A DNA stretch of 64,000 bases from Sodiomyces alkalinus F11 (lineage: Eukaryota; Ascomycota; Sordariomycetes; Glomerellales; Plectosphaerellaceae): contig NW_021167091.1 in assembly GCF_003711515.1 (NCBI RefSeq), forward strand, positions 82,340 through 146,339, written 5' to 3'. Positions 1 through 64,000 of this stretch are shown in pieces. The notes under the pieces are model-generated. The model was given only the letters and a program-made list of their open reading frames with translations. It searched no databases and was not told the DNA's origin. The translations under genes and the position numbers were made by a program. Position 1 is the stretch's first letter, and the number at the start of each line of letters is the position of its first letter.

Positions 1-1240
1 ACTATAGTAGGCCGCCTTAAGATCGTGGGCTAGAAAGCGGTACTATTAGGCTGATTAGACTTAGCTATACCTAGTATAGCGTCCCTATCTATAGGCTTAC
101 CCTCTGCTTCCTAGATATCCGTAGACTACTCGCGTAATAGGTCTAAAAGTAGCTTATAGCTCTTAACTATCTTTCTTAAGTCGGTGCCTCGAATCTTAAG
201 CTTAGTAGCGATGAATATATAGATATCCCTATACAGAATAGTAAGGACGATACCGTAGAGCTCGGAGTCTTTGATAAAAGTGCCTTAAACCCGCTCGGCC
301 TTAGCCTTTTAGATAGTGATTTACTATAGTAAGTCCCTAACCTAACGAACGCTATTAATCTTATACGTTTTATACTTTACCCGAAGCTAATAAACCTCGT
401 AAGACAAGTTAAGTTAGTAGTTAGGATCTAGATAAAAGAACTCTTTAACGAGCTTCTTAACTAGATTAGACTAACCTCCCTTATCGGCTTAAACCTCTCT
501 AATTAGGCGTTCGATAGCGGGACGAATAGCCGTATCCGTGTATAGGTTAACGTAGGTGATCTTATCGGCTTTACTAAGGCGGTTAAGCTTAGTGTAGTTA
601 TTATACTACTAAAGGAATATAGAGAGGGACTTACCACTAAAGCGGGGAGCTCTAGTAGCGAGGGGATTTAGGGGTGCTCTTAACGTAGCGGTAGTAGGGG
701 GTAGGGCTTTAACGACCTTAGCGATAGTGCTCTCTCGGTCACGGCTTATCAGGGCTTATAGTAGCTTAATTAGGTCTTTAGCGGTGGTAGGGGGCTATTA
801 ACGCTTAGCGGCGGTGGTAGTGGGAGCGTTCGAAGCGAGCTAGGCAGTGAAAATAGTGTGGGTAGAGGCAGTAGTCGAGCTAGAAGCAGGGGCAAATCTA
901 AAGGCTAATCCGGCGGTAGTATTAGCGGTAGTTATTAAAATAGTAGTCGGAGCCGCGGTAGACGTAGTAGTCGGCCTAGAAGCGGGCGGAGGTAAGGCCG
1001 TAGCCCCGATATCGTGGTTCCCCTAATCAGGGGCAGTAAAAGTAGCGGGCGTAAGAATAGGGGGAATAGCCGGCGAGGGAGCCTTATCGTCGGAGTCGCT
1101 AACGACGATAACGGGGGTAGGCTCGCAATACCAATTCTAAGTGTCTATAGTGTTTTAGGTGTAAGTGCGAGGGGGTAGGCGAATAATAATAATAGGGTTA
1201 GGGCGTTTAGGATAAGGTTCTTCGAACTAATCGTCTAGTA
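1..1240 (-). pseudogene. gag-like region of LTR element X, 5' half, RIP-decayed
   Basis: Read on the minus strand, this stretch gives a long frame interrupted almost only by TAA/TAG. A Pro/Ala/Thr-rich leader of roughly 150 codons is followed by a charged helical segment (about 600 down to 50) with an APRFSGKSL-like start. That arrangement resembles the capsid part of fungal retrotransposon Gag proteins, but I cannot name the family. It lies downstream of the LTR at 2,063-2,422 in the right orientation for gag. The window edge cuts it, so any pol would lie outside. The frame holds no recognisable protease, RT or integrase. Function is inferred from position and composition only. Confidence 0.45.
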
Positions 1241-2062
1241 AAAAGATCCTATAAGTGTTCTAGATACTAGCCAGGTTACTCTATATATTATCTCGTCTTA
1301 ATACGAGTAATAAGGTCTTTAACAAGAGGGTGGTGGTGGTCCTAGATTTTACTCCGTGATACTTATCTTCGGGGTCTAGCTTTTCTAACTCACCTTAAAG
1401 GAAGAGGCCCCCCACGATTAGGAGATTACCTATTAGTAAAGGGGCTATACTCACGGATATTAATATTAAAAGCACTACCCGCTAAGCCTCGTGAAAAAGT
1501 ATTACGACCTACTTACGGGGTCTATAGAGGTTCTTACTAGACTATCGGGTCCTCTTATAAGACATCGTTATTTCGCTCCCACGCTCGGTATTAGCTTTTT
1601 ATTAGGTTTACTAGGGTTTAGTTACCCTGATCCGGGTAAGCTACTCTCGGCGGTCTCGTCTTTTCTTCGCCGTCATACGAGAATCTATTTTAATTAGTAG
1701 TAGGGGTTACAAGATCTTTATCGAGTCTATTCTATATCCGGAATCTAACTCTATCGCGATCTAATCGGTTTCTTCTATTCCTATAATCATTACCTCCGTA
1801 GCGGCGGATCTTATAATTAAAAGTATTAATAGTTCTTTAACTCTAACCTAAGCAGTTATTTCTTTTCCTGATCTTATTAGGGTAAATCTCCCCTTAGTCT
1901 TAAAGCGTTAAATCCTTCCTTAGTCGTTATCTTTACATTCTTCCCAAGGTTATTAACTAATAGTCTGTTTAGGAGGGCCGGAACCTCCCTCGAGCGCCTC
2001 TATTACTCTGATTAGGGTCAGAACACTTCAGGGACGCCGAATAAATCCGCCTCCGAGCACTA
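1241..2062 (-). other. leader between LTR and gag of element X
   Basis: Untranslated-looking, RIP-mutated sequence between the 5' LTR and the gag-like frame. Immediately inside the LTR, reading the minus strand from 2,062, is TAGTGCTCGGAGGCGG. This would have been TGGTGCTCGGAGGCGG before one TG-to-TA change, and TGG is the usual first triplet of a tRNA primer-binding site. I do not recognise which tRNA. A 68-codon open frame at 1,491-1,697 on the plus strand runs antisense to the element and I regard it as chance. Confidence 0.35.
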
Positions 2063-2422
2063 TATTATAACTAGATAAAGACATAATGGCACTAGATCGT
2101 TAAGATTAAGATTAGATAAAGAGATTAGTCTAGCGAAACCACGATACATAACTAAAATATAACTAACACCGCTATAACCTTTAGCGAAGAAGTAGATCGG
2201 TAGTCACTATTCTGATTAGGGCAACGTAAGTTAAACTAGAAAGATACCTTAAACGTAGAATAAGCAATTATAAAAGAGGATAATAATTATATATTAATCC
2301 CTCGATAGGGACGTCCCGAGTCTGTCCTTAATATATATATAGGCAGCGGATCCAGTGGCCTTAAAAGGGGAGTCATATGACCGTCTGCCGAACCACTCCA
2401 ACGCCGCATCTACGCGGTTACA
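2063..2422 (-). repeat. LTR of element X (5' LTR, 360 bp)
   Basis: Minus-strand sequence starting TGTAACCG at 2,422 and ending ...TTATAATA at 2,063. It aligns along its whole length, in opposite orientation, to 16,194-16,557. Shared blocks include the TATATATATATTAAGGACAG region and the CAGAATAGTGACTACCGATC region. Start TG and an end that would be CA before RIP fit an LTR, and the PBS-like TRG triplet follows directly. The length (360 against 364 bp) and co-linear match are the main support. Confidence 0.75.
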
Positions 2423-3860
2423 CTATAGGGGAATAGGCCTTATCGGCCTAAGGATTATCGACCTAAAAGAGGTTAGTATAAGCTAACCGAATAGCGAATA
2501 ATAGGTATAAACCCGTATTATTAGGTTAATAGTTAATAAAGACTAAATCGATAATAGTTCGTCGAGTATAAGGCGATTAGTATTAGCGGCGGCGGGAGGG
2601 TAAGCGGCTTTATCTAAAGCTTTACGGAACTATTTATATACGGCCTAAAGCCGTAGATAAAAACGGCGCTAACCGATTAGCGTTAGCTCTTCGTCGGCCT
2701 CCGTCTAGAGGACGCTAGTAATAATATTCTACATAGTCTAGGTACCTCCTAAAAGACTATCCGGAATCTAAACACTTTAGAAGCCGAATATTCGACGAAG
2801 GTAAGCATAAACTTATAGATATACACGCCTAATACGAGCGAAGATAAATAACACACTTATATACGTTAGAGTTAGATTAGTTAATATAATCTATATAAAT
2901 ATCGGTGGCTAGGAAAACTATATAATAACCGTAAGGCGGATTATTAGAGAAGCTCCTTAGCCACTTATTATTAGTATTATAGGGTATATAATATAACTCT
3001 CGGGTAATGCTAAGTAGAAGAGATATATTAGCGATCGTTTAACGCTACGAAATAAGATAGAAAGAATAGCGACTATTCGGCTATAAGCTGAATATAAATA
3101 TACATATAAATATAAATATAAATATATAGTAAACTAAAATATAATATAAAGAATAAAGATTACATGAGAAAAAGGAAGAAGAGAAGAATAACTACGGGGG
3201 AATTATAAGAACTTTTATCTACGAGGCGAATAATCGCTTTAGTTATAAATCCGGCCGAAGAGGGAGTAAGTATAAAGAATAGTAAGAATAAAGTTAGTAA
3301 TACTATATACTACGATAATAAAAGAAGGTATAGTGACGAGCGCGATATTATACAGCTCGGCGAGTAATTACTGGCTATTACGCGGGACGCTAAAAAGGGA
3401 ATAGTAATTAGTAAGCGAGTCGGCTACGTAATTACGGCTAACAGTTTACCGATTACCTAACGATATATAGAAAGAAGTTATATTATTTAGAAGGAGGTAT
3501 ATAGCCTTACCGGCGCCGACTAAATATAAGCGCCGACCGGATAGCGGAGTTCGTATAAGGCTAGAGTTATATACACGTTCTGCCCGGTAGGGGGGATAGA
3601 ACGGGCCTAAGGGACTAGCCCTATTAGAGAGGGGGTAGTGTAAGGAACTAAGTAGCACTATAGATTAGCACTATATAGGATCGGAGATACGCTCGGATCG
3701 CCGAGTACTTAGCGAGACTAAATTACTATATTAGCGTAGAGGGGGAAAAGTCTCCTTTTCCTCCTTAAGTGGAAGTCTATATAAGATATAACTATTAAGT
3801 CCAAATAGTGTTATCCGTTATAGTGTATCTTTTCTCTGGTATTATAGTCTATTCCTTGAT
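2423..3860. other. unassigned RIP-mutated stretch
   Basis: No element could be assigned to this 1.4 kb. It includes an AT-rich simple tract (about 3,090-3,140, TATAAA-like units). A decayed plus-strand frame, 3,164-3,460, starts with ATG and a basic run (MRKRKKRR); within about 98 codons its only stops are TAA, consistent with former CAA. I do not recognise that product. The stretch ends abruptly at about 3,861, where LINE1-A begins. Confidence 0.4.
3164..3460 (+). pseudogene. small decayed reading frame, basic N-terminus, unknown
   Basis: An ATG at 3,164 opens a frame of about 98 codons. It begins with a very basic stretch (RKRKKRR) and contains two TAA stops before it ends at about 3,460. 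Residue composition is protein-like (Glu, Asp, Lys, Ile, Val), and both internal stops could be RIP products of CAA. There is no recognisable domain, and no second copy in the window supports it. It could equally be a chance frame in a RIPed transposon remnant. Confidence 0.2.
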
Positions 3861-5350
3861 ACTATACCGTAAAACGCGTTTAGAGCCCCTAGCCACCGAG
3901 GCTTCCTTACTACCCTAATAGGGTTAAAGGTGCCGATTTCGGTGGCTAGGTCCTATAGACCTAGGCCCTGTTATAGGCTTCGGTTTAGGGCCTCTTACGG
4001 CGGCTCGGAAGGGTCGGGTATAGGGATATTATCTCCCCTAGCCCTAAAGGCTCTAGAAGGTACCTATTTAATAATAAGCTTAAACTAGTCGCCTATAGGC
4101 TAGGAGTGCTAGAGGGGTAGGCTTAGCTCTTTAAACCACTGGCTTTACAAGTCTAGGAGCTATTAAATGCTGTATTTTGGACCCGGGGTTAGAATAAGGT
4201 TCCGGTTAGTTAATAGGCTAATAGCCGTAACTACAGGGGTTTTTAAGGCCTTATTAAGCCTGTTTCGTAGCTCGAGGAGATTAAATTCTTCCCGGGGAAT
4301 CTAGGTACTAGCCGTAGGTTATAAAATAGCCTTAGGGATCTTTTTAGGGTCTATTAGGAGGGGGGCCAGAGGTATAGACGTAGAGGTAGGGGCATAAGGT
4401 GCTAAAGCCCCTAAAATAAGGGCTTACGTTGCTATAGGGCGTTGTTTCCCCTTTACGGCTTCGCTATAAAGGGGTTTAGGCTATTCTATAAGCCTACGAA
4501 CTGCCTAAGCTAGTTCGTCGACCTTCTATTCGAGTATAGGAGGCTGGGGGCTCGGGGTTCCGTCGATAGTAGATTTAAGCCCTACGGATAGGGCTTTAAT
4601 CTTGGGGGCAGGGTTAAGGGTATAGGCCTGTTAAAGCAGCTAAAGGGCCTATTAGAGTAGCTCCTTAGCCTATGCCTTACTAGCCGAACTAGTCGACTTC
4701 TGGGGCTTGGCCGAGGTTTCTCTAGGTGCTCTAGCTATTCTAGATGCCCTTTTAGCCTATTTAGAGCCTAAAAGCCTCGGTCTTTTAGCAGGGGGGCCCC
4801 TAGAACCAGAGGGGTCCTTAGAGGGCGTTTCGAAAGCGCCTTTGACTTCCGAGTCCGAGGGGGATTCGATTCGGGTCCTAGAAAAGCGTCTAGGGGTAGG
4901 CGTAAAGGGGCTAAGGTGCCTTTTCGAATTCAGGGGCGTAGCGAGGGTTAAATCCTCTGTATTACCTATATTAACCTCCCCTAGGCCCTTTATACTTATA
5001 GGAGCTTTAGGGGCGTTAGGGCTATTCGGAGTGTTAGGGGCGTTATTATGGCTAGCGTTATAGGTAGTGGGTTGCTGTTTATGGCGTTATGGTTAGGTGG
5101 AGGTCGCGGGTGCGGCTCTGCGCGGCTAGGCCTGCTGCTTTATTAGCGTGGGCGCACGGGCCACGTCAGACTTTCCCCCCGCACGCGGGGGAGTAGGCCC
5201 GTTTCCAGGCATTTTCGCACTTATAATACGCCTAAATCAGCGTCTACGCGATATAGGGCTATAGATAGGCGTATAGAGCTTAAAAAAAGCGATCGATTAA
5301 TATAGGTTTTGAGTGGTTTAGGGCGTTTACGCGTAAAACATAGGTCCCCC
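3861..5350 (-). mobile_element. LINE1-A: 5' fragment of Tad-like LINE, ORF1 only
   Basis: Aligns with LINE1-B from about 14,550 down to 13,070 and with LINE1-C from about 20,744 to 22,240, all read in element sense. It holds the 5' end and most of ORF1 (ATG at 5,212 on the minus strand, MPGN-type start as in the other copies) with RIP stops. Similarity ends sharply at 3,861 (ACTATACCGTAAAACG shared, nothing beyond), so EN, RT, RNase H and the 3' end are missing. Losing the 3' end rather than the 5' end is the reverse of normal LINE truncation and points to a later deletion or recombination. An open frame on the plus strand here (4,707-5,063) is antisense to ORF1 and not a gene. Confidence 0.75.
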
Positions 5351-5685
5351 CACGTGAGTTATATGGGTAGGTGAGTCCTTAACTTATAACTATAGCTTAA
5401 ACGGTATTTTAGTCGTTAAAGGAGGTTATTTCCCAGGTTATAATAAAGATAGCCTTTTATAAATCGGTGAGAAGGTGCTAAATTAGAAAATTGATATTAG
5501 AATCGCTTATCATAATTGGCTTACTAGTATTAGCATTTACTATAATTAGCTAGTAAATATCGGATAAGGCTCTTTACTTATTATTAGATAATAGGCGGAG
5601 TTATTCTATAATAAAGGAAAATAAAAGGAGGTAGCTATACATTACTATAAAGGCAGGTTAAACGGCTATAATTTCTTTATTAGTT
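5351..5685. other. unassigned spacer between LINE1-A and LINE2-a
   Basis: About 335 bp of AT-rich, RIPed sequence. No reading frame or match to the other elements in the window was found. No target duplication could be assigned to either neighbour here. Confidence 0.4.
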
Positions 5686-8600
5686 TATTATTATTATCGT
5701 TATTAGTCTTCTTCTTACTCCGCTATTCTATCTAATCTATAGGAGCCTAGTTTAGACTATATAGTCTTTCTCGGGTAGCTATAAAGAGGAAACCACGGGA
5801 TCCTACGGAAAACCTCTATACTTATCCTTAATTAGAGTAATGCCGCTACAGGGCCGATATAGCCCTGGTTTATCCCTTCTATATATCTAGATTATATCTC
5901 TAGGCTGATAGCTAATGCGAAGGGTAATATACTATGGCTCGGGTTAGCCTAGGCCGGTCGTTAGTAAGGGGGCGGGGGCTAAAAGAGTGCCGCGGCGTTT
6001 CCGCTATATAGCGGCCGCGGTATACTATCTCCGGCCTCCGTATATCCCCGGGAATTATACTTATTATTCCTTTTATTTACTTAATAAAGGGTAGTGTAGG
6101 CGTTCCTGCCTCCCTTAGAGGGAGGGGGGGGGGTGCTTACTATATCCGGTGGTAGACAGGGAGGGTAGGACTCCGCCGATACCTGTAAAGAATAGTATAT
6201 AGTTAATAAAGGGTAAGGTTATCCTCCTTTTTCGTTTTCTCTTTCCTATAACGCTATAAAGCTTATTATACGTATTCCTTATTATATTCCCGCCTATAGT
6301 CTTATAGGCCTGCCGCCGTGGTGTTATACTAACTAGTAGTAACGTTTAGTTCTTTATACTTAATTTATACTTTTCCTATCTAGTTTTAGTACGTAGTCTA
6401 TAAATCGTAGGTAGCGTTACGGTAGCGTAGGGTTAATTAGGTAGTATAATAATAATAGTAATTATAATTTCGATATTAACCTTAAATATCGTCTTAATAT
6501 AAGTATCTCCATATTATAATAGCATTAGAATAATAGCGTACTAATAGCCGTAGATACCTTCTCCTAGTAGTAATAACCGTTATTATAAAAAAGGTATTAT
6601 TCGTGTTATACTATATATATACCCTAGTAGTGCCGAAGTAGTATCGCGGCAGCTAATATATAGTAGTTACTTATATTATAGCAAGCGTCTACGAACCTAT
6701 ACGGATATCGTTGAAGCCTACGCTAATACTATAGGTATTAGTACTATATACTTTTCATACGCTAATAGGCAATACCTATATAAGGATATAAGTCGTCTTT
6801 ATACTATTAAGGTACCGCCGGTATATTAAGGTAGTCTAACTAATCGATAAGTCACCCCCGTTACTAAGAAGTAGTAATAACGTCTTATAAACGTTTATAG
6901 TCTTTACCTATTAGTAAAGGCTACCGGTAATGGTAGTATCGCTATAATAAGTAGTCTCCTTTTAATATACGGTAGCGCTTTACTAATAACCTATAGGCTA
7001 AGGAGCGTCTAAAAACGGCGGCTTTACCCTTTAGATAGGCTATCGCTCGGGCGCTACCTTCCGGCGATAGCCGTGGCGGTACCTTATTAGTGGAGGTTGT
7101 TCTATAGGATATACTCCGCCGAACCTATCGCCTAGAGGGTATAATAGGTATTTTACTAGACTATTATATACGTAGTCCTTTTCTAACTTCGCTACGGCGC
7201 CTCTGTAGTAATAGTATAGCTAACTAGTTCTAGGGCCTCGAGTATGTTAAGAGTAGCGTTAGCGCCTCTAAGGCGGGTAATACTACTAGTAAGGAGTAAA
7301 TGAGGCTTTAGCCGATAATGCTTTAATACCGCTGGGGTCCTTACTTATAGGGCACTTATTTAATACTAAACCGGACCGTTATATTACCTTTTCCCCGTTA
7401 CGGTACTACCGCACTCTTATAGGCTTTTATAACTTTAAGGACGAGGCGGAAGTCATTAAGACTCTTTCGTTATAGGAACTACTTAGCTATTACCCCGGCT
7501 TTTAATTTATAGTCTAGTATATTATATAGATCTCCTTTAGTCGTAAGTAGTCTCTTTATAGTACTAAAAAGCTCTTTACGCTTTTCCTCGGTTATATCCA
7601 AGTATTAGAGTACTACGTGCTCTACTATCTCTGCCCCTTTATCGCCGTAAGGGCACCGCGTTATTAGAAATCCCGGTACCCTTATTTTAGCTAGGAAACC
7701 TCGTAGGCCTAGTTTTTCTTATCTAATCTAGGTAAGTATAGAGCTTTATAGCTTAAGGAGTCCTTTATATTTCCGCAGGGAGTATTATATCGGGGGGCGG
7801 CTTAATACCGCTATAGTATAGGTTTAAGGCCACTATGCTTCCGCCTGGGCTTAACCCTATTCCCTTATAAGGGCCTTCCTCTGGGGCGACGTTCCGGCCT
7901 AGGTTATTAGGGCGGCAACCTATACTATCTATATAAGGGTAGTATAGGTCCTATAATACTAATTCGGTATTATTAGGGCTCTTACCGTAATATATACTCC
8001 GGCTAGTATCTTATTTTCCGTCCTTTTCTCTTATATTCGAAAGATCTTTTAGACGCTTAGGCTTAAGAGATATAAGTTTAGGGGGGGGGGGATAAAGGTC
8101 TTGTTTTCGAGGACCCTAACCGGCGTAGCCTTATAGGCTCCGGCTACTAATCGAAGGTATCGGTTCTATACTGCTATAAGTGCCGCTACGGGGCTATACT
8201 AGGGGCCGGCCCCTATATTATAAACGGTTAAAGCGTAATAGGTAACTACTACTCTTATTACTACGAGGTATAATCTTCTTATATCTATAAAGCTTTACCC
8301 CTACACTACTATACTGAGCCTTAAGAGGGCGTATATTTAGGTAGCTAGTCGGTCTTTTACCTTTTTAGCGTATTACCGGAAATCGAGTTTCTTATTAAGC
8401 AAGACGCTTAGGAGTCTTATCGCCTTTATAACTAGTATCGAAATAGCGCTACGGGGGAGCGGGGTAGGGGAAGGTTAGCGTGACTTTATAAAAGGGATAT
8501 AGATATACTTAGCTAGTTTCAATTATAGTCCGCTCGTTATCTCCTAGTTTAGGTAAGTACGCTACGCGGCGATACGACGGTACTACATATATACCTGGAA

Positions 8601-9398
8601 TCTGCTAAAAGCGATAATAATCGTGTTATTAGTAAAACCTATTACTATCGTTTTAAGGACCTTTTCTAGCGCCTCGTAAAGGGTAGAGCTATAAAGAATC
8701 AAGAGGATAGGGGAGATCGGTGAGCCTTATAATATACCCCCGCGGAGGTACTATAAGGGGGCTATTTTACTATTAAGTAGTAGTTAGTCTATATAGTCTT
8801 AGAGGAAGCTACTAATTAGGGTAATAAGCTATTAAGGGAAGCCTTTTCTTTTAAGTACCTTAAAGAGGCGGGAGTAAAAGATAGTATCGCAAGCGCCTTT
8901 ACTATCTAGTTAGAGTATTAAAGCGGTGCCGCTATAGGCTTAGCTCGCCGTTATAGCCTCCGTAACTCTTTATACTACTATCTTTATACTCCGTCTAATC
9001 CGGGTATTTATTTATCTTTCTAGAATAAGTCGATACTCCTCCGCTATAGCGGTAATATAATCGGCTAGTATCCCTTTAAGGACCTTACCTAGTATATTAA
9101 GGAGTAATATTAGTCGCTAGCCCTTTACTATCTTATAATCGACTAACGGCCGGCCTTCTTTCTTAAGGACTACTATAATAGCGTAATAGTACCTTTCCGG
9201 GTAATAGCCTATTTCGAGGCACCCTATACAGATATCACTTAGCCTTTAGTATAAGGGAGGTTTATATACTTTTAGAAGCCCTGCTAGGAGCCTATTAGGC
9301 CTTAGTCCCGCTTAGGGTTTACTTTTCTTAAGGCGCCTTTATATATTCGCTACAGTAATATCGTGGCGGATATCCTATCTAGGGGGGAATTCCGCGCT
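5686..9398 (-). mobile_element. LINE2-a: 3' part of Tad-like LINE family 2
   Basis: Co-linear with LINE2-b (31,691 to about 35,400) and LINE2-c (52,540 to about 56,240). The 3' end at the left has the family's (AAT)n-like tail, seen as TTATTATTATT on the plus strand, followed by ACTCCGCTAT. The 3' UTR, RNase H-like region and part of RT are present. The RT box around 8,610-8,640 reads G-F-T-N-N on the minus strand where an active LINE has F-A-D-D, so the copy is dead. The 5' part (ORF1, EN) is absent: the copy stops at about 9,398 and runs straight into LINE1-B. Confidence 0.75.
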
Positions 9399-12300
9399 TA
9401 GCGGCTATAGCCTACGATAGTCCTCTAGGGGGCCTAGTAGGGTGGCCTAGGGAGCCGTCGGTATAAAAAATAGCAGCCTATTCCCCTAGGCCTTATTGTA
9501 TTTTAACGAGGGCTTCCAGGTAGGCTTTTTTCTAATCAAGGGTATCGGGGCCAGGGCCAGGGTTAGTGGCTATAATACGCCGGTCTTTAGGGAAAAAGGG
9601 CCTTAGATCCGCTAAGGGTTCCGAAGCCCAGGGGGCCTCCTACCTTGCCGAAGGGCCCTCGATATCCTAAGACTAACCTATTAAAGCCGCTATTTCTAAG
9701 CCTAGCCTAAATAGCTATATACTAGGCAGAAGGTTCTATAGCCGTAAGGCCTTCGTGGTTTTCGCCTTCGTGGTTTTCGCTTAGTAGGAGCTAGCGTCTA
9801 ATAGGGTGGTTCGGTAGGAATTTTAAGGTTCTAAAGGCATAAAGCCTATTAGACCTATTTAACCGAACCGCCGCTAAGGGGACTACTGCTTCGAGTTCTA
9901 AAGGCCGTAAAGGGGCCCCCCTAAAAGCACCTAAGGCCCTGACTAGGGCCCCGTACTATAATCGTTCTAGACGATCCACAAGGTGTTTTTTCGGTGATTT
10001 AGGGTCCTACTAGAGCTACAAGCTAAAATCGGCTAAGAGGGCTATACAGGCTATATATAGCTACCGTAGAGCCTTAAAGGAAAGGCCCCTCTACGAGCTA
10101 GCTAGCCTGTATAGCCTATTTAGGGCCCCTAAAGCCGAATTCAGTCTTTTTTCGATATAGGGTTTAGAGGATAGCTTAGGATCTAACTAGACCCCTAGCC
10201 ACCTAATAGTACCTAGCGCGGGTTTAACTAAGTACCCGCCTATAGTGACCGGAGTATCTTCTTTAAAGCGTCTTCGATAAAAGTAAATAAGCTCTGTTTT
10301 TTCAGGGTCGAAAAGGACTTAGTTGACTTTTACTACGTCGAAAAGGGAGGCTACGGCTTTTTGTAGGGTTTTATAGTTTTTCCTAGTTAACGTAAACGCT
10401 ATAGATAGCTGGAAATCGTCTATATAGGATAACTAAAGACCCTGAAAATCCGGTCCCGTTATAACCTTTCTAATATAAATTAGGAAGAGGATAGGGGAAA
10501 CCGGAGAGCCTTATAGAACCCCTATATTTAAGGAGGTAGGCTGCTAGACCTGCCCCTCGAAGGCTAGTTAGATTCGCCTATTTTCTATAAAAGAGGCTAC
10601 CCATTTAACTAGGTTCGAGGGTAGTTAGAGTGCCTAAAGGGTCCTAAGTAGCTAGGGACGGGCGACGTGATCGAAGGCTCCTTTAATATCTAGAAACAGC
10701 GTGGAAATCACAGGATTTTAGCGTGATTTACGCTATTTTTCGATATAGTAGAGGAGGAGAAGGGCTATATCGATAGTAGAGCGTTATTTTCTTCCCCCTA
10801 TTTAACTAGGGTGTAAAAGATCGTCGCGGGTAATAGCTATAAAGCTAAGCCTAGCAGCTATAACCCTTTTAAGGACTTTACCTAGGCAGTTTAGAAGGGC
10901 TATAATCCTATAAGACTTAGGATTTACATAGTCATTCTTTCCCGGCTTTAGTAAAATAAGCCCTAGAGCTTCTTTCTAGCAGATAGGGTAGTGGCCTACT
11001 ATAAGCAGTGCTATATAGGCTTATAAAAAGGACCCGAGGATAATCTTATAGGCCTACTGGATCGGCTTTAGACTAACCCTATTAGGCCCTAGGGCTTTCC
11101 CCTTAGTAGTACCGAAGATAGCGCGTTATAGTTCGGCAGCCTAAAGGCTAGGCTACTCCCACGGTCTTCTAAGGACCTTACTGCGTGATCTAGTTAGGCT
11201 CTAGGGGCCGGTAGAAGGGTAAAAGAGGCCTGGGTCCCCCGAAGGGCCTATAAATATAGGGGCTTCGGGGGCGTCGGTGGCGGAGGGTATAGGAAAAAGG
11301 GTCTGAAGTAGGGCGTTATATTTATCTTCGAAGGCGTAGGCCTTCTGCTTCGTAGGCGTTTAAATCGGTGGGATTTTCGCGTTAAGGCCGCTTTTCGTAT
11401 AGTTATAGGCCTTAAAGACTTTAAGGCCTTCGGCGTAGGCTAGGAAGGCTTCCCAGTAATCGTTTTTTGCTATTTTACCCGCCCGATAATAGGCGTTTCG
11501 AGCTTCTTTCCAGGAGGCTTCTAGAGGTGCCTAGGAGGCTAATACCCCCTTTTTTACCTTTCGAAACGCCCTAAAGGCCCTATTAGCTGATTGTCGCAGG
11601 GCCTTTAGCTCTTTAGTCCACCACGGCTTCGAACACCCCACTACCCGTAGCTTAGGCACTAAAGCCTTAAGCGCTAGGGTAATAGTATCCGAAAGGCAGC
11701 GGCCTAAAGAATCCTAGTCTAAGGCATTAATAGCCTATTAAATATCCTGGTTAAGGCCAGGTTCTAGGCTCTTTAGGGTACTAGAAAACAGGTCCTAATC
11801 TGCTAGCTTATAGTTATAGGCCGGCGGGAGAGACCTATTTATAGAACCTTTAAAGCCTAAAATAGTAGCTAAAAGGAGGATAGCGCGGTGTAAAGAGGTA
11901 GTGTTTTCGATATATTCCCACTTATCGATATAGAGACGATCGAAGCCGAGCGTGTAAAAGGCTAAGTCTATAACCGACTCTTAACGAAGATTAGACCTAA
12001 AAAAGGTCCCCCCATTAAGGTTAACTTCTTTAGAATCCACTAAATAGGTAGCTCCGAGGCTATCTAACTAGTCTACTAGAGCTTAGACCCTAATAGAAGC
12101 TTAGTTAGAAGCAGCTCCGTTCCACTACTAGTGGTTTCTGTTAAAGTCCCCTATAATAAGGGTAGGCTTAGGGACCTGTAGGCCCTAAAGCACTCGATCC
12201 TTAATCCAGGGCCGGCTTCTAGAGCCTAAAAAGGAGGGGGAAGAAGAACAAGTGGAAGTAGAAGCGGTAAAAGGGTTAAGGCTAGGGGGCTACCCTCGGC

Positions 12301-12739
12301 CTATTATTGCGGGGTCCTATTCTATCTAATTATAGACGTGCAGGATATAATAGGTCTATAGATAATAAACCTCTATAATCTACGCGTCTATATCGTCTAG
12401 AAGGTCGTCGCGGTATAAAAAGTCGATATTAGAGCCCTGTCTTATATAAGTAAGGACTCTAGGCTTAATAGGGAAAAACTAGGTGTTATAGGATATAGGT
12501 GTGATAGTATAGAACGTAGGGTGGTTCCGAATAAACCACCCTTCTAGTATTAAGACGCAGGCTAGTTCCTAAATACGGACTATATTAGTTCCTGAATAAG
12601 GACTATATTAGCCGAAGCCTCTAAAGCCTATTCTAGGATAGCCTCTTACGCCGGGGCCTATTTATCGACGTTATATTAAATAAACCCGATATCTTTCGAA
12701 CTAAAAGACCTTTTATTTATAGACTTTTAGGGTTTTATA
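9399..12739 (-). pseudogene. ORF2 of LINE1-B (EN-RT, truncated RNase H)
   Basis: Decayed pol frame on the minus strand. The endonuclease box I-G-D-F-N-R-N-H is readable at about 12,150. Reverse transcriptase follows, with a GKKDY...SYRP-like fingers motif and an intact Y-I-D-D-F active site near 10,430. The RNase H start (TDGS) lies near 9,450. Many TAG/TAA stops at former Gln/Trp positions make it non-functional. The frame is cut at 9,399 by the junction with LINE2-a, so the rest of RNase H and the 3' UTR are missing. Confidence 0.7.
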
Positions 12740-14410
12740 GCTCGAAAGACCTCGTAGTCCCTGCTAAAGGGGGGGTAATCTCCCTCGTAATTATAGCACT
12801 TATAGGTCTTATACTCGTAGTCTCCGTATTCTTTATACTCGTTATAGTAGTGGTATTCTTCCCTATAGTCTTTAACGACATAGATAGGGCAGGAAGCTAG
12901 GCTTTTATAGGTCCCTCGGGTATACCCGAATTTCCAGTAGTTAGAGTACTGGGTTCTAGGGGTTATAGGCCTATATTTATAGACCTTTAGCCGCTAGCCG
13001 GCTATATAGAGCGCCTGTTTGAGGCAGTGCTCCTACTTTTTAGTGGAGGGTATAGAAATAACCACTATACCGTAAAACGCGTTTAGAGCCCCTAGCCACC
13101 GAGGCTTCCCTACTACTCTAATAGGGTTAAAGGTGCCGATTTCGGTGGCTAGGTCCTATGGACCTAGGCCCTGTTATAGGCTTCGGTTTAGGGCCTTTTA
13201 CGGCGGCTCGGAAGGGTCGGGTAAAGGGGTATCGCTAGCCCTAGCCCTAAAGGCTCTAGAAGGCACTTATTTAATAATAAGCTTAAACTAGTCGCCTATA
13301 GGCTAGGGGGGTTAGAGGGGGAGGTTTAGCTCTTTAAACCACTGATTCTGCGAGTCTAGGAGCTATTAAACGCTATATTTCGGCCCCGGGGTTAAAACAA
13401 GGTTCCCGTTAGTCGACCGGCTAATAGCCGTAACTACAGGGAATTTTAGGGCCTTATTAAGCTTATTCCGAAGCGCGAGGGCGTCGAAGTTTTCCCTTGG
13501 AATCTCTGCCCCTGCCGTAGGTTGTAGAATAATCTTAGGGATCTTTTTAGGGTCTGTTGGGAGGGGTCCCGGGGGTATAGAGGTGGGGGTTGGGGCTAAG
13601 GGTGCTAAAGCCCCTGAAATGGGGGCCTGGGGTGCTATAGGGCCTTTTTTCCCCTTTATAGCCTCGCTATAAAGGGGTTTAGGCTATTCTATAAGCCTGC
13701 GAACTATATAAGCTAGTTAGTTGACCTTCTATTCGAGTATAGGAGGCTAGGGGCCTAGGGTTCCATCGATAGTACATTTAAGCCCTGTGGTTAGGGCCTT
13801 AATCTAAGGGATAGGGTTAAGGGTATAGGCCTATTAAAGCAGCTAAAGAGCCTGTTGGAGTATTTCCTTAGCCTGTGCCTTACTAGCCGAACTAGTCGAC
13901 TTCTAGGGCTCGGCTGAGGTTTCTCCGGGTGCTTTAGCTGTTCTAGGCACCTTTTTAGCCTATTTAGAGCCTAAAAGGCTCGATTTTCAGTAGGGGGGGC
14001 CCTAGAAGCAGGGGGGCCCTAGAGGGCGTTTCGAAAGCGCCTTCGGCTTCCGAGTCCGAGGGGGATTCGATTCGGGTCCTAGAAAAACGTCTAGGGGTAG
14101 GTGTAGAAGGGCTAAGCTGCCTTTTCGAATTCAGAGACGTAGCGAGGGTTAAATCCTCTGTATTTTCAGAGGTATTACCTATATCTACCTCTCTTAGGCC
14201 CTCTATAGTTATAGGGGCCTTAGGGGGGGCGTTAGGGGCGTTGGGGGCGTTGTTGTGGCTAGCGTTGTGGCTAGTGGGTTGTTGGTTATGGCGTTGTGGT
14301 TGGGTAGAGGTCGGGGGTGCGGCTCTGCGCGGCTGCTTTATTAGCGTGGGCGCACGGGCCATATCAGACTTTTCCCCCGCATGCGGGAGAGCAGGCCCGT
14401 TTCCAGGCAT
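12740..14410 (-). pseudogene. ORF1 of LINE1-B (Gag-like nucleic-acid-binding protein)
   Basis: The ATG at 14,410 opens 148 uninterrupted codons (to 13,964); beyond that the frame continues with RIP stops to about 12,740. The N-terminal part is Pro/Ala/Asn/Ser-rich and low in complexity, including N-A-P-N-A-P-N-A-P repeats and a SPSDSEAEGAFETPSRAP segment shared with LINE1-C. The C-terminal part, by comparison with LINE1-C, holds CCHC zinc knuckles. In Tad-like LINEs ORF1 binds element RNA. The open N-terminal stretch probably reflects weak RIP rather than function. The end coordinate is approximate. Confidence 0.65.
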
Positions 14411-14550
14411 TTTCGCACTTATAATACGCCTAAACTAGCGCCTGCGCGGTACAGGGCTATGGATAGGCGTATAGAGATTGAAAAGAGCTATCGATTAATA
14501 TAGGTTTCGAGTGGTTTAGGGTGTTTACGCGTAAAACGTAGGTCTCCCCA

Positions 14551-14690
14551 TATGAGTTATAAGAAGGATGCCGAAGTATAACTACCTGAATATTAGCGAT
14601 AGGGACGTTTTTGGTATTACGACGAGTAGACAAATCCCCTTTATATATTATATTATCGGTAACCACTTTAGTAGCCCAATCTTAGATTAA
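14551..14690. other. spacer 5' of LINE1-B
   Basis: Short AT-rich stretch between the 5' end of LINE1-B and the element X remnant. The 69-codon frame at 14,457-14,666 on the minus strand crosses this boundary into the LINE 5' leader, and I treat it as chance. Confidence 0.3.
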
Positions 14691-16193
14691 GAGACTGAGA
14701 TTATATACGTATATAATAGTATATAGTATAACGGAGGAGCTAAAAAGCATTTACTAAAGAGCTTCCGAGGAGCTATAAGTTAGCTACGGTATATTAAGAC
14801 TGCCGAGGAGGCTATAGATAGTCTAATTAGAAAGTTCGACGTTATTTCTAGTCACTAGTAGAAAGATACGTACTTATATAGTCTATTTATTAGTAAATAG
14901 ATCCGTTCTATTATTTACAAGGGTTACTTATTTCTCGTATCCTTTAGGCTATATTAATTGTAGGATAGATACTATTATACTATAGATCACGCTAGTTATA
15001 TATAGCATATCCGGTATAGCTAGTTAAGCTATAAAGGCGAACTCTTCGCCTTTGGCTATTAGCCCGAGCTAGCTTTTAAGTAGCCTTCCCTAACCCCTAA
15101 TCTAGCTCTTACTACTACTCCTATTATAACCCCCTCCTATAATCCGTCTAAGATAACTAGTTTCACGCCTATTAATAAGAAGTAGAAGCCTATTAACCCG
15201 CCTAAGGGTCCTAAGACTCCTAAGACCCCTTAGACGACTTAATAGAAGTTCCTTTCCCCTAAGTAAGGACTAAGTAAAGCCCCGGCGTTCGATAATAATA
15301 ATAGCGGCGGATTCCTAGAGCTAGGTAGCCTTAAGCTTACTACCCCTAAGTATAAGAAGGTTGTTAAGGAAAGTATACCCTTAGCTACCGAACCCTCTCC
15401 TATTATAGTACCGCCTAAGTCTCCGGAGGTCTAAGCCACTATTAATTCCCCTAATCCGAAGAAGGTTAAGCTAAAGAAGTAGTCGAAGCCGTAGATATAG
15501 TAGCCGTAGCCCGCTTGAATTAAGATTAGCTCGGCTACCGGTTAGTATATATATAAGGGAGAAGATAATATTAAGTTTTCTATAAGAACGGATATATAGA
15601 GTAAGTAGGAGAAGAACTAGGTATTTTAGGGTTATGGCCTAGAAATATCTCGTAGTTTACTATTCTATAGGTTAATTAAGATAAGGAATATACCGTTTAG
15701 ACTAAGTAAACATAGCCGCGAGGATTAGGTCTAGTCGTTTAATAACCCTTATAGAGCCGCTTTATAAGATACCGCCGCTAATAGTAGTAAGTATCTCTCG
15801 CTATCGCGAGCAATAGAATAGGGAGAATAGCGTTATTATAGTGCCGCTATTAAGTAGTAAGTAGATAAGGTAGCCGCTGATTAAGAGGCTAAGAAGGCTA
15901 GCGAGCCCGACTATATAGTAGGAGGAAGAACCTTACGAAAGCGTAAGTAGAGGTATATATAGAGGATTAGATAAGGAACGTCTTCAGAATATAATTAACG
16001 AGGATTGTAAGGAAACGGTATATATTGAGGAACTAGAGCTAAGTGGATCCCTAACTTAGTCTACGTGGAGAACGGGGTAATTAAAGGAATAAGGGTATAC
16101 GATAGCTCTTTACTTAGTTTATTTACTTATATCTACTTGTTATTAGGAGTTATCTATACTATAAGGGCGTGATCAAGATAACTAGGGCCGTAT
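14690..16193 (+). pseudogene. 3' half of LTR element X, unknown ORF
   Basis: A plus-strand frame with many TAG/TAA stops leads up to the LTR at 16,194. It begins with a helical, Gag-like segment (about 14,760-15,000). A Lys/Pro-rich linker follows (about 15,100-15,500, many P-K and T-P), then a charged segment ending in a basic R-K-R-K run near 15,940. No protease, RT, RNase H, integrase or chromodomain is recognisable, although the region just before a 3' LTR is where pol should end. Together with the gag-like 5' half at 1-1,240 this suggests a non-autonomous LTR element, or one that has lost pol. I do not recognise the product. Confidence 0.4.
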
Positions 16194-16557
16194 TATAACC
16201 GAGTAGATACGGCTTTGGAGTGGTTTTAATAGCCGGTTATATAACCCCCTTTTTTAAGGCTACGGGATCCACCTCCTCTATATATATATTAAGGACAGGC
16301 TTAGGATATCCCTATTAGGGGACTATTATTTAATTACTGTCCTCTTTTATAATTACTTATTCTACGTTTAACGTATCTTTCCAGTTTAACTTACGTTACC
16401 CTAATCAGAATAGTGACTACCGATCTACTTCTTCGCTAAAGGTTTTAGTGTTATTGGTTATGTTTTGGTTGTGTATCGTGGTTTTACTAGACTAGCTTCT
16501 TTATCTAATCTTTATCTTAACGATCTAGTGCCACTACGTCTTTATCTAGTTATATTA
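16194..16557 (+). repeat. LTR of element X (3' LTR, 364 bp)
   Basis: Starts TATAACCG (TGTAACCG before RIP, as in the other copy) and ends CTAGTTATATTA. It aligns in inverted orientation to 2,063-2,422 over its full length. The matched start, end and length in two independent copies define the LTR. No 5-bp duplication can be tested because the other end of this copy is missing. Confidence 0.75.
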
Positions 16558-17560
16558 TTAAGAAGATTAGTATTATATTAGAGCTAGAGATCTATAGTGG
16601 GTGCTAGTATAGGTTAGTAGAGACGCCATTCCTACGCTTAACTAGCGACTATAGATTTCTTAGTATACTCTACGCCTAAACCTATTAAAGGGGAGGCGAT
16701 TAGGGGTTAATACCCCGTGGTTCTCTATCAGGACTCGGGTTCCACGGAGGACGCTAGTATATAGAATAGTATAGTCGCTATCCTACGCCTTTAGCGATTA
16801 TTAGAACGGTTAGTATTAGTATAGGTTAGTATAGTCGCTATCCTACGGCCGACTAGCGATTATTAGGAAGGTTAGTAAGGTATCGGAGCTCGGGTTCCAC
16901 GGTTAATAGTCGTTATAAAGGCAGGTAACGTTTAACGGTATACGACTAGAAGCCAGTGGTTCCCTTTAGTTCTTTAGGCCTAGACCTATTAAAGGGGAGG
17001 CGTCTTCGCCTAGCGCGCTAACGGTTATCTGGTTCCGCGGGTTACTACGTGTCTATTTAGTCTTAGTATATATAGTCCACGCCAGGCGGCGGTAGGCGAA
17101 CCATACCTAAAAGCTTAGTTACTAGTATTTAATATACCCTAGCTAGGTAAACCCCTGGCTAGCTAGTACTATAGGACCTAGAAGGATCTAGGACTTAATA
17201 TGCCTTAGCCGGGTATAACTCTAGCCAGCGAGTACTATCGGACCTAGAGAACCCAGGATTTAGAGGGTAACCTTTACTATAGTAAATAAGGTTTAATACA
17301 GATATTTTCTCTAAGCTAATGGGGGCACGGCCCTAAGACTTAAGTATTCCACGGGTAAACCCTGTAGAATCCTCGGCTTCTACGTATAGGAACCCGGGGG
17401 ATTTCCCGGTATTCACTAATTATAACCCAGGGAAGCTATAGTATACCCTAAAGGTATCTATAGCGTATCCCGTTCGTGCTATAGCTTATACTATAGTATG
17501 GCTAGGGTACCCCGTGGTACGCCCTGGTATTCCCGGTGGAATCTAGGGCGTATTATTTTA
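16558..17560. repeat. degenerate tandem/interspersed repeats, no gene
   Basis: No reading frame is recognisable. ATAGTCGCTATCCTACG occurs at 16,771 and again at 16,831, 60 bp apart. CCTATTAAAGGGGAGGCG occurs at 16,681 and 16,985, and CTCGGGTTCCACGG at about 16,734 and 16,889. Around 17,140-17,280 a unit of about 65 bp with GGACCTAGA is duplicated imperfectly. This looks like a decayed minisatellite-like region or an unrecognised non-coding element. Confidence 0.5.
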
Positions 17561-18331
17561 CTTCTTTAACTACTATTTTGCCCTCTTTAATAACCTCTTC
17601 TTTAAAAATACCGGCCGTTTTTATACCTTTATCGCCACTATAAGTGCCTGAGGATCCTTTTACGCCTACTACTATAAGGAGTACCTTAGAGCTAAGTAGC
17701 TAAGCTATAGACGAGGCTACCGATAATACTATCGGAATAGGATTATTATTGCCTAACTAATCTGGTCTTAAGGAGCCTCCTACAGAGGCTCCTCCAGGGG
17801 CTACTACTACTACTACTACTTCTTAATCTATTAATTAATATATAGCTAAGTTAAATCCTATAATAACTGCTACTATTCCTGCTTTATAGCTAGCCTCTTA
17901 CTATAATAACACCTTTAGGAGGCCGAAGAAGTAACCTAACCATTGAATAGAAGAAAGTCTTAGTCGAATGGATCTCTATAAACGAGATAGTTGGGGATAG
18001 GCTAACTAAAGTACTGCTACCGTACAAATATACGGCATATGTATATCTATTAGGGATAGTGGTCCTAGGCTAGGAGGATAGAAGTAATTGACGAGGGGTA
18101 TAGTCCTCTATCGTCGTCTTCAGTAGCCCGATTAACTATTATTTTAGGTACCTATCTTTACACGTTTTTAACGTTATTTTAGGGTTAATTTAACCATCTA
18201 TTTTATAAGGCTATTTAATAAGCCGTTAATCGATAGATTAATATCTAGGCTCTCTTTTACCCTGGATATACGGCTTTAATTTAAGCAGAATAGTCAGGAT
18301 TAATCCTGTAGTTCTGTTGGGGGGGGGGGGG
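17560..18331 (+). pseudogene. Copia-0: 3' remnant of a Ty1/copia pol
   Basis: Two pieces of a copia pol frame lie directly upstream of an LTR. The piece at 17,560-17,940 resembles the Thr/Ser/Pro-rich linker between integrase and RT of Copia-1 (compare 43,140-43,280). The piece at 17,950-18,090 reads like the RNase H C-terminus (W-I-S-I-N-E, then D-R-L-T-K-V-L-L-P-Y-K) and aligns to Copia-1 at about 44,990-45,070. RT is missing between them, so there has been an internal deletion. The last 70 bp, ending in a run of 14 G at 18,318-18,331, match the polypurine tract region of Copia-1. Confidence 0.65.
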
Positions 18332-18525
18332 TGTCAGATACCACCACACACCTTGTCTGGGTGTAATATACTATATTATATTAGACTTGTGGAGTACCTT
18401 GATCTGAAGTATCTATACTTATTTCCCCTAGGTTTTCCCTATTATTATATACTCCCATAGAGTACCTTTTACTCTGCTTCAATGCATACACACATCTTCT
18501 ACGTACCTTTATTTGTGTGCTGACA
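18332..18525 (+). repeat. 3' LTR of Copia-0 (194 bp)
   Basis: Starts TGTCAGAT and ends TGCTGACA, with terminal inverted repeat TGTCAGA/(T)GCTGACA. It has exactly the same length (194 bp) as the two Copia-1 LTRs and aligns along its length. The G-run polypurine tract directly precedes it, so it is a 3' LTR. It is less RIPed than its neighbours and keeps several CA and TG. Confidence 0.8.
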
Positions 18526-18536
18526 GTTATAATTAC

Positions 18537-18730
18537 TGTTAGATGCCCACAGCTACCTTATCGGGGTGTAACAAACCACATTGTGTTACACGTGTGGAGT
18601 ACCTCGATCCTATATATCTATAGTTATTTCCCCTGCTTTTCTCCTATAGTTAGATATCCCTATATAGTATTACAAACTTTAATTAGATAAATACATATAT
18701 ATTTCCGCGTACCTTATTTGTGTTCTGATA
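18537..18730 (+). repeat. 5' LTR of Copia-1 (194 bp)
   Basis: Starts TGTTAGATG and ends TGTTCTGATA, where the last TA would be CA before RIP. It aligns base for base in length with 45,376-45,569. The 5-bp duplication ATTAC precedes it at 18,532-18,536. It lies only 11 bp after the end of the Copia-0 3' LTR. Confidence 0.9.
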
Positions 18731-18743
18731 GTTATAAGCCCGG
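18731..18743 (+). promoter_or_regulatory. primer-binding site, initiator tRNA-Met half-tRNA type
   Basis: GTTATAAGCCCGG directly follows the 5' LTR. If one TG-to-TA change is undone it becomes GTTATGAGCCCGG, whose complement contains CTCATAAC, the anticodon loop of initiator tRNA-Met with its GC stem. Priming from the middle of initiator tRNA-Met is known for copia-type elements. The same 13 bases follow the LTR of the TRIM at 48,583-48,595 (minus strand). Confidence 0.6.
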
Positions 18744-18759
18744 CGTTCTAATAAACGAA

Positions 18760-20743
18760 GCTATTCCGATTAATCTTATAGCTTTTAGACACTCGAAATA
18801 GCCTTAATTCTATAACGGGTAGTTTAGTATTATTAGCCACGTCCGCCTGCTTTTATGTAATTCTTTTTCCGCCTTTTAATCGTTTTAATCGTTTTTATCG
18901 CACTACCGTTTAAAGCGTTTAGCATAGTTAATTAACCTTTTCGTTTATTCTATTCCACTGCTTTTTATTAGTATAATAATAGCTTCTATAGTAGTAGTGC
19001 TTATTATAGTCCTCGTAACACTTACTATACCGAAAGACTAGAGGCCTTGGATTAAAGCCGTGATAACTATCGCGCACTCCCACGATATCGCCAACCTTAT
19101 TAATCCCGACCTTAACGAAGCTAAACCGCCTAAGCGCTGTATTCGAATAGATCCACTAACGCCTTTAGCCTATATTAAGAGAAGAGGTAATTAGGATATA
19201 CTATTTAAGATCTAGCAGGTAAAAGACAATCGGTATAAAGCTGAAAAGAGGATGATCTAAGCACTCTATAACTATATTGCGAAGACGGTTCGCCCTGCTT
19301 TAGAGGATTAGTACGCCGGCAAAAATGAAGTTAGAGATATCTTAAAAGCCCTTAAGACACACCTTAAGCCGATAAGCGGTACCCAGAAATCTCTGACTAA
19401 CAGATATTAGGACGAATACCTCTAGAATATTAGGCGTATACCCTATAAGCGCTAGCTAGAAGACGTTATTAAGCTATACCGCGACGCCGAGACGTATAAA
19501 GTTTATACCTACGATACGAAGGAAGATTGGATCGACGGCTTCTTCAATGCTATTAGGAGGCTAGTACCGGAATAGTTAGAGGTATATTCTATAAAGCTCC
19601 TAAGGTTAGAAGAAAAAGACGTACCCTTAATTTAATCTATCGTAAAGGAGTACACGATATAGCTTTATCGCTGCTACCCGTACTAACATAATAAGAAGGT
19701 AACCGTATTATCCTTTTATATAGTAACCTTCTTAGGTAATGATAAAGAAGGTAAGTAATAGCCGGTATAATCGGGATAATAGGGTAGCTAACTATTTAAC
19801 GAATAGAAGAAAGACTAGTTATACGGCTCCCGTAATAAGAAGAGGAGTAAACATAATTATAATATCTTATGAAAATACTCTAACGTTAACGAGGCTAGAA
19901 GGAAAGGATATATACCTTTAAAAGAGATCCTAGAACGCTGTGACCAGATTATTAAGACCTAGGATGACGAACGGTAAAAGAGATTCCGGGAGAATATCGA
20001 AAAGAACGCTAAAAGCCTAAAAACGGGTGCTGAAAAGGACTCTTAGAATTTATAGCCGAAATTCGCTAATGGAGGTATCTAATTTTATCGATAACCAGGA
20101 TAAGGATTCCGATAAAGGATTATATAGGATATATTCCCTCCTGTAGATAAATAACGTAATAGTTAGTAATAATCTCTTTAACTAGCTATTAATCGATTCA
20201 GGCACCTCTAGGTATATCACTTACTAATAACACCTGCTATAGGACTTTAAACCTACTAGAGAAGAGTATCGTTTTTAAAGAGGTGGTGGAGAGACTAAGC
20301 TAGTTAAGGGTTATAGCAGGATATAATTAAAAGTGGATATCGAATATAGTCATCCTTTCGTTTTAGTATTAAATCTCGTTGCTTTTATATAAGACTACCT
20401 AATAACCTTAATCGCGACTAGAAGATTAAAGGAATAGGGTATCGTTTTTAATTCCGGTCTTAAAATGCTAAAGGTAGCCTCTGGAGAGGGCTTATTAGCC
20501 ATACCTCTTAATAACATTAACGACTAATACGCCCTTATTCTACCGGATCGCTAATAGCACCTACTAAGCAGCTTCTTTAATAGCTCTATAACGCTTATAA
20601 TAAGCGTGGTAGATGCTTATTTATAGTATAAGAGGCTAGGGCACGCCGGCGCTACTGCCCTTGATAAAATTAGAGATACCCTTATTAGAGGCGTTATTAA
20701 AGGAAAAGGTCCTCCTATAATAGACTATAAGGCTTATACTACG
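18760..20743 (+). pseudogene. gag-protease-preintegrase region of Copia-1
   Basis: Decayed plus-strand frame with stops mostly at former Gln/Trp codons. The Gag part (about 19,000-19,700) has a copia-like segment that includes Y-D-T-K-E-D-W-I-D-G-F. The protease active site L-I-D-S-G-T-S is intact at about 20,186-20,206 (D-S/T-G type). The GAG-pre-integrase motif Y-K-R-L-G-H-A-G lies near 20,630. The frame is cut at about 20,744 by the 5' end of LINE1-C and resumes in integrase at 41,883. Confidence 0.75.
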
Positions 20744-20883
20744 TGGGAGGACCTACGTTTTACACGCAAACGCCCTGAACCACTCGAAACCTATATTAAT
20801 CGATAGCTCTTTTCAAGCTCTATACATCTATTTATAGCCCTGTATTGCGCAGGCGCTAGTTTAGACGTATTATAAGTGCGAAA

Positions 20884-22560
20884 ATGCCTGGAAACGGGCC
20901 TACGGCTGCCCCGCGTACGGGGGAAAGGTCTGACGTGGCCCGTGCGCCCGCGCTAACAAAACAGCAGGCCTAGCCATATAGAGCCGCACCCCCGACCTCT
21001 ACCTAACCATAACGCCACAAACAATAACCCACTAGCCATAACGCTAGCTATAATAACGCCCCTAATACCCCTAACGCCCTAACACCTGTAACGGCCCTAA
21101 CGTCCCCGACTCTAAGGCTCCTATAACTATAAAGGGCCTAGGGGAGGTGGATATAGGTAATACCTGTGAAAATACAGAGGATTTAACCCTCGCTATGACT
21201 CGAAACTCGAAAAGGCACCTTAGCCCTTCTATACTAACCCCTAGACGTTTTTCTAGGACCCAAATCGAATCCCCCTCGGACTCGGAAGTCGAAGGCGCTT
21301 TCGAAACGCCCTCTAGGGCCCCCCCTGCTGAATGCCCGACCCTGCTAGGCTCTAAATAGGCTAAAAGGGCGCCTAGAATAGCTAAAGCCCCTAGAGAAAC
21401 CTCGGCTAAGCCCTACAAGTCGACTAGTTCGGCTAGTAAGGCATAGGCTAAGGAATTACACTAACAGGCTCTTTGGCTACTTTAATAGGCCTATACCCTC
21501 GACCCTGCCCCTTAGATTAAGGCCCTAACTATAGGGCTTAAATCTACTATCAACGGAACCCCGAGCCCCTAGCCTCCTATACTCGAATAGAAGGTCGACG
21601 AACTAGCTTAGACAGTTCGTACGCTTACAGAATCGCCTAAACCCCTGTATAGTAAGGCTTTAAAGGGGAAAACAGGCCCTATAGCACCCCAGACCCCTAT
21701 TTCAAGGGCCCTAGTACCCCAGGCCTAGACCCCCCCGGCACCCCTCCCTATAGACTCTAAAAGGGTCCCTAAGATTATCCTTTAACCTACGGCAGGGGCC
21801 CGGATTCCCCGGGAAGACTTTAATTCCCTCGAGCTCCGAAATAGGCTGAATAAGGCCTTAAAAACCCCTGTAGTTACGGCTATTAGCCTATTAACTAACG
21901 GGAACCTTGTTTTAACCCCGGGGCCGAAATACAGTATTTAATAGCTCCTAGACTCGCAGAACTAGTGGTTTAAAGAGCTAAACCTCGCCCTCTAGCCTCC
22001 CTAGCCTATCCGCGACAAGTTTAAGCTTATTATTAAATAGGTGCCTTCTAGAGCCTTTAGGGGTGGCGGTACCTCTTTACCCGACACTTCCGAGCCACCG
22101 TAAGAGGCCGTAAACCGAGGCCTATAATAGGGCCTAGGTCTAGGCGATCTAGCCACCGAAATCACCACCTTTAACCCTATTAGGATAGTAGGAAAGCCTC
22201 GGTAGCTAAGGGCTCTAAACGCGTTCTACGGCATAGTAGTTATTTCTATACCCTCTACTAAAAAGTAGAAGTACTGCCTAAAACAGGGGCTTTATATAGC
22301 CGGTTAGCGGCTAAAGGTCTATAAATATAGACATATAACCCCTAGAACCTAGTGCTCTAACTACTGGAAATTCGGGTACACCCGGGGGACCTATAAAGGC
22401 CTAGTTACCTGCCCTATCTATGCCGTTAAAGGCTATAGGGAGGAATACCACTAATATAACGAGTATAAAGAATACAGAGACTACGAGTATAAGATATATA
22501 AGTGCTATAACTATAAGGGAGATTACCCCCCCTTTAGCAGGGACTACGAGGTCTTTTAAG
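20884..22560 (+). pseudogene. ORF1 of LINE1-C, zinc-knuckle Gag-like protein
   Basis: Begins MPGNG, as in LINE1-A and -B. The N-terminal half is Pro/Ala/Ser-rich with a conserved stretch at about 21,147-21,340. The C-terminal end (22,351-22,560) is a CCHC array damaged by RIP: C-S-N-Y-W-K-F-G-Y-T-R-G-T-Y reads as C-x2-C-x4-H-x4-C with Cys and His replaced by Tyr, and more C/Y-x2-C/Y pairs follow to D-Y-E-V-F. Premature TAG/TAA stops occur throughout. In Tad-like LINEs this protein binds element RNA. Confidence 0.7.
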
Positions 22561-22579
22561 CTATAAAGTCCTAATTCCA

Positions 22580-25500
22580 TAAATAAAGGGCCTTATAGTT
22601 CGAAAGACATTCAGTTTATTTAATCTAACGTCGATAAACAGGCCCCGGCGTATGAGGCTATCCTAGAATAGGCTTTAGAGACTTTGGCTAATATAGTCCT
22701 TATTTAGGAACTAGCCTATATTTTAATACTAGAAGGGTCGTTTATTCGGAACCACCCTGCTTTCTATACCGTTATATCTATATCCTAAAGAACCCAGTTT
22801 TTCCCTATTAAGCCTAGGGTCCTTACTTATATAAGAAAAGGCTTTAGTATCGATTTTTCACACCGCGACGACCTTCTAGACGATATAGACGCGTAGATAA
22901 TAGAGGTTTATTATCTATAGACCTTTTATATTCTGCACGTCTATAATTAGATAGAATAGGACCCCGAAATGATAGGCTAAGGGCGGCCCCCTAGCCTTAA
23001 CCCTTTTACCGCTTCTACTTCCACTTGTTCTTCTTCCCCCTCCTTTTTAGGCTCTAGAAGCCGGCCCTGGATTAAGGATCGAGTGCTTTAGGGCCTACAG
23101 GTCCCTAAGCCTACCCTTATTATAGGGGACTTTAACAGAAACCACTAGTAGTGGAACGGAGCTGCTTCTAACTAAGCTTCTATTAGGGTCTAAGCTCTAG
23201 TAGACTAGTTAGGTAGCCTCGGAGCTACCTATTTAGTGGATTCTAAAGAAGTTAACCTTAATGGGGGGACCTTTTTTAGGTCTAATCTTCGTTAAGAGTC
23301 GGTTATAGACTTAGCCTTTTACACGCCCGGCTTCGATCGTCTCTATATCGATAAGTGGGAATATATCGAAAACACTACCTCTTTACACCGCGCTATCCTC
23401 CTTTTAGCTACTATTTTAGGCTTTAAAGGTTCTATAAATAGGTCTCTCCCGCCGGCCTATAACTATAAGCTAGCAGATTAGGACCTGTTTTCTAGTACCC
23501 TAAAGAGCCTAGAACCTAGCCTTAACCAGCAGCTTTAATAGGCTATTAACGCCTCGGACTAGGATTCTTTAGGCCGCTGTCTTTCGGATATTATTACCCT
23601 AGCGCTTAAGGCGTTAGTGCCTAAGTTACGGGTAGTAGAGCATTCGAAACCGTGGTGGACTGAAGAACTAAAAGCCCTACGAAAAGTAGCTAGTAGGGCC
23701 TTTAGGGTGTTTCGAAAGATAACTAAAAAGGGAGCCTCGGCTACCTAGTAAGCGTCTTTAAAAGCCTCCTAGAAAGAAGGACGGAACGCCTACTATAGAA
23801 TAGTAAAAATAGTACAAAACGACTACTAAGAGGCCTTCCTAGCGTACGCCGAAGGCCTTAAGAGTTTTAAAGTCTATAACTATATAAAGAGTGGTCTTAA
23901 CGCGAAAGTCCCACCGATTTACGCCTTTACGGATAAGTGTAATACCCTACTTTATACCCTTTTTCCCTCCTCTACTACTACCACTAACGCCCCTAAAGCC
24001 CCTATATTTATAGGCCCTTTAGGGGGCCTAGGCCCCTCTTACCCCTCTAACGGCCCCTAGAGCCTGACTAGATCGCGTAGTAAGGGCCTTAGAAGACTAT
24101 GGGAGTAGCCTAGCCTTTAGGCTACCGAACTATATTACGCCATATTCGGAATTACTAAGGGGAAGCCCTAGGGCCTAATAGGAATAGCCTATAGCCGATC
24201 CAGCAGGCCTATAAGGCTATCCCCGGGTCCTTTTCATAAGCCTATTTAGCCCTATTCATAGCAGGCCACTACCCTAATTACTAGAAAGAAGCCCTAGGGG
24301 TCGTTTTCCCGAAGCCGGGAAAGAAGGACTATTCTAATCCTGAGTCTTATAGAATTATAGCCTTTCTAAACTGCCTACGTAAAGCCCTTAAAAGGGTTAT
24401 AGCTACTAGGCTTAGCTTTATAGCTAATACCCGTGACGACCTCCTACACCCTAATTAAATAAGGGGTAGGAAATAATATTCTGCTATCGATATAGCCCTC
24501 CTTGTCCTCCACTATATCAAAAAATAGCGTAAATCACGTTAAAGTCCTATGATTTCTACGCTATTTCTAGATATTAAAGGAGCTTTTAATCACGTTACCC
24601 GCCCCTAACTACTCAGGACCCTTTAAGAACTCTAGCTTCCCTCGAACCTAGTTGAATAGGTAGCCTGTTTTACAGGAAGCAGACGAATCTAATTAGCCTT
24701 CGAGGGCTAGGTTTAGCAGCTTACCCCCCTCAATATAGGGGTTCTATAAGGCTCCCTAGTTTCTCCTATCCTCTTCTTGATTTATACTAGGAACGTTATA
24801 GCGGGACCGGATTTTACGGGTATTTAGCTATCCTATATCGACGATTTTCAGCTATCTATAGCGTCTACATTAACTAGGAAAAACTATAAAACCCTAGAAA
24901 AAGCCGTAGCCTTCGTTTTCGACGTAGTAAAAGTTAAATAAGTCCTCTTCGACTATAAACAAACAGAGCTTATTCACTTCTATCGAAGACGCTCTAAAGA
25001 AGACACTCTAGTTACTATAAGGGGGAATTTAGTTAAACCCACGCTAGGTGCTATTAGGTGGCTAGGGGTCTAGTTTAATCCTAAGCTATCCTTTAAACCC
25101 TGCGTCGAAAAACGTCTAAATTCAGCTTTAGGGGCCCTAAATAGGTTATATAGACTAGCCAGCTCCTAGAAAGGCCTATCCTTTAAGGCCTTACAATAGC
25201 TATATATAGCCTGAATCGCCTTATTAGCTGACTTTAGCTCGTAGCTTTAGTAGGACCCTATATCACCGAAAAAACACCTCGTAGACCGCCTAGAACGCCT
25301 ATAATACGGCGCTCTAGTCAGGGCCCTAGGTGCTTTTAGGGGGGCCCCTTTACGACCTCTAGAATCTAAAGCAGCAGTACTCCTAGCGGCGGGTGGATTA
25401 ACTAGGTCTAATAGGCTTTATATCTTTAGGACCTTAAAGTTTCTACCGAACTACCCTATTAAACGGTAGCTCCTAGGAGGAGAGAACCACCTCGCCCTTC

Positions 25501-26560
25501 TTTAAAACCTATAGCCTACTATATAGCTATATAGGCTAGGCCTAGAAATAGTGGCTTTAGTAGGTTAGTCTTAGGATATCAAGAGTCCTTCGGCTAGGTG
25601 GGAGGCCCCCTAGGCCTCGGAACCTATAGCGGACCTAAGACCCTTTTTCCCACTTAAGGACTAGTCTAAAGTAGACACGGACCCTGACCCTGGCCCTGGC
25701 CTAGATACCCTCGATCAGAAAATAGCCTACCTTAAAGCCCTCGCCAAAATACAATAAGGCCTAGAGGAATAGGCTGCTATTTTCTATACCGACGGCTCCC
25801 TAGGCTATTATACCAGGCCCTTCATAGGGCCTTCGTAGGCTATAGCCGCTATTATATAGTGGACTAATACCGGAAGGCCTTATAAAGCTTTGGGCTTTAA
25901 CCTAAGGGCCGCTGCCGAAGTCGCGGACGCTAAATTATACGCTACTCTTTAGGCCCTCTACGCTGCCCTTAAGTAGACGCCAAGGCCCCTAGAAGGCTAT
26001 AGTGTTAGCAATTTATAGGCGGCTATTCACAAGCTTTAGTATACTTCCTAGTAGGCTATAAAAGCTAAAGCCCTTATCTTACGCCTTAACTAGCTAGGCA
26101 CTTCGGTTTCTATCTAGTAATGCCCCTCGCACGTAGGGATAAAGGGTAACAAACTAGCGGATAAAGTGGCTAAAGGGGCGTTAAACCCTGAAAAAGCTAC
26201 GAAATTTAGTAGCTTAGTTACCCTTAGCCACCTAAAACGCCGGGTAAACCAAGCCTTATTCAAGACTAAAAGACCCTATAGAATAACGAAGAGGAGGAAG
26301 AAAGAAAAGGTAAATTGGTTCGACGAGGCCGCTTTTATAGGCGACTAGTCCGCGATAACCTCCGCTTCTCCCGAAAACCACTACTAATATAAGGCCTTAG
26401 GTGGGTAAACCCGGCTTTTATATAGTTAAAAACCGGCTTTAGATACCTAAAAACCCACTAAAAAAGGCCTAAAACTACGCTAATAACGGCTATTCCTGTC
26501 CCGGCTCCCCTATACAGGATATAGCATACCTTATTCTCTCCTGCCCTTTTTATAAAAACG
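22580..26560 (+). pseudogene. ORF2 of LINE1-C (endonuclease, RT, RNase H)
   Basis: Domains in order: AP-type endonuclease from about 22,600, with I-G-D-F-N-R-N-H at 23,121-23,146; reverse transcriptase with P-K-P-G-K-K-D-Y and S-Y-R-I-I-A-F-L-N near 24,312-24,370 and an intact active site S-Y-I-D-D-F near 24,832; RNase H with F-Y-T-D-G-S near 25,781 and the late motif A-D-K-V-A-K-G near 26,157. A 60-codon open piece (26,166-26,348) is the end of RNase H in frame. TAG/TAA stops inactivate the frame, although the catalytic boxes survive. RNase H inside a fungal LINE pol is typical of the Tad1 clade. Confidence 0.8.
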
Positions 26561-26790
26561 AACGAAATGTCGAACAGACTATAGTCTTTTCGGTTATGTA
26601 ATGGGCCGGATTGCTAAGAGTATAATCCGGGTGGACGCTTACAGAATCTGCACTATATAAAATACGGTAGCAGCGTTTCCCTGACGGTCTAACACAGTTA
26701 TAATTATACATAATTGCTATAATTACTTTTGACCTATTTTAGAGCGATTGTAACTACGCTTTATCTAATAATTAAGAGTCTTACTTACTA
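26561..26790. other. junction of LINE1-C and Copia-2, possible LTR remnant
   Basis: This 230-bp stretch keeps more CA and TG than its surroundings. It contains a TGTCGAACAGAC block at 26,569 and TCTAACA at 26,688-26,694, which could be the ends of a short LTR, plus a CTATATAAAATA box near 26,650. No second copy exists in the window to confirm an LTR, and part of it may be the LINE1-C 3' end. Confidence 0.25.
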
Positions 26791-29700
26791 AGTGAATTAC
26801 CTACCTTTTTTACCTCTACTATTACTACCGATTTAAGAAGCTATCTAGCTACGCCGATATAGCGTGTTAATCTATAAATAACTATTAAAATATCGGAATA
26901 CCAGCCTATTACCTATAAAACCTATCGCGATTAGGAGCTCTAGCATAGCCATTACGAAGCTACGGCCGTTAATAATAAAGTCTAGGAATATCGACGCCCT
27001 GATAATCCTGTTCCCCCTCCTTAAAAGCCTCTTATACCTGCCTACGGTGAATTTTAAGCGTTAAACGTAGTTATCTAAGTAGCCGCCACGCCTACACAGC
27101 TTATAGATCTAATAGCCGGCGGTTAGCGCGCCTATGAATCTACGATATAGTGCTAGAAGATATAAAGGGATAACTACGATAACTACGCTAAAGGTATTAA
27201 CGCCGTATTAAAGTAGTAGACCAGTACTATCGATAAAAACCGTAAGCTACTCTTACGTAACGCCACGCCTTAAGGGGTGGATAAAGCTATTTAATACGAT
27301 ACCGCTTGTTATATAGCTACGCGCCGCGTGGATATCTATAAAGAGTATAATAACCACGTCTATACTACTCCGAATAGCCTTAAAAAGCTATAGGAGTACT
27401 TAGTAAGATAGCAGGAGCTATTAAAATACCTCGAGGAGGTTAAATTAACGCCCGTAACGTATATTTAGGTGGCAGACTTCTTTAAAGGTATCCGTGGTAT
27501 CGCTAGCCGCGACTAGACTAAGGCCGAGGGACGCCTCCTGGATAAGGACGTAGTCTAACCCGAGGATCGTTATACCCTTAGATAATAATATATTAAGACT
27601 AGACTTAAAGACTAAGGAAAGCGTGGTAACTATCACGCTATAGTATTTCCAGTATTATATACTAGAAGCGAAAAGGGTAAAAATACCTTAGAGACCACGG
27701 CTAAGCCTAAAAGGAAGGGCGGCCGTAGGAAGAATAAAGCTAAGAATCCTAATACCTCGGTATCTATAGCTATACCTTCTACTACTTTAACTAACCGCTT
27801 TTCTTCTAAAAGATATTAATCTACTCTCTGGCGAGGGGAACCCTGCCCTGTATATGCTACGCCTGGTTATAATATTAACGCCTACTATTACCTATTCCCG
27901 GAAATAGTAATAAACGGTTAGATTACTTACGATAGCACTAAAATAACCGTTTAACGGATCCTTAAATACGACCCTGCGATACGCGCGGAAGTAGAAGAAC
28001 TATAAGTCGTACAGAAGGTGAAGAAGGATACGAGCTGAGACTCTATACCGCTTAAAGAGGCGTGACTTAACTATAGCAGCGTCCGTGGCGGCGTCTTTTA
28101 CGCCGCTACCTTTACGGCTAGCACTACTACTAGCTACCCTCTTCGGGTATCTACTATCCCTAATTCCGGTACCATTATTTATATATTTAACGATTTTTCC
28201 TGTTTTTCTAATTTTATACTCGCGATATAGGGAGACTACGTAGTCGCTAGTAGTTCGTCCCTGCCTATTAAAGGTTACGGTAATATAACCGTGAGATTAA
28301 ACGGACTAATAGGAGGCCTCGATTTCAGGCTCTTAAACGTTATATACTACGCAGACTTTACTTATAATTTAATCTTAAACTAACGGTTACGATTACGAGG
28401 ATACTAGTAGGATTAAAAGCTACTAAATAACTGCCTTCGATATACTAATAGATCTATGTTATACTAGCTAAGTTACCACTTCGATTAAACCGTGGTTAAA
28501 TACGTGCCCTCCTCTAACTAATCTACGGCTACTGTTCTAGGCTTTTTTTTCTTCCACCCGATAAGGCGTCTATAAATTAACGATACGTTATTTAAGCACT
28601 ACGGAGGGTATCTTATAGTATCTACGACCAGGACACGCTAGTTCTAAGCCTCTTAGACACCTAGAAGAGTATACACAGGGGGTTAAGATTAAGTGACTAA
28701 TAATAATCGACTATAAAGCCTATAAGCTTATAAAGATAAAACGGTATATTAGCAGGCGCCCTTATACTATACCTGCCTACGTAGGGGAGCGGTGGGCGAT
28801 TAACTTCACGGATTTTAACCGAATAGCCGACAGGGACTTAAGGTTTATATTTTTCACCGACCGTTATAATAGTTTTACGGCCACCTACGTTATAAAGAGT
28901 AAGCTAGTAATGGATATCCTCGTAATACTTAATAAATTCCTCGCCTAGGTAGACCGTTAATTAGGCTATAAAGTGCGCGTTTTTGAGGCTAATAACGAGC
29001 TAACTTAATCTAACGATATTACCCTCTTCCTACGCGAGGAGGGTATCCTTTTAGAGGTATTTACTGCCGACACTTAAGAGCAGAACGGGGGTGCTGAACG
29101 CGCTGCTACCGTAGTGATTTCGAAAGGTCGTGCGATAAATATCCATATAAAACTGCCGCCGTTTATATAGCCTAAGGCTATTCCCACGGCTATGTACGTC
29201 TATAACCGTATGCCATAAAGGCAGTATAATAAGGAGTGGAAAACGCTATATAAGGTCCTCTTTAAAAGGAAGCCGATTTTATTATATCTTCGAGCCTACG
29301 ATTATAAAGCTTACATGATAACTAAGCACGCCTAAAGGGACACTAATAAACTATTAAATTATATCGCTCCCCGTGCCTATATCGGCTATCTTATCGGCTA
29401 CGACTCTACTACTATCTTCCGTATCTAGGTGCCTAGCCTACGCTACTATAACCGCGTTATTCGAACACGCGATATAGATTTTAACAAACGCGCCTTCTTT
29501 AACGGCGATATTACCACCTTTAAGGATAACCTTCGTTAATTAACCGAGGAGTAACTAGAAGACCTGATTAGTTAGATTAAGTAGGAGAGGGCTAGAGATT
29601 TATAGCCGTTTACGGACGTATAAGCTAAGGACCCCGCTTTTTATATAACTGCTTATCTTAAACTTAACCCTTTACCGGGGCTAGTTCCCCCTGGATTCCC

Positions 29701-30460
29701 TTCCTCGACGGCGTTATTACTGTTAAGGTGATAGTCCGTAATACCCGGCCGTGAGGGGGTGGAAGAGGCAATCTTAAGTCTAGGAGGATAAGATTTAGGT
29801 TATAAACCGGGTGATTTAGCTAGTATAACGCTTAATCCCCGTCTATAGTAGTCTATAAATCCATAGCTTTCTACTCCACCGATAACTCCGTTATCGGTTA
29901 TAGCGTTAATAGTAGTCGTGATCTTAGGTAATCGTCGTGAAGTACCTACGGCTATAGGCTTCCTCGTGGATAAAGGAACACGATACCGCGATATCCCTAT
30001 AGCGACGGCTATAGGGCTCCTTATAGACAAAGGAGCGCGCCCTAACCGGTAAGGCGATAGCTAGAAAAGAGACTATTAGGTAGTAGTATTTAACGCTGGC
30101 TATTACGCCCCGGATATATATATATATTAAATAGGACTCTGCTAACTAAATTATAGTTAAAAAGGTCCACGCCTATAGCGCTATAGCGATATTTAACGAT
30201 ACCCTACGAATCTATAGCCCCGGCGGTAACTACCGGAAGTATAACTCGGGAGGCTATATCAGGAAATATAACCCCAACGGTTACTCCGGCGGGCGCTCTG
30301 GCGGTTACCCCGACGGCTATAAAGATCCACCATAAAGACCTTACTCCTCCTCCGAAAAACCCTCGCGATATACCCTCGCACCCTTACGGCCACCTATTCT
30401 GATAGGTATAAGAAGACTACTTACGGAGCTATAAGGAGATAGGGTTATAGATACGGGTAC
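26791..30460 (+). pseudogene. Copia-2 gag-integrase region and linker
   Basis: Decayed copia polyprotein frame. Gag lies at about 26,880-27,800 and ends in a basic K-P-K-R-K-G-G-R-R-K-N-K stretch. A protease/pre-integrase region follows at about 27,900-28,750. The integrase core has the W-A-I-N-F-T-D-F and F-T-D-R-Y-N-S segments near 28,790-28,870, and E-Q-N-G-G-A-E-R-A at 29,078-29,103. The G-Y-D-S-T-T-I-F-R-I motif typical of copia after integrase is at 29,398-29,427. From 29,650 a linker has a duplicated motif (A-I-G-F-L-V-D-K-G / A-I-G-L-L-I-D-K-G, 29,950-30,030). Stops are mostly TAG/TAA. Its LTRs were not identified. Confidence 0.7.
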
Positions 30461-31690
30461 CGGCGTTTATAGTAGATAGATATTAGGTTCTTAATTCGAT
30501 ATACATAATAATATATAAATTCGATAAGTATAGATTTCTATATAAATATATGGGAAGGCTTATAATACGAGGAGATTAGTAACATTAATCCTCCCTTAAG
30601 GAGATATACGTAATAATACTAACCGGATAGTTATTCCGCGCGTTAATAGCTAGTGCTACCCGATTTAACCTTATATTATTATAATTCGATATTATAAACG
30701 TGTTTATATATGCGCCCCTCCACCACTATATCTTTATATACCCGCCGCTAGGACTTTTAGCCCCGGGGAGCCGTTTATACCTAAAAAAGGCGTTATAGGA
30801 GTCTCTATTACTTTAGTAAAAGTACTTTTCGGCTATCCTATCAGCGGACGGTTTTTAGATAGTGCCGTAGGAATCGTGTTATTTTCTATATCGCGGTTTA
30901 ATCCTGTTTTTCTACGTTAACGATATTAGTATTACTTATAAGGAATAATATAAGGTATAGGTAGAGTAGACTATTACTAACCTATAACGCTACTAGAACC
31001 TATAAGGTAGCGATCCTCTATAACAGTTCCTTAGTATTAAGGCTATAGAGCTACTGCCCTATTCAGGGACCTCGACTAACATTGAAAGCTATTAACGGAA
31101 GATAGGATCTATACTATACGGAGTAGTGATATCGCGGCTAGATATCGCTTTTATAATATTAAGGCTATACCGTTTTAACGTTAGTCTAGGGTCTATATAC
31201 TATAAGGCCGCCGATTATCTAATCCTCCATCTAATTAATAGCTAATCGTTTATATTAGAATTAGGGGCTAGCGATATTATCGAAATCTACACTAATACCT
31301 TATTCGCCGATAATACCCTTAATCGTAAGAGTAGTTAAGGGTACATAATACGCTTATTTAGTAGTATAATCGTGTAGCGCGCTAATAAGCAGGATACGGT
31401 CACGATATTAATAACGGAAGCAGAGCTATTATCGTTAGTATAAGGTATAAGAGAGGGTATCTTTATATAACGCCTATTACTTAGTATAGGAGTAGAATTT
31501 AACGATCCGTAGTTAAGGATCCTATACGATAATAACTCAACGATTTGATTAGTTAATTAAGAGATTAGTATATTAATAATACGCCTCCGCTATATCGATA
31601 TCCACGGCTATTAGTTATATTAAGTAAAGGAATAAGGGTAAATACTCATAACGTATATTACGAGCGCGGAAACAGTAGTGGACGGATTAA
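30461..31690 (+). pseudogene. Copia-2 reverse transcriptase-RNase H
   Basis: Continues the Copia-2 frame. RT motifs include P-P-L-G and L-Y-L-K-K-A-L near 30,745-30,800, then F-F-Y-V-N-D-I at 30,908-30,928. The last is the YVDD active site with Asp changed to Asn. RNase H carries T-E-A-E-L-L-S-L-V near 31,415 and Y-D-N-N-S-T near 31,530. The frame runs to V-V-D-G-L at 31,690, where LINE2-b interrupts it. The final residues (..K-R-R-F-K-P-I-G-L, stop) resume at 38,318-38,372. Confidence 0.75.
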
Positions 31691-34600
31691 TTATTATTAT
31701 TAATCTTACTCCGCTATCCTACCTAATCTACAGAAGCCTTCCTAGGCTACGCGGTCCTTCTCTGGTGGCTATAGAGGGGAAAACCCGGGTAAAACCCGGG
31801 GAAAACCTTTATATACTTCTTTAGGTGGAGAGGTGCTGCTACGGGGCCGATATAGCCCGGGTTCTTCCCCGTTATATATCTAAATCTTACCTCTAGGCCA
31901 ATAGCTAACAGGAAGTAAAGTAGGCTAGTAGTTAGGTAAGTTAGTCTAAGCTAATCTCTATCGGTAGAGCGGGGGGCTAAGGGGCGCTACCGCGCTCCCG
32001 CTATACGGCGGCTACGGCTCTTTAGCCTTAGTCTCCCTGCGTCCTTTAAGGATTATGCCTTTTATGCCTTCTATTTAGTTAATAAAGAGAGTAAGGGGGG
32101 TAGGCGCCTTCTACCTCCCCTAGGTAGGTTCCTGCTATATCCGGCGGCAGGTAGGGGGGATAAGGCTCTACCCTGTTATAAGAATTAGATAGTTAATATT
32201 CCCGGAGGCCTTTATACCTTAATCCTCCCTCTTCCTCCTATAACGCTAACGATTTTCGTTATAGATTTCCTCCCGATCTATTCCCGCTTATAGTCCCGTA
32301 GGTTTATCGTTACCGCTTATATTAACTAATAAACCCCTCTAGGATTCTTATCGTTTTCCTATTATAGTTTTACTATAAGTGTCTCGCGGGTAGCGTCGTG
32401 GTAGCGTAGTGGTATAGGGTTAACTAGATAGTATAGTAACGATCTATATATATATATAAGTAATTAGTAGTAGCAGCTTAATATAAGTTCTCTTCGTAGC
32501 ATAGTAATACCTTTACGGTAGCGTGCTAATAGTCGTAGATATCTTCTCCTAATAATAACGCTAATACTAATAATAATCGTAACCGTTATAAAAAGGGCTT
32601 AATCCGTGTTATACTATATATAAACCCCGGGGGTATTAAGGCGGTGCCGTAGTGGCTAACTTAGGGTAGTTATATTCGTTATAGTAAGCGCTTAGGTATA
32701 TACCTAGACGATATAGAGGCCTGCTCTAATACTATAAGAACTAGTATAGCCTATTTTTAGTATACTAATAGCCGGTTTCTATATAAGGATATAAGTCGTA
32801 TTAGTGCCGCTATAGTGTCGCGGGTATACCGTAGTAGTGTATCCTAATCGTCGTAATAGGTCCCCTCCACTACTAAAAAATAGTAATAGCGTCTTATAGA
32901 TCTTTATCACGCCTATATAGCGGTAAAGACCGCTAGTAGTAACGGTATCGCTATTATAAGCGTCCCCTTTCGGTGCTATAGTAGTCCCCTGCTAATAAGG
33001 TTTAGACTAAGGAGCGCCTAAGGACAGCGTCCTAGTCTTTTAGCCGGGCCCTAAACCGAGCGTTACTTTCTGGCTATAGCCGCGGCGGTACCGTGTTAGC
33101 AGAGGTATAGGAGTTATCTCGCTAGATAAGGCGTTCAGAGGGTAAGATAGACCTAATTTTAGAATACTTTATAGCTAGCCTCCTTTCGGCCCCGTTATGG
33201 CCCCTAGCGGTAATGATTAGCTAACTAGTCCTTATAGGACCTTAAGTATATTAAGAGTGGTGTTAGCGTTACTAAGGGCGATAAAGATAATTATAATTAG
33301 TAGCGCCCTATTAATGCCGAGCTAATAACGCCGGGGTCCTGGCTTATAGGACCCCTATTAATAATCTACCGGTTCGCTATACCGTTCTATCCCCGCTCCG
33401 GTCTTACTTCGGTATTATCTTTATTTTCGTAGGCCTTTATAACTTTAAGGGTAAGGCGAAAGTCCTTAAGCCTTTTCCGTTATAGGAATTACTTAGCTAT
33501 CGGTCCGGCTTTAGTATTATAGTTTAGTATATCGTATAGATCTCCTTTAGTAGTGAGTAGTCTCCTTATAGCGCCGAAGAGCTCTTTACGCTTTTCCTCG
33601 GCTATATCCTAGTATTAGAGTACTATATACTCCGTTATTTTTACCCCCCCGTTACCGTAGGGGCACTTTATTATCGGAAATCCCGGCACCCTCGCTTTTA
33701 CTAAGAAGGCTTATAGGCCTAGCTTTTTTAATCTAATTTAGGTAAGTGCGGCACTTTATAGCTTTAGGAGTCCTTTATATTTCCGGAGGGAGTATTATAT
33801 TAGGGGGCAGCTCGGTACCGCTACGGTATAGGTATAGGGCCTTAGTGTCTCCGCCTAGGTTTAACCCTATTCCCTTATAAGGGCTTTCCTCGGGGCCTTG
33901 TTTCCGGCCTAGGTTATTAGGGCGTTAAGTTAGGTTATCCACGCGAGGGCCGTATGGGTCCTATAATACCGATTCGGTGCGGCTAAAGCTCTCGCTACGG
34001 CGTATACTCTAGCTAATATTTTATTTTCGGTTCTCTCCTTTTATATCCGGCGGACCTTCCGGGTACTTAGGCTAAAGAGGTATAGGTTAAGGGGGGGGAT
34101 AAAGGTCTTTTTTTCGAGGACCCTAACCGGCGTGGCTTTATAGGCTCCGGCTATTAACCGGAGACACCGGTTCTATACCGTTATAAGTGCCGTTACGGGG
34201 CCGTGTCGGGGGCCGGCCCCTATCTTATAGACGGTCAAGGCGTAATAGGCGATTACTAATCGTATTACTACGTGGTATAGTCTTTTTACGTCTATAAAGC
34301 TATACCCCTACGCTACCGCACTAAGCCTTAAAAGGGTATATATTTAGGTAGCTAATCGGCTTTTTACCTTTTTAGTGTTTTATTAGAAGTCGAGCTTCCT
34401 ATTAAGCTAAACGCCTAGGAGCCTTATCGCCTCCGCCGCCAGCACCGAAGTAGCGCTAAGGGGAAGGGGAGTAGGTAAGGGTTAGCGTGACTTCGTGAAA
34501 GGGATATAGATATACTTAGCTAGTTCGAATTATAGTCCGCTCGTTATCTCCTAGTTTAGGTATATCCGCTACACGGCGGCGAGGCGGTACCGCGTTTATA

Positions 34601-37600
34601 CCTTTATCCTGCTAAAGGCGATAATATTCGTGTTATTGGTAAAACCTACTACCGTTATTTTAGGGACCCTTTTTAGTTTTTCGTATAGAGTGGAGGTATA
34701 AAGGATAAGGAGGATAGGAGAGTCTAAGGAGCCTTACGGTACCCCCCCCTAAAGGTGCCGCGGGGGGGCCGTTTCGCTATTAAGTAGTAGCTAGGCTATA
34801 CAGTTTTATAGGAAGCTACTAATTAGGATAGTAAGCTACTAGGGGAAGCCTTTCCTTTTAAGTACCTTAAGGAGGCGAGAGTAAGGGATAGTATCGAATA
34901 CTCCTTTAATATTTAGTTAGAGTATTAAAGCGGTGCCGCCGTGGGCCTAACTCGCCTTTATAGCCTCCGTGACTCTTTATACTACCGTTTTTATGCTTCG
35001 CCCTATCCGGTTACTTATCTATCCCTCCGGGAGGAGCCGATACTCCTCTGCTAAGGTAGTAATCCGGTCGGCTAGTATCCCCTTAAGGACTTTACCTATT
35101 ATGCTAAGGAGTGATATTAGTCGCTAGCCTTTTATTATCCTATAATCGGCCGGCGGCCGGCCTTCCTTCTTAAGGACTACCACGGTAGCATAGCGGTACC
35201 TCTTCGGGTAATAGCTCGCTCTAAGGCACGCTATAAAGATAGCACTAAGCCTTTAGTATAAGGGGGGTCTATACGCTTTTAGGAGCCCTACTAAGAGTCT
35301 ATTAGGTCCTAGTACCGCTTAGGGTTTAGTTTTCCTAAAGCGCCCTTATATATCCGTTATAGTAATATCGTGGCGGATATCCTACCCCGGGGGAAATTCC
35401 GCGCCTAAGGGCTTAGGGGTAGTAAGGAGGGGGGTTAGGAAGAATTTCCGGTTAAGGACTTCGGCTTTCTCTATGTGTATAGTTACCGGGTTATCGCTAT
35501 TATCTTAGTATAGTAGTAGTACCGATAAGGGGTCCGGCGGAGCTCTTTTTTTAGTTTATACTTATTTCTATAGTCGCTAAAGGAGGCTATTATCCTTCCC
35601 GGTCGGGTAAAGTAGGTATCGCTAATATAGCCGCTTTACTACCGCCAGGGCCTTATCTCGGCACCTCTTCGCTTCCTAGAACTTATCCTATTAGTTCCGG
35701 GACTTCCTGGATATATACCTATAGTAGAGGCGCTTTACTTCCTGGGTAAGGGCGGTTAGCTCCGCGTTCCACTAAGGGGTGGATAGGCGTTTAGGTGTGC
35801 CCCCGCGGCAGCGCTACGCGGCCTTATCGGCTAGCGTTATAAGATGTTTATTAGGTTATTAAGTGCTAACTTAATATCTCCTAGTATTGTAAAGGGGCCG
35901 GTCTACTATAATTATATAGCGGCGAGCTAGGGGACCTATAAGGGGTCGAAGTCTTTCTAGACCTAACGAGGCCCGGCTAGGTCCCGCGGTAGTGTTATCG
36001 TGGTAAACGGCGTGGTATCCGTCTTTATAAGGATTCGGGCTATCTATAAGTAGTAGTCTAACCCGATAACGGTCTTATCTAGGCCGCTAAAATTATAGCG
36101 GAGCCCCTGCGTTACTTATATAAGGTTAATAGTGCTAGCACGCTAGCCCGGGCGGTACTATATAGTTATTCTAGGGGGGGTTACTAGGTCTAGGTTTTAC
36201 CAGGTTATAAAAGTAAGTAGGGTATCGGCTTAGGGGTAGTACCGCGGTGGCTAAGACTATAGGGGATAGTATAGGTTAAAGTTCTCTACGAGGACGTGTT
36301 AGCCCTATAGCGATATTATATCGACTATATCCTATAGGGGCGTGTTTTAGAGGATCCTGGCTAATTAGTAATTCTCTAAGTAGATTAATTAGATTATAAG
36401 GGTATTATCTCCGGTTCCGAATATAACCGCATAGGTATCGTGGTAGGCCCGCTATATCTACGTGTATAGCGGGTATTTCTTATAGATATATAGGAGGGTA
36501 TAGCCTCCTCCCTAGATTAGCCGGTATACCCCTTAGGAGGGGTAGACGGGGCTTTTCGTGAAATAGTTAAGGCCGGGTTCCTGTATTACTATTATATCGT
36601 ACTCGGCGCGGTACCGGAGTAATAGCTCCCGCCACGCCTAACTCCTCCCTATATTCTATAAAAAGATATAGATTTCTATTAATTAAAGGGGGGGGGGGGT
36701 TAAGACGACGTGCCCGGTATAACCGGGGTCTAGCTTTAGGGTTCCTACTACGGTGCCTTACCGGCCCCGCGGGGGACTATATAGGCGCTTATCGGGCTTA
36801 GTATTAGGGAGGCCTTTTATCCCCGAGTCCTTTTCGGGGGCTAACCCGTACCTCTACGGAAGGGGCGGTCCTAGTCTTAGGCGATAATAATCGGGGGGAA
36901 GATCTACGGTTGCCACGGGTATACCGTTTTAGGCTAGCGGGTGATATTAAAGTCCCTGGCTTAGTACTTATACGCTTCGCGGGTCTTCTTAGCCTTTTTC
37001 TTTAATAGCCGGTATAAATCGTTAAAGGTATTATAGTCTCCGGTATAGGCGGCGTAGTAGCGGGGGCGCTTAGCTACTATAGCTTTATAGTATCCAAGGC
37101 CCTATAAGTGCGCTAACTCGGGCTTAGCGTAGTAACGGTATACCCTCTCTGCTATAGGGTAGCTATTCGCCTAATAGCCGAAGTATAGGTATTTATAGCA
37201 CTTTAGGGGGCTAAGGTCCGGATTGTATAGCTTATAGATATAGCTACCCCCCTTAAAGAGGAGGGTATTCCGGATAAGGCTTATTACCCTTTCCGGCGAA
37301 GCCGATTCGACAAGGAGAAGCGTTACCCTACCGGTACCGCGGCGGGGTACCTATTATCGTGCTCGGATAATTTTTACCTTAGGGTTCGTGTCTTATAGAG
37401 ATACTAGTAAGTCTTCTTTAGATAGGGCGTTAAGGGCCTCCCTAGGGATAGCCTTAGCTAGCGTAGGATAGGTGCGTACGGCTAGGGTAGCTCCTTTACT
37501 AAAAGCCTTCTCGACCTATTATTCCTTATAGGTGGCCTATTACTATATCCCTTCGGTAAAGGTAAGGTAGATATCTCTGTTGAGTAGTTTCCGTGCCGTT

Positions 37601-38317
37601 ACGGTATCGTATCGGGTAATCGTGGTGTTTATAGCTTAAATAATTTCCTTCGGGGTCCTGGCTTTTAGGGGCTAGTCTTCGGGGAGAGTTCTTTAGCGGA
37701 TAATTAATTCCCGGTAATACTTACCGGGGATTATTTTAGGGGGGGCGGGGTCCCGCGGCGGTACGGCCGCGGGAGCCCGGGTTATAATATTAGCCTAGGT
37801 CTCTTTTATACCACTTATTCCTTTTCGGAGTTCCTCTCGGATAATATAATAGACGGTAGCGTATAGGTATACTAGCGGTATCACGCCGGCGTCCTTACGG
37901 GTACTATATATCGTGATTAATTCCTTTACTAGCTTTACGACTTATTCGATTATATTCCCGTTAGCTAGTACGGCCTAAATTTCTGCCTTAATCTTAGTTA
38001 CTCTCGGTTCCGGGGGGCGTGGTAATCCCTTTTCGGTTTTATATCGGTTCCGCGCTATATCCCGCTACGGGTAAGGGGGGGAATACTTATATTACGAAAA
38101 GTGGGTCTATTATAAATTCTGCGTGGTCGAGGTCGGGGCGATACAATCCCACGTTTCTTCCGGCTATACTATAGCGCTAGTATTATAGTGTTACTACGAT
38201 AGTATTCCGGGTGGGAGGCGGTTATTATAATCTCCGTCTTAGTGGTTTTATCGATTTTACTCCTATTACGCGCCCGTAGTTAATAGGCGTGCGTTGCAGA
38301 AATCTTTTTAAGATCCT
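31691..38317 (-). mobile_element. LINE2-b: full-length Tad-like LINE family 2 (6.63 kb)
   Basis: Minus-strand element flanked by GGATTAA at 31,684-31,690 and 38,318-38,324. This fits as a target duplication because the Copia-2 RNase H C-terminus continues across it. Its length (6,627 bp) is almost that of LINE2-c (6,621 bp). From right to left: 5' leader with CGCGCCCG, ORF1 (about 38,100-36,750) with zinc knuckles, ORF2 endonuclease (about 36,640-35,900), RT (about 35,500-34,500), RNase H-like region, 3' UTR and an (AAT)n-like tail at 31,691. The RT box near 34,620-34,640 reads G-F-T-N-N instead of F-A-D-D, and stops are frequent. Confidence 0.8.
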
Positions 38318-38372
38318 GGATTAAAGTGTATTTTAACAAAAAGACGCTTTAAACCTATTGGTTTATAACCGA
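38318..38372 (+). pseudogene. Copia-2 RNase H C-terminal tail, resumed after LINE2-b
   Basis: Starting at the duplicated GGATTAA, the frame reads G-L-K-C-I-L-T-K-R-R-F-K-P-I-G-L then TAA. That is the expected end of a copia polyprotein (D-G-L-T-K ... G-L, stop). It joins in frame to V-V-D-G-L at 31,690. Gypsy-1 coding sequence begins almost immediately afterwards, so the Copia-2 polypurine tract and 3' LTR are missing. Confidence 0.55.
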
Positions 38373-39850
38373 TAAATAATATGAAGGAGCCTTATCTACG
38401 GTTACCGAAAAAGAATAATAGTTCTTACTATTATTAGAATTAAAGCTATAAATAGCCGAGTACTTAGTCTTTACGACCGGGTTATTATTATTCCGTGACC
38501 GAATTTAGGTGCCCGGGTCTACTAAAGGGTTAACGTTATAAGTGAGGATTATCTAGTTAATTCACGATTTAGTAATCGGAGAATACCCTAAATATGAAAA
38601 TACTATTACCTTAATAGCGCGTCGCTTTTTTTAGCCGAGGATAAATAAGGATATCCGATAATTTATCCGGAACTATAACGTCTAGAGAAAGGGGTATATA
38701 TAGAGAAATACGAAATAAGGCCTTGTACGCCCCTTCCTAATACTAAAATAAATACGGAGCGACCTATTAATAGATTTCATAATAGACCTATTACTAGCCG
38801 GCGAGAAGAAGGCGCGTTACCTTTAGGTTATTATAGACCGTTTAACTAAGGCTATAATATTAAAAGCGATAAAGATAATAAAAGCCGAAGCTTACGCGGA
38901 ATAGTTTTTATACTATTATTTCCGGTTTCACGGAATACCTAGGTCGATTATTACTAACCGAGGCTTATACTGGATAAGTAGGTTTTAGAAGTATTTTTAC
39001 GAGCTTATACGGATATCGTGTAAGCTTAGCACAGTATACTACCTCTAGACTAATAGAGTAATAAAGCGTCTGAACTAAGAAGTATAAGCTTATTTATAAG
39101 CTTTTATCTATTACGCTTAGGATAACTAGCCCTAAATAACTATAAAAGCTCCGCGACGGGGTTTAGTCCTTTCTTCTTAGAATATAGTTACTATATTAAT
39201 CTGATTTAGATAACCGAGGAGCCCTTTTTAAAACCTAGAGTATTAGCGGCCTATAACTTACTACGACGCTTATAGAAAGCGACTAAGTTTATTTAGGCCG
39301 TGATTATATTAATATAGCTTAGAAATAAAGAGTCTACTAACTAATATTAGATACCGGCTAAGCGTTTTAAGGTTAATAACTTAGTCTAGCTATTATTAGC
39401 TAACTATTCGACTCCGCGACTATTATAAAAGCTTAACTAGCTTTATCGTAAATACCGAGTTATAAAGGTAATTTACCTATATATAGTTAAGCTTACTATA
39501 CTATCGTAGATTTACCCTTAATTCTACGTAGACTTATTACGTCGCGCGGGCGATAACCCCGTTCCGGGATAGGTAGTAAATAACCCTTAACTACCGCCTA
39601 TTCGAGAAATACCTGATAGTAAAGAATAGGAAGTTAAGGAAATCCTTTACGCGAGGATAAAGAGGCGAGGTAGGGGATTAAGACGTGAAGTACTAATACG
39701 ATAGGTAGGATACTATAAGCCTATATAGGAACCTCTAAAATTATTAGCGTAAACGCGGGTACTTAACGAATTTAAAGGGAAATTCGGCTTAGTATTAACG
39801 AATAATAGCTTATTAGATACCTTCGCGCTATTATAATATAGGAACCGATA
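38373..39850 (+). pseudogene. Gypsy-1 integrase with C-terminal chromodomain
   Basis: Decayed pol C-terminus. V-T-E-K-E (38,400) leads into the integrase zinc-binding region (R-I-N-K-D-I-R near 38,640). In the catalytic core the first Asp survives in I-I-D-R-L-T-K-A (about 38,825), the second is Asn (I-T-N-R-G, about 38,950), and the Glu is Lys (V-I-K-R-L-N, about 39,060). The linker G-I/S..Y-P-Q-F-Y-V-D-L-L-R-R lies near 39,515. A chromodomain follows at about 39,630-39,780 (E-V-K-E-I-L-Y-A-R ... V-G-Y-Y-K-P), placing it among fungal chromoviruses that target heterochromatin. It is inactive through stops and lost catalytic residues. Confidence 0.8.
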
Positions 39851-39934
39851 TATAAGTGATCGTATCGCGATAAGTAAAAGGAAGTAAGAGTCGGATTTAG
39901 TTTAGGCCGGATAGGCCCTACGCCCTAGCTATAC

Positions 39935-41400
39935 TTAATATAAGCCTAGATTAGTATCCTTAGCCTCGAAATTATTATCCTCGGGATTATCGACTTCCGT
40001 AAAAGTCTTACCCTTATCGCCCTATTATAGGTCGGAGTCTATCTCCTTAACCTTATTATTATTTTTATCGTTACTATTATCGGGGATTATAACCGCGCTA
40101 GCGATAGTTATACCCGTAAGCGTAAAAGCCCGCCTACGCTCTATATACTATTAGAGTTAGGAAATTATAACGTTAGAGCGATCGAGTACGAGTATCTCCC
40201 TAAATAGCTAAGTATACTCCTTTAACTCTATAAGACTAAGGCATTGAAAGTCTTTATCCGATAATATCGACCCTAATAAGGGAGTAGGAGTAATAGGATA
40301 GGTGTTTTTTTCCGCTACGATATTAGGAGGGACTAGGCCCGAAACTACTACCTTACCTATAACCTTATAAGGAGGAGATAAGGCTAGCTATTCCGCCTTA
40401 ATAATAACCTCCTCCGGAGGCGATATATTTAGTCCTAATACTATCTTTTTTATAACCTCTAAGGGAGGAGAAGAGACTAATATAACCACCTTATTAATAA
40501 CTCCGTTACCAGAGGAAATAAGGCTAGTTTAGCTACCTTATTAATAACCTTAGGAAAAGGTAATAAGGCTAATTACGGTACTACCGCTTTTTAGACCTCC
40601 TAAGGAGGAGAAAGGGCTGACGTGATTACCGTGCCGGGAGCCTCCGCGGGATATATAGCTATAGATAATATCGCCGTTATCGCTTCCCTAGCTATAAGGG
40701 TATTCTAGAATACCACGTAGGCGTTAAGATATAGTTCCTACTCTTAGTAGAAGAGTTAGCGATACTATCGCGACCTCTTAAGGGGAGGAATTCTTATAAG
40801 GGCGTTCTTATTATCGTCGCTAATAAGGGTAGCCGTCTTAAATAACCTCTACTGGTAGCCTTTAAGGTATACTAGGAGAGGAGTATACCGGTATATTTTC
40901 GTAGAGTATATATAGTATTTCTTCCCCCGATTAGTCTAGCTATAATAAAGGCGCTTATACTTCCTATTAGCGATATCGCGCGTATAAGGGAGGTATAGCT
41001 TAGTATAAACACTATTAGGAGGGTATTTAGGAGGCCGATTACCCGCCGATTTCTTTTTCTTAAGCGGCGGCGAGGGCGATAACGCGAACTATTATACGGT
41101 TAGTATCGCCTTAAAACGTAAAAGCGTTATACCTATATCGTTATTGGCGGTACGCTTACTATTATTATTGCCCCTATTATTGCCGGGGGCTAGCGTTATC
41201 TATAAAAACGATATAAGTTAGTAAAGGGTTCCTAATAAAAAGATTATAAGTAAAAGACGGTTTACCTTAAACGGGAAACTCTTAAACTAACCGAGTATCA
41301 CTATTATTATCTAAGGATAGGGGATATTAGAGGAATCGTCGCTATAAGGAAGAACGAGTACATACGGAACTGCTATTACTATTATTATTATTATTAAAGG
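39935..41400 (-). pseudogene. antisense ORF of Gypsy-1: NLS-like, Cys-cluster-like protein
   Basis: On the minus strand, between the end of pol and the 3' LTR, a frame of nearly 490 codons is interrupted almost only by TAA/TAG (former Gln). It aligns with the corresponding frame of Gypsy-2. A basic run L-K-K-K-K-S-A-G-N-R-P-P-K lies at about 41,025-41,065. It is followed by a G-K-K-Y-Y-I-Y-S-T-K-I-Y-R-Y motif that becomes C-x2-C-x6-C if Tyr is a RIP product of Cys. The C-terminal half has repeated S-P-P...V..E.A...L motifs. The protein is unknown to me; a DNA-binding or regulatory role is only a guess. Confidence 0.55.
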
Positions 41401-41483
41401 TAGGGAGGGGAATAAAGAAAAAAAGGGCCTATAAGGAAAATAGGACCGATATATCTACGGATAATATCTACGCGAGGGAGGCC

Positions 41484-41882
41484 TATATTACTATTTCGGG
41501 CGCGTGAATAAAGGTTAGTAGGCTACCTAAAATTTCTTTAGTATCGAGGTAAGGGCGAGGTAAGATAAAGGGACACGACTATTCCTTTATTACCACGATA
41601 TAAGGGGGAGCCGAACTATAACGGTAACGCGCGGTTATATAACCCCCGGAGGGAGAGGGGGGGGTAGTATTACGGGTTAACCCCGATATAGTGGATCCGG
41701 CTATACTCCGGATCTTCCTAACTACGCGCTTAGTTAACGGACCTATATCGCTAACTTATCGCTACCTTATAGCTAGCCTAGCGCTATAGACTTTTCTCCT
41801 TTTTCCTTCTTCCTTCCTTAGTTCTAGATAATCTATTATTACGACCTTACTTAATACCACGACCTATAACTAGTCGTTTACA
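41484..41882 (+). repeat. 3' LTR of Gypsy-1 (399 bp)
   Basis: Starts TATATTAC (TGTATTAC before RIP) after a purine-rich GAGGGAGG and ends CGTTTACA. The Gypsy-2 copy (51,206-51,604) has the same ends and the same 399-bp length in inverted orientation. It contains an ATAAA-type box near its start. The five bases after it (CGTAG) would be the target duplication, but the matching left flank is gone. Confidence 0.75.
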
Positions 41883-44800
41883 CGTAGTATAGGGTAGAGG
41901 TTAACCTGTTTAGCCTTAACAAAGCCTATAATAGTATAAAGGTCGTGATGCTTTTATACGATCTCTATACTCGGTAAGCTATTATAAGGTTACTACGTAA
42001 CTATAAATTAGCCTTACCTATATTAGTAAATTTCAAGTTCTTCCTTTAAAGATAGTACCACTATATAATTATAGTAATCCGCCTGGATAGAGAAAGATCC
42101 CTTTAGAAAGGCTTTAATAAATAGGCCGATAAGAGAGGGATTTTGCTTAAGAGGTCGTCGCTTTATATAGCGGTATAGAATCCGAAGGCAGAGCGCTATA
42201 GTGGCGTTATTTTTACTATCGCGAGGACCGTCGTAACGGCCTTAGGTATCTAATAGGACATATAGCTAGAATTAGTGGCTACTATAGTATATCTATATAA
42301 CCTTATCCCTTAAAAGGACCTCTAGTAGAAAACCCCGTAAGAGAAGATAAAGGATTAGAGTAATAAATAAGGGCTGAAGAAGATCCTGATAAAGCCTATC
42401 GTTAGCTACCTAAAGAGGTATAGTTATTGAGCCTATTCACTAACCGCTGACTACTAATAGAGTCGTAACCGTAATGCTAAGTTAGCCGAAAGAGTATATA
42501 TCGGGTATTTAATTGGCTACGAGAGCACTAATATACACCGGATTTAGGTTCTAAAATTAGGGAGGATCCTGCGTACGAGAGATATTACCTTTAATAAAAA
42601 ACTCTTATATAAAGATCGCGATATAGAACCGCCGGTTGCCAAAGAGGTCTTCGACCAATTAAACCTGCCGGTGGATTATTAACTCCACGATCCTCTTGCT
42701 ATTACTACTAACGTTACCGATCTTCTGCTTTAACTACTACTAGAGCAGAATACTATAAGAGAGGCTATAGCGGCGGCTGCTGCTACTGCTAGTGCTTCTA
42801 GGGGGGTGGATAGAGGTGTAGGTTTAATAACCACTACAGAATCTACAGAAGAATAATAATAGCAGGCAACTAATTAGGAGGCATAGGAGGCATATAGAAC
42901 AGGGTAAATAAGCCCTAAAACGCCTTCCACGCCTCCGGCGGTACCTGCTTTAATAACGCCTTCTATAATTACACCTATAATTATACTAATAGCACCTGTT
43001 TTCCCTCGTCTAATAACTATAAACGGCCCTCCTATACCACTAACCAGAACTACGGATCTGCCGCCTATTTGTAAACGATCTGACGATGTCGAAGATTAAT
43101 CTAACGCTAATACGGCCGTAACCGGCTAAGCCGTCGAAATAAGATTATTATCCCCTAACTAATCGGTTCTTAACGAGGAACTAACTCCTGCCACTACTAC
43201 CGCCGTTAACCCGGTATATACGGCTCCTACGACGGCTAAGTCTCCTTAAGCCTCTTCTTCTACTACTACTACTAACTAATCTTCCTCTTCTACTAGTAGA
43301 AGAAGCCGCCCTCCTATTATTCCGACGGCCGCTACCGATTAGCCTACTTATAGTAGGCGTTTAAGCGGCCGATATACCCCTCCTTCCTTTTATACCTTCT
43401 ATAATTACATCGAGATACCGAAGAAGCCGCTACTACGCCGCTATATACCCAAGGAACCTCTAAACTAGTCTTAAATACTAAAGAGTCCCTATAAATTAGA
43501 ATAGATTAAGGCCGCATTATAGGAGGTCGGCACGCTTAGGTTAATAGGCACCTTTAAACGGTAGGAATAGTCCTACTAGTACGGGTAAGGCTCGGGACTG
43601 TCTAAATTAGTTCTAAGGCTACTAGACCTTAAATGGGGTTTTAAGTATAAGGTCAATCCTATAGGCTACGTTAATAAGTTTAAGGCACGCCTTTGCATTT
43701 AAGGGGGTTAATAACTAAATAACTACCTTAACGCTTACGTCTTTACCCTCGCTAGAAGGACCTTTAGGTCCCTAATAGGTATTATAGCCCACTTTAATCT
43801 TAAGACTTAGTAACTTAACGCCGTTAATGTATTCACTAATACCCTGCTTAACGAGGAAATCTATATTAAGGACCCTCCTAGTTAGTAGTTACTTTAGTCG
43901 GCTACGGGCCTTAAAGCCCACGATTAGCTCGAGGACGTTTTAAAGTAATCCACTTATATCTCTAAATAACGTAGAGGGATTTAACGGCTACGCCGGGTAT
44001 TATATAGCCTACGGCGTTTCCTAAAGCTATAGCACTAATAGCTCTCTTCCGTACTAGGTAAGTGCAGTTTAAAGTAATTAACCGAAGACGATTACGTCTT
44101 TAAGAACAAGATCCTGATTACTTTCTTTTACGTTAACGATATTATCCTAATCTACTATAAAGAATATTAATCTGCTGCTAATAACCTAGTATAGTAGATA
44201 TAGAAGAGCTTCTAAATTGGGAATCTAGGACTACTTCAGTGGTTCTTTAGAATCCATGTAGGACGCGATCGTTAATAACGTTAACTATGGTTATCGCTTA
44301 ATAACTATATCACCGATAAGATAAAGGCGGTATAGGTGGATTATAGAGGTTATAGGGTTAAAAGGCCTTTTCCTTATCCTACTATTCTATAACCTGTAAA
44401 ATAATAAGTCTCCGAAGACTTAATCTATCTATATCTTTAGACGGTCGGTTCTATTAACTACGCCGCCTATTAGACCCGGCCTAATATCTTTAAAGCCGCT
44501 TCGAGGATTACCGAATTTAGCACTAAACCTTTAAAATAGTATTATAAAGCTACCGATAAGTGCCTAGAGTATCTCGGCTTAATAAGGACCCTATACCTTT
44601 ACTTCGGACCACGTAAAGACTACTAAAAGCCTATACTCTTTTATACCTTTAACGCCGCCTTCACGGACGATTATAAGACTAGGTATAGCTTATAAGGCTA
44701 TACGACCCTTCTTTTCGGGGGTCCTATAGACTAGAAGGCTAATAAGTAAATAAGCGTCGTGACCTCTAATACCGAAGCCGAGCTTATAGTATTTTCTACT

Positions 44801-45135
44801 ACTACTAGGCAGTATATCGCGATAAGGCGCTTAATAAAGGACTTAACGCTAACCTTTAAGTAGGAACCACTAATAGTATACTACGATAATCAATAAACTA
44901 AGTAATTACTAGAATCTCCTAGGCCGTAGGTTAGCTTAAAATTAAAGTATCTTAATATCTACGCCCTTTAGATCCGATAAACCGTCTAAAAGGGGACTGT
45001 CTTAATTAATTAGATCCTTACTAATAATATAGTTAGCGATAGCCTTAGAAAGGTACTCCTACCGTAAAAATATAGGGAGTTTATATATCTGCTTAGTATA
45101 GAGGTCCCCCCGAAATAGGATTAAAGTAATTAATA
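41883..45135 (+). pseudogene. Copia-1 integrase, RT and RNase H
   Basis: Continues Copia-1 pol after the nested block. The integrase core includes I-V-I-R-L-D (about 42,075) and Q-N-P-K-A-E-R-Y-S-G, a degenerate Q-N-G-G-A-E-R (about 42,178). G-Y-E-S-T-N-I-H-R-I follows at about 42,515. A Thr/Ser/Pro-rich linker lies at 42,720-43,400. RT then carries F-F-Y-V-N-D-I near 44,128 (YVDD with Asp to Asn), and RNase H has T-E-A-E-L near 44,772 and Y-Y-D-N-Q near 44,880. The C-terminus is L-R-K-V-L-L-P-Q-K-Y near 45,055. Gln-to-stop changes are scattered throughout. It fits directly between 20,743 and the 3' LTR. Confidence 0.8.
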
Positions 45136-45375
45136 GGGATAAAGTCCTTCTATTATATTTTAATTAAAGGAAAACGGTTAATTAGACCGTTATTTTAAGT
45201 GTTTTTATACCCTTATAGACTATTATCTAGGTACTGTTTTTAATACTTTTTAACTGCTTTTTGGCTTTAACGCCTATAACGCCGTTAATTAATATCTAGG
45301 CCTATTTTACCCTAGATTTACGGCTTTAAATTTAAGCAGAACTGTTAGCATTAAGCTTGTAGTTTTAGGGGGGTG

Positions 45376-45569
45376 TGTTAGATACCTATAGCCACCTTAT
45401 CGGGGTATAATAAACTATATTATATTAGACGTGTGGAGTACCTCGATCCTATATATCTATAGTTATTTCCCCTGCTTTTCCCCTATAGTTAGACATCCCT
45501 ATAAAGTATCATAAACTTCACTTAGATAAATACACACACAATTCCGCGTACCTTATTTGTGTTCTGACA
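45376..45569 (+). repeat. 3' LTR of Copia-1 (194 bp)
   Basis: Starts TGTTAGAT after a G-rich polypurine tract (TTTTAGGGGGGTG, about 45,363-45,375) and ends TTCTGACA. It has the same length as the 5' LTR at 18,537-18,730, and ATTAC follows at 45,570-45,574. This LTR marks the left edge of the un-RIPed island: CA and TG become common just beyond it. Confidence 0.9.
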
Positions 45570-45713
45570 ATTACAGACAATTATCTTAATCAATTTACCC
45601 TGTAATTTTGACACTATTTTTGACCCTTCCGGTTGCGCTGTATCTGACAAACTCTGCATAGGTGTACTTTTGAGTCCGTGGATACGGAGTGGAGAGCCTC
45701 CAAATTAGTCTAC

Positions 45714-45720
45714 TGAGTCA
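45714..45720 (+). promoter_or_regulatory. Gcn4/CPC1-type site TGAGTCA
   Basis: A perfect palindromic TGAGTCA lies 69 bp upstream of the TATA-like box and about 150 bp upstream of the proposed ATG. Fungal amino-acid biosynthesis genes, arginine genes included, are induced through such sites under general (cross-pathway) control. A partial site, TGAGTCC, lies at 45,671. That this site controls the gene is an inference from sequence and position. Confidence 0.65.
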
Positions 45721-45788
45721 ATTCGAGATCCCCAGCATCGCACGACAGTCCATCACCCTTCGTCGATAAGAGAGGCAGGAGCTTTCAA

Positions 45789-45795
45789 TATAAAG
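45789..45795 (+). promoter_or_regulatory. TATA-like box
   Basis: TATAAAG at 45,789-45,795, about 75 bp before the proposed start codon, in sequence that is not RIPed and not otherwise TA-rich. Its spacing to the TGAGTCA site suits a regulated core promoter. Confidence 0.5.
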
Positions 45796-45867
45796 GTGAT
45801 ACCAGTTCTCTTCCTGTTCGGCATATCACAGCTAAGATCTGCCAGGCACCAATGATTGTGGGCAGTC

Positions 45868-47879
45868 ATGCCTCAGCTCGACTACGGAGCGTTCACAGGC
45901 TCAGCAGTTCATGCCAGCTTGTATCGTGTATCCGGGATCACCTTAGTATGAGAGCGCCATGGAGTAGCAAGTCCAATGAAAAGAGAAGGACCGAGGACAG
46001 ACAAGTAGCCACCTGTGGTCTCCCGGTATTATACTCAACCTGACATGCTCTGCAGGATATTGTCGTGTCCGTTCTGCAGGCTTCAGCAACGAGACGTGAG
46101 GCTCAGGGGTATCTCAAGAAATATGCCCCTCAAGCGCCGCAGAAAGAGACGCGCTCGGCTGGGAAGAACTCGTCCTCCCTGCCACCATTCGGCCCATATC
46201 CGTTACGATCCATACTGACCACCCCCACCAACGACATTATCCAACAAAGAGCCCAACCCCATCCCGTCCGTACTCTAGAAGAACCTCCCAATGTGGCTTT
46301 GGTTAAACTACGTCAGCTTGACGCCTTGGATGACGAGGCTCTAACTGGAATTGCGAAGACCCTATCATATCTACGCAAATTGGGCCTCCTCAGTATCATT
46401 GTTCTTCATCAAGAATTGGCCGCATCCAGGGATACGTACAGGCATCAAACCCACAGAATTCAAATAGCCATCGACCGTTTCGGGCCACCGGGTGCGAGGG
46501 TGCTCGACCAGATCTTCATGGGCAATCCGGCACGTTGCTCGAACTTCATGCCTTCGAGTCTTGTAGTCCGGTTCCCACATACGCTGATTCGTGCACTCGA
46601 CGACGATGCTCTGGTCATCATTCCTCCTATCGCCCTGACCCACGATATGAGTACAGCGGGTATTGTGGATCCGGATAATGTCATCGTGGCTCTCGTCAAA
46701 TATCTGTCGGGCTTGCAATTTGAAGACGCCGATGACGGTGTGTCCCACCCCAACGTTTCGATGTCACTGCCGCCTAGAATTGCATCCGTTGAGCGAATAA
46801 TCATTCTTGACCCGCTTGGGGGCATCCCTTTGGTACATTCCGAGTCTTCTCACCGGTTTATAAACTTGGAACAAGAATTCAAGCACATAATGGAAGAGCT
46901 CCGACATGAGGGTGCGGAGGAAGGGCGCGAGGCACACCTGATTGACGAGTCACGTCGTGTACACATCCGGAATCTGCAGCTGTCCCAAAACGTGCTCGCA
47001 ATACTCCCGGAAACGTCCGCGACAATTATCACGACGCCATCGACCGCTGCACTGAAAGCTATTGAACGAGTCCCTGCTGTCGCGACCCGCAACCGACTAA
47101 ACCCTCTAATACACAACCTCCTCACGGACAAGCCGGTTCTTTCACCGTCCCTACCACTGGAGCGTGTGCGGACTGATCAGGCAGGCAAGGTGCCCTACGA
47201 GAAAACGCATCTTACCACCGTCGTTAAACGCGGAATGCCACTCACAATTTATCCTGACCCTACCAACGGGCCATGGGTGCCCCCACGACCAGGAGAGGCC
47301 CGAATGAAACTTACAGATACATGTATAGACTTGGGGCGACTGCAATTTCTCATTGAAAACTCATTCGGTCGGAAACTCGAACTCCAACATTACCTCGACA
47401 GAGTCAACAATACTCTAGCCGGAGTCATAATCGCAGGAGAGTACGAAGGGGTTGCGATCCTGACGTGGGAGAAGCCATCTTGCCTCGAACCCGAGGCAGC
47501 GTACCAGAGTGGGCGACTGGTGCCATACCTCGATAAATTTGCGGTTCTTCAGAATCGCCAGGGCAGTGGAGGAGTGGCAGACGTTGTCTTCAACGCGATG
47601 GTCAGGAGCTGTTTTCCCGACGGCGTATGCTGGAGAAGCAGGAAGGACAATCCGGTCAATAAATGGTACTTTGAAAGGTCAATGGGCACGTATAAGCTGG
47701 GCGGAACAAATTGGCAAATATTCTGGACGACTCCTCATGTGCTGCTGGACAGCCTCACGCTACGAGACTATGAGGACGTTTGTCGACACGCTGAACCCTC
47801 CTGGGTAGATAACGGAACCCTAACTAGTTCTATAAGCCAGTGCCCAGACCGTACAGGAGTAATAGAGAAGTGCTTTTAA
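45868..47879 (+). CDS. ARG2: N-acetylglutamate synthase, mitochondrial (ARG2 type)
   Basis: Transfers acetyl from acetyl-CoA to glutamate (EC 2.3.1.1), the first step of arginine synthesis, in the mitochondrion. Exon 2 (46,056-47,879) is one open frame. It has the fungal NAGS architecture: N-terminal S-V-L-x-A-S-A-T-x-R-E-A, an amino-acid-kinase-like domain with L-D-P-L-G-G-I-P (about residue 272), N-P-L-I-H-N-L-L-T-D-K-P (about 372), and a C-terminal acetyltransferase domain with P-Y-L-D-K-F-A-V (about 515) and W-R-S-R-K-D-N-P-V-N-K-W-Y-F-E-R-S (about 551). The frame from 46,065 has no ATG before the conserved region and a TGA at 46,041, so I propose exon 1 at 45,868-45,945 (26 codons) joined by a 110-nt intron, giving 633 residues. 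That start is uncertain and exon 1 does not look strongly like a mitochondrial presequence. The last 20 residues look non-conserved and lie where RIP-like composition resumes. It may be the only copy or a diverged paralogue. Confidence 0.88.
45946..46055 (+). other. probable intron 1 of the NAGS gene
   Basis: Donor GTATGA at 45,946, branch-like CTGAC at 46,040-46,044 and acceptor TGCAG ending at 46,055, with 11 nt between branch A and the AG. Removing it joins the ATG frame from 45,868 in phase with the long conserved frame and eliminates the TGA at 46,041. A cDNA would be decisive. The alternative is that this is a broken copy with a nonsense codon near its start. Confidence 0.55.
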
Positions 47880-48296
47880 TGCGCAATACTTATAAGCGTC
47901 TATATTATAAGTTGAGCTTTAAATTAATATGTATTTAATACTTATTACGTAGAGTAGTATAAGATAGTTATATACTATAAAAACGCGTTATTAATATACT
48001 AATCCACGGGCGCGTAATATAAGTAAAATCGACGAAACTACTAAGATAATAACTATAACTACCGCCTCCTATTATATAGACCTTTTTAATAATTAAGATA
48101 GAAATGAATAAAAATGGAATTAATTCTTAAACACTTAGATTGTTATGTACGAAGAAGTATGGATTCCTTCGTTGTATATGACTTATATAAGGAAAAGAAG
48201 AATACATTCCGAGATTCGGGGTATCGTATCTAACCCGAACGGAGGTAGTAAAAACGTGGTTATACGATATAGTCTATTACGTCACGCCACGCTATC
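47880..48296. other. AT-rich 3' flank of the NAGS gene with a small LINE2 piece
   Basis: RIP-like composition resumes here. 48,004-48,078 is a 75-bp copy of the LINE2 5' end (CCACGGGCGCGTAAT...). The stretch around 48,085-48,240 keeps some TG and CA and matches no element here. No gene is recognisable. Confidence 0.5.
48004..48078 (+). mobile_element. LINE2-g: 75-bp fragment of the LINE2 5' end
   Basis: Matches the first 75 bp of LINE2-d, -e and -f from CCACGGGCGCGTAAT to ACCGCCTCC, then diverges completely. Retaining only the extreme 5' end of a LINE is unusual. Confidence 0.65.
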
Positions 48297-48677
48297 TATT
48301 AGATAGAAAATATACCGCTATACTAAAAGGGAATTCCTTACCTATATAGGTACTTCTAGTCTCTTATATAGTATAACACCCCCCCTAGCCTTATATAAAG
48401 GACGATCTTCGTACTTAATAAAGGCTAGATATATTACTAGTATTAAGGCGGCTCTCTTCTATGATTGGATACAACGCTCCTCTAGTGGATCTCTCCAATT
48501 TTTCTTTTAAGATATCTCCTCAGCTAGGGTTCGAACGGGTTCCCTTTAGTAGGTTTGCAGGGAAGTTACAGGATAAATCCTCCCGGGCTTATAACTATTA
48601 GACAGAAAATGTACCGCGACACTAAAAGGGAATTCCCCACCTATGTAGGTACTTCTGGTCTCTTATATAGTATAACA
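48297..48677 (-). mobile_element. 381-bp TRIM (miniature LTR element)
   Basis: Two 82-bp direct repeats, 48,297-48,378 and 48,596-48,677, flank a 217-bp interior. The element is bounded by identical 5-bp sequences CTATC at 48,292-48,296 and 48,678-48,682. Read on the minus strand, each LTR starts TGTTATAC and ends CTAATA or CTATCTAATA (CA before RIP). The interior begins with the primer-binding sequence GTTATAAGCCCGG (48,595 to 48,583), identical to that of Copia-1, and ends with a seven-G polypurine tract (48,385 to 48,379). There is no coding capacity. It was presumably mobilised by a copia-type element in trans. Confidence 0.85.
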
Positions 48678-48682
48678 CTATC

Positions 48683-49042
48683 GTATGATACTAATATTCG
48701 ATATAGTACTATCCTTAATAGTGTACTATTAGATATTTAATATACGAAGTAGTCTTATATATAAATCGAGGATATATCTAAGTATAATATAAGTATAGCT
48801 ATACTATAGTAGAGCTCTAATATTAAGCCAGAGGCTCATATAAGTATAAAATATACTTAGATATTATTTTATAATAATATTAATACCCCCCTATAAGCTA
48901 TTTCTCGTTATACGAAGCACTGCTTAGCAGAGTATATTATTATAGTTATAGGTATAACGTAATAATCACCCCGCCTCCTACTCTTTCTAATAGGTCCTTA
49001 AATCTGGTAATTAGGATTAATATATAGGCTTTAAAAACGCCT
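48683..49042. other. unassigned AT-rich stretch
   Basis: RIPed, AT-rich sequence between the TRIM and LINE2-f. No frame or repeat match was found in it. Confidence 0.4.
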
Positions 49043-50220
49043 ATTCACAACGGGCGCGTAATAAGAGTAAAATCGATAAAACTACTAAGATAGCAATTAT
49101 AACTATCGCCTCCCTCCTAGGATACTATTATAAAGGTACCGTAACGCCGGCGCTATAGTGCGACTAGAGGATTCGATAAACGGCGTTATCCTAACTTCGA
49201 CCACGTAAAATTCTTAACGGACCTATTTTTCGTAATATAGGCGTCCTCCCTCCCCCCTACCTTTTTAGGGCAGGATACCGCGCGGAACCGATATAAGACC
49301 GGAGGGGGATTACTACGCCCCCTAAAACCGAGAATAGCTAAAATTAAGGCAGAAATTTAGGCCTTACTAGCTAATAGAAACACGATTAAATAGGTCGTTA
49401 AGCTAGTAAAGGAACTAATCACGATACGCTATAACCGTAATACTACGGCTATAATACCGCTAATATATATATACGCCTCCGTCGACTAAGTTATCCGGAA
49501 AGAACTCCGAAAAGGAACTAGTAGTATAAGGGAGACTTAGGCTATTATTATAGCCGGGCTCCCGTGATAATACCGCCGCGAGACCCCGCCCCCTTAAAAT
49601 AATCCCCGTTAAGCACTACTAGGAACTAATTTTCCGCTTAGGAGGCCTCCTCGAGGACTAGCCCCTGAAGGGTAGGACTCTAAAGGAAGTTATCTAAGCT
49701 ATAAACGCTATAATTAGCTTATATAATACTATAGCGATATAAAAGCTACCTAATAAAGATATCTACCTTACCTTTATTAAAGGGATATAATAGTAGGCTA
49801 CCTATAAGGAGTAATAGGTTAAGAAGGCTTTTAGTAAAGGAGTTATACTAGCTACGCGAACCTACCTTATACTTATAAAGCCTTAGGAGGTCCTTAATGC
49901 CCTATCCGAAAACCACCTACTAGTGTCCTTATAAGAAATAAATCCTAAGGGTAAATTCCTATAACCGTGATAGCGATTACCCCGATATAGTACTAATAGG
50001 ATTATATTTCTCCTTATCGAATCGGCTTCTCTAAAGGGGCGGTAAGCCTTATCCGGAATACTATTCTTTTTAAGGGGGCTAGCTATATCTATAAACTATA
50101 CGGCCCTAACCTTAGCCCCCCTAAGGTATTATAAATACCTATACTTTAGCTATAAGACTAGTAGCTATATTATAGTAGAGAGGGTATACTACTACTACGC
50201 TAAGCTACCTCCCTCCTATA
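49043..50220 (+). mobile_element. LINE2-f: 5' fragment with ORF1
   Basis: Begins with the LINE2 5' sequence (ACGGGCGCGTAAT) and follows LINE2-d through ORF1 to the zinc-knuckle region (about 50,125-50,200), then diverges into sequence with a strong hairpin at 50,240-50,275. In the knuckle, Cys and His positions read Tyr or are lost (for example Y-Y-K-Y-L-Y-F-S-Y). ORF2 is absent. Confidence 0.7.
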
Positions 50221-50239
50221 ACTCACGTTAGCCGCCCTA

Positions 50240-50275
50240 CTTTTAGTAGTGCGGGCCGCGGCGCACTACTAAAAG
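50240..50275. repeat. perfect 14-bp inverted repeat (hairpin)
   Basis: CTTTTAGTAGTGCG at 50,240-50,253 is perfectly complementary to 50,262-50,275, with an 8-base GC-only loop, GGCCGCGG. A perfect palindrome in an otherwise heavily mutated stretch is notable. It could be an excision scar, a terminal hairpin of an unknown element, or chance. Confidence 0.5.
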
Positions 50276-50414
50276 CCTTAATAGCCGCCCTACTCCTAGG
50301 AATAACCCTGGTCTTCGGGCTTAGCGTAAACCGCTGTAACACGCCTAAAATCGGCGCGAAGGGTATTATTAGATAGCTAACTTAAAAACGTTTATAATAT
50401 TTATTTTAGCCTAT
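50276..50414. other. short unassigned stretch between LINE2-f and LINE2-e
   Basis: About 140 bp with a partly repeated GCCGCCCTACT (50,231 and 50,284) and no recognisable frame. Confidence 0.3.
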
Positions 50415-51205
50415 TAACCACGGGCGCGTAATAGGAGCAAAATCGATAAAACTACCGAGATAGAGATTATAACTACCGCCTCCCTCCCGGGATACTATTT
50501 TAGCGGCACCGTAATACCGACGCTACGGTATAGCCGGAAAAGACGTAGGATAGCGTTATTCCGACCTCGACTATATAGAATTTATAACGGACCTACTTCT
50601 CGTAATATAAGCGCCCCCCCCCCCCTTCGAGGCAGGATATAGCGCAGAACCGATATAAGACCGAAAGGGGGCCACCACGCCCCCTAGAACCGAGAGTAGC
50701 TAAGATTAAGGCAGAAATTTAGGCCCTACTAGCTAACGGGAATACGATTAAGTAGGTTATAGAGTTAGTGGAGGAACTAATTATAATACGTAGTACCTAT
50801 AATAACGCCGGTATACTACTACTAGTATACTTATACGTATTTATCCGCTATATTATCCGAGAGGAACTCCGAAAAGGAATAAGCGGTATAAAAAAGACCT
50901 AGGCTAATATTATAGCCTAAGCTCCTATAACGGTACCGCCGCGGGACCCCGCCCCCTTAAAATAATCCCCGCTAGGTATTACCGGAAACTAATGATCCGC
51001 TAAGGAACCCTCTCTAAAGACTAGCCCCTTAGAGTTAGGACCCTAAAGGAAATTATTCAAGCTATAAATACTATAATTACCGAATAAAACGCCGTAGCGG
51101 TACAAAAGCTGCCTAGCGGAGATATCTACGTTACCTTTACCAAAGGGGTATAGTAGTAGGCTACCTATAAGAACTAATAGCTTAAGAAGGCCTTTAGTAA
51201 AGGAG
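50415..51205 (+). mobile_element. LINE2-e: 5' fragment cut by Gypsy-2
   Basis: Starts at ACCACGGGCGCGTAAT and follows LINE2-d through the first part of ORF1, ending at AAAGGAG. The Gypsy-2 LTR starts at the next base (51,206). LINE2-d continues past the equivalent position (about 62,120), so Gypsy-2 inserted here. The rest of LINE2-e is not seen on the far side of Gypsy-2. Confidence 0.7.
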
Positions 51206-51604
51206 TATAAACGACTAGTTATAGGTCGTAGCACTTAGTAAGATTGTAATAATAGATTATCTAGAACTAAGGAAGGAAGAAGGAAAAGGAGAAAAGTCTA
51301 TAGCGTTAGGCTAGCTATAAGATGGCGATAACTAGGCGATATACGTCCGTTGAATAAGCGCGTAGTTAGGAAGATCCGGAGTATAGCCGGATCCTTTATA
51401 TCGGGGTTAACCCGTAATACTATCACCCCCCTCTCCCTCTAGGGGTTATATAACCGTGCATCCCCGTTATAGCTCGGCTCCTCTTTACGTCACGGTAATA
51501 AAGGAATAGTCGTGTCTCTTTATCTTACCTCGCGCTTACCTTAATATTAAAGAAATCTTAGATCGCCTACTAACCTTTATTTATATACCCGAAAAAGTAA
51601 TATA
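51206..51604 (-). repeat. 3' LTR of Gypsy-2 (399 bp)
   Basis: Inverted match of 41,484-41,882 over the full 399 bp. Plus-strand start is TATAAACG (TGTAAACG before RIP) and the end is GTAATATA, followed by the purine-rich region read in reverse. It abuts LINE2-e at AGGAG. Confidence 0.75.
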
Positions 51605-51689
51605 GGCCTCCCTCGCGTAAATACTATCCGTAGATATATCGGCCCTGTTTTCCTTATAGGCTCTCTCTTCCTCTATTCACCTCCCTACC

Positions 51690-52525
51690 TTTAATAATAA
51701 TAATAATAGTAATAGCGGTTCCGTACGTATTCGTTCTTCCTTATAGCGACGACTCCTCTAACTTCTCCTATCTTTAGATAATATTAATAATACTCGGCTA
51801 GTTTAAGAGTTTCCCGTCTAAGGTAAGCTATCTCTTACTCGCGATTTCTGTATAAGGAACGCTCCGCTAACTTATATCGTTTCGTAAACAGCGCTAGCCC
51901 CCGGCAATAATAAGGGTAATAATAGTAGTAAGCGTGCCGCCGATAACGATATAGGTATAATACTCTTATACATTATAGCGATATTAACTATATAATAGGT
52001 CGGGTTATCGCCGCTACCTAAAAAGAAGAAATCGGCGGGTAATCGGCCTCCTAAGCACCCTTTGAGTGGTATTTATACTAAGCTATACCTTTTTTATATA
52101 TGTAATATCGCTAATACAAAGTATAAGTGCCTTTATCGTAGTTAGACTAATTAGGGGAAGAAATACTATATATACTCTATAAAGATATACTAGTATACTC
52201 CTCTTTTAGTATACCTTAAAGGCTATGCATAGAGATTATTTAAGATAGTTACCCGTATTAGCGATAATAATAAGAACGCCCCTATATAACCTCCTCCCCT
52301 TTTAAAGTTATAACTATATCGCTAACTCTTTTTCTAGGAGTAAAAACCGTATCTTAACGCCTATACGGCGTTTTAGGATACCCTTATAGCTACAGAAGCG
52401 ATAATAGCGATACTACTTATAGCTATATATCCCGTAAAGGCTCCCGATATAGTAATCGCGCTAGACCCTTCTCCTCCTTAAAAGGTCTAAGAAAAGGTAG
52501 CACCGTAGTTAGCCTTATTACTTTT
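51690..52525 (+). pseudogene. antisense ORF of Gypsy-2, first part (NLS and Cys cluster)
   Basis: Plus-strand frame, antisense to Gypsy-2 pol, with stops almost only TAA/TAG. It contains K-R-A-A-D-N-D (about 51,928), P-K-K-K-K-S-A-G-N-R-P-P-K (52,017-52,055), C-N-I-A-N-T-K-Y-K-C (about 52,101-52,130) and G-K-K-Y-Y-I-Y-S-I-K-I-Y (about 52,153-52,190). The last reads as C-x2-C-x6-C if Tyr replaced Cys. The frame then runs through S-P-P..K-V-x-E-K-V-A to F-P-K-V-S, where LINE2-c interrupts. It continues in the same frame at 59,161. The N-terminus is not fixed. Confidence 0.6.
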
Positions 52526-52539
52526 TCCTAAGGTTAGTA

Positions 52540-55500
52540 TTATTATTATTATTATCGATCTTACTCCGCTATCCTAACTAATCTATAGGAGCCTTTCTAG
52601 GCTATACGGTCCTTCTTAGGTAGCTATAGGGGGGAAAACCCGGGTAAAACCCGGGGAAAACCCCTATAACACTTCCTTAGGTGGAGTAGTACCGCTATAG
52701 GGCCGATATAGCCCTGGTTCGTCTCTACTATATATCTGGATCACACCTTTAGGCTAATAGCTAACGGGAAGTATAGTAGGCTAGTAGTTAAGTAGGTTAG
52801 CCTAAGCTAATCGTTAATAGCGGAGTAGGAGCTAAGGGGGTACCGCCACGCCTCCGCGGTACGGAGGCCACGGCCCTTTAGCCTTAGCCTCCCTACGTCC
52901 CCGGGGATTATGCCTTTTATTCCTTCTACTCGGTTAATAAAAAGAGTAAAGGAGGTAAACGCCTCCTACCTCCCCTAAATAGGTTCCTGCTATATCCGGC
53001 GGCAGGTAGGGGGAATAAGGCCTTACCCTATTATAGGAATTAAATAGTTAATATCCCCTAAGACCTTTATACCTCAATCCTCCCTCTTCCTCTTATAACG
53101 CTAACGAGTTTATTATAGGTTTTTCCTAATCTATTCCCGCTAGTAGTCTTATAGGTGTATCGTTACGGCCTATACTAACTAGTATACCCCTTTAGTTTCC
53201 TTATTATATTCCTATCCTATTTTAACTATAGGTGCCTTATAGATAGCGTCGCGGTAGCGTAGTAGTATAGGGTTAACTAGGTAGTATAGTAGCGATTATA
53301 TATAAATAAGTAATCCGAGTAATAACGTAATATAAGTTCCCTTTATAGCGTAGCGGTGCCTCGGTAGCAGCATGCTAATAGTCGTAGATATTATCCCCTA
53401 ATAATAATAATACTAGTAGTAATAATCGCCGCTATAAGCGCGGTATAGTTTATATTATACCGTATATAGCCCTCGGTAGCGTTAGAGTAGTATCGTAGCG
53501 CTAATATAGGGTAGTTAGATTCGTTATAGTAAGTATCTAGGCACTTACCCCGACGATATAAAGCCTACGCTAATACCACGGGAATAAGCATAGCCTATTA
53601 CTAGTGTACTAATAATCGCTATCCGTGTAAGGATATAAGTCGCCTAAGTGCCGTGGTGGTATTATATAGGCGTTAAGGTGGATATAGCTAATAGTTTAAT
53701 AAGTCCCCCCCGCTACTAAAAAGTAGTAGTAATATCTTATAGATATCTACTAAACGTACGTAGCGGTAAAGGCCGCTAATAGCGCGGGTATCGCTACTAT
53801 AAGTATTCCCCTTCGGTGCTATAGCGGTTCCACGCTAATAAGTTATAGGCTGAGGAGCGCCTAAGGACAGCGTCCCGGTCTTTTAGCCGGGCCCTAAACC
53901 GGGTATTACCTTCCGGTCACAGTCGCGGCGGCACTGTGTCGGTAGAGGTATAGGAATTATCTTATTAGATAAGGCGTTTAGAGGGTAAGATAGACCTTAT
54001 CCTAGAACACCTTATAAGTGGCTCCCCCCCGGTCCCGCTACGGCTCCTTAGCGGTATTAGCTAATTAGCCTAATAGGGTCTTAAGTATATTAAGAGTAGT
54101 ATTAATGCCTCCGAGGGAGGGAATAATAATAAGAGCTAATCGGTGTCGTGATAGTACTATATTAATACCGTTAGGGCCCCGGCTTATAAGGCCCCTATCC
54201 TAATACTTAATTAATTATCGTGCTACCTTATCCCCGATACGGTCCCCCTTCGGTATCGTGGGTGTTTTCGTCGGCCTTTATAACTTCGAGGGCGAGGCGG
54301 AAGTCCTTACGCCTTTTCCGTTATAGGAACTACCTTATAACTGCCCCGGCTTCCGTATCGTGGTCTAATATATCGTATAGATCCCCTCTAATCGTGAGTA
54401 GTCTCCCCACGGCACTAAAAAGCTCCCTACGCTCTTCCCCGGTTCTATCCTAGCACTAAAGCACTACGTGCTCCGCTATTTCTACCCCTCTATCGTTATA
54501 GGAGCACCGCGTTATTAAAAATCCCGGTACCCTCGCTTTTACTAAGAAGGCTCGTAGGCCTAGCTTTTCTATTCTAATTTAGGTAAGTACGGCGCTCTAT
54601 AGCTTTAGGAGTCTTTTATATTTCCGGAGGGAGCGTTATATTAGGGGGCGGCTTAATACCGTTACGGCGTAGGTATATAGCCTCTATACCTCTACCTAGG
54701 TTTAACCCTAGTCTCTTATAAGGGTTTTCGTCGGGGCCGCGTTTCCGGCCTAAGTCGTTAGGGCGTTAAGTTAGGCTATCCACGCGAGGGCCGCGTAGGT
54801 CCTATAATACCGATTCGGTGCCGCTAAGGCTCTCGCTATAGCGTATACTCCGGCTAATATCTTATCTTCGGTTCCCTCCTTATATATCCGGCGGATATTC
54901 TAGGTATTAGGGCTTATAAGGTATAGGTTAAGGGGGGGGATAAAGGTCTCTTTTTCGAGGACCCTAACCGGCGTAGCTTTATAGGCTCTAGATACTAATC
55001 GGAGGCACCGGTTCTATACCGTTATAAATACCGCTATAGGGCCTTACCGGGGGCCGGCCCCTATCTTATAGACGGTCAGAGCATAGTAGGTAATCACTAG
55101 TCGTATTACTACGAGGTATAGTCTTTTTACGTCCGCGAAGCTATACCCCTACGTTACCGCGCTAAGCCTTAAGAGGGCGTATATCTAGGTAGTTAGGCGG
55201 CTTTTTACCTTGTTAGTATTTTATCAAGAATCGAGCTTCCTATTAAGCTAAACGCCTAGGAACTTTATCGCCTCCGCTACCGGTATCGAAATAGTATTAA
55301 AGGGAAACAGGGTAAATAAGGGTTAGCGTGACTTTATAAAAGGGATGTAAACACACTTAGCTAGTTTAAACTATAGTCCGCTTATAGTCTCCTATTCTAG
55401 GTATATCCTCTACACGGCGGCGAGGCGGTACTATATCTATACCTCCGTCCTGCTAAAGGCGATAATATTTATATTATCGGTAAAACCTACTACTATTATT

Positions 55501-58500
55501 TTAAGGACCCTTTCTAGCTCTTCGTATAGAGTAGAGATATAGAGGATAAAAAGGATAAGGGAGATCGGGGAGCTTTACGGTATACCCCCGCGGAGGTACC
55601 GCGGGGGGGCTATTTCGCTATTAAATAGTAGCTAGGCTATACGGTCCCGGAGGAAGCTACTAATTAGGGTATTAAGCTACTAGGGGTAGCCTTTCATTTT
55701 AAGTACCTCGATAAGGCGGGAATAGGGGATAGTATCGAAGGCGCCTTTAATATCTAGTTAGAGTATCGAAATAGTACCGCTATAGGCTTAGCTCGCCCTT
55801 ACGGCCTCTATGGTTCTTTATACTACCGTCTTTATACTTCGCCCTATCCGGTTACTTATCTATCCTTCCGGGAGGAGCCGGTACTCCTCCGCTATAATCG
55901 CGATGCGGTCGGTAAATATCCACTTAAGGACCTTACCTATCATGCTAAGGAGTAATATCGGTTATTAGCCTTTTCTTATCCCGTAGTCGGCCAGCGGCCG
56001 ACCTTCCTTCTTAAGGACTACCACGGTAATATAGCGGCACCTCTTCGGGTAATAGCTCGCTATAAGGCACGCTATAAACATAGCGCTAAGTCCTTAGTAT
56101 AAGGGGGGTCTATATACTTTTAGGAGCCCTACTAGGAGTCCGTTAGGGCTTAGTACTGCCTAGGGTTTTATCTTCTTAAGGCGCCCCTATATATCCGCTA
56201 CGGTAATGTCTGAGCGGACGTCCTACCCCGGCGGGGACTCTATGCCTAAAGGCCTAAGGATAGTAGGGGAGGGGGGGGGGGGAAGAATTTCCGGTTTAGG
56301 ACCTTAGCCTTGTTTATATATATAGTTACCAGGTAAGCGTTATCGTCTCGGTATAGTAATAGTACTAATAGGGGTTTAGTAGTACATACCCTTTAGTTCG
56401 TGCCTATTTTTATAGCCGCTAAAGAAGGCTATCATCCTTCCCGGTTAAGTAAAGCAGGTACCGCTAATATATCTGCTTCGCTACTGCTATAGCCTTATCC
56501 CGGCGCCTCTCCGCTTCCTAGAACTTATTCTATCGGTTCCGGGCCTTCCTAGATATATATCTACGGTGGAGGCGCCTTACTTCCTAGGTAAGGGTAGTTA
56601 GCTCCGCGTTCCACTAAGGGTAGATAGGCGTCTAGGGGTACCCCTATAGTGGCGCGGCGCGGCCTTATCGGCTACAATTATAAGATCTACTATTTGGTTA
56701 TCTAATACTAAGTCGATATCTTCTAGTAATATAAGGGGGCCGGTTTATTATAGCCGCGTAGTAGCGAGCTAAAGGACCTATAAGGGGTTAAAGTCTTTCT
56801 AGACCTAGCGGGGCCTAGTTAGATCCCGCGATAGTATCGTCGCGGTAGTCGGCGAGGCGTCCGTCTCTATAAGGATTCGGTCTATTTATAAGTAGTAGTT
56901 AGACCCGATAATAGTCTTATCCAGGCCGCTAAAATCGTAGCAGAGCTCTTATATTACCTATATAAGGTCGATAATACTAGTACGCCGGCCCGGGCGGTAC
57001 TATATAGTTATTCCGGGGGGGGGTTACTAGGTTAAGGTTCTACCGGGTTATAAGGGTAAGCAGGGTATTAGCTTAGGGGTAGTACCGCGGTGGCTATAAC
57101 TATAGGGGATAGTATAGGTTAAAGTCCCTTATAAGGACGTATCGGCTACGTAGCGGTACTATATCGAATATATCTTATAGGGGCGTATTCTAGGGGATCC
57201 TGGCCGACTAATAGTTCTCTAAGTAAATCGATTAGATTATAAGGGTATCGTCTCCGGTCCCGAATATAACCGTATAGGTATTACGGTAGGCCCGCTATAT
57301 CCACGTATATAGCGGGTGTCTTTTATAGATATATAGGAGGGCGCGGCCTCCTCCCTAGATTAGCCGGTATACCCCTTAGGAGGGGTATACGGGGCTTTTC
57401 GTAAAGCGGTTAAGGCCGGGTTCCTAAATTACGATTATATCGTACTCGGCGCGGTACCGGAGCGGTAGCTCCCGCCGCGCCTAACTCCTCCCTATATTCT
57501 ATAAAAGGATATAGATTTCTATTAATTAAAGGGGGCGGGGGGGTTAAGATAATATACCCGGTATAACCGGGGTCTAGCTTTAGGGTTCCTACTACGGTGC
57601 TTTATCGGCCCCTCGGGGGACTATATAAGCGCTTATCGGGCCTAGTATCGGGGAGCCCTCCTATCCCCTAATCCTTTTCGGGGGCCGACCTTTACCTTTA
57701 TAGGGGGGTTAGTCCTAGTCCTAGGCGATAATAATCGGGGGAAAGATCTACGGCTACCGCGGGTATACCGCTTCGGTCTAACGGGTGATATTAAAGTCCT
57801 TAGCTCGGTACTTATACGCTTCACGGGTCTTCTCGGCCTCTTTCTTTAGTAGTTAGTATAAATTATTAAAGGTATTATAGTTTCCGGTATAGGCGGCGTA
57901 ACGGCGGGGGCGCCCCGGCGCCGTAGCTTTATAATATCCTAAGCCTTAAGGGTACGCTAATTCAGGCTTAGTATAGTAATAATATACCCTCTCCGCTATA
58001 GGGTAGCCGTTTACTCGGTAGCCGAAGTATAGGTATTTATAGCACCTTAGGGGGCTAAGGTTAGGATTATATAGTTTATAGATATAGCTACCCCCCTTAA
58101 AGAGGAGGGTATTCCGGATAAGGCTTACTGCCCCTTCTAATAAAGCCGATTCGATAAGGAGGAGCGTTACCCTACCGGTACCGCAGCGGGGTACCCGCTA
58201 TTATACTCGGATAATTTTTACCTTAGGGTTTATATCCCGTAAGGATACTAGCAGGTCTTCTTCGGATAAGGCGTTCAGGACCTCCCGGGAGATAGCTTAG
58301 CTAGTATAGAGTAAGTATATATAGCTAGGGTAGCTCCTTTACTAAAGGCCTTCTTAATCTATTATTCCTCGTAGGTAGCCTACTATTATACCCCTTTAGT
58401 AAAGGTAAGGTAGATATCTCCGCTTAGTAGCTTCCGTGCCGCTATAGTATTATATTAGGTAATCGTAGCGTTTATAGCTTAGATAATCTCCATTAGGGTC

Positions 58501-59160
58501 TTATCCTTAAGAGGCTAGTCTTCGGGGAGGGTTCCTTAGCGAATAATTAATTCCCGGTAATACTTAGCGGGGATTACTTTAGGGGGTACGGGGTCCCGCG
58601 GCGGTACCGCTATAGGAGCCCGGGCTACGATATTAGCCTAAGTCTCTTTCGTGCCGTTTATCCCTTTTCGGAGTTCCTCTTAGATAATATAATAAACGGT
58701 AGCGTGCAGGTACGTTAGCGGTATCGTACTAGTATCCTTACGGGTACTACGTATCGTGATTAATTCCTCTACTAGCTCTACGACCTAGTTAATCGTGTTC
58801 CTATTAGCTAATAAGGCCTGAATTTCTGCCTTAATCTTAGTTACTCTCGGTTCCGGGGGGCGCGATAATCCCCTTTCGGTCTTATATCGGTTCCGCGCTA
58901 TATCCTGCCACGGGCGGGGGGGGGGAGCGCTTATATTACGAAAAGTGGGTCCGTTACGAATTCTGTATAGTTAAGGCCGGGGCGACGCTATCCTACGACT
59001 CTTCCGGCTACACCGTAGCACCGGTATTACGGTGCCGCTACGATAGTATCCTGGGAGGGAGGTAGTAGTTATAGTCTCTATCCCGATAGTTTTATCGATT
59101 TTACTCTTATTACGCGCCCGTGGTCACTAGGCGTGTCGAATAACCTATAGCGGTTCGTTA
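52540..59160 (-). mobile_element. LINE2-c: full-length Tad-like LINE family 2 (6.62 kb)
   Basis: Flanked by a perfect 14-bp duplication, TCCTAAGGTTAGTA, at 52,526-52,539 and 59,161-59,174, so both ends are exact. From right to left: 5' leader with CGCGCCCG, ORF1 (about 58,950-57,600) with the Gag-like region, ORF2 endonuclease (about 57,500-56,700), RT (about 56,350-55,350, active box G-F-T-D-N near 55,480), RNase H-like region, 3' UTR, and a TTA/AAT repeat tail at 52,540. Many TAG/TAA stops. RNase H-bearing fungal LINEs with zinc-knuckle ORF1 belong to the Tad1 clade, which is how I place it. Confidence 0.85.
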
Positions 59161-59790
59161 TCCTAAGGTTAGTAATAAAGTAACTAAACTAACCTTACTT
59201 CCTCCGGTAACGGAGGTCGCTAATAAGGTAATTACGCCGGTCTTTTCTCCTCCTCTAAGGGTCTTAGAAAAGATAGCGTTAGGACTAAACCCATCGCCTT
59301 CGGAGGAGGTTATTATTAGGGCGGCATAGCTAGCCTTATCTCCTCTTTACGAGGTTATAAGTAAGGTAATAGTTTCGGGCCTAATCCCTCTTAATTTTAT
59401 AATAAAAAAGAATGCCTATCCTACTACTCCCGCCCCCTTATCGGAGTTAACGTTATCGGGTAAAGACTTTAGGCGCCTTAGTCTTATAAAGTTAAGGGAG
59501 TATACTTAGTTATTTATAGAGATACTCGTACTTAGTTACGCTAATATTATAATCTCCGAACTCTAAGAATTCGCGGAGTATATGCGGGCTTTTACGCTTA
59601 TAGGTATAATTATCGCTAACACGGTTATAATTCCCGATAATAATGATAATAAAGACGATAATAAGGTTAAGGAGACGGACTCTAACTTATAGCGGGGCGA
59701 TAAAGGTAAGACTTTTACGGGAATCGATAATCCCGAGGATAGCGACTTTAAGGCTAAGGATATTAATCTAGGCTCATATTAAGTATAGCT
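59161..59790 (+). pseudogene. antisense ORF of Gypsy-2, second part
   Basis: Resumes the frame broken by LINE2-c. It starts at the duplicated site and reads S-N-K-V-T-K-L-T-L-L-P-P with only a handful of TAA/TAG stops over 200 codons. Segments include F-S-P-P-L-R-V-L-E-K (a repeat of the motif just before the insertion), a Leu/Ile-rich stretch and an acidic Asn/Asp/Lys-rich tail (D-N-N-D-N-K-D-D-N-K). It ends near 59,780, where the oppositely directed pol frame also ends, so the two frames converge. Confidence 0.55.
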
Positions 59791-59899
59791 AGGGCGCGGG
59801 GCCTATCCGGACTAAACTAAATCTAACTCTTACTCCTTTCCGATTATCGCGATATAATCGCTTATATATCAGCTCCTACATTATAGTAGCGTCAAGGTA

Positions 59900-61310
59900 T
59901 TTAATAGGCTATTATTCGTTATTACTAAGCCGAATTTCCCTTTAAACTTATTAAGTGCCCGTGTTTTCGCTAATAGTTCTAGCGGTTCCTATATAGGCTT
60001 ATACTATCCTACCTATCGTATTAATACCTTATATTTTAATCCCTTACCTCGCCTCTTTATCCTTATATAAAGGATTTCCTCGACTACCTATTCTTTACTA
60101 TTAGTTACTTCTCGAATAGGCGGTAGTTAAGGGTTATCTACTATGTATCCTGGAAAGGGGTTATCGCCCGTATAATATAATAAGTCTATATAGAATTAGG
60201 GGTAGATTTATAATAGCACGGTAAGCTTACCTATATATAGGCTAATTACCTTTATAACTTAGTATTTACGATAAAACTAATTAAGCTTATAGGATAATCG
60301 TGCAGTCGAGTAGTTAGCTAATAATAGCTAGACTAAGTTATTAAGCTTAAAACGCTTAGCCGGTATACGATATTAGTTAGTAGACTCCTTATTCCGGAGC
60401 TATATCGATATAATTATAGCCTACGCGAGCTTAGTCGCTTCCTATAAGCGGCGTAGTAAGTTATAGGCCGCTAATACTCTAGGTTCTATAAAGGGCTTCT
60501 CGGGTATCTAGATCGGGTTAATATAATAGCTATATTCTAAGAAGAAAGGACTAAACCCTATTATAGAGCTTTTACGGTTATTTAGGGCTACTTATACCGC
60601 GGGTAGTAAGTAATCCTAATTATCTTAAGCGTAATAGATAAAAGCTTATAAATAGGCTTATACTTCTTAGTTTATACGCTCTATTACCTTATCGGTTTAA
60701 GGGTAATATACTATACTAAGCTTACACGATATCCGTATAAGCTCGTAAAAGTGCTTCTAGAACCTACTTATCTAGTTTAAACCTCGGTTACTAAAAATCG
60801 ACCTAAGTATTCTATAAAACCGGAAATAGTAGTATAGGAACTATTCCGCGTAAGCTTCGGCTTTTATTATCTTTATCGCTTTTAATATTATAGCTTTACT
60901 TAGGCAATCTATAATAACCTAAAGGTAGCGCGCCTTCTTCTTACCGGCTAGTAGTAGGTCTATTATAAAGTCTATTAATAAGTCGCTCCGTATTCGCTCT
61001 AGTACCGGGAGGGGGCGTAAAAGGCCTTATTTCGTATTCCTCTATATATACCCCTTTCCGTAAACGTTATAATTCCGATCAATCGTCGGATATCCTTATT
61101 TATCCTTAGCTAGAAAAAGCGATATATTACTAAGGCGATAGTGTTTTTATATTCGGGGTATCCTCCCATTACTAAGTCGTGAATTAATTAAACGATCCTC
61201 CTTTATAATATTAACCCTTTAATAAACCCGGGGACCTAAATTTAGTCGCGGAATAATAATAACCCGGTTATAAAGACTAAGTACACCGTTATTTATAGCT
61301 TTAAATTAAC
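59900..61310 (-). pseudogene. Gypsy-2 integrase and chromodomain
   Basis: Minus-strand equivalent of 38,437-39,850, strongly RIPed. The chromodomain lies at about 59,940-60,100 and the integrase core at about 60,600-61,200. Alignment to Gypsy-1 is continuous until about 61,310, then stops at a less mutated CTCCTGGGCTGCAG stretch just before LINE2-d. Confidence 0.7.
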
Positions 61311-61559
61311 TCCTGGGCTGCAGATTACAAATATAATAACCACGGGCGCGTAATAGGAGTAAAATCGATAAAACCACCGGGACGGAGATTATAACCACCG
61401 CCTCCCTCTCGGGATACTATCGTAGCGGCACCGTAATGCCGGCGCTACGGTGTAACCGGAGGAAACGTAGGATAGTGTTATCCCGACCGCGACGACGCAG
61501 AATTCGTAATAGACCCACTTTTCATAATACGAGCGTTTTCCCCCTCGCCCGTGGCGGGA

Positions 61560-62920
61560 TATAGCGCGGAACCGATATAAGACCGAAAGGGGACTACTGC
61601 GCCTCCTAGAACCGAGAGTAACTAAGATTAAGGCAGAAATTTAGGCCCTACTAGCTAACGGGAATACGATTAAATAGGTTATAGAGCTAGTGGAGGAACT
61701 AATCACGATACGTAGTACCCGTAAGGACGCCGGTATAATACCGCTAACGCACCTACACGCTACCGTTCGTTACGTTATCTGAGAGGAACTCCGAAAAAGG
61801 ATAAACGGCACGAAAAGGACCTAGGCTAATATCGTAGCCCGGGCTCCCGTAACGGCACCGCCGCGAGACCCTATACCCCCTAAAATAATCCCTACTAGGT
61901 ATTACCAGGAACTAATTATCCGCTAAGGAACCCTCCCCGAAGACTAGCCCCTTAAGGATAGGACTCTAAAGGAGATTATCTAAGCTATAAACGCTACGGT
62001 TACCCGATACGATACCGTAGCGGCACGGAAGCTACTAAGCGGAGATATCTGCCTTACCTTTACTAAAGGGGTATAGTGGTAGGCCACCTATAAGGAATAA
62101 TAGATTAAGAAGGCCATTAGTAAAGGAGCTACCCTAGCCGTACGCACACCCTATGCTGGCTAAGGTTATCCGCCGGGAGGTCCTTAACGCCTTATCCGAA
62201 GAAGACCTGCTAGTATCCCTATAGGATATAAACCCTAAGGTAAAAATTATCCGAGTATACTAGCGAGTACCCCGCTATAGTACCGGTAGGGTAGCGCTCC
62301 TCCTTATCGAATTAGCTTCGCCGGAAAGGGTAGCGAGCCTTACCCGGAATACCCTCCTCTTTAAGGGGGGCAGTTATATCTATAAACTATACGACCCCGA
62401 CCTTAGCCCCCTAAGGTGCTATAAGTGCCTATACTTCGGCTACCGAGCGAACGGCTACTCTATAGCGGAGAGGGTATACCGTTACTACGCTAAGCCCGAA
62501 TCGGCGTACCCCTAAGGCCTAGGATATTATACAGCTATAATGCCGGGGCGCCCCCGCCGCTACGCCGCCTATACCGGAGACTATAATACTTTTAATGATT
62601 TCTACCGACTATTAAAGAAGGAGGCCGAGAAGACCCGCGAAGCGTATAAGTACCGAGCCAGGGACTATAATATTACCCGCTAGACCGAAGCGGTATACCC
62701 GCGGTAGCCGTAGATCTTTCCCCCGATTATTATCGCCTAGGGCTAGGACCGACCCCTCCGTAAAGGCAGGGGTCGGCCCCCGAAAAGGATTAGGGGATAA
62801 GAGGTCTCCCCGATACTAAGCCCGATAAACGCCTATATAGTCCCCCGTAGGGCCGATAAGGCACCGTAATAGGAACCCTAAAGCTAGACGCCGGGTATAC
62901 CGGGTATATTATCTTAACCC
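61560..62920 (+). pseudogene. ORF1 of LINE2-d, Gag-like with zinc knuckle
   Basis: Decayed frame with a helical N-terminal part (R-Y-K-T-E-R-G, then E-L-V-E-E-L-I-T near 61,690). Near 62,414-62,480 is the knuckle C-Y-K-C-L-Y-F-G-Y-R-A-N-G-Y, readable as C-x2-C-x4-H-x4-C with His and the last Cys turned to Tyr. A second, more damaged pair follows (E-R-V-Y-R-Y-Y-A-K). The role is presumably RNA binding for retrotransposition. Start and end are approximate. Confidence 0.6.
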
Positions 62921-62939
62921 CCCTCCCCCTTTTATTAAT

Positions 62940-64000
62940 AGAAATCTATATCCTTTTATAGAATATAGGGAGGAGTTAGGCGCGGCGGGAGCTACCGCTT
63001 CGGTACCGCGCTAAGTACGACGTGATAGTAATTTAGGAACCCGGCCTTAACCGCTTCACGAAAAGCCCCGTATACCCCTCCTAAGGGGAATACCGGCTAA
63101 TCTAGGGAGGAGGCCGCGCCCTCCTATATATCTATAAGAGATACCCGCTATATACGTGGACGTGGCGGGCCTACCGCGATACCTATACGGTTATATTCGG
63201 GACCGGAGATAATACCCTTATAATCTAGTCGATTTACTTAGAGAACTACTAGTCGGTAAGGATCCCCTAGAATACGACCTTATAAGATATATTCGACACG
63301 GTACCGCTATAAAACTAATACGTCCTTATAGGGGACTTTAACCTATATTATCCACTATAGTTATAGCCACCGCGGTATGACCCCTAAGCCGATACCCTGC
63401 TTACTCTTATAACCCGGTAGAACCTCGACTTAGTAACCCCCCCCGCAATAACTATATAGTACCGCCCGGGCCGGCGGGCTAGCACTATCGACCTTATATA
63501 GGTAACGTAAAGGCTCCGCTACGATTGTAGCGGCCCGAATAAGACTATAATCGGGTCTAACCACTACTTATAAACGGTCCGAATCCTTATAAAGACGGAC
63601 GCTTTACCGACTACCGCGATAATACTACCACGGGACCTAACTAGGCCCCGCTAGATCTAGAAAGACTTTAACCCCTTATAGATCTTTTAGCTTACTACTA
63701 CGCGGTTATAATAGACCGGCCCCCTTATATTACTAGAAATTATCGACTTAGTACTAGATAACCTAATAGTAGACCTTACGACTATAGCCGATAAGGCCGC
63801 GCCGCGCCGCTATAAGGGCACCCCTAGATACCTATCTACTCTTTAGTGGAACGCGGAGCTATCTAACCTTACCTAGGAAGTAAGGCGCCTCCACCGTAGA
63901 TATATATCTAGGAAGTCCCGGAACCGTTAGGACGAGTTCTAGAAAGCGGAGAGGCGCCGGGATAAAGCCGTCGCGGTAGCGAAGCGGATATACTAGCGAT
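62940..64000 (+). pseudogene. ORF2 of LINE2-d, endonuclease domain (partial)
   Basis: AP-type endonuclease of a non-LTR element. It reads E-P-G-L-N near 63,030, G-G-G-R-A-L-L-Y-I-Y (about 63,110), then the L-I-G-D-F-N-L-Y-Y-P box at 63,325-63,354, where D-F-N-L-H-H-P is expected (both His now Tyr). S-N-H-Y near 63,560 corresponds to the S-D-H motif with Asp to Asn. The frame is cut by the window end before RT. Confidence 0.7.

What the first reader, a model, noticed from the sequence alone, without database searches (positions are those of the whole stretch)
39935..41400. Long antisense ORF with NLS-like and Cys-cluster-like motifs between pol and 3' LTR of a chromodomain Gypsy family
In Gypsy-1 (minus strand) and Gypsy-2 (plus strand, 51,690-52,525 plus 59,161-59,790) a frame of roughly 480 codons runs opposite to pol, broken almost only by TAA/TAG as RIP would produce from Gln codons. 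Both copies encode K-K-K-K-S-A-G-N-R-P-P-K followed by a motif compatible with C-x2-C-x6-C, and repeated S-P-P..V..E modules downstream. Conservation of a frame in two diverged copies suggests the ancestral element carried a convergent accessory gene, perhaps a nuclear DNA-binding factor. I do not know a described fungal Gypsy with this arrangement.
Basis: partly seen in the sequence, partly recalled or inferred. Interest (0 to 1): 0.75.

Follow-up and report, generated by a model that had tools for sequence, protein, structure and literature searches.

The report
Spliced antisense gene in fungal retrotransposon
A decayed family of fungal jumping genes carries, on the strand opposite to its main genes, an extra gene whose intron signals and relatives indicate that it was once a real protein gene; accessory genes in this place are already known from another fungus and from plants, but this intron-containing one looks new.

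Summary
In a ~7.2 kb Ty3/Gypsy family (37 of 40 scored genomic matches cover nearly all of the queried 1984 nt), the region between the integrase/chromodomain end of pol and the 3' LTR carries a gene on the opposite strand. Stop counts do not prove this: a sense frame in line with pol is equally open, because TpA is palindromic. Intron signals decide the strand. Over 3.1 kb in 30 copies, the only full intron-like motifs shared by 10 or more copies are two on the antisense strand, and both frame-breaking indels shared by several copies fall inside them. A second, diverged family in the same genome has a homologous antisense exon (profile E 4.5e-7; next of 36 frame pairs 0.0012), an intron at the corresponding place, and a last exon whose short indels are all multiples of three. 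The protein has a basic NLS-like run, a Cys cluster (clear in the second family only) and C-terminal halves not shared between families; Zn2Cys6 is not supported. Antisense accessory genes at this place are known from Botrytis Boty (brtn) and plant Grande and Retand. No transcript or intact copy was seen; function is inferred.

The parts
41366..41600 (-). Exon 1 of the antisense gene in Gypsy-1 (start codon not identified; upper limit approximate)
   Evidence: Reading frame upstream of intron 1 that ends in a run of Asn codons. Start and extent are inference.
41311..41365 (-). Intron 1, 55 nt here (GTATGT ... CTAAT ... TTAG); the less secure of the two
   Evidence: Full motif in 14 of 30 copies; 1-nt deletion shared by 8 of 30 copies lies inside it.
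40798..41310 (-). Exon 2: KKKK basic run and the stretch aligned to the family B Cys cluster
   Evidence: Homologous to the family B antisense exon, hhalign Prob 92.6, E 4.5e-7, 88 columns; single-sequence search with the family B exon reaches a family A copy at E 9e-4, 36% identity. The part above about 41160 has no such support.
40744..40797 (-). Intron 2, 54 nt here (54 or 55 in other copies); donor without GT in all 30 copies, as RIP would do
   Evidence: Motif in 26 of 30 copies; 4C/5C length polymorphism, 15 and 15 of 30 copies; counterpart in family B of 53, 54 or 55 nt.
39936..40743 (-). Exon 3: SPP..V modules, acidic C-terminus (true stop uncertain)
   Evidence: Reading frame kept in 10 single-frame copies.
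38542..38673 (+). pol: integrase zinc-binding domain
   Evidence: PF17921 E 2.2e-5, 24.9 bits against a cut-off of 25.5; 27.3 bits in another copy; RIPed integrase profile hits Ty3 Gag-Pol in PDB E 4.2e-17.
39650..39820 (+). pol: chromodomain-like C-terminus (approximate limits)
   Evidence: Read by eye; tblastn of fungal protein P0004, whose C-terminus I read by eye as a chromodomain, matches 12 of 12 fetched pol loci at 32-38%. Pfam chromodomain not detected.
41648..41664 (+). Polypurine tract next to the 3' LTR
   Evidence: Purine run directly before the LTR.
41668..41883 (+). 3' LTR of Gypsy-1, about 215 bp
   Evidence: Two LTR copies in one orientation flank IN plus antisense region in 10 of 10 fetched 9.9-kb stretches, one with a partial 5' LTR; homology ends sharply at 41883 in 30 copies.
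51723..51777 (+). Gypsy-2, intron 1, 55 nt, branch CTAAC kept
   Evidence: Read directly.
51778..52283 (+). Gypsy-2, exon 2
52284..52337 (+). Gypsy-2, intron 2, 54 nt (GCTAACTCTTTTTCTAG end; donor altered)
   Evidence: Read directly.
52338..52541 (+). Gypsy-2, first part of exon 3, cut by an inserted RT-bearing repeat (52545 to about 59150)
59161..59790 (+). Gypsy-2, rest of exon 3
51205..51422 (-). 3' LTR of Gypsy-2
   Evidence: 91% match to the Gypsy-1 LTR.

Best explanation
It is an accessory gene of a Ty3/Gypsy chromovirus-type element, transcribed from the strand opposite to gag-pol, convergent with pol, and spliced (two introns mapped in family A). Because its introns lie on the antisense strand they are not removed from the sense genomic RNA and so survive reverse transcription (inference). 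The protein has a Lys/Arg NLS-like run, a module that is a Cys cluster in family B and its homologue in A, and a C-terminal half that differs in sequence between families (SPP modules plus acidic tail in A; Pro/Ala linker, coiled coil and acidic tail in B). Most likely mechanism: a nuclear, self-associating, nucleic-acid-binding factor that controls the element's own transcription or cDNA handling, as proposed for plant Grande and Retand antisense proteins. Shown: location, intron signals conserved on one strand, homology between two families, frame maintenance. Inferred: transcription, actual splicing, nuclear location, zinc binding, function (about 0.35 for the regulatory role).
For: Place: between IN/chromodomain and PPT/3' LTR in 10 of 10 fetched elements (10 of the 37 full-length matches); in the one family B copy extended, the antisense region is followed by a purine run and an LTR-like sequence. 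Introns: both-strand scan of 3.07 kb in 30 copies, full donor-branch-acceptor motifs shared by 10 or more copies only at 40744 (26 of 30) and 41311 (14 of 30), antisense; none on the sense strand. Between 41400 and 39935 both frame-breaking indels shared by 2 or more copies lie in introns; one shared 3-nt insertion lies in exon 1. Family B intron 2 is 54, 55 or 53 nt, and the frames of the flanking exons shift to match in the 8 copies that have it (my reading). Exon 3 of B: 8 of 8 distinct indels of up to 40 nt are multiples of 3 (one runs over the end of the stretch); intron 2: 0 of 3. A-B exon homology E 4.5e-7, next best of 36 frame pairs 0.0012. Transversions between B subfamilies in the Cys exon fall 4, 1, 14 on codon positions 1, 2, 3 (6 copies). 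Pol-trained strand score favours antisense in 10 of 10 copies under 3 models. Coiled coil in B: best PDB match is a designed coiled coil, whole-sequence E 1.8e-7.
Against: All copies read are RIPed; no intact copy, transcript or protein was seen. The intron pattern was written after I had seen the two sites; with a looser pattern (branch plus acceptor only) one sense site, 38863, also appears in 12 of 30 copies beside 40744 in 25 of 30. No homologue of the antisense protein was scored in the protein database (386 candidates, the best 7998), although the equally RIPed integrase profile found 4. The C-terminal exons of A and B show no similarity. In family B exon 3 the transversion counts [32,15,29] do not favour position 3 over position 1, and exon 2 has [2,1,1]. 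Family B exon 1 has 10 frame-breaking indels among 17 (5 of them only in L052). Around 41360-41220 the codon model scores the antisense frames negative and a sense frame mostly slightly positive, so exon 1, intron 1 and the start of exon 2 are the weakest part. The intron 2 donor of family A keeps GT in 0 of 30 copies. Structure prediction failed, pLDDT 27. Third-position excess cannot by itself tell the antisense frame from the sense frame whose third positions face it.
Confidence: 0.8

Rival explanations
1. The region is a long in-frame C-terminal extension of pol (or a sense accessory frame), and the antisense frame is its shadow.
For: The pol frame continues through the region with 16-20 stops in about 429 codons, as few as the antisense frame.
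Against: TpA is palindromic, so both counts come from the same depletion. No full intron-like motif is shared by 10 or more copies on the sense strand. The best sense-sense profile match between families is 0.0012 against 4.5e-7 for antisense. Half of the copies differ by 1 nt at 40786, which would break a sense frame but not a spliced antisense one.
Confidence: 0.05
2. Non-coding: a RIP-shaped region with chance frames; the antisense transcript, if any, acts as RNA (dsRNA or siRNA source).
For: No protein homologue found; within-family transversions show no third-position excess (13, 5, 5); an undoubted coding frame, integrase, is not poor in stops, so few stops say little. Antisense RNA regulation is suggested for such elements in PMC7264820 (passages).
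Against: Protein-level homology between families, in-frame exon 3 indels and matched intron lengths.
Confidence: 0.08
3. A host gene fragment captured by the element, or a remnant of another transposon nested once and amplified.
For: It has introns, as host genes do; the C-terminal halves of A and B are unrelated.
Against: Present in two diverged families at the same place. Of 131 matching pieces to the family B exon in the genome, 130 contain stops; the one without is 26 residues, so no host paralogue of this exon was seen in this genome. A capture in the common ancestor of the families stays possible.
Confidence: 0.15

Closest known systems
Boty / BcGypsy1 of Botrytis cinerea with antisense gene brtn (Zhao et al. 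2011, cited in PMC7264820, PMC8365987, PMC4227169)
   Same: Fungal Gypsy with chromodomain; extra gene antisense to gag-pol between pol and 3' LTR (passages).
Plant Grande gene23, RIRE2, Retand (TRP28, PF04195), PvRetro13
   Same: Antisense accessory ORF between pol and 3' LTR; nuclear protein for Grande; DNA binding predicted for TRP28 (passages).
   Different: Plant elements, Retand a non-chromovirus lineage; no TRP28 match in Pfam for our proteins.
Ty3/Gypsy chromoviruses of fungi
   Same: RNase H and integrase domains; IN profile hits Ty3 Gag-Pol.
   Different: As recalled, the standard members lack this gene.
Retroviral antisense genes (HTLV-1 HBZ)
   Same: Antisense gene of a retrovirus, nuclear protein (passage in PMC11963269).
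   Different: An analogy of arrangement only; no sequence relation tested.

Membership tests
Ty3/Gypsy LTR retrotransposon | Direct LTRs flanking the element | tested here: met
   10 of 10 fetched stretches, one with a partial 5' LTR
Ty3/Gypsy LTR retrotransposon | RT-RNase H-integrase of Ty3 type | tested here: met
   PF17917 1.7e-7, PF17921; rve in 3 of 10 members, best 0.0028; Ty3 Gag-Pol 4.2e-17. RT itself not matched in the copy scanned.
Chromovirus | Chromodomain at the integrase C-terminus | tested here: inconclusive
   Not found by Pfam in 10 members at E 0.1; recognised by eye and by similarity to P0004
Antisense accessory ORF between pol and 3' LTR (aORF-3R) | Position between pol and 3' LTR, opposite strand, in most copies of the family | tested here: met
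Antisense accessory ORF (aORF-3R) | Antisense transcript | not testable with these tools
   No RNA data
Boty brtn family | Sequence homology to BRTN | not testable with these tools
   brtn sequence not held; original paper not held
Zn2Cys6 binuclear cluster (PF00172) | Pfam match | tested here: not met
   0 of 10, 0 of 8, 0 of 9 members
Zn2Cys6 binuclear cluster (PF00172) | Six Cys, C-x2-C-x6-C twice (motif recalled) | tested here: not met
   Family B shows Cys at columns 95, 98, 105 (one C-x2-C-x6-C, seen in 1, 2 and 2 copies) plus 67, 72, 80, 100 in other spacings. In family A the matching columns hold Tyr with 1-2 Cys and 1 His each, or Tyr only; Cys and His together fit an Arg origin as well
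Retand TRP28 protein (PF04195) | PF04195 match | tested here: not met
   No Pfam match in A1 or A7, none of this family in A6

The most novel reading that the evidence does not exclude
A lineage of fungal chromoviruses has long carried an intron-containing antisense regulator. Since only RNA made from the antisense strand of integrated DNA can be spliced, the protein can be made only from integrated, transcribed copies, giving the element a copy-number sensor that its packaged sense RNA cannot encode. A shared module with a family-specific C-terminal half would let each family recognise its own particle or promoter.
Probability: 0.15. Interest if true: 0.8.

Novelty: new variant of a known kind. 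Interest (0 to 1): 0.5.

Why it matters
Antisense accessory genes are best described in plants, with one fungal case found here (Boty) and no known function. Two diverged families in one fungal genome sharing such a gene, with introns, make it look like a lineage trait rather than an oddity. The introns give a direct RNA test of whether it is expressed, and they offer a way to find the coding strand in fully RIPed DNA, where open frames mislead.

Tried and rejected
Stop counts as proof of strand: rejected, since the sense frame is equally open and the integrase control is not poor in stops. Classing stop columns as RIP-derived or ancestral: no use, because RIP is saturated at many columns. Codon-position transversion test within family A: no power, 13/5/5 shared columns, p 0.06 and not at position 3. 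General codon-usage model from pol: weak. AlphaFold on 10 RIPed copies: mean pLDDT 27, no fold search made. Protein search of the antisense frame: nothing, with the integrase as working control. PDB match to importin alpha, E 0.09, and to dynein intermediate chain, E 0.64, and four Pfam families at E 0.06-0.1 for family B exon 3, taken as noise. The first family B exon alignment (A3) had two members in a wrong frame; it was replaced by A7 and not used. Comparing C-terminal exons of A and B: nothing. The regular expression for intron 1 length was imprecise and is not used. My first reading of Cys at codons 214 and 217 of family A was withdrawn on checking.

Full report
What the window holds. 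The window is C13:82340-146339 of an unnamed 43.4-Mb fungal assembly. Most of it carries strong RIP marks (TpA/ApT mostly 1.5-2.2, (CpA+TpG)/(ApC+GpT) mostly 0.14-0.5), except an island around 46-48 kb. Gypsy-1 runs on the plus strand: integrase zinc-binding domain at 38542-38673, an integrase core and a chromodomain-like end read by eye, the region in question, a polypurine tract at 41648-41664, and a 3' LTR ending at 41883. Gypsy-2 is the inverted copy, cut by a 6.6-kb RT-bearing repeat at 52545 to about 59150. In 10 of 10 stretches of 9.9 kb fetched from elsewhere in the genome (10 of the 37 full-length matches), two LTR copies of about 213 bp flank integrase plus the region, one of them with a partial 5' LTR; total length is about 7.2 kb in most and 7.4 kb in one with an extra LTR.

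The DNA search with the region scored 40 of 296 candidates; 37 of the 40 match nearly the whole 1984-nt query at 85-100% identity, the window copy included. I aligned the 30 for which loci were returned. The frame has far fewer stops than shuffled sequence in 10 copies that stay in one frame. However, the pol frame carried on in the sense direction has equally few. The reason is geometric: TpA reads TpA on both strands, and in this region TpA is depleted at one codon phase (41 against 74 and 98 in L010), which spares both frames. And the control warns further: the integrase frame of the same elements has 31-35 stops in about 443 codons, no fewer than shuffles. A strand score trained on the integrase reading favours the antisense strand in 10 of 10 copies under three training sets (means 0.026, 0.056, 0.042; integrase itself, cross-validated, 0.059 and 0.053). 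The copies are not independent, so this is support, not proof.

Introns decide it. Between 41400 and 39935 two 1-nt length differences are shared by many copies: at window 41355 (8 of 30 short) and at 40786 (15 short, 15 long); all other frame-breaking indels there are in single copies, and the one other shared indel, a 3-nt insertion in 3 copies, keeps the frame. (Outside the gene, shared 1-nt differences lie in the LTR, 13 of 30, and at the purine run, 4 of 30.) Both sites sit inside sequences that look like fungal introns on the antisense strand: GTATGT..CTAAT..TTAG at 41365-41311, and TATAAG..GCTAAC..TTCTAG at 40797-40744, the last in the form most copies show. The second lacks GT in all 30 copies, as RIP at that context would cause; that is an inference. 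A scan of both strands over 3.07 kb in the 30 copies for donor-branch-acceptor motifs of 45-65 nt finds exactly two sites shared by 10 or more copies, these two (26 and 14 of 30), and none on the sense strand. The pattern was written after the sites had been seen and allows for RIP; with branch and acceptor alone, 40744 remains (25 of 30) and one sense site at 38863 appears in 12 of 30. With the introns removed, both length classes would give the same downstream frame. Intron 2 is the firmer one. Around intron 1 the codon model is negative for the antisense frames at 41360-41220, so exon 1, intron 1 and the start of exon 2 are less certain.

A second family agrees. A search with a fungal integrase (P0002) scored 129 pol matches in the genome (615 candidates). 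Twelve were fetched; nine (L041-L046, L049, L050, L052) belong to a related family B whose integrase DNA is 62-78% identical in short aligned pieces. Downstream of the chromodomain, family B also has an antisense gene: a KKRR-type run and Cys cluster, an intron of about 50 nt, a short exon, a second intron, then a Pro/Ala linker, a coiled coil and an acidic tail. By my reading, intron 2 is 54 nt in L041, L044 and L049, 55 in L043, L045, L050 and L052, and 53 in L042 (L046 lacks the region), and in each of the eight the frames of the flanking exons shift by just that amount. Exon 3 of family B has 8 distinct indels of at most 40 nt, all multiples of three (one runs over the end of the stretch; longer ones were not counted); intron 2 has 3, none a multiple of three. 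Exon 1 is less clean: 10 of its 17 events break the frame, 5 of these only in L052, whose sequence there is unrelated, others at positions where events partly compensate. In the one family B copy extended, a purine run and a sequence with partial likeness to the family A LTR follow the gene.

Homology and selection. The exon of family A with the KKKK run (10 copies) and the Cys exon of family B (8 copies) align over 88 columns with probability 92.6 and E 4.5e-7. Running all 36 pairs of reading frames, the next best pair (sense-sense) reaches 0.0012. A single-sequence search with the family B exon also reaches a family A copy at E 9e-4 with 36% identity. The C-terminal exons show no similarity. 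The intron 2 positions look equivalent in the two families; that is my reading. Between family B subfamilies (6 copies with all exons), transversions in the Cys exon fall 4, 1 and 14 on antisense codon positions 1, 2 and 3; in exon 2 they are 2, 1, 1 and in exon 3 they are 32, 15, 29, so only the Cys exon shows a clear third-position excess. Within family A the test has no power.

What the protein looks like. A run of four Lys in a Pro-rich stretch (NLS-like). In family B, Cys is seen beside Tyr, with no Arg or His, at columns 67, 72, 80, 95, 98 and 105, and in all 7 copies at 100; since RIP turns Cys codons into Tyr codons, these are taken as ancestral Cys. In family A only codon 188 (10 Cys, 20 Tyr) is that clear; codons 214 and 217 show Tyr with 1 or 2 Cys and 1 His, which fits an Arg origin as well as Cys. 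A full Zn2Cys6 domain is not supported: there is no such Pfam match and no second half. No Pfam family, PDB chain or protein-database homologue beyond weak, noise-level matches was found for the antisense protein, apart from the coiled-coil likeness of family B exon 3. The protein-database search was made for family A only; family B could not be searched (cap). The control search with the equally RIPed integrase found four proteins, one of them from Hirsutella minnesotensis, so the database can yield fungal relatives, but words lost to RIP may hide some.

How it probably works. Shown: a conserved gene structure with intron signals on the strand opposite to pol, kept in two families. Inferred: it is transcribed by a promoter of its own near the 3' LTR, spliced, and makes a nuclear protein that binds nucleic acid through the conserved module and associates through its C-terminal part; its introns survive transposition because the sense genomic RNA does not present them. 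A regulatory role on the element's own transcription or cDNA is the likeliest function, by analogy with Grande and Retand.

What is known. [quoted passage not shown] of PMC11963269; of PMC8365987; of PMC4227169). PMC2864245 mentions an additional ORF of unknown function in a figure of fungal and spikemoss elements (two passages). PMC3248453 has no 'antisense' in its main text (passages). My searches (listings only, apart from the passages named) turned up no report of a spliced antisense gene in a fungal Gypsy; most subscription papers are not in the library, among them Zhao et al. 2011, so brtn itself may be spliced. So I call this a new variant of a known kind.

Noticed in passing
window 31690-38291, 52545-59150, 61334-64000: A 6.6-kb RT-bearing repeat, probably a non-LTR element (RVT_1 on the - strand in the first), sits beside or inside the Gypsy copies; its presumed 5' end abuts the integrase region of both Gypsy-1 and Gypsy-2 within about 150 bp. 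Pieces of it lie next to 6 of 10 fetched Gypsy copies. Possible target preference.
   Followed up: partly
window 46044-47879: Intact ORF with an N-acetylglutamate synthase NAT domain (PF04768, E 4.2e-36), an un-RIPed island in otherwise RIPed DNA.
   Followed up: partly
window 9400-14550: Another repeat family, on the - strand, with endonuclease (PF14529) and reverse transcriptase (RVT_1) matches: a second, likely non-LTR, element.
   Followed up: no
L051, oriented 2840 onward: A subfamily 77% identical to family A in the integrase region, in which sequence resembling the low-coordinate end of the RT-bearing repeat replaces most of the antisense gene in the stretch seen (likeness read by eye); Gypsy-2 has the same kind of insertion in exon 3.
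   Followed up: no
P0003 (Hirsutella minnesotensis HIM_09975): A predicted protein listed with PF03101 (recalled as the FAR1 DNA-binding domain) together with integrase domains; a fusion or an annotation artefact.
   Followed up: no
G000:C6:78843-78956: A 38-residue match to the family B exon is reported inside an open frame of 5217 residues; unexplained.
   Followed up: no
L053:about 900-1601: Sequence of a family A copy lies directly behind the LTR of a family B copy (read by eye), which suggests nesting of one family beside or in the other.
   Followed up: no
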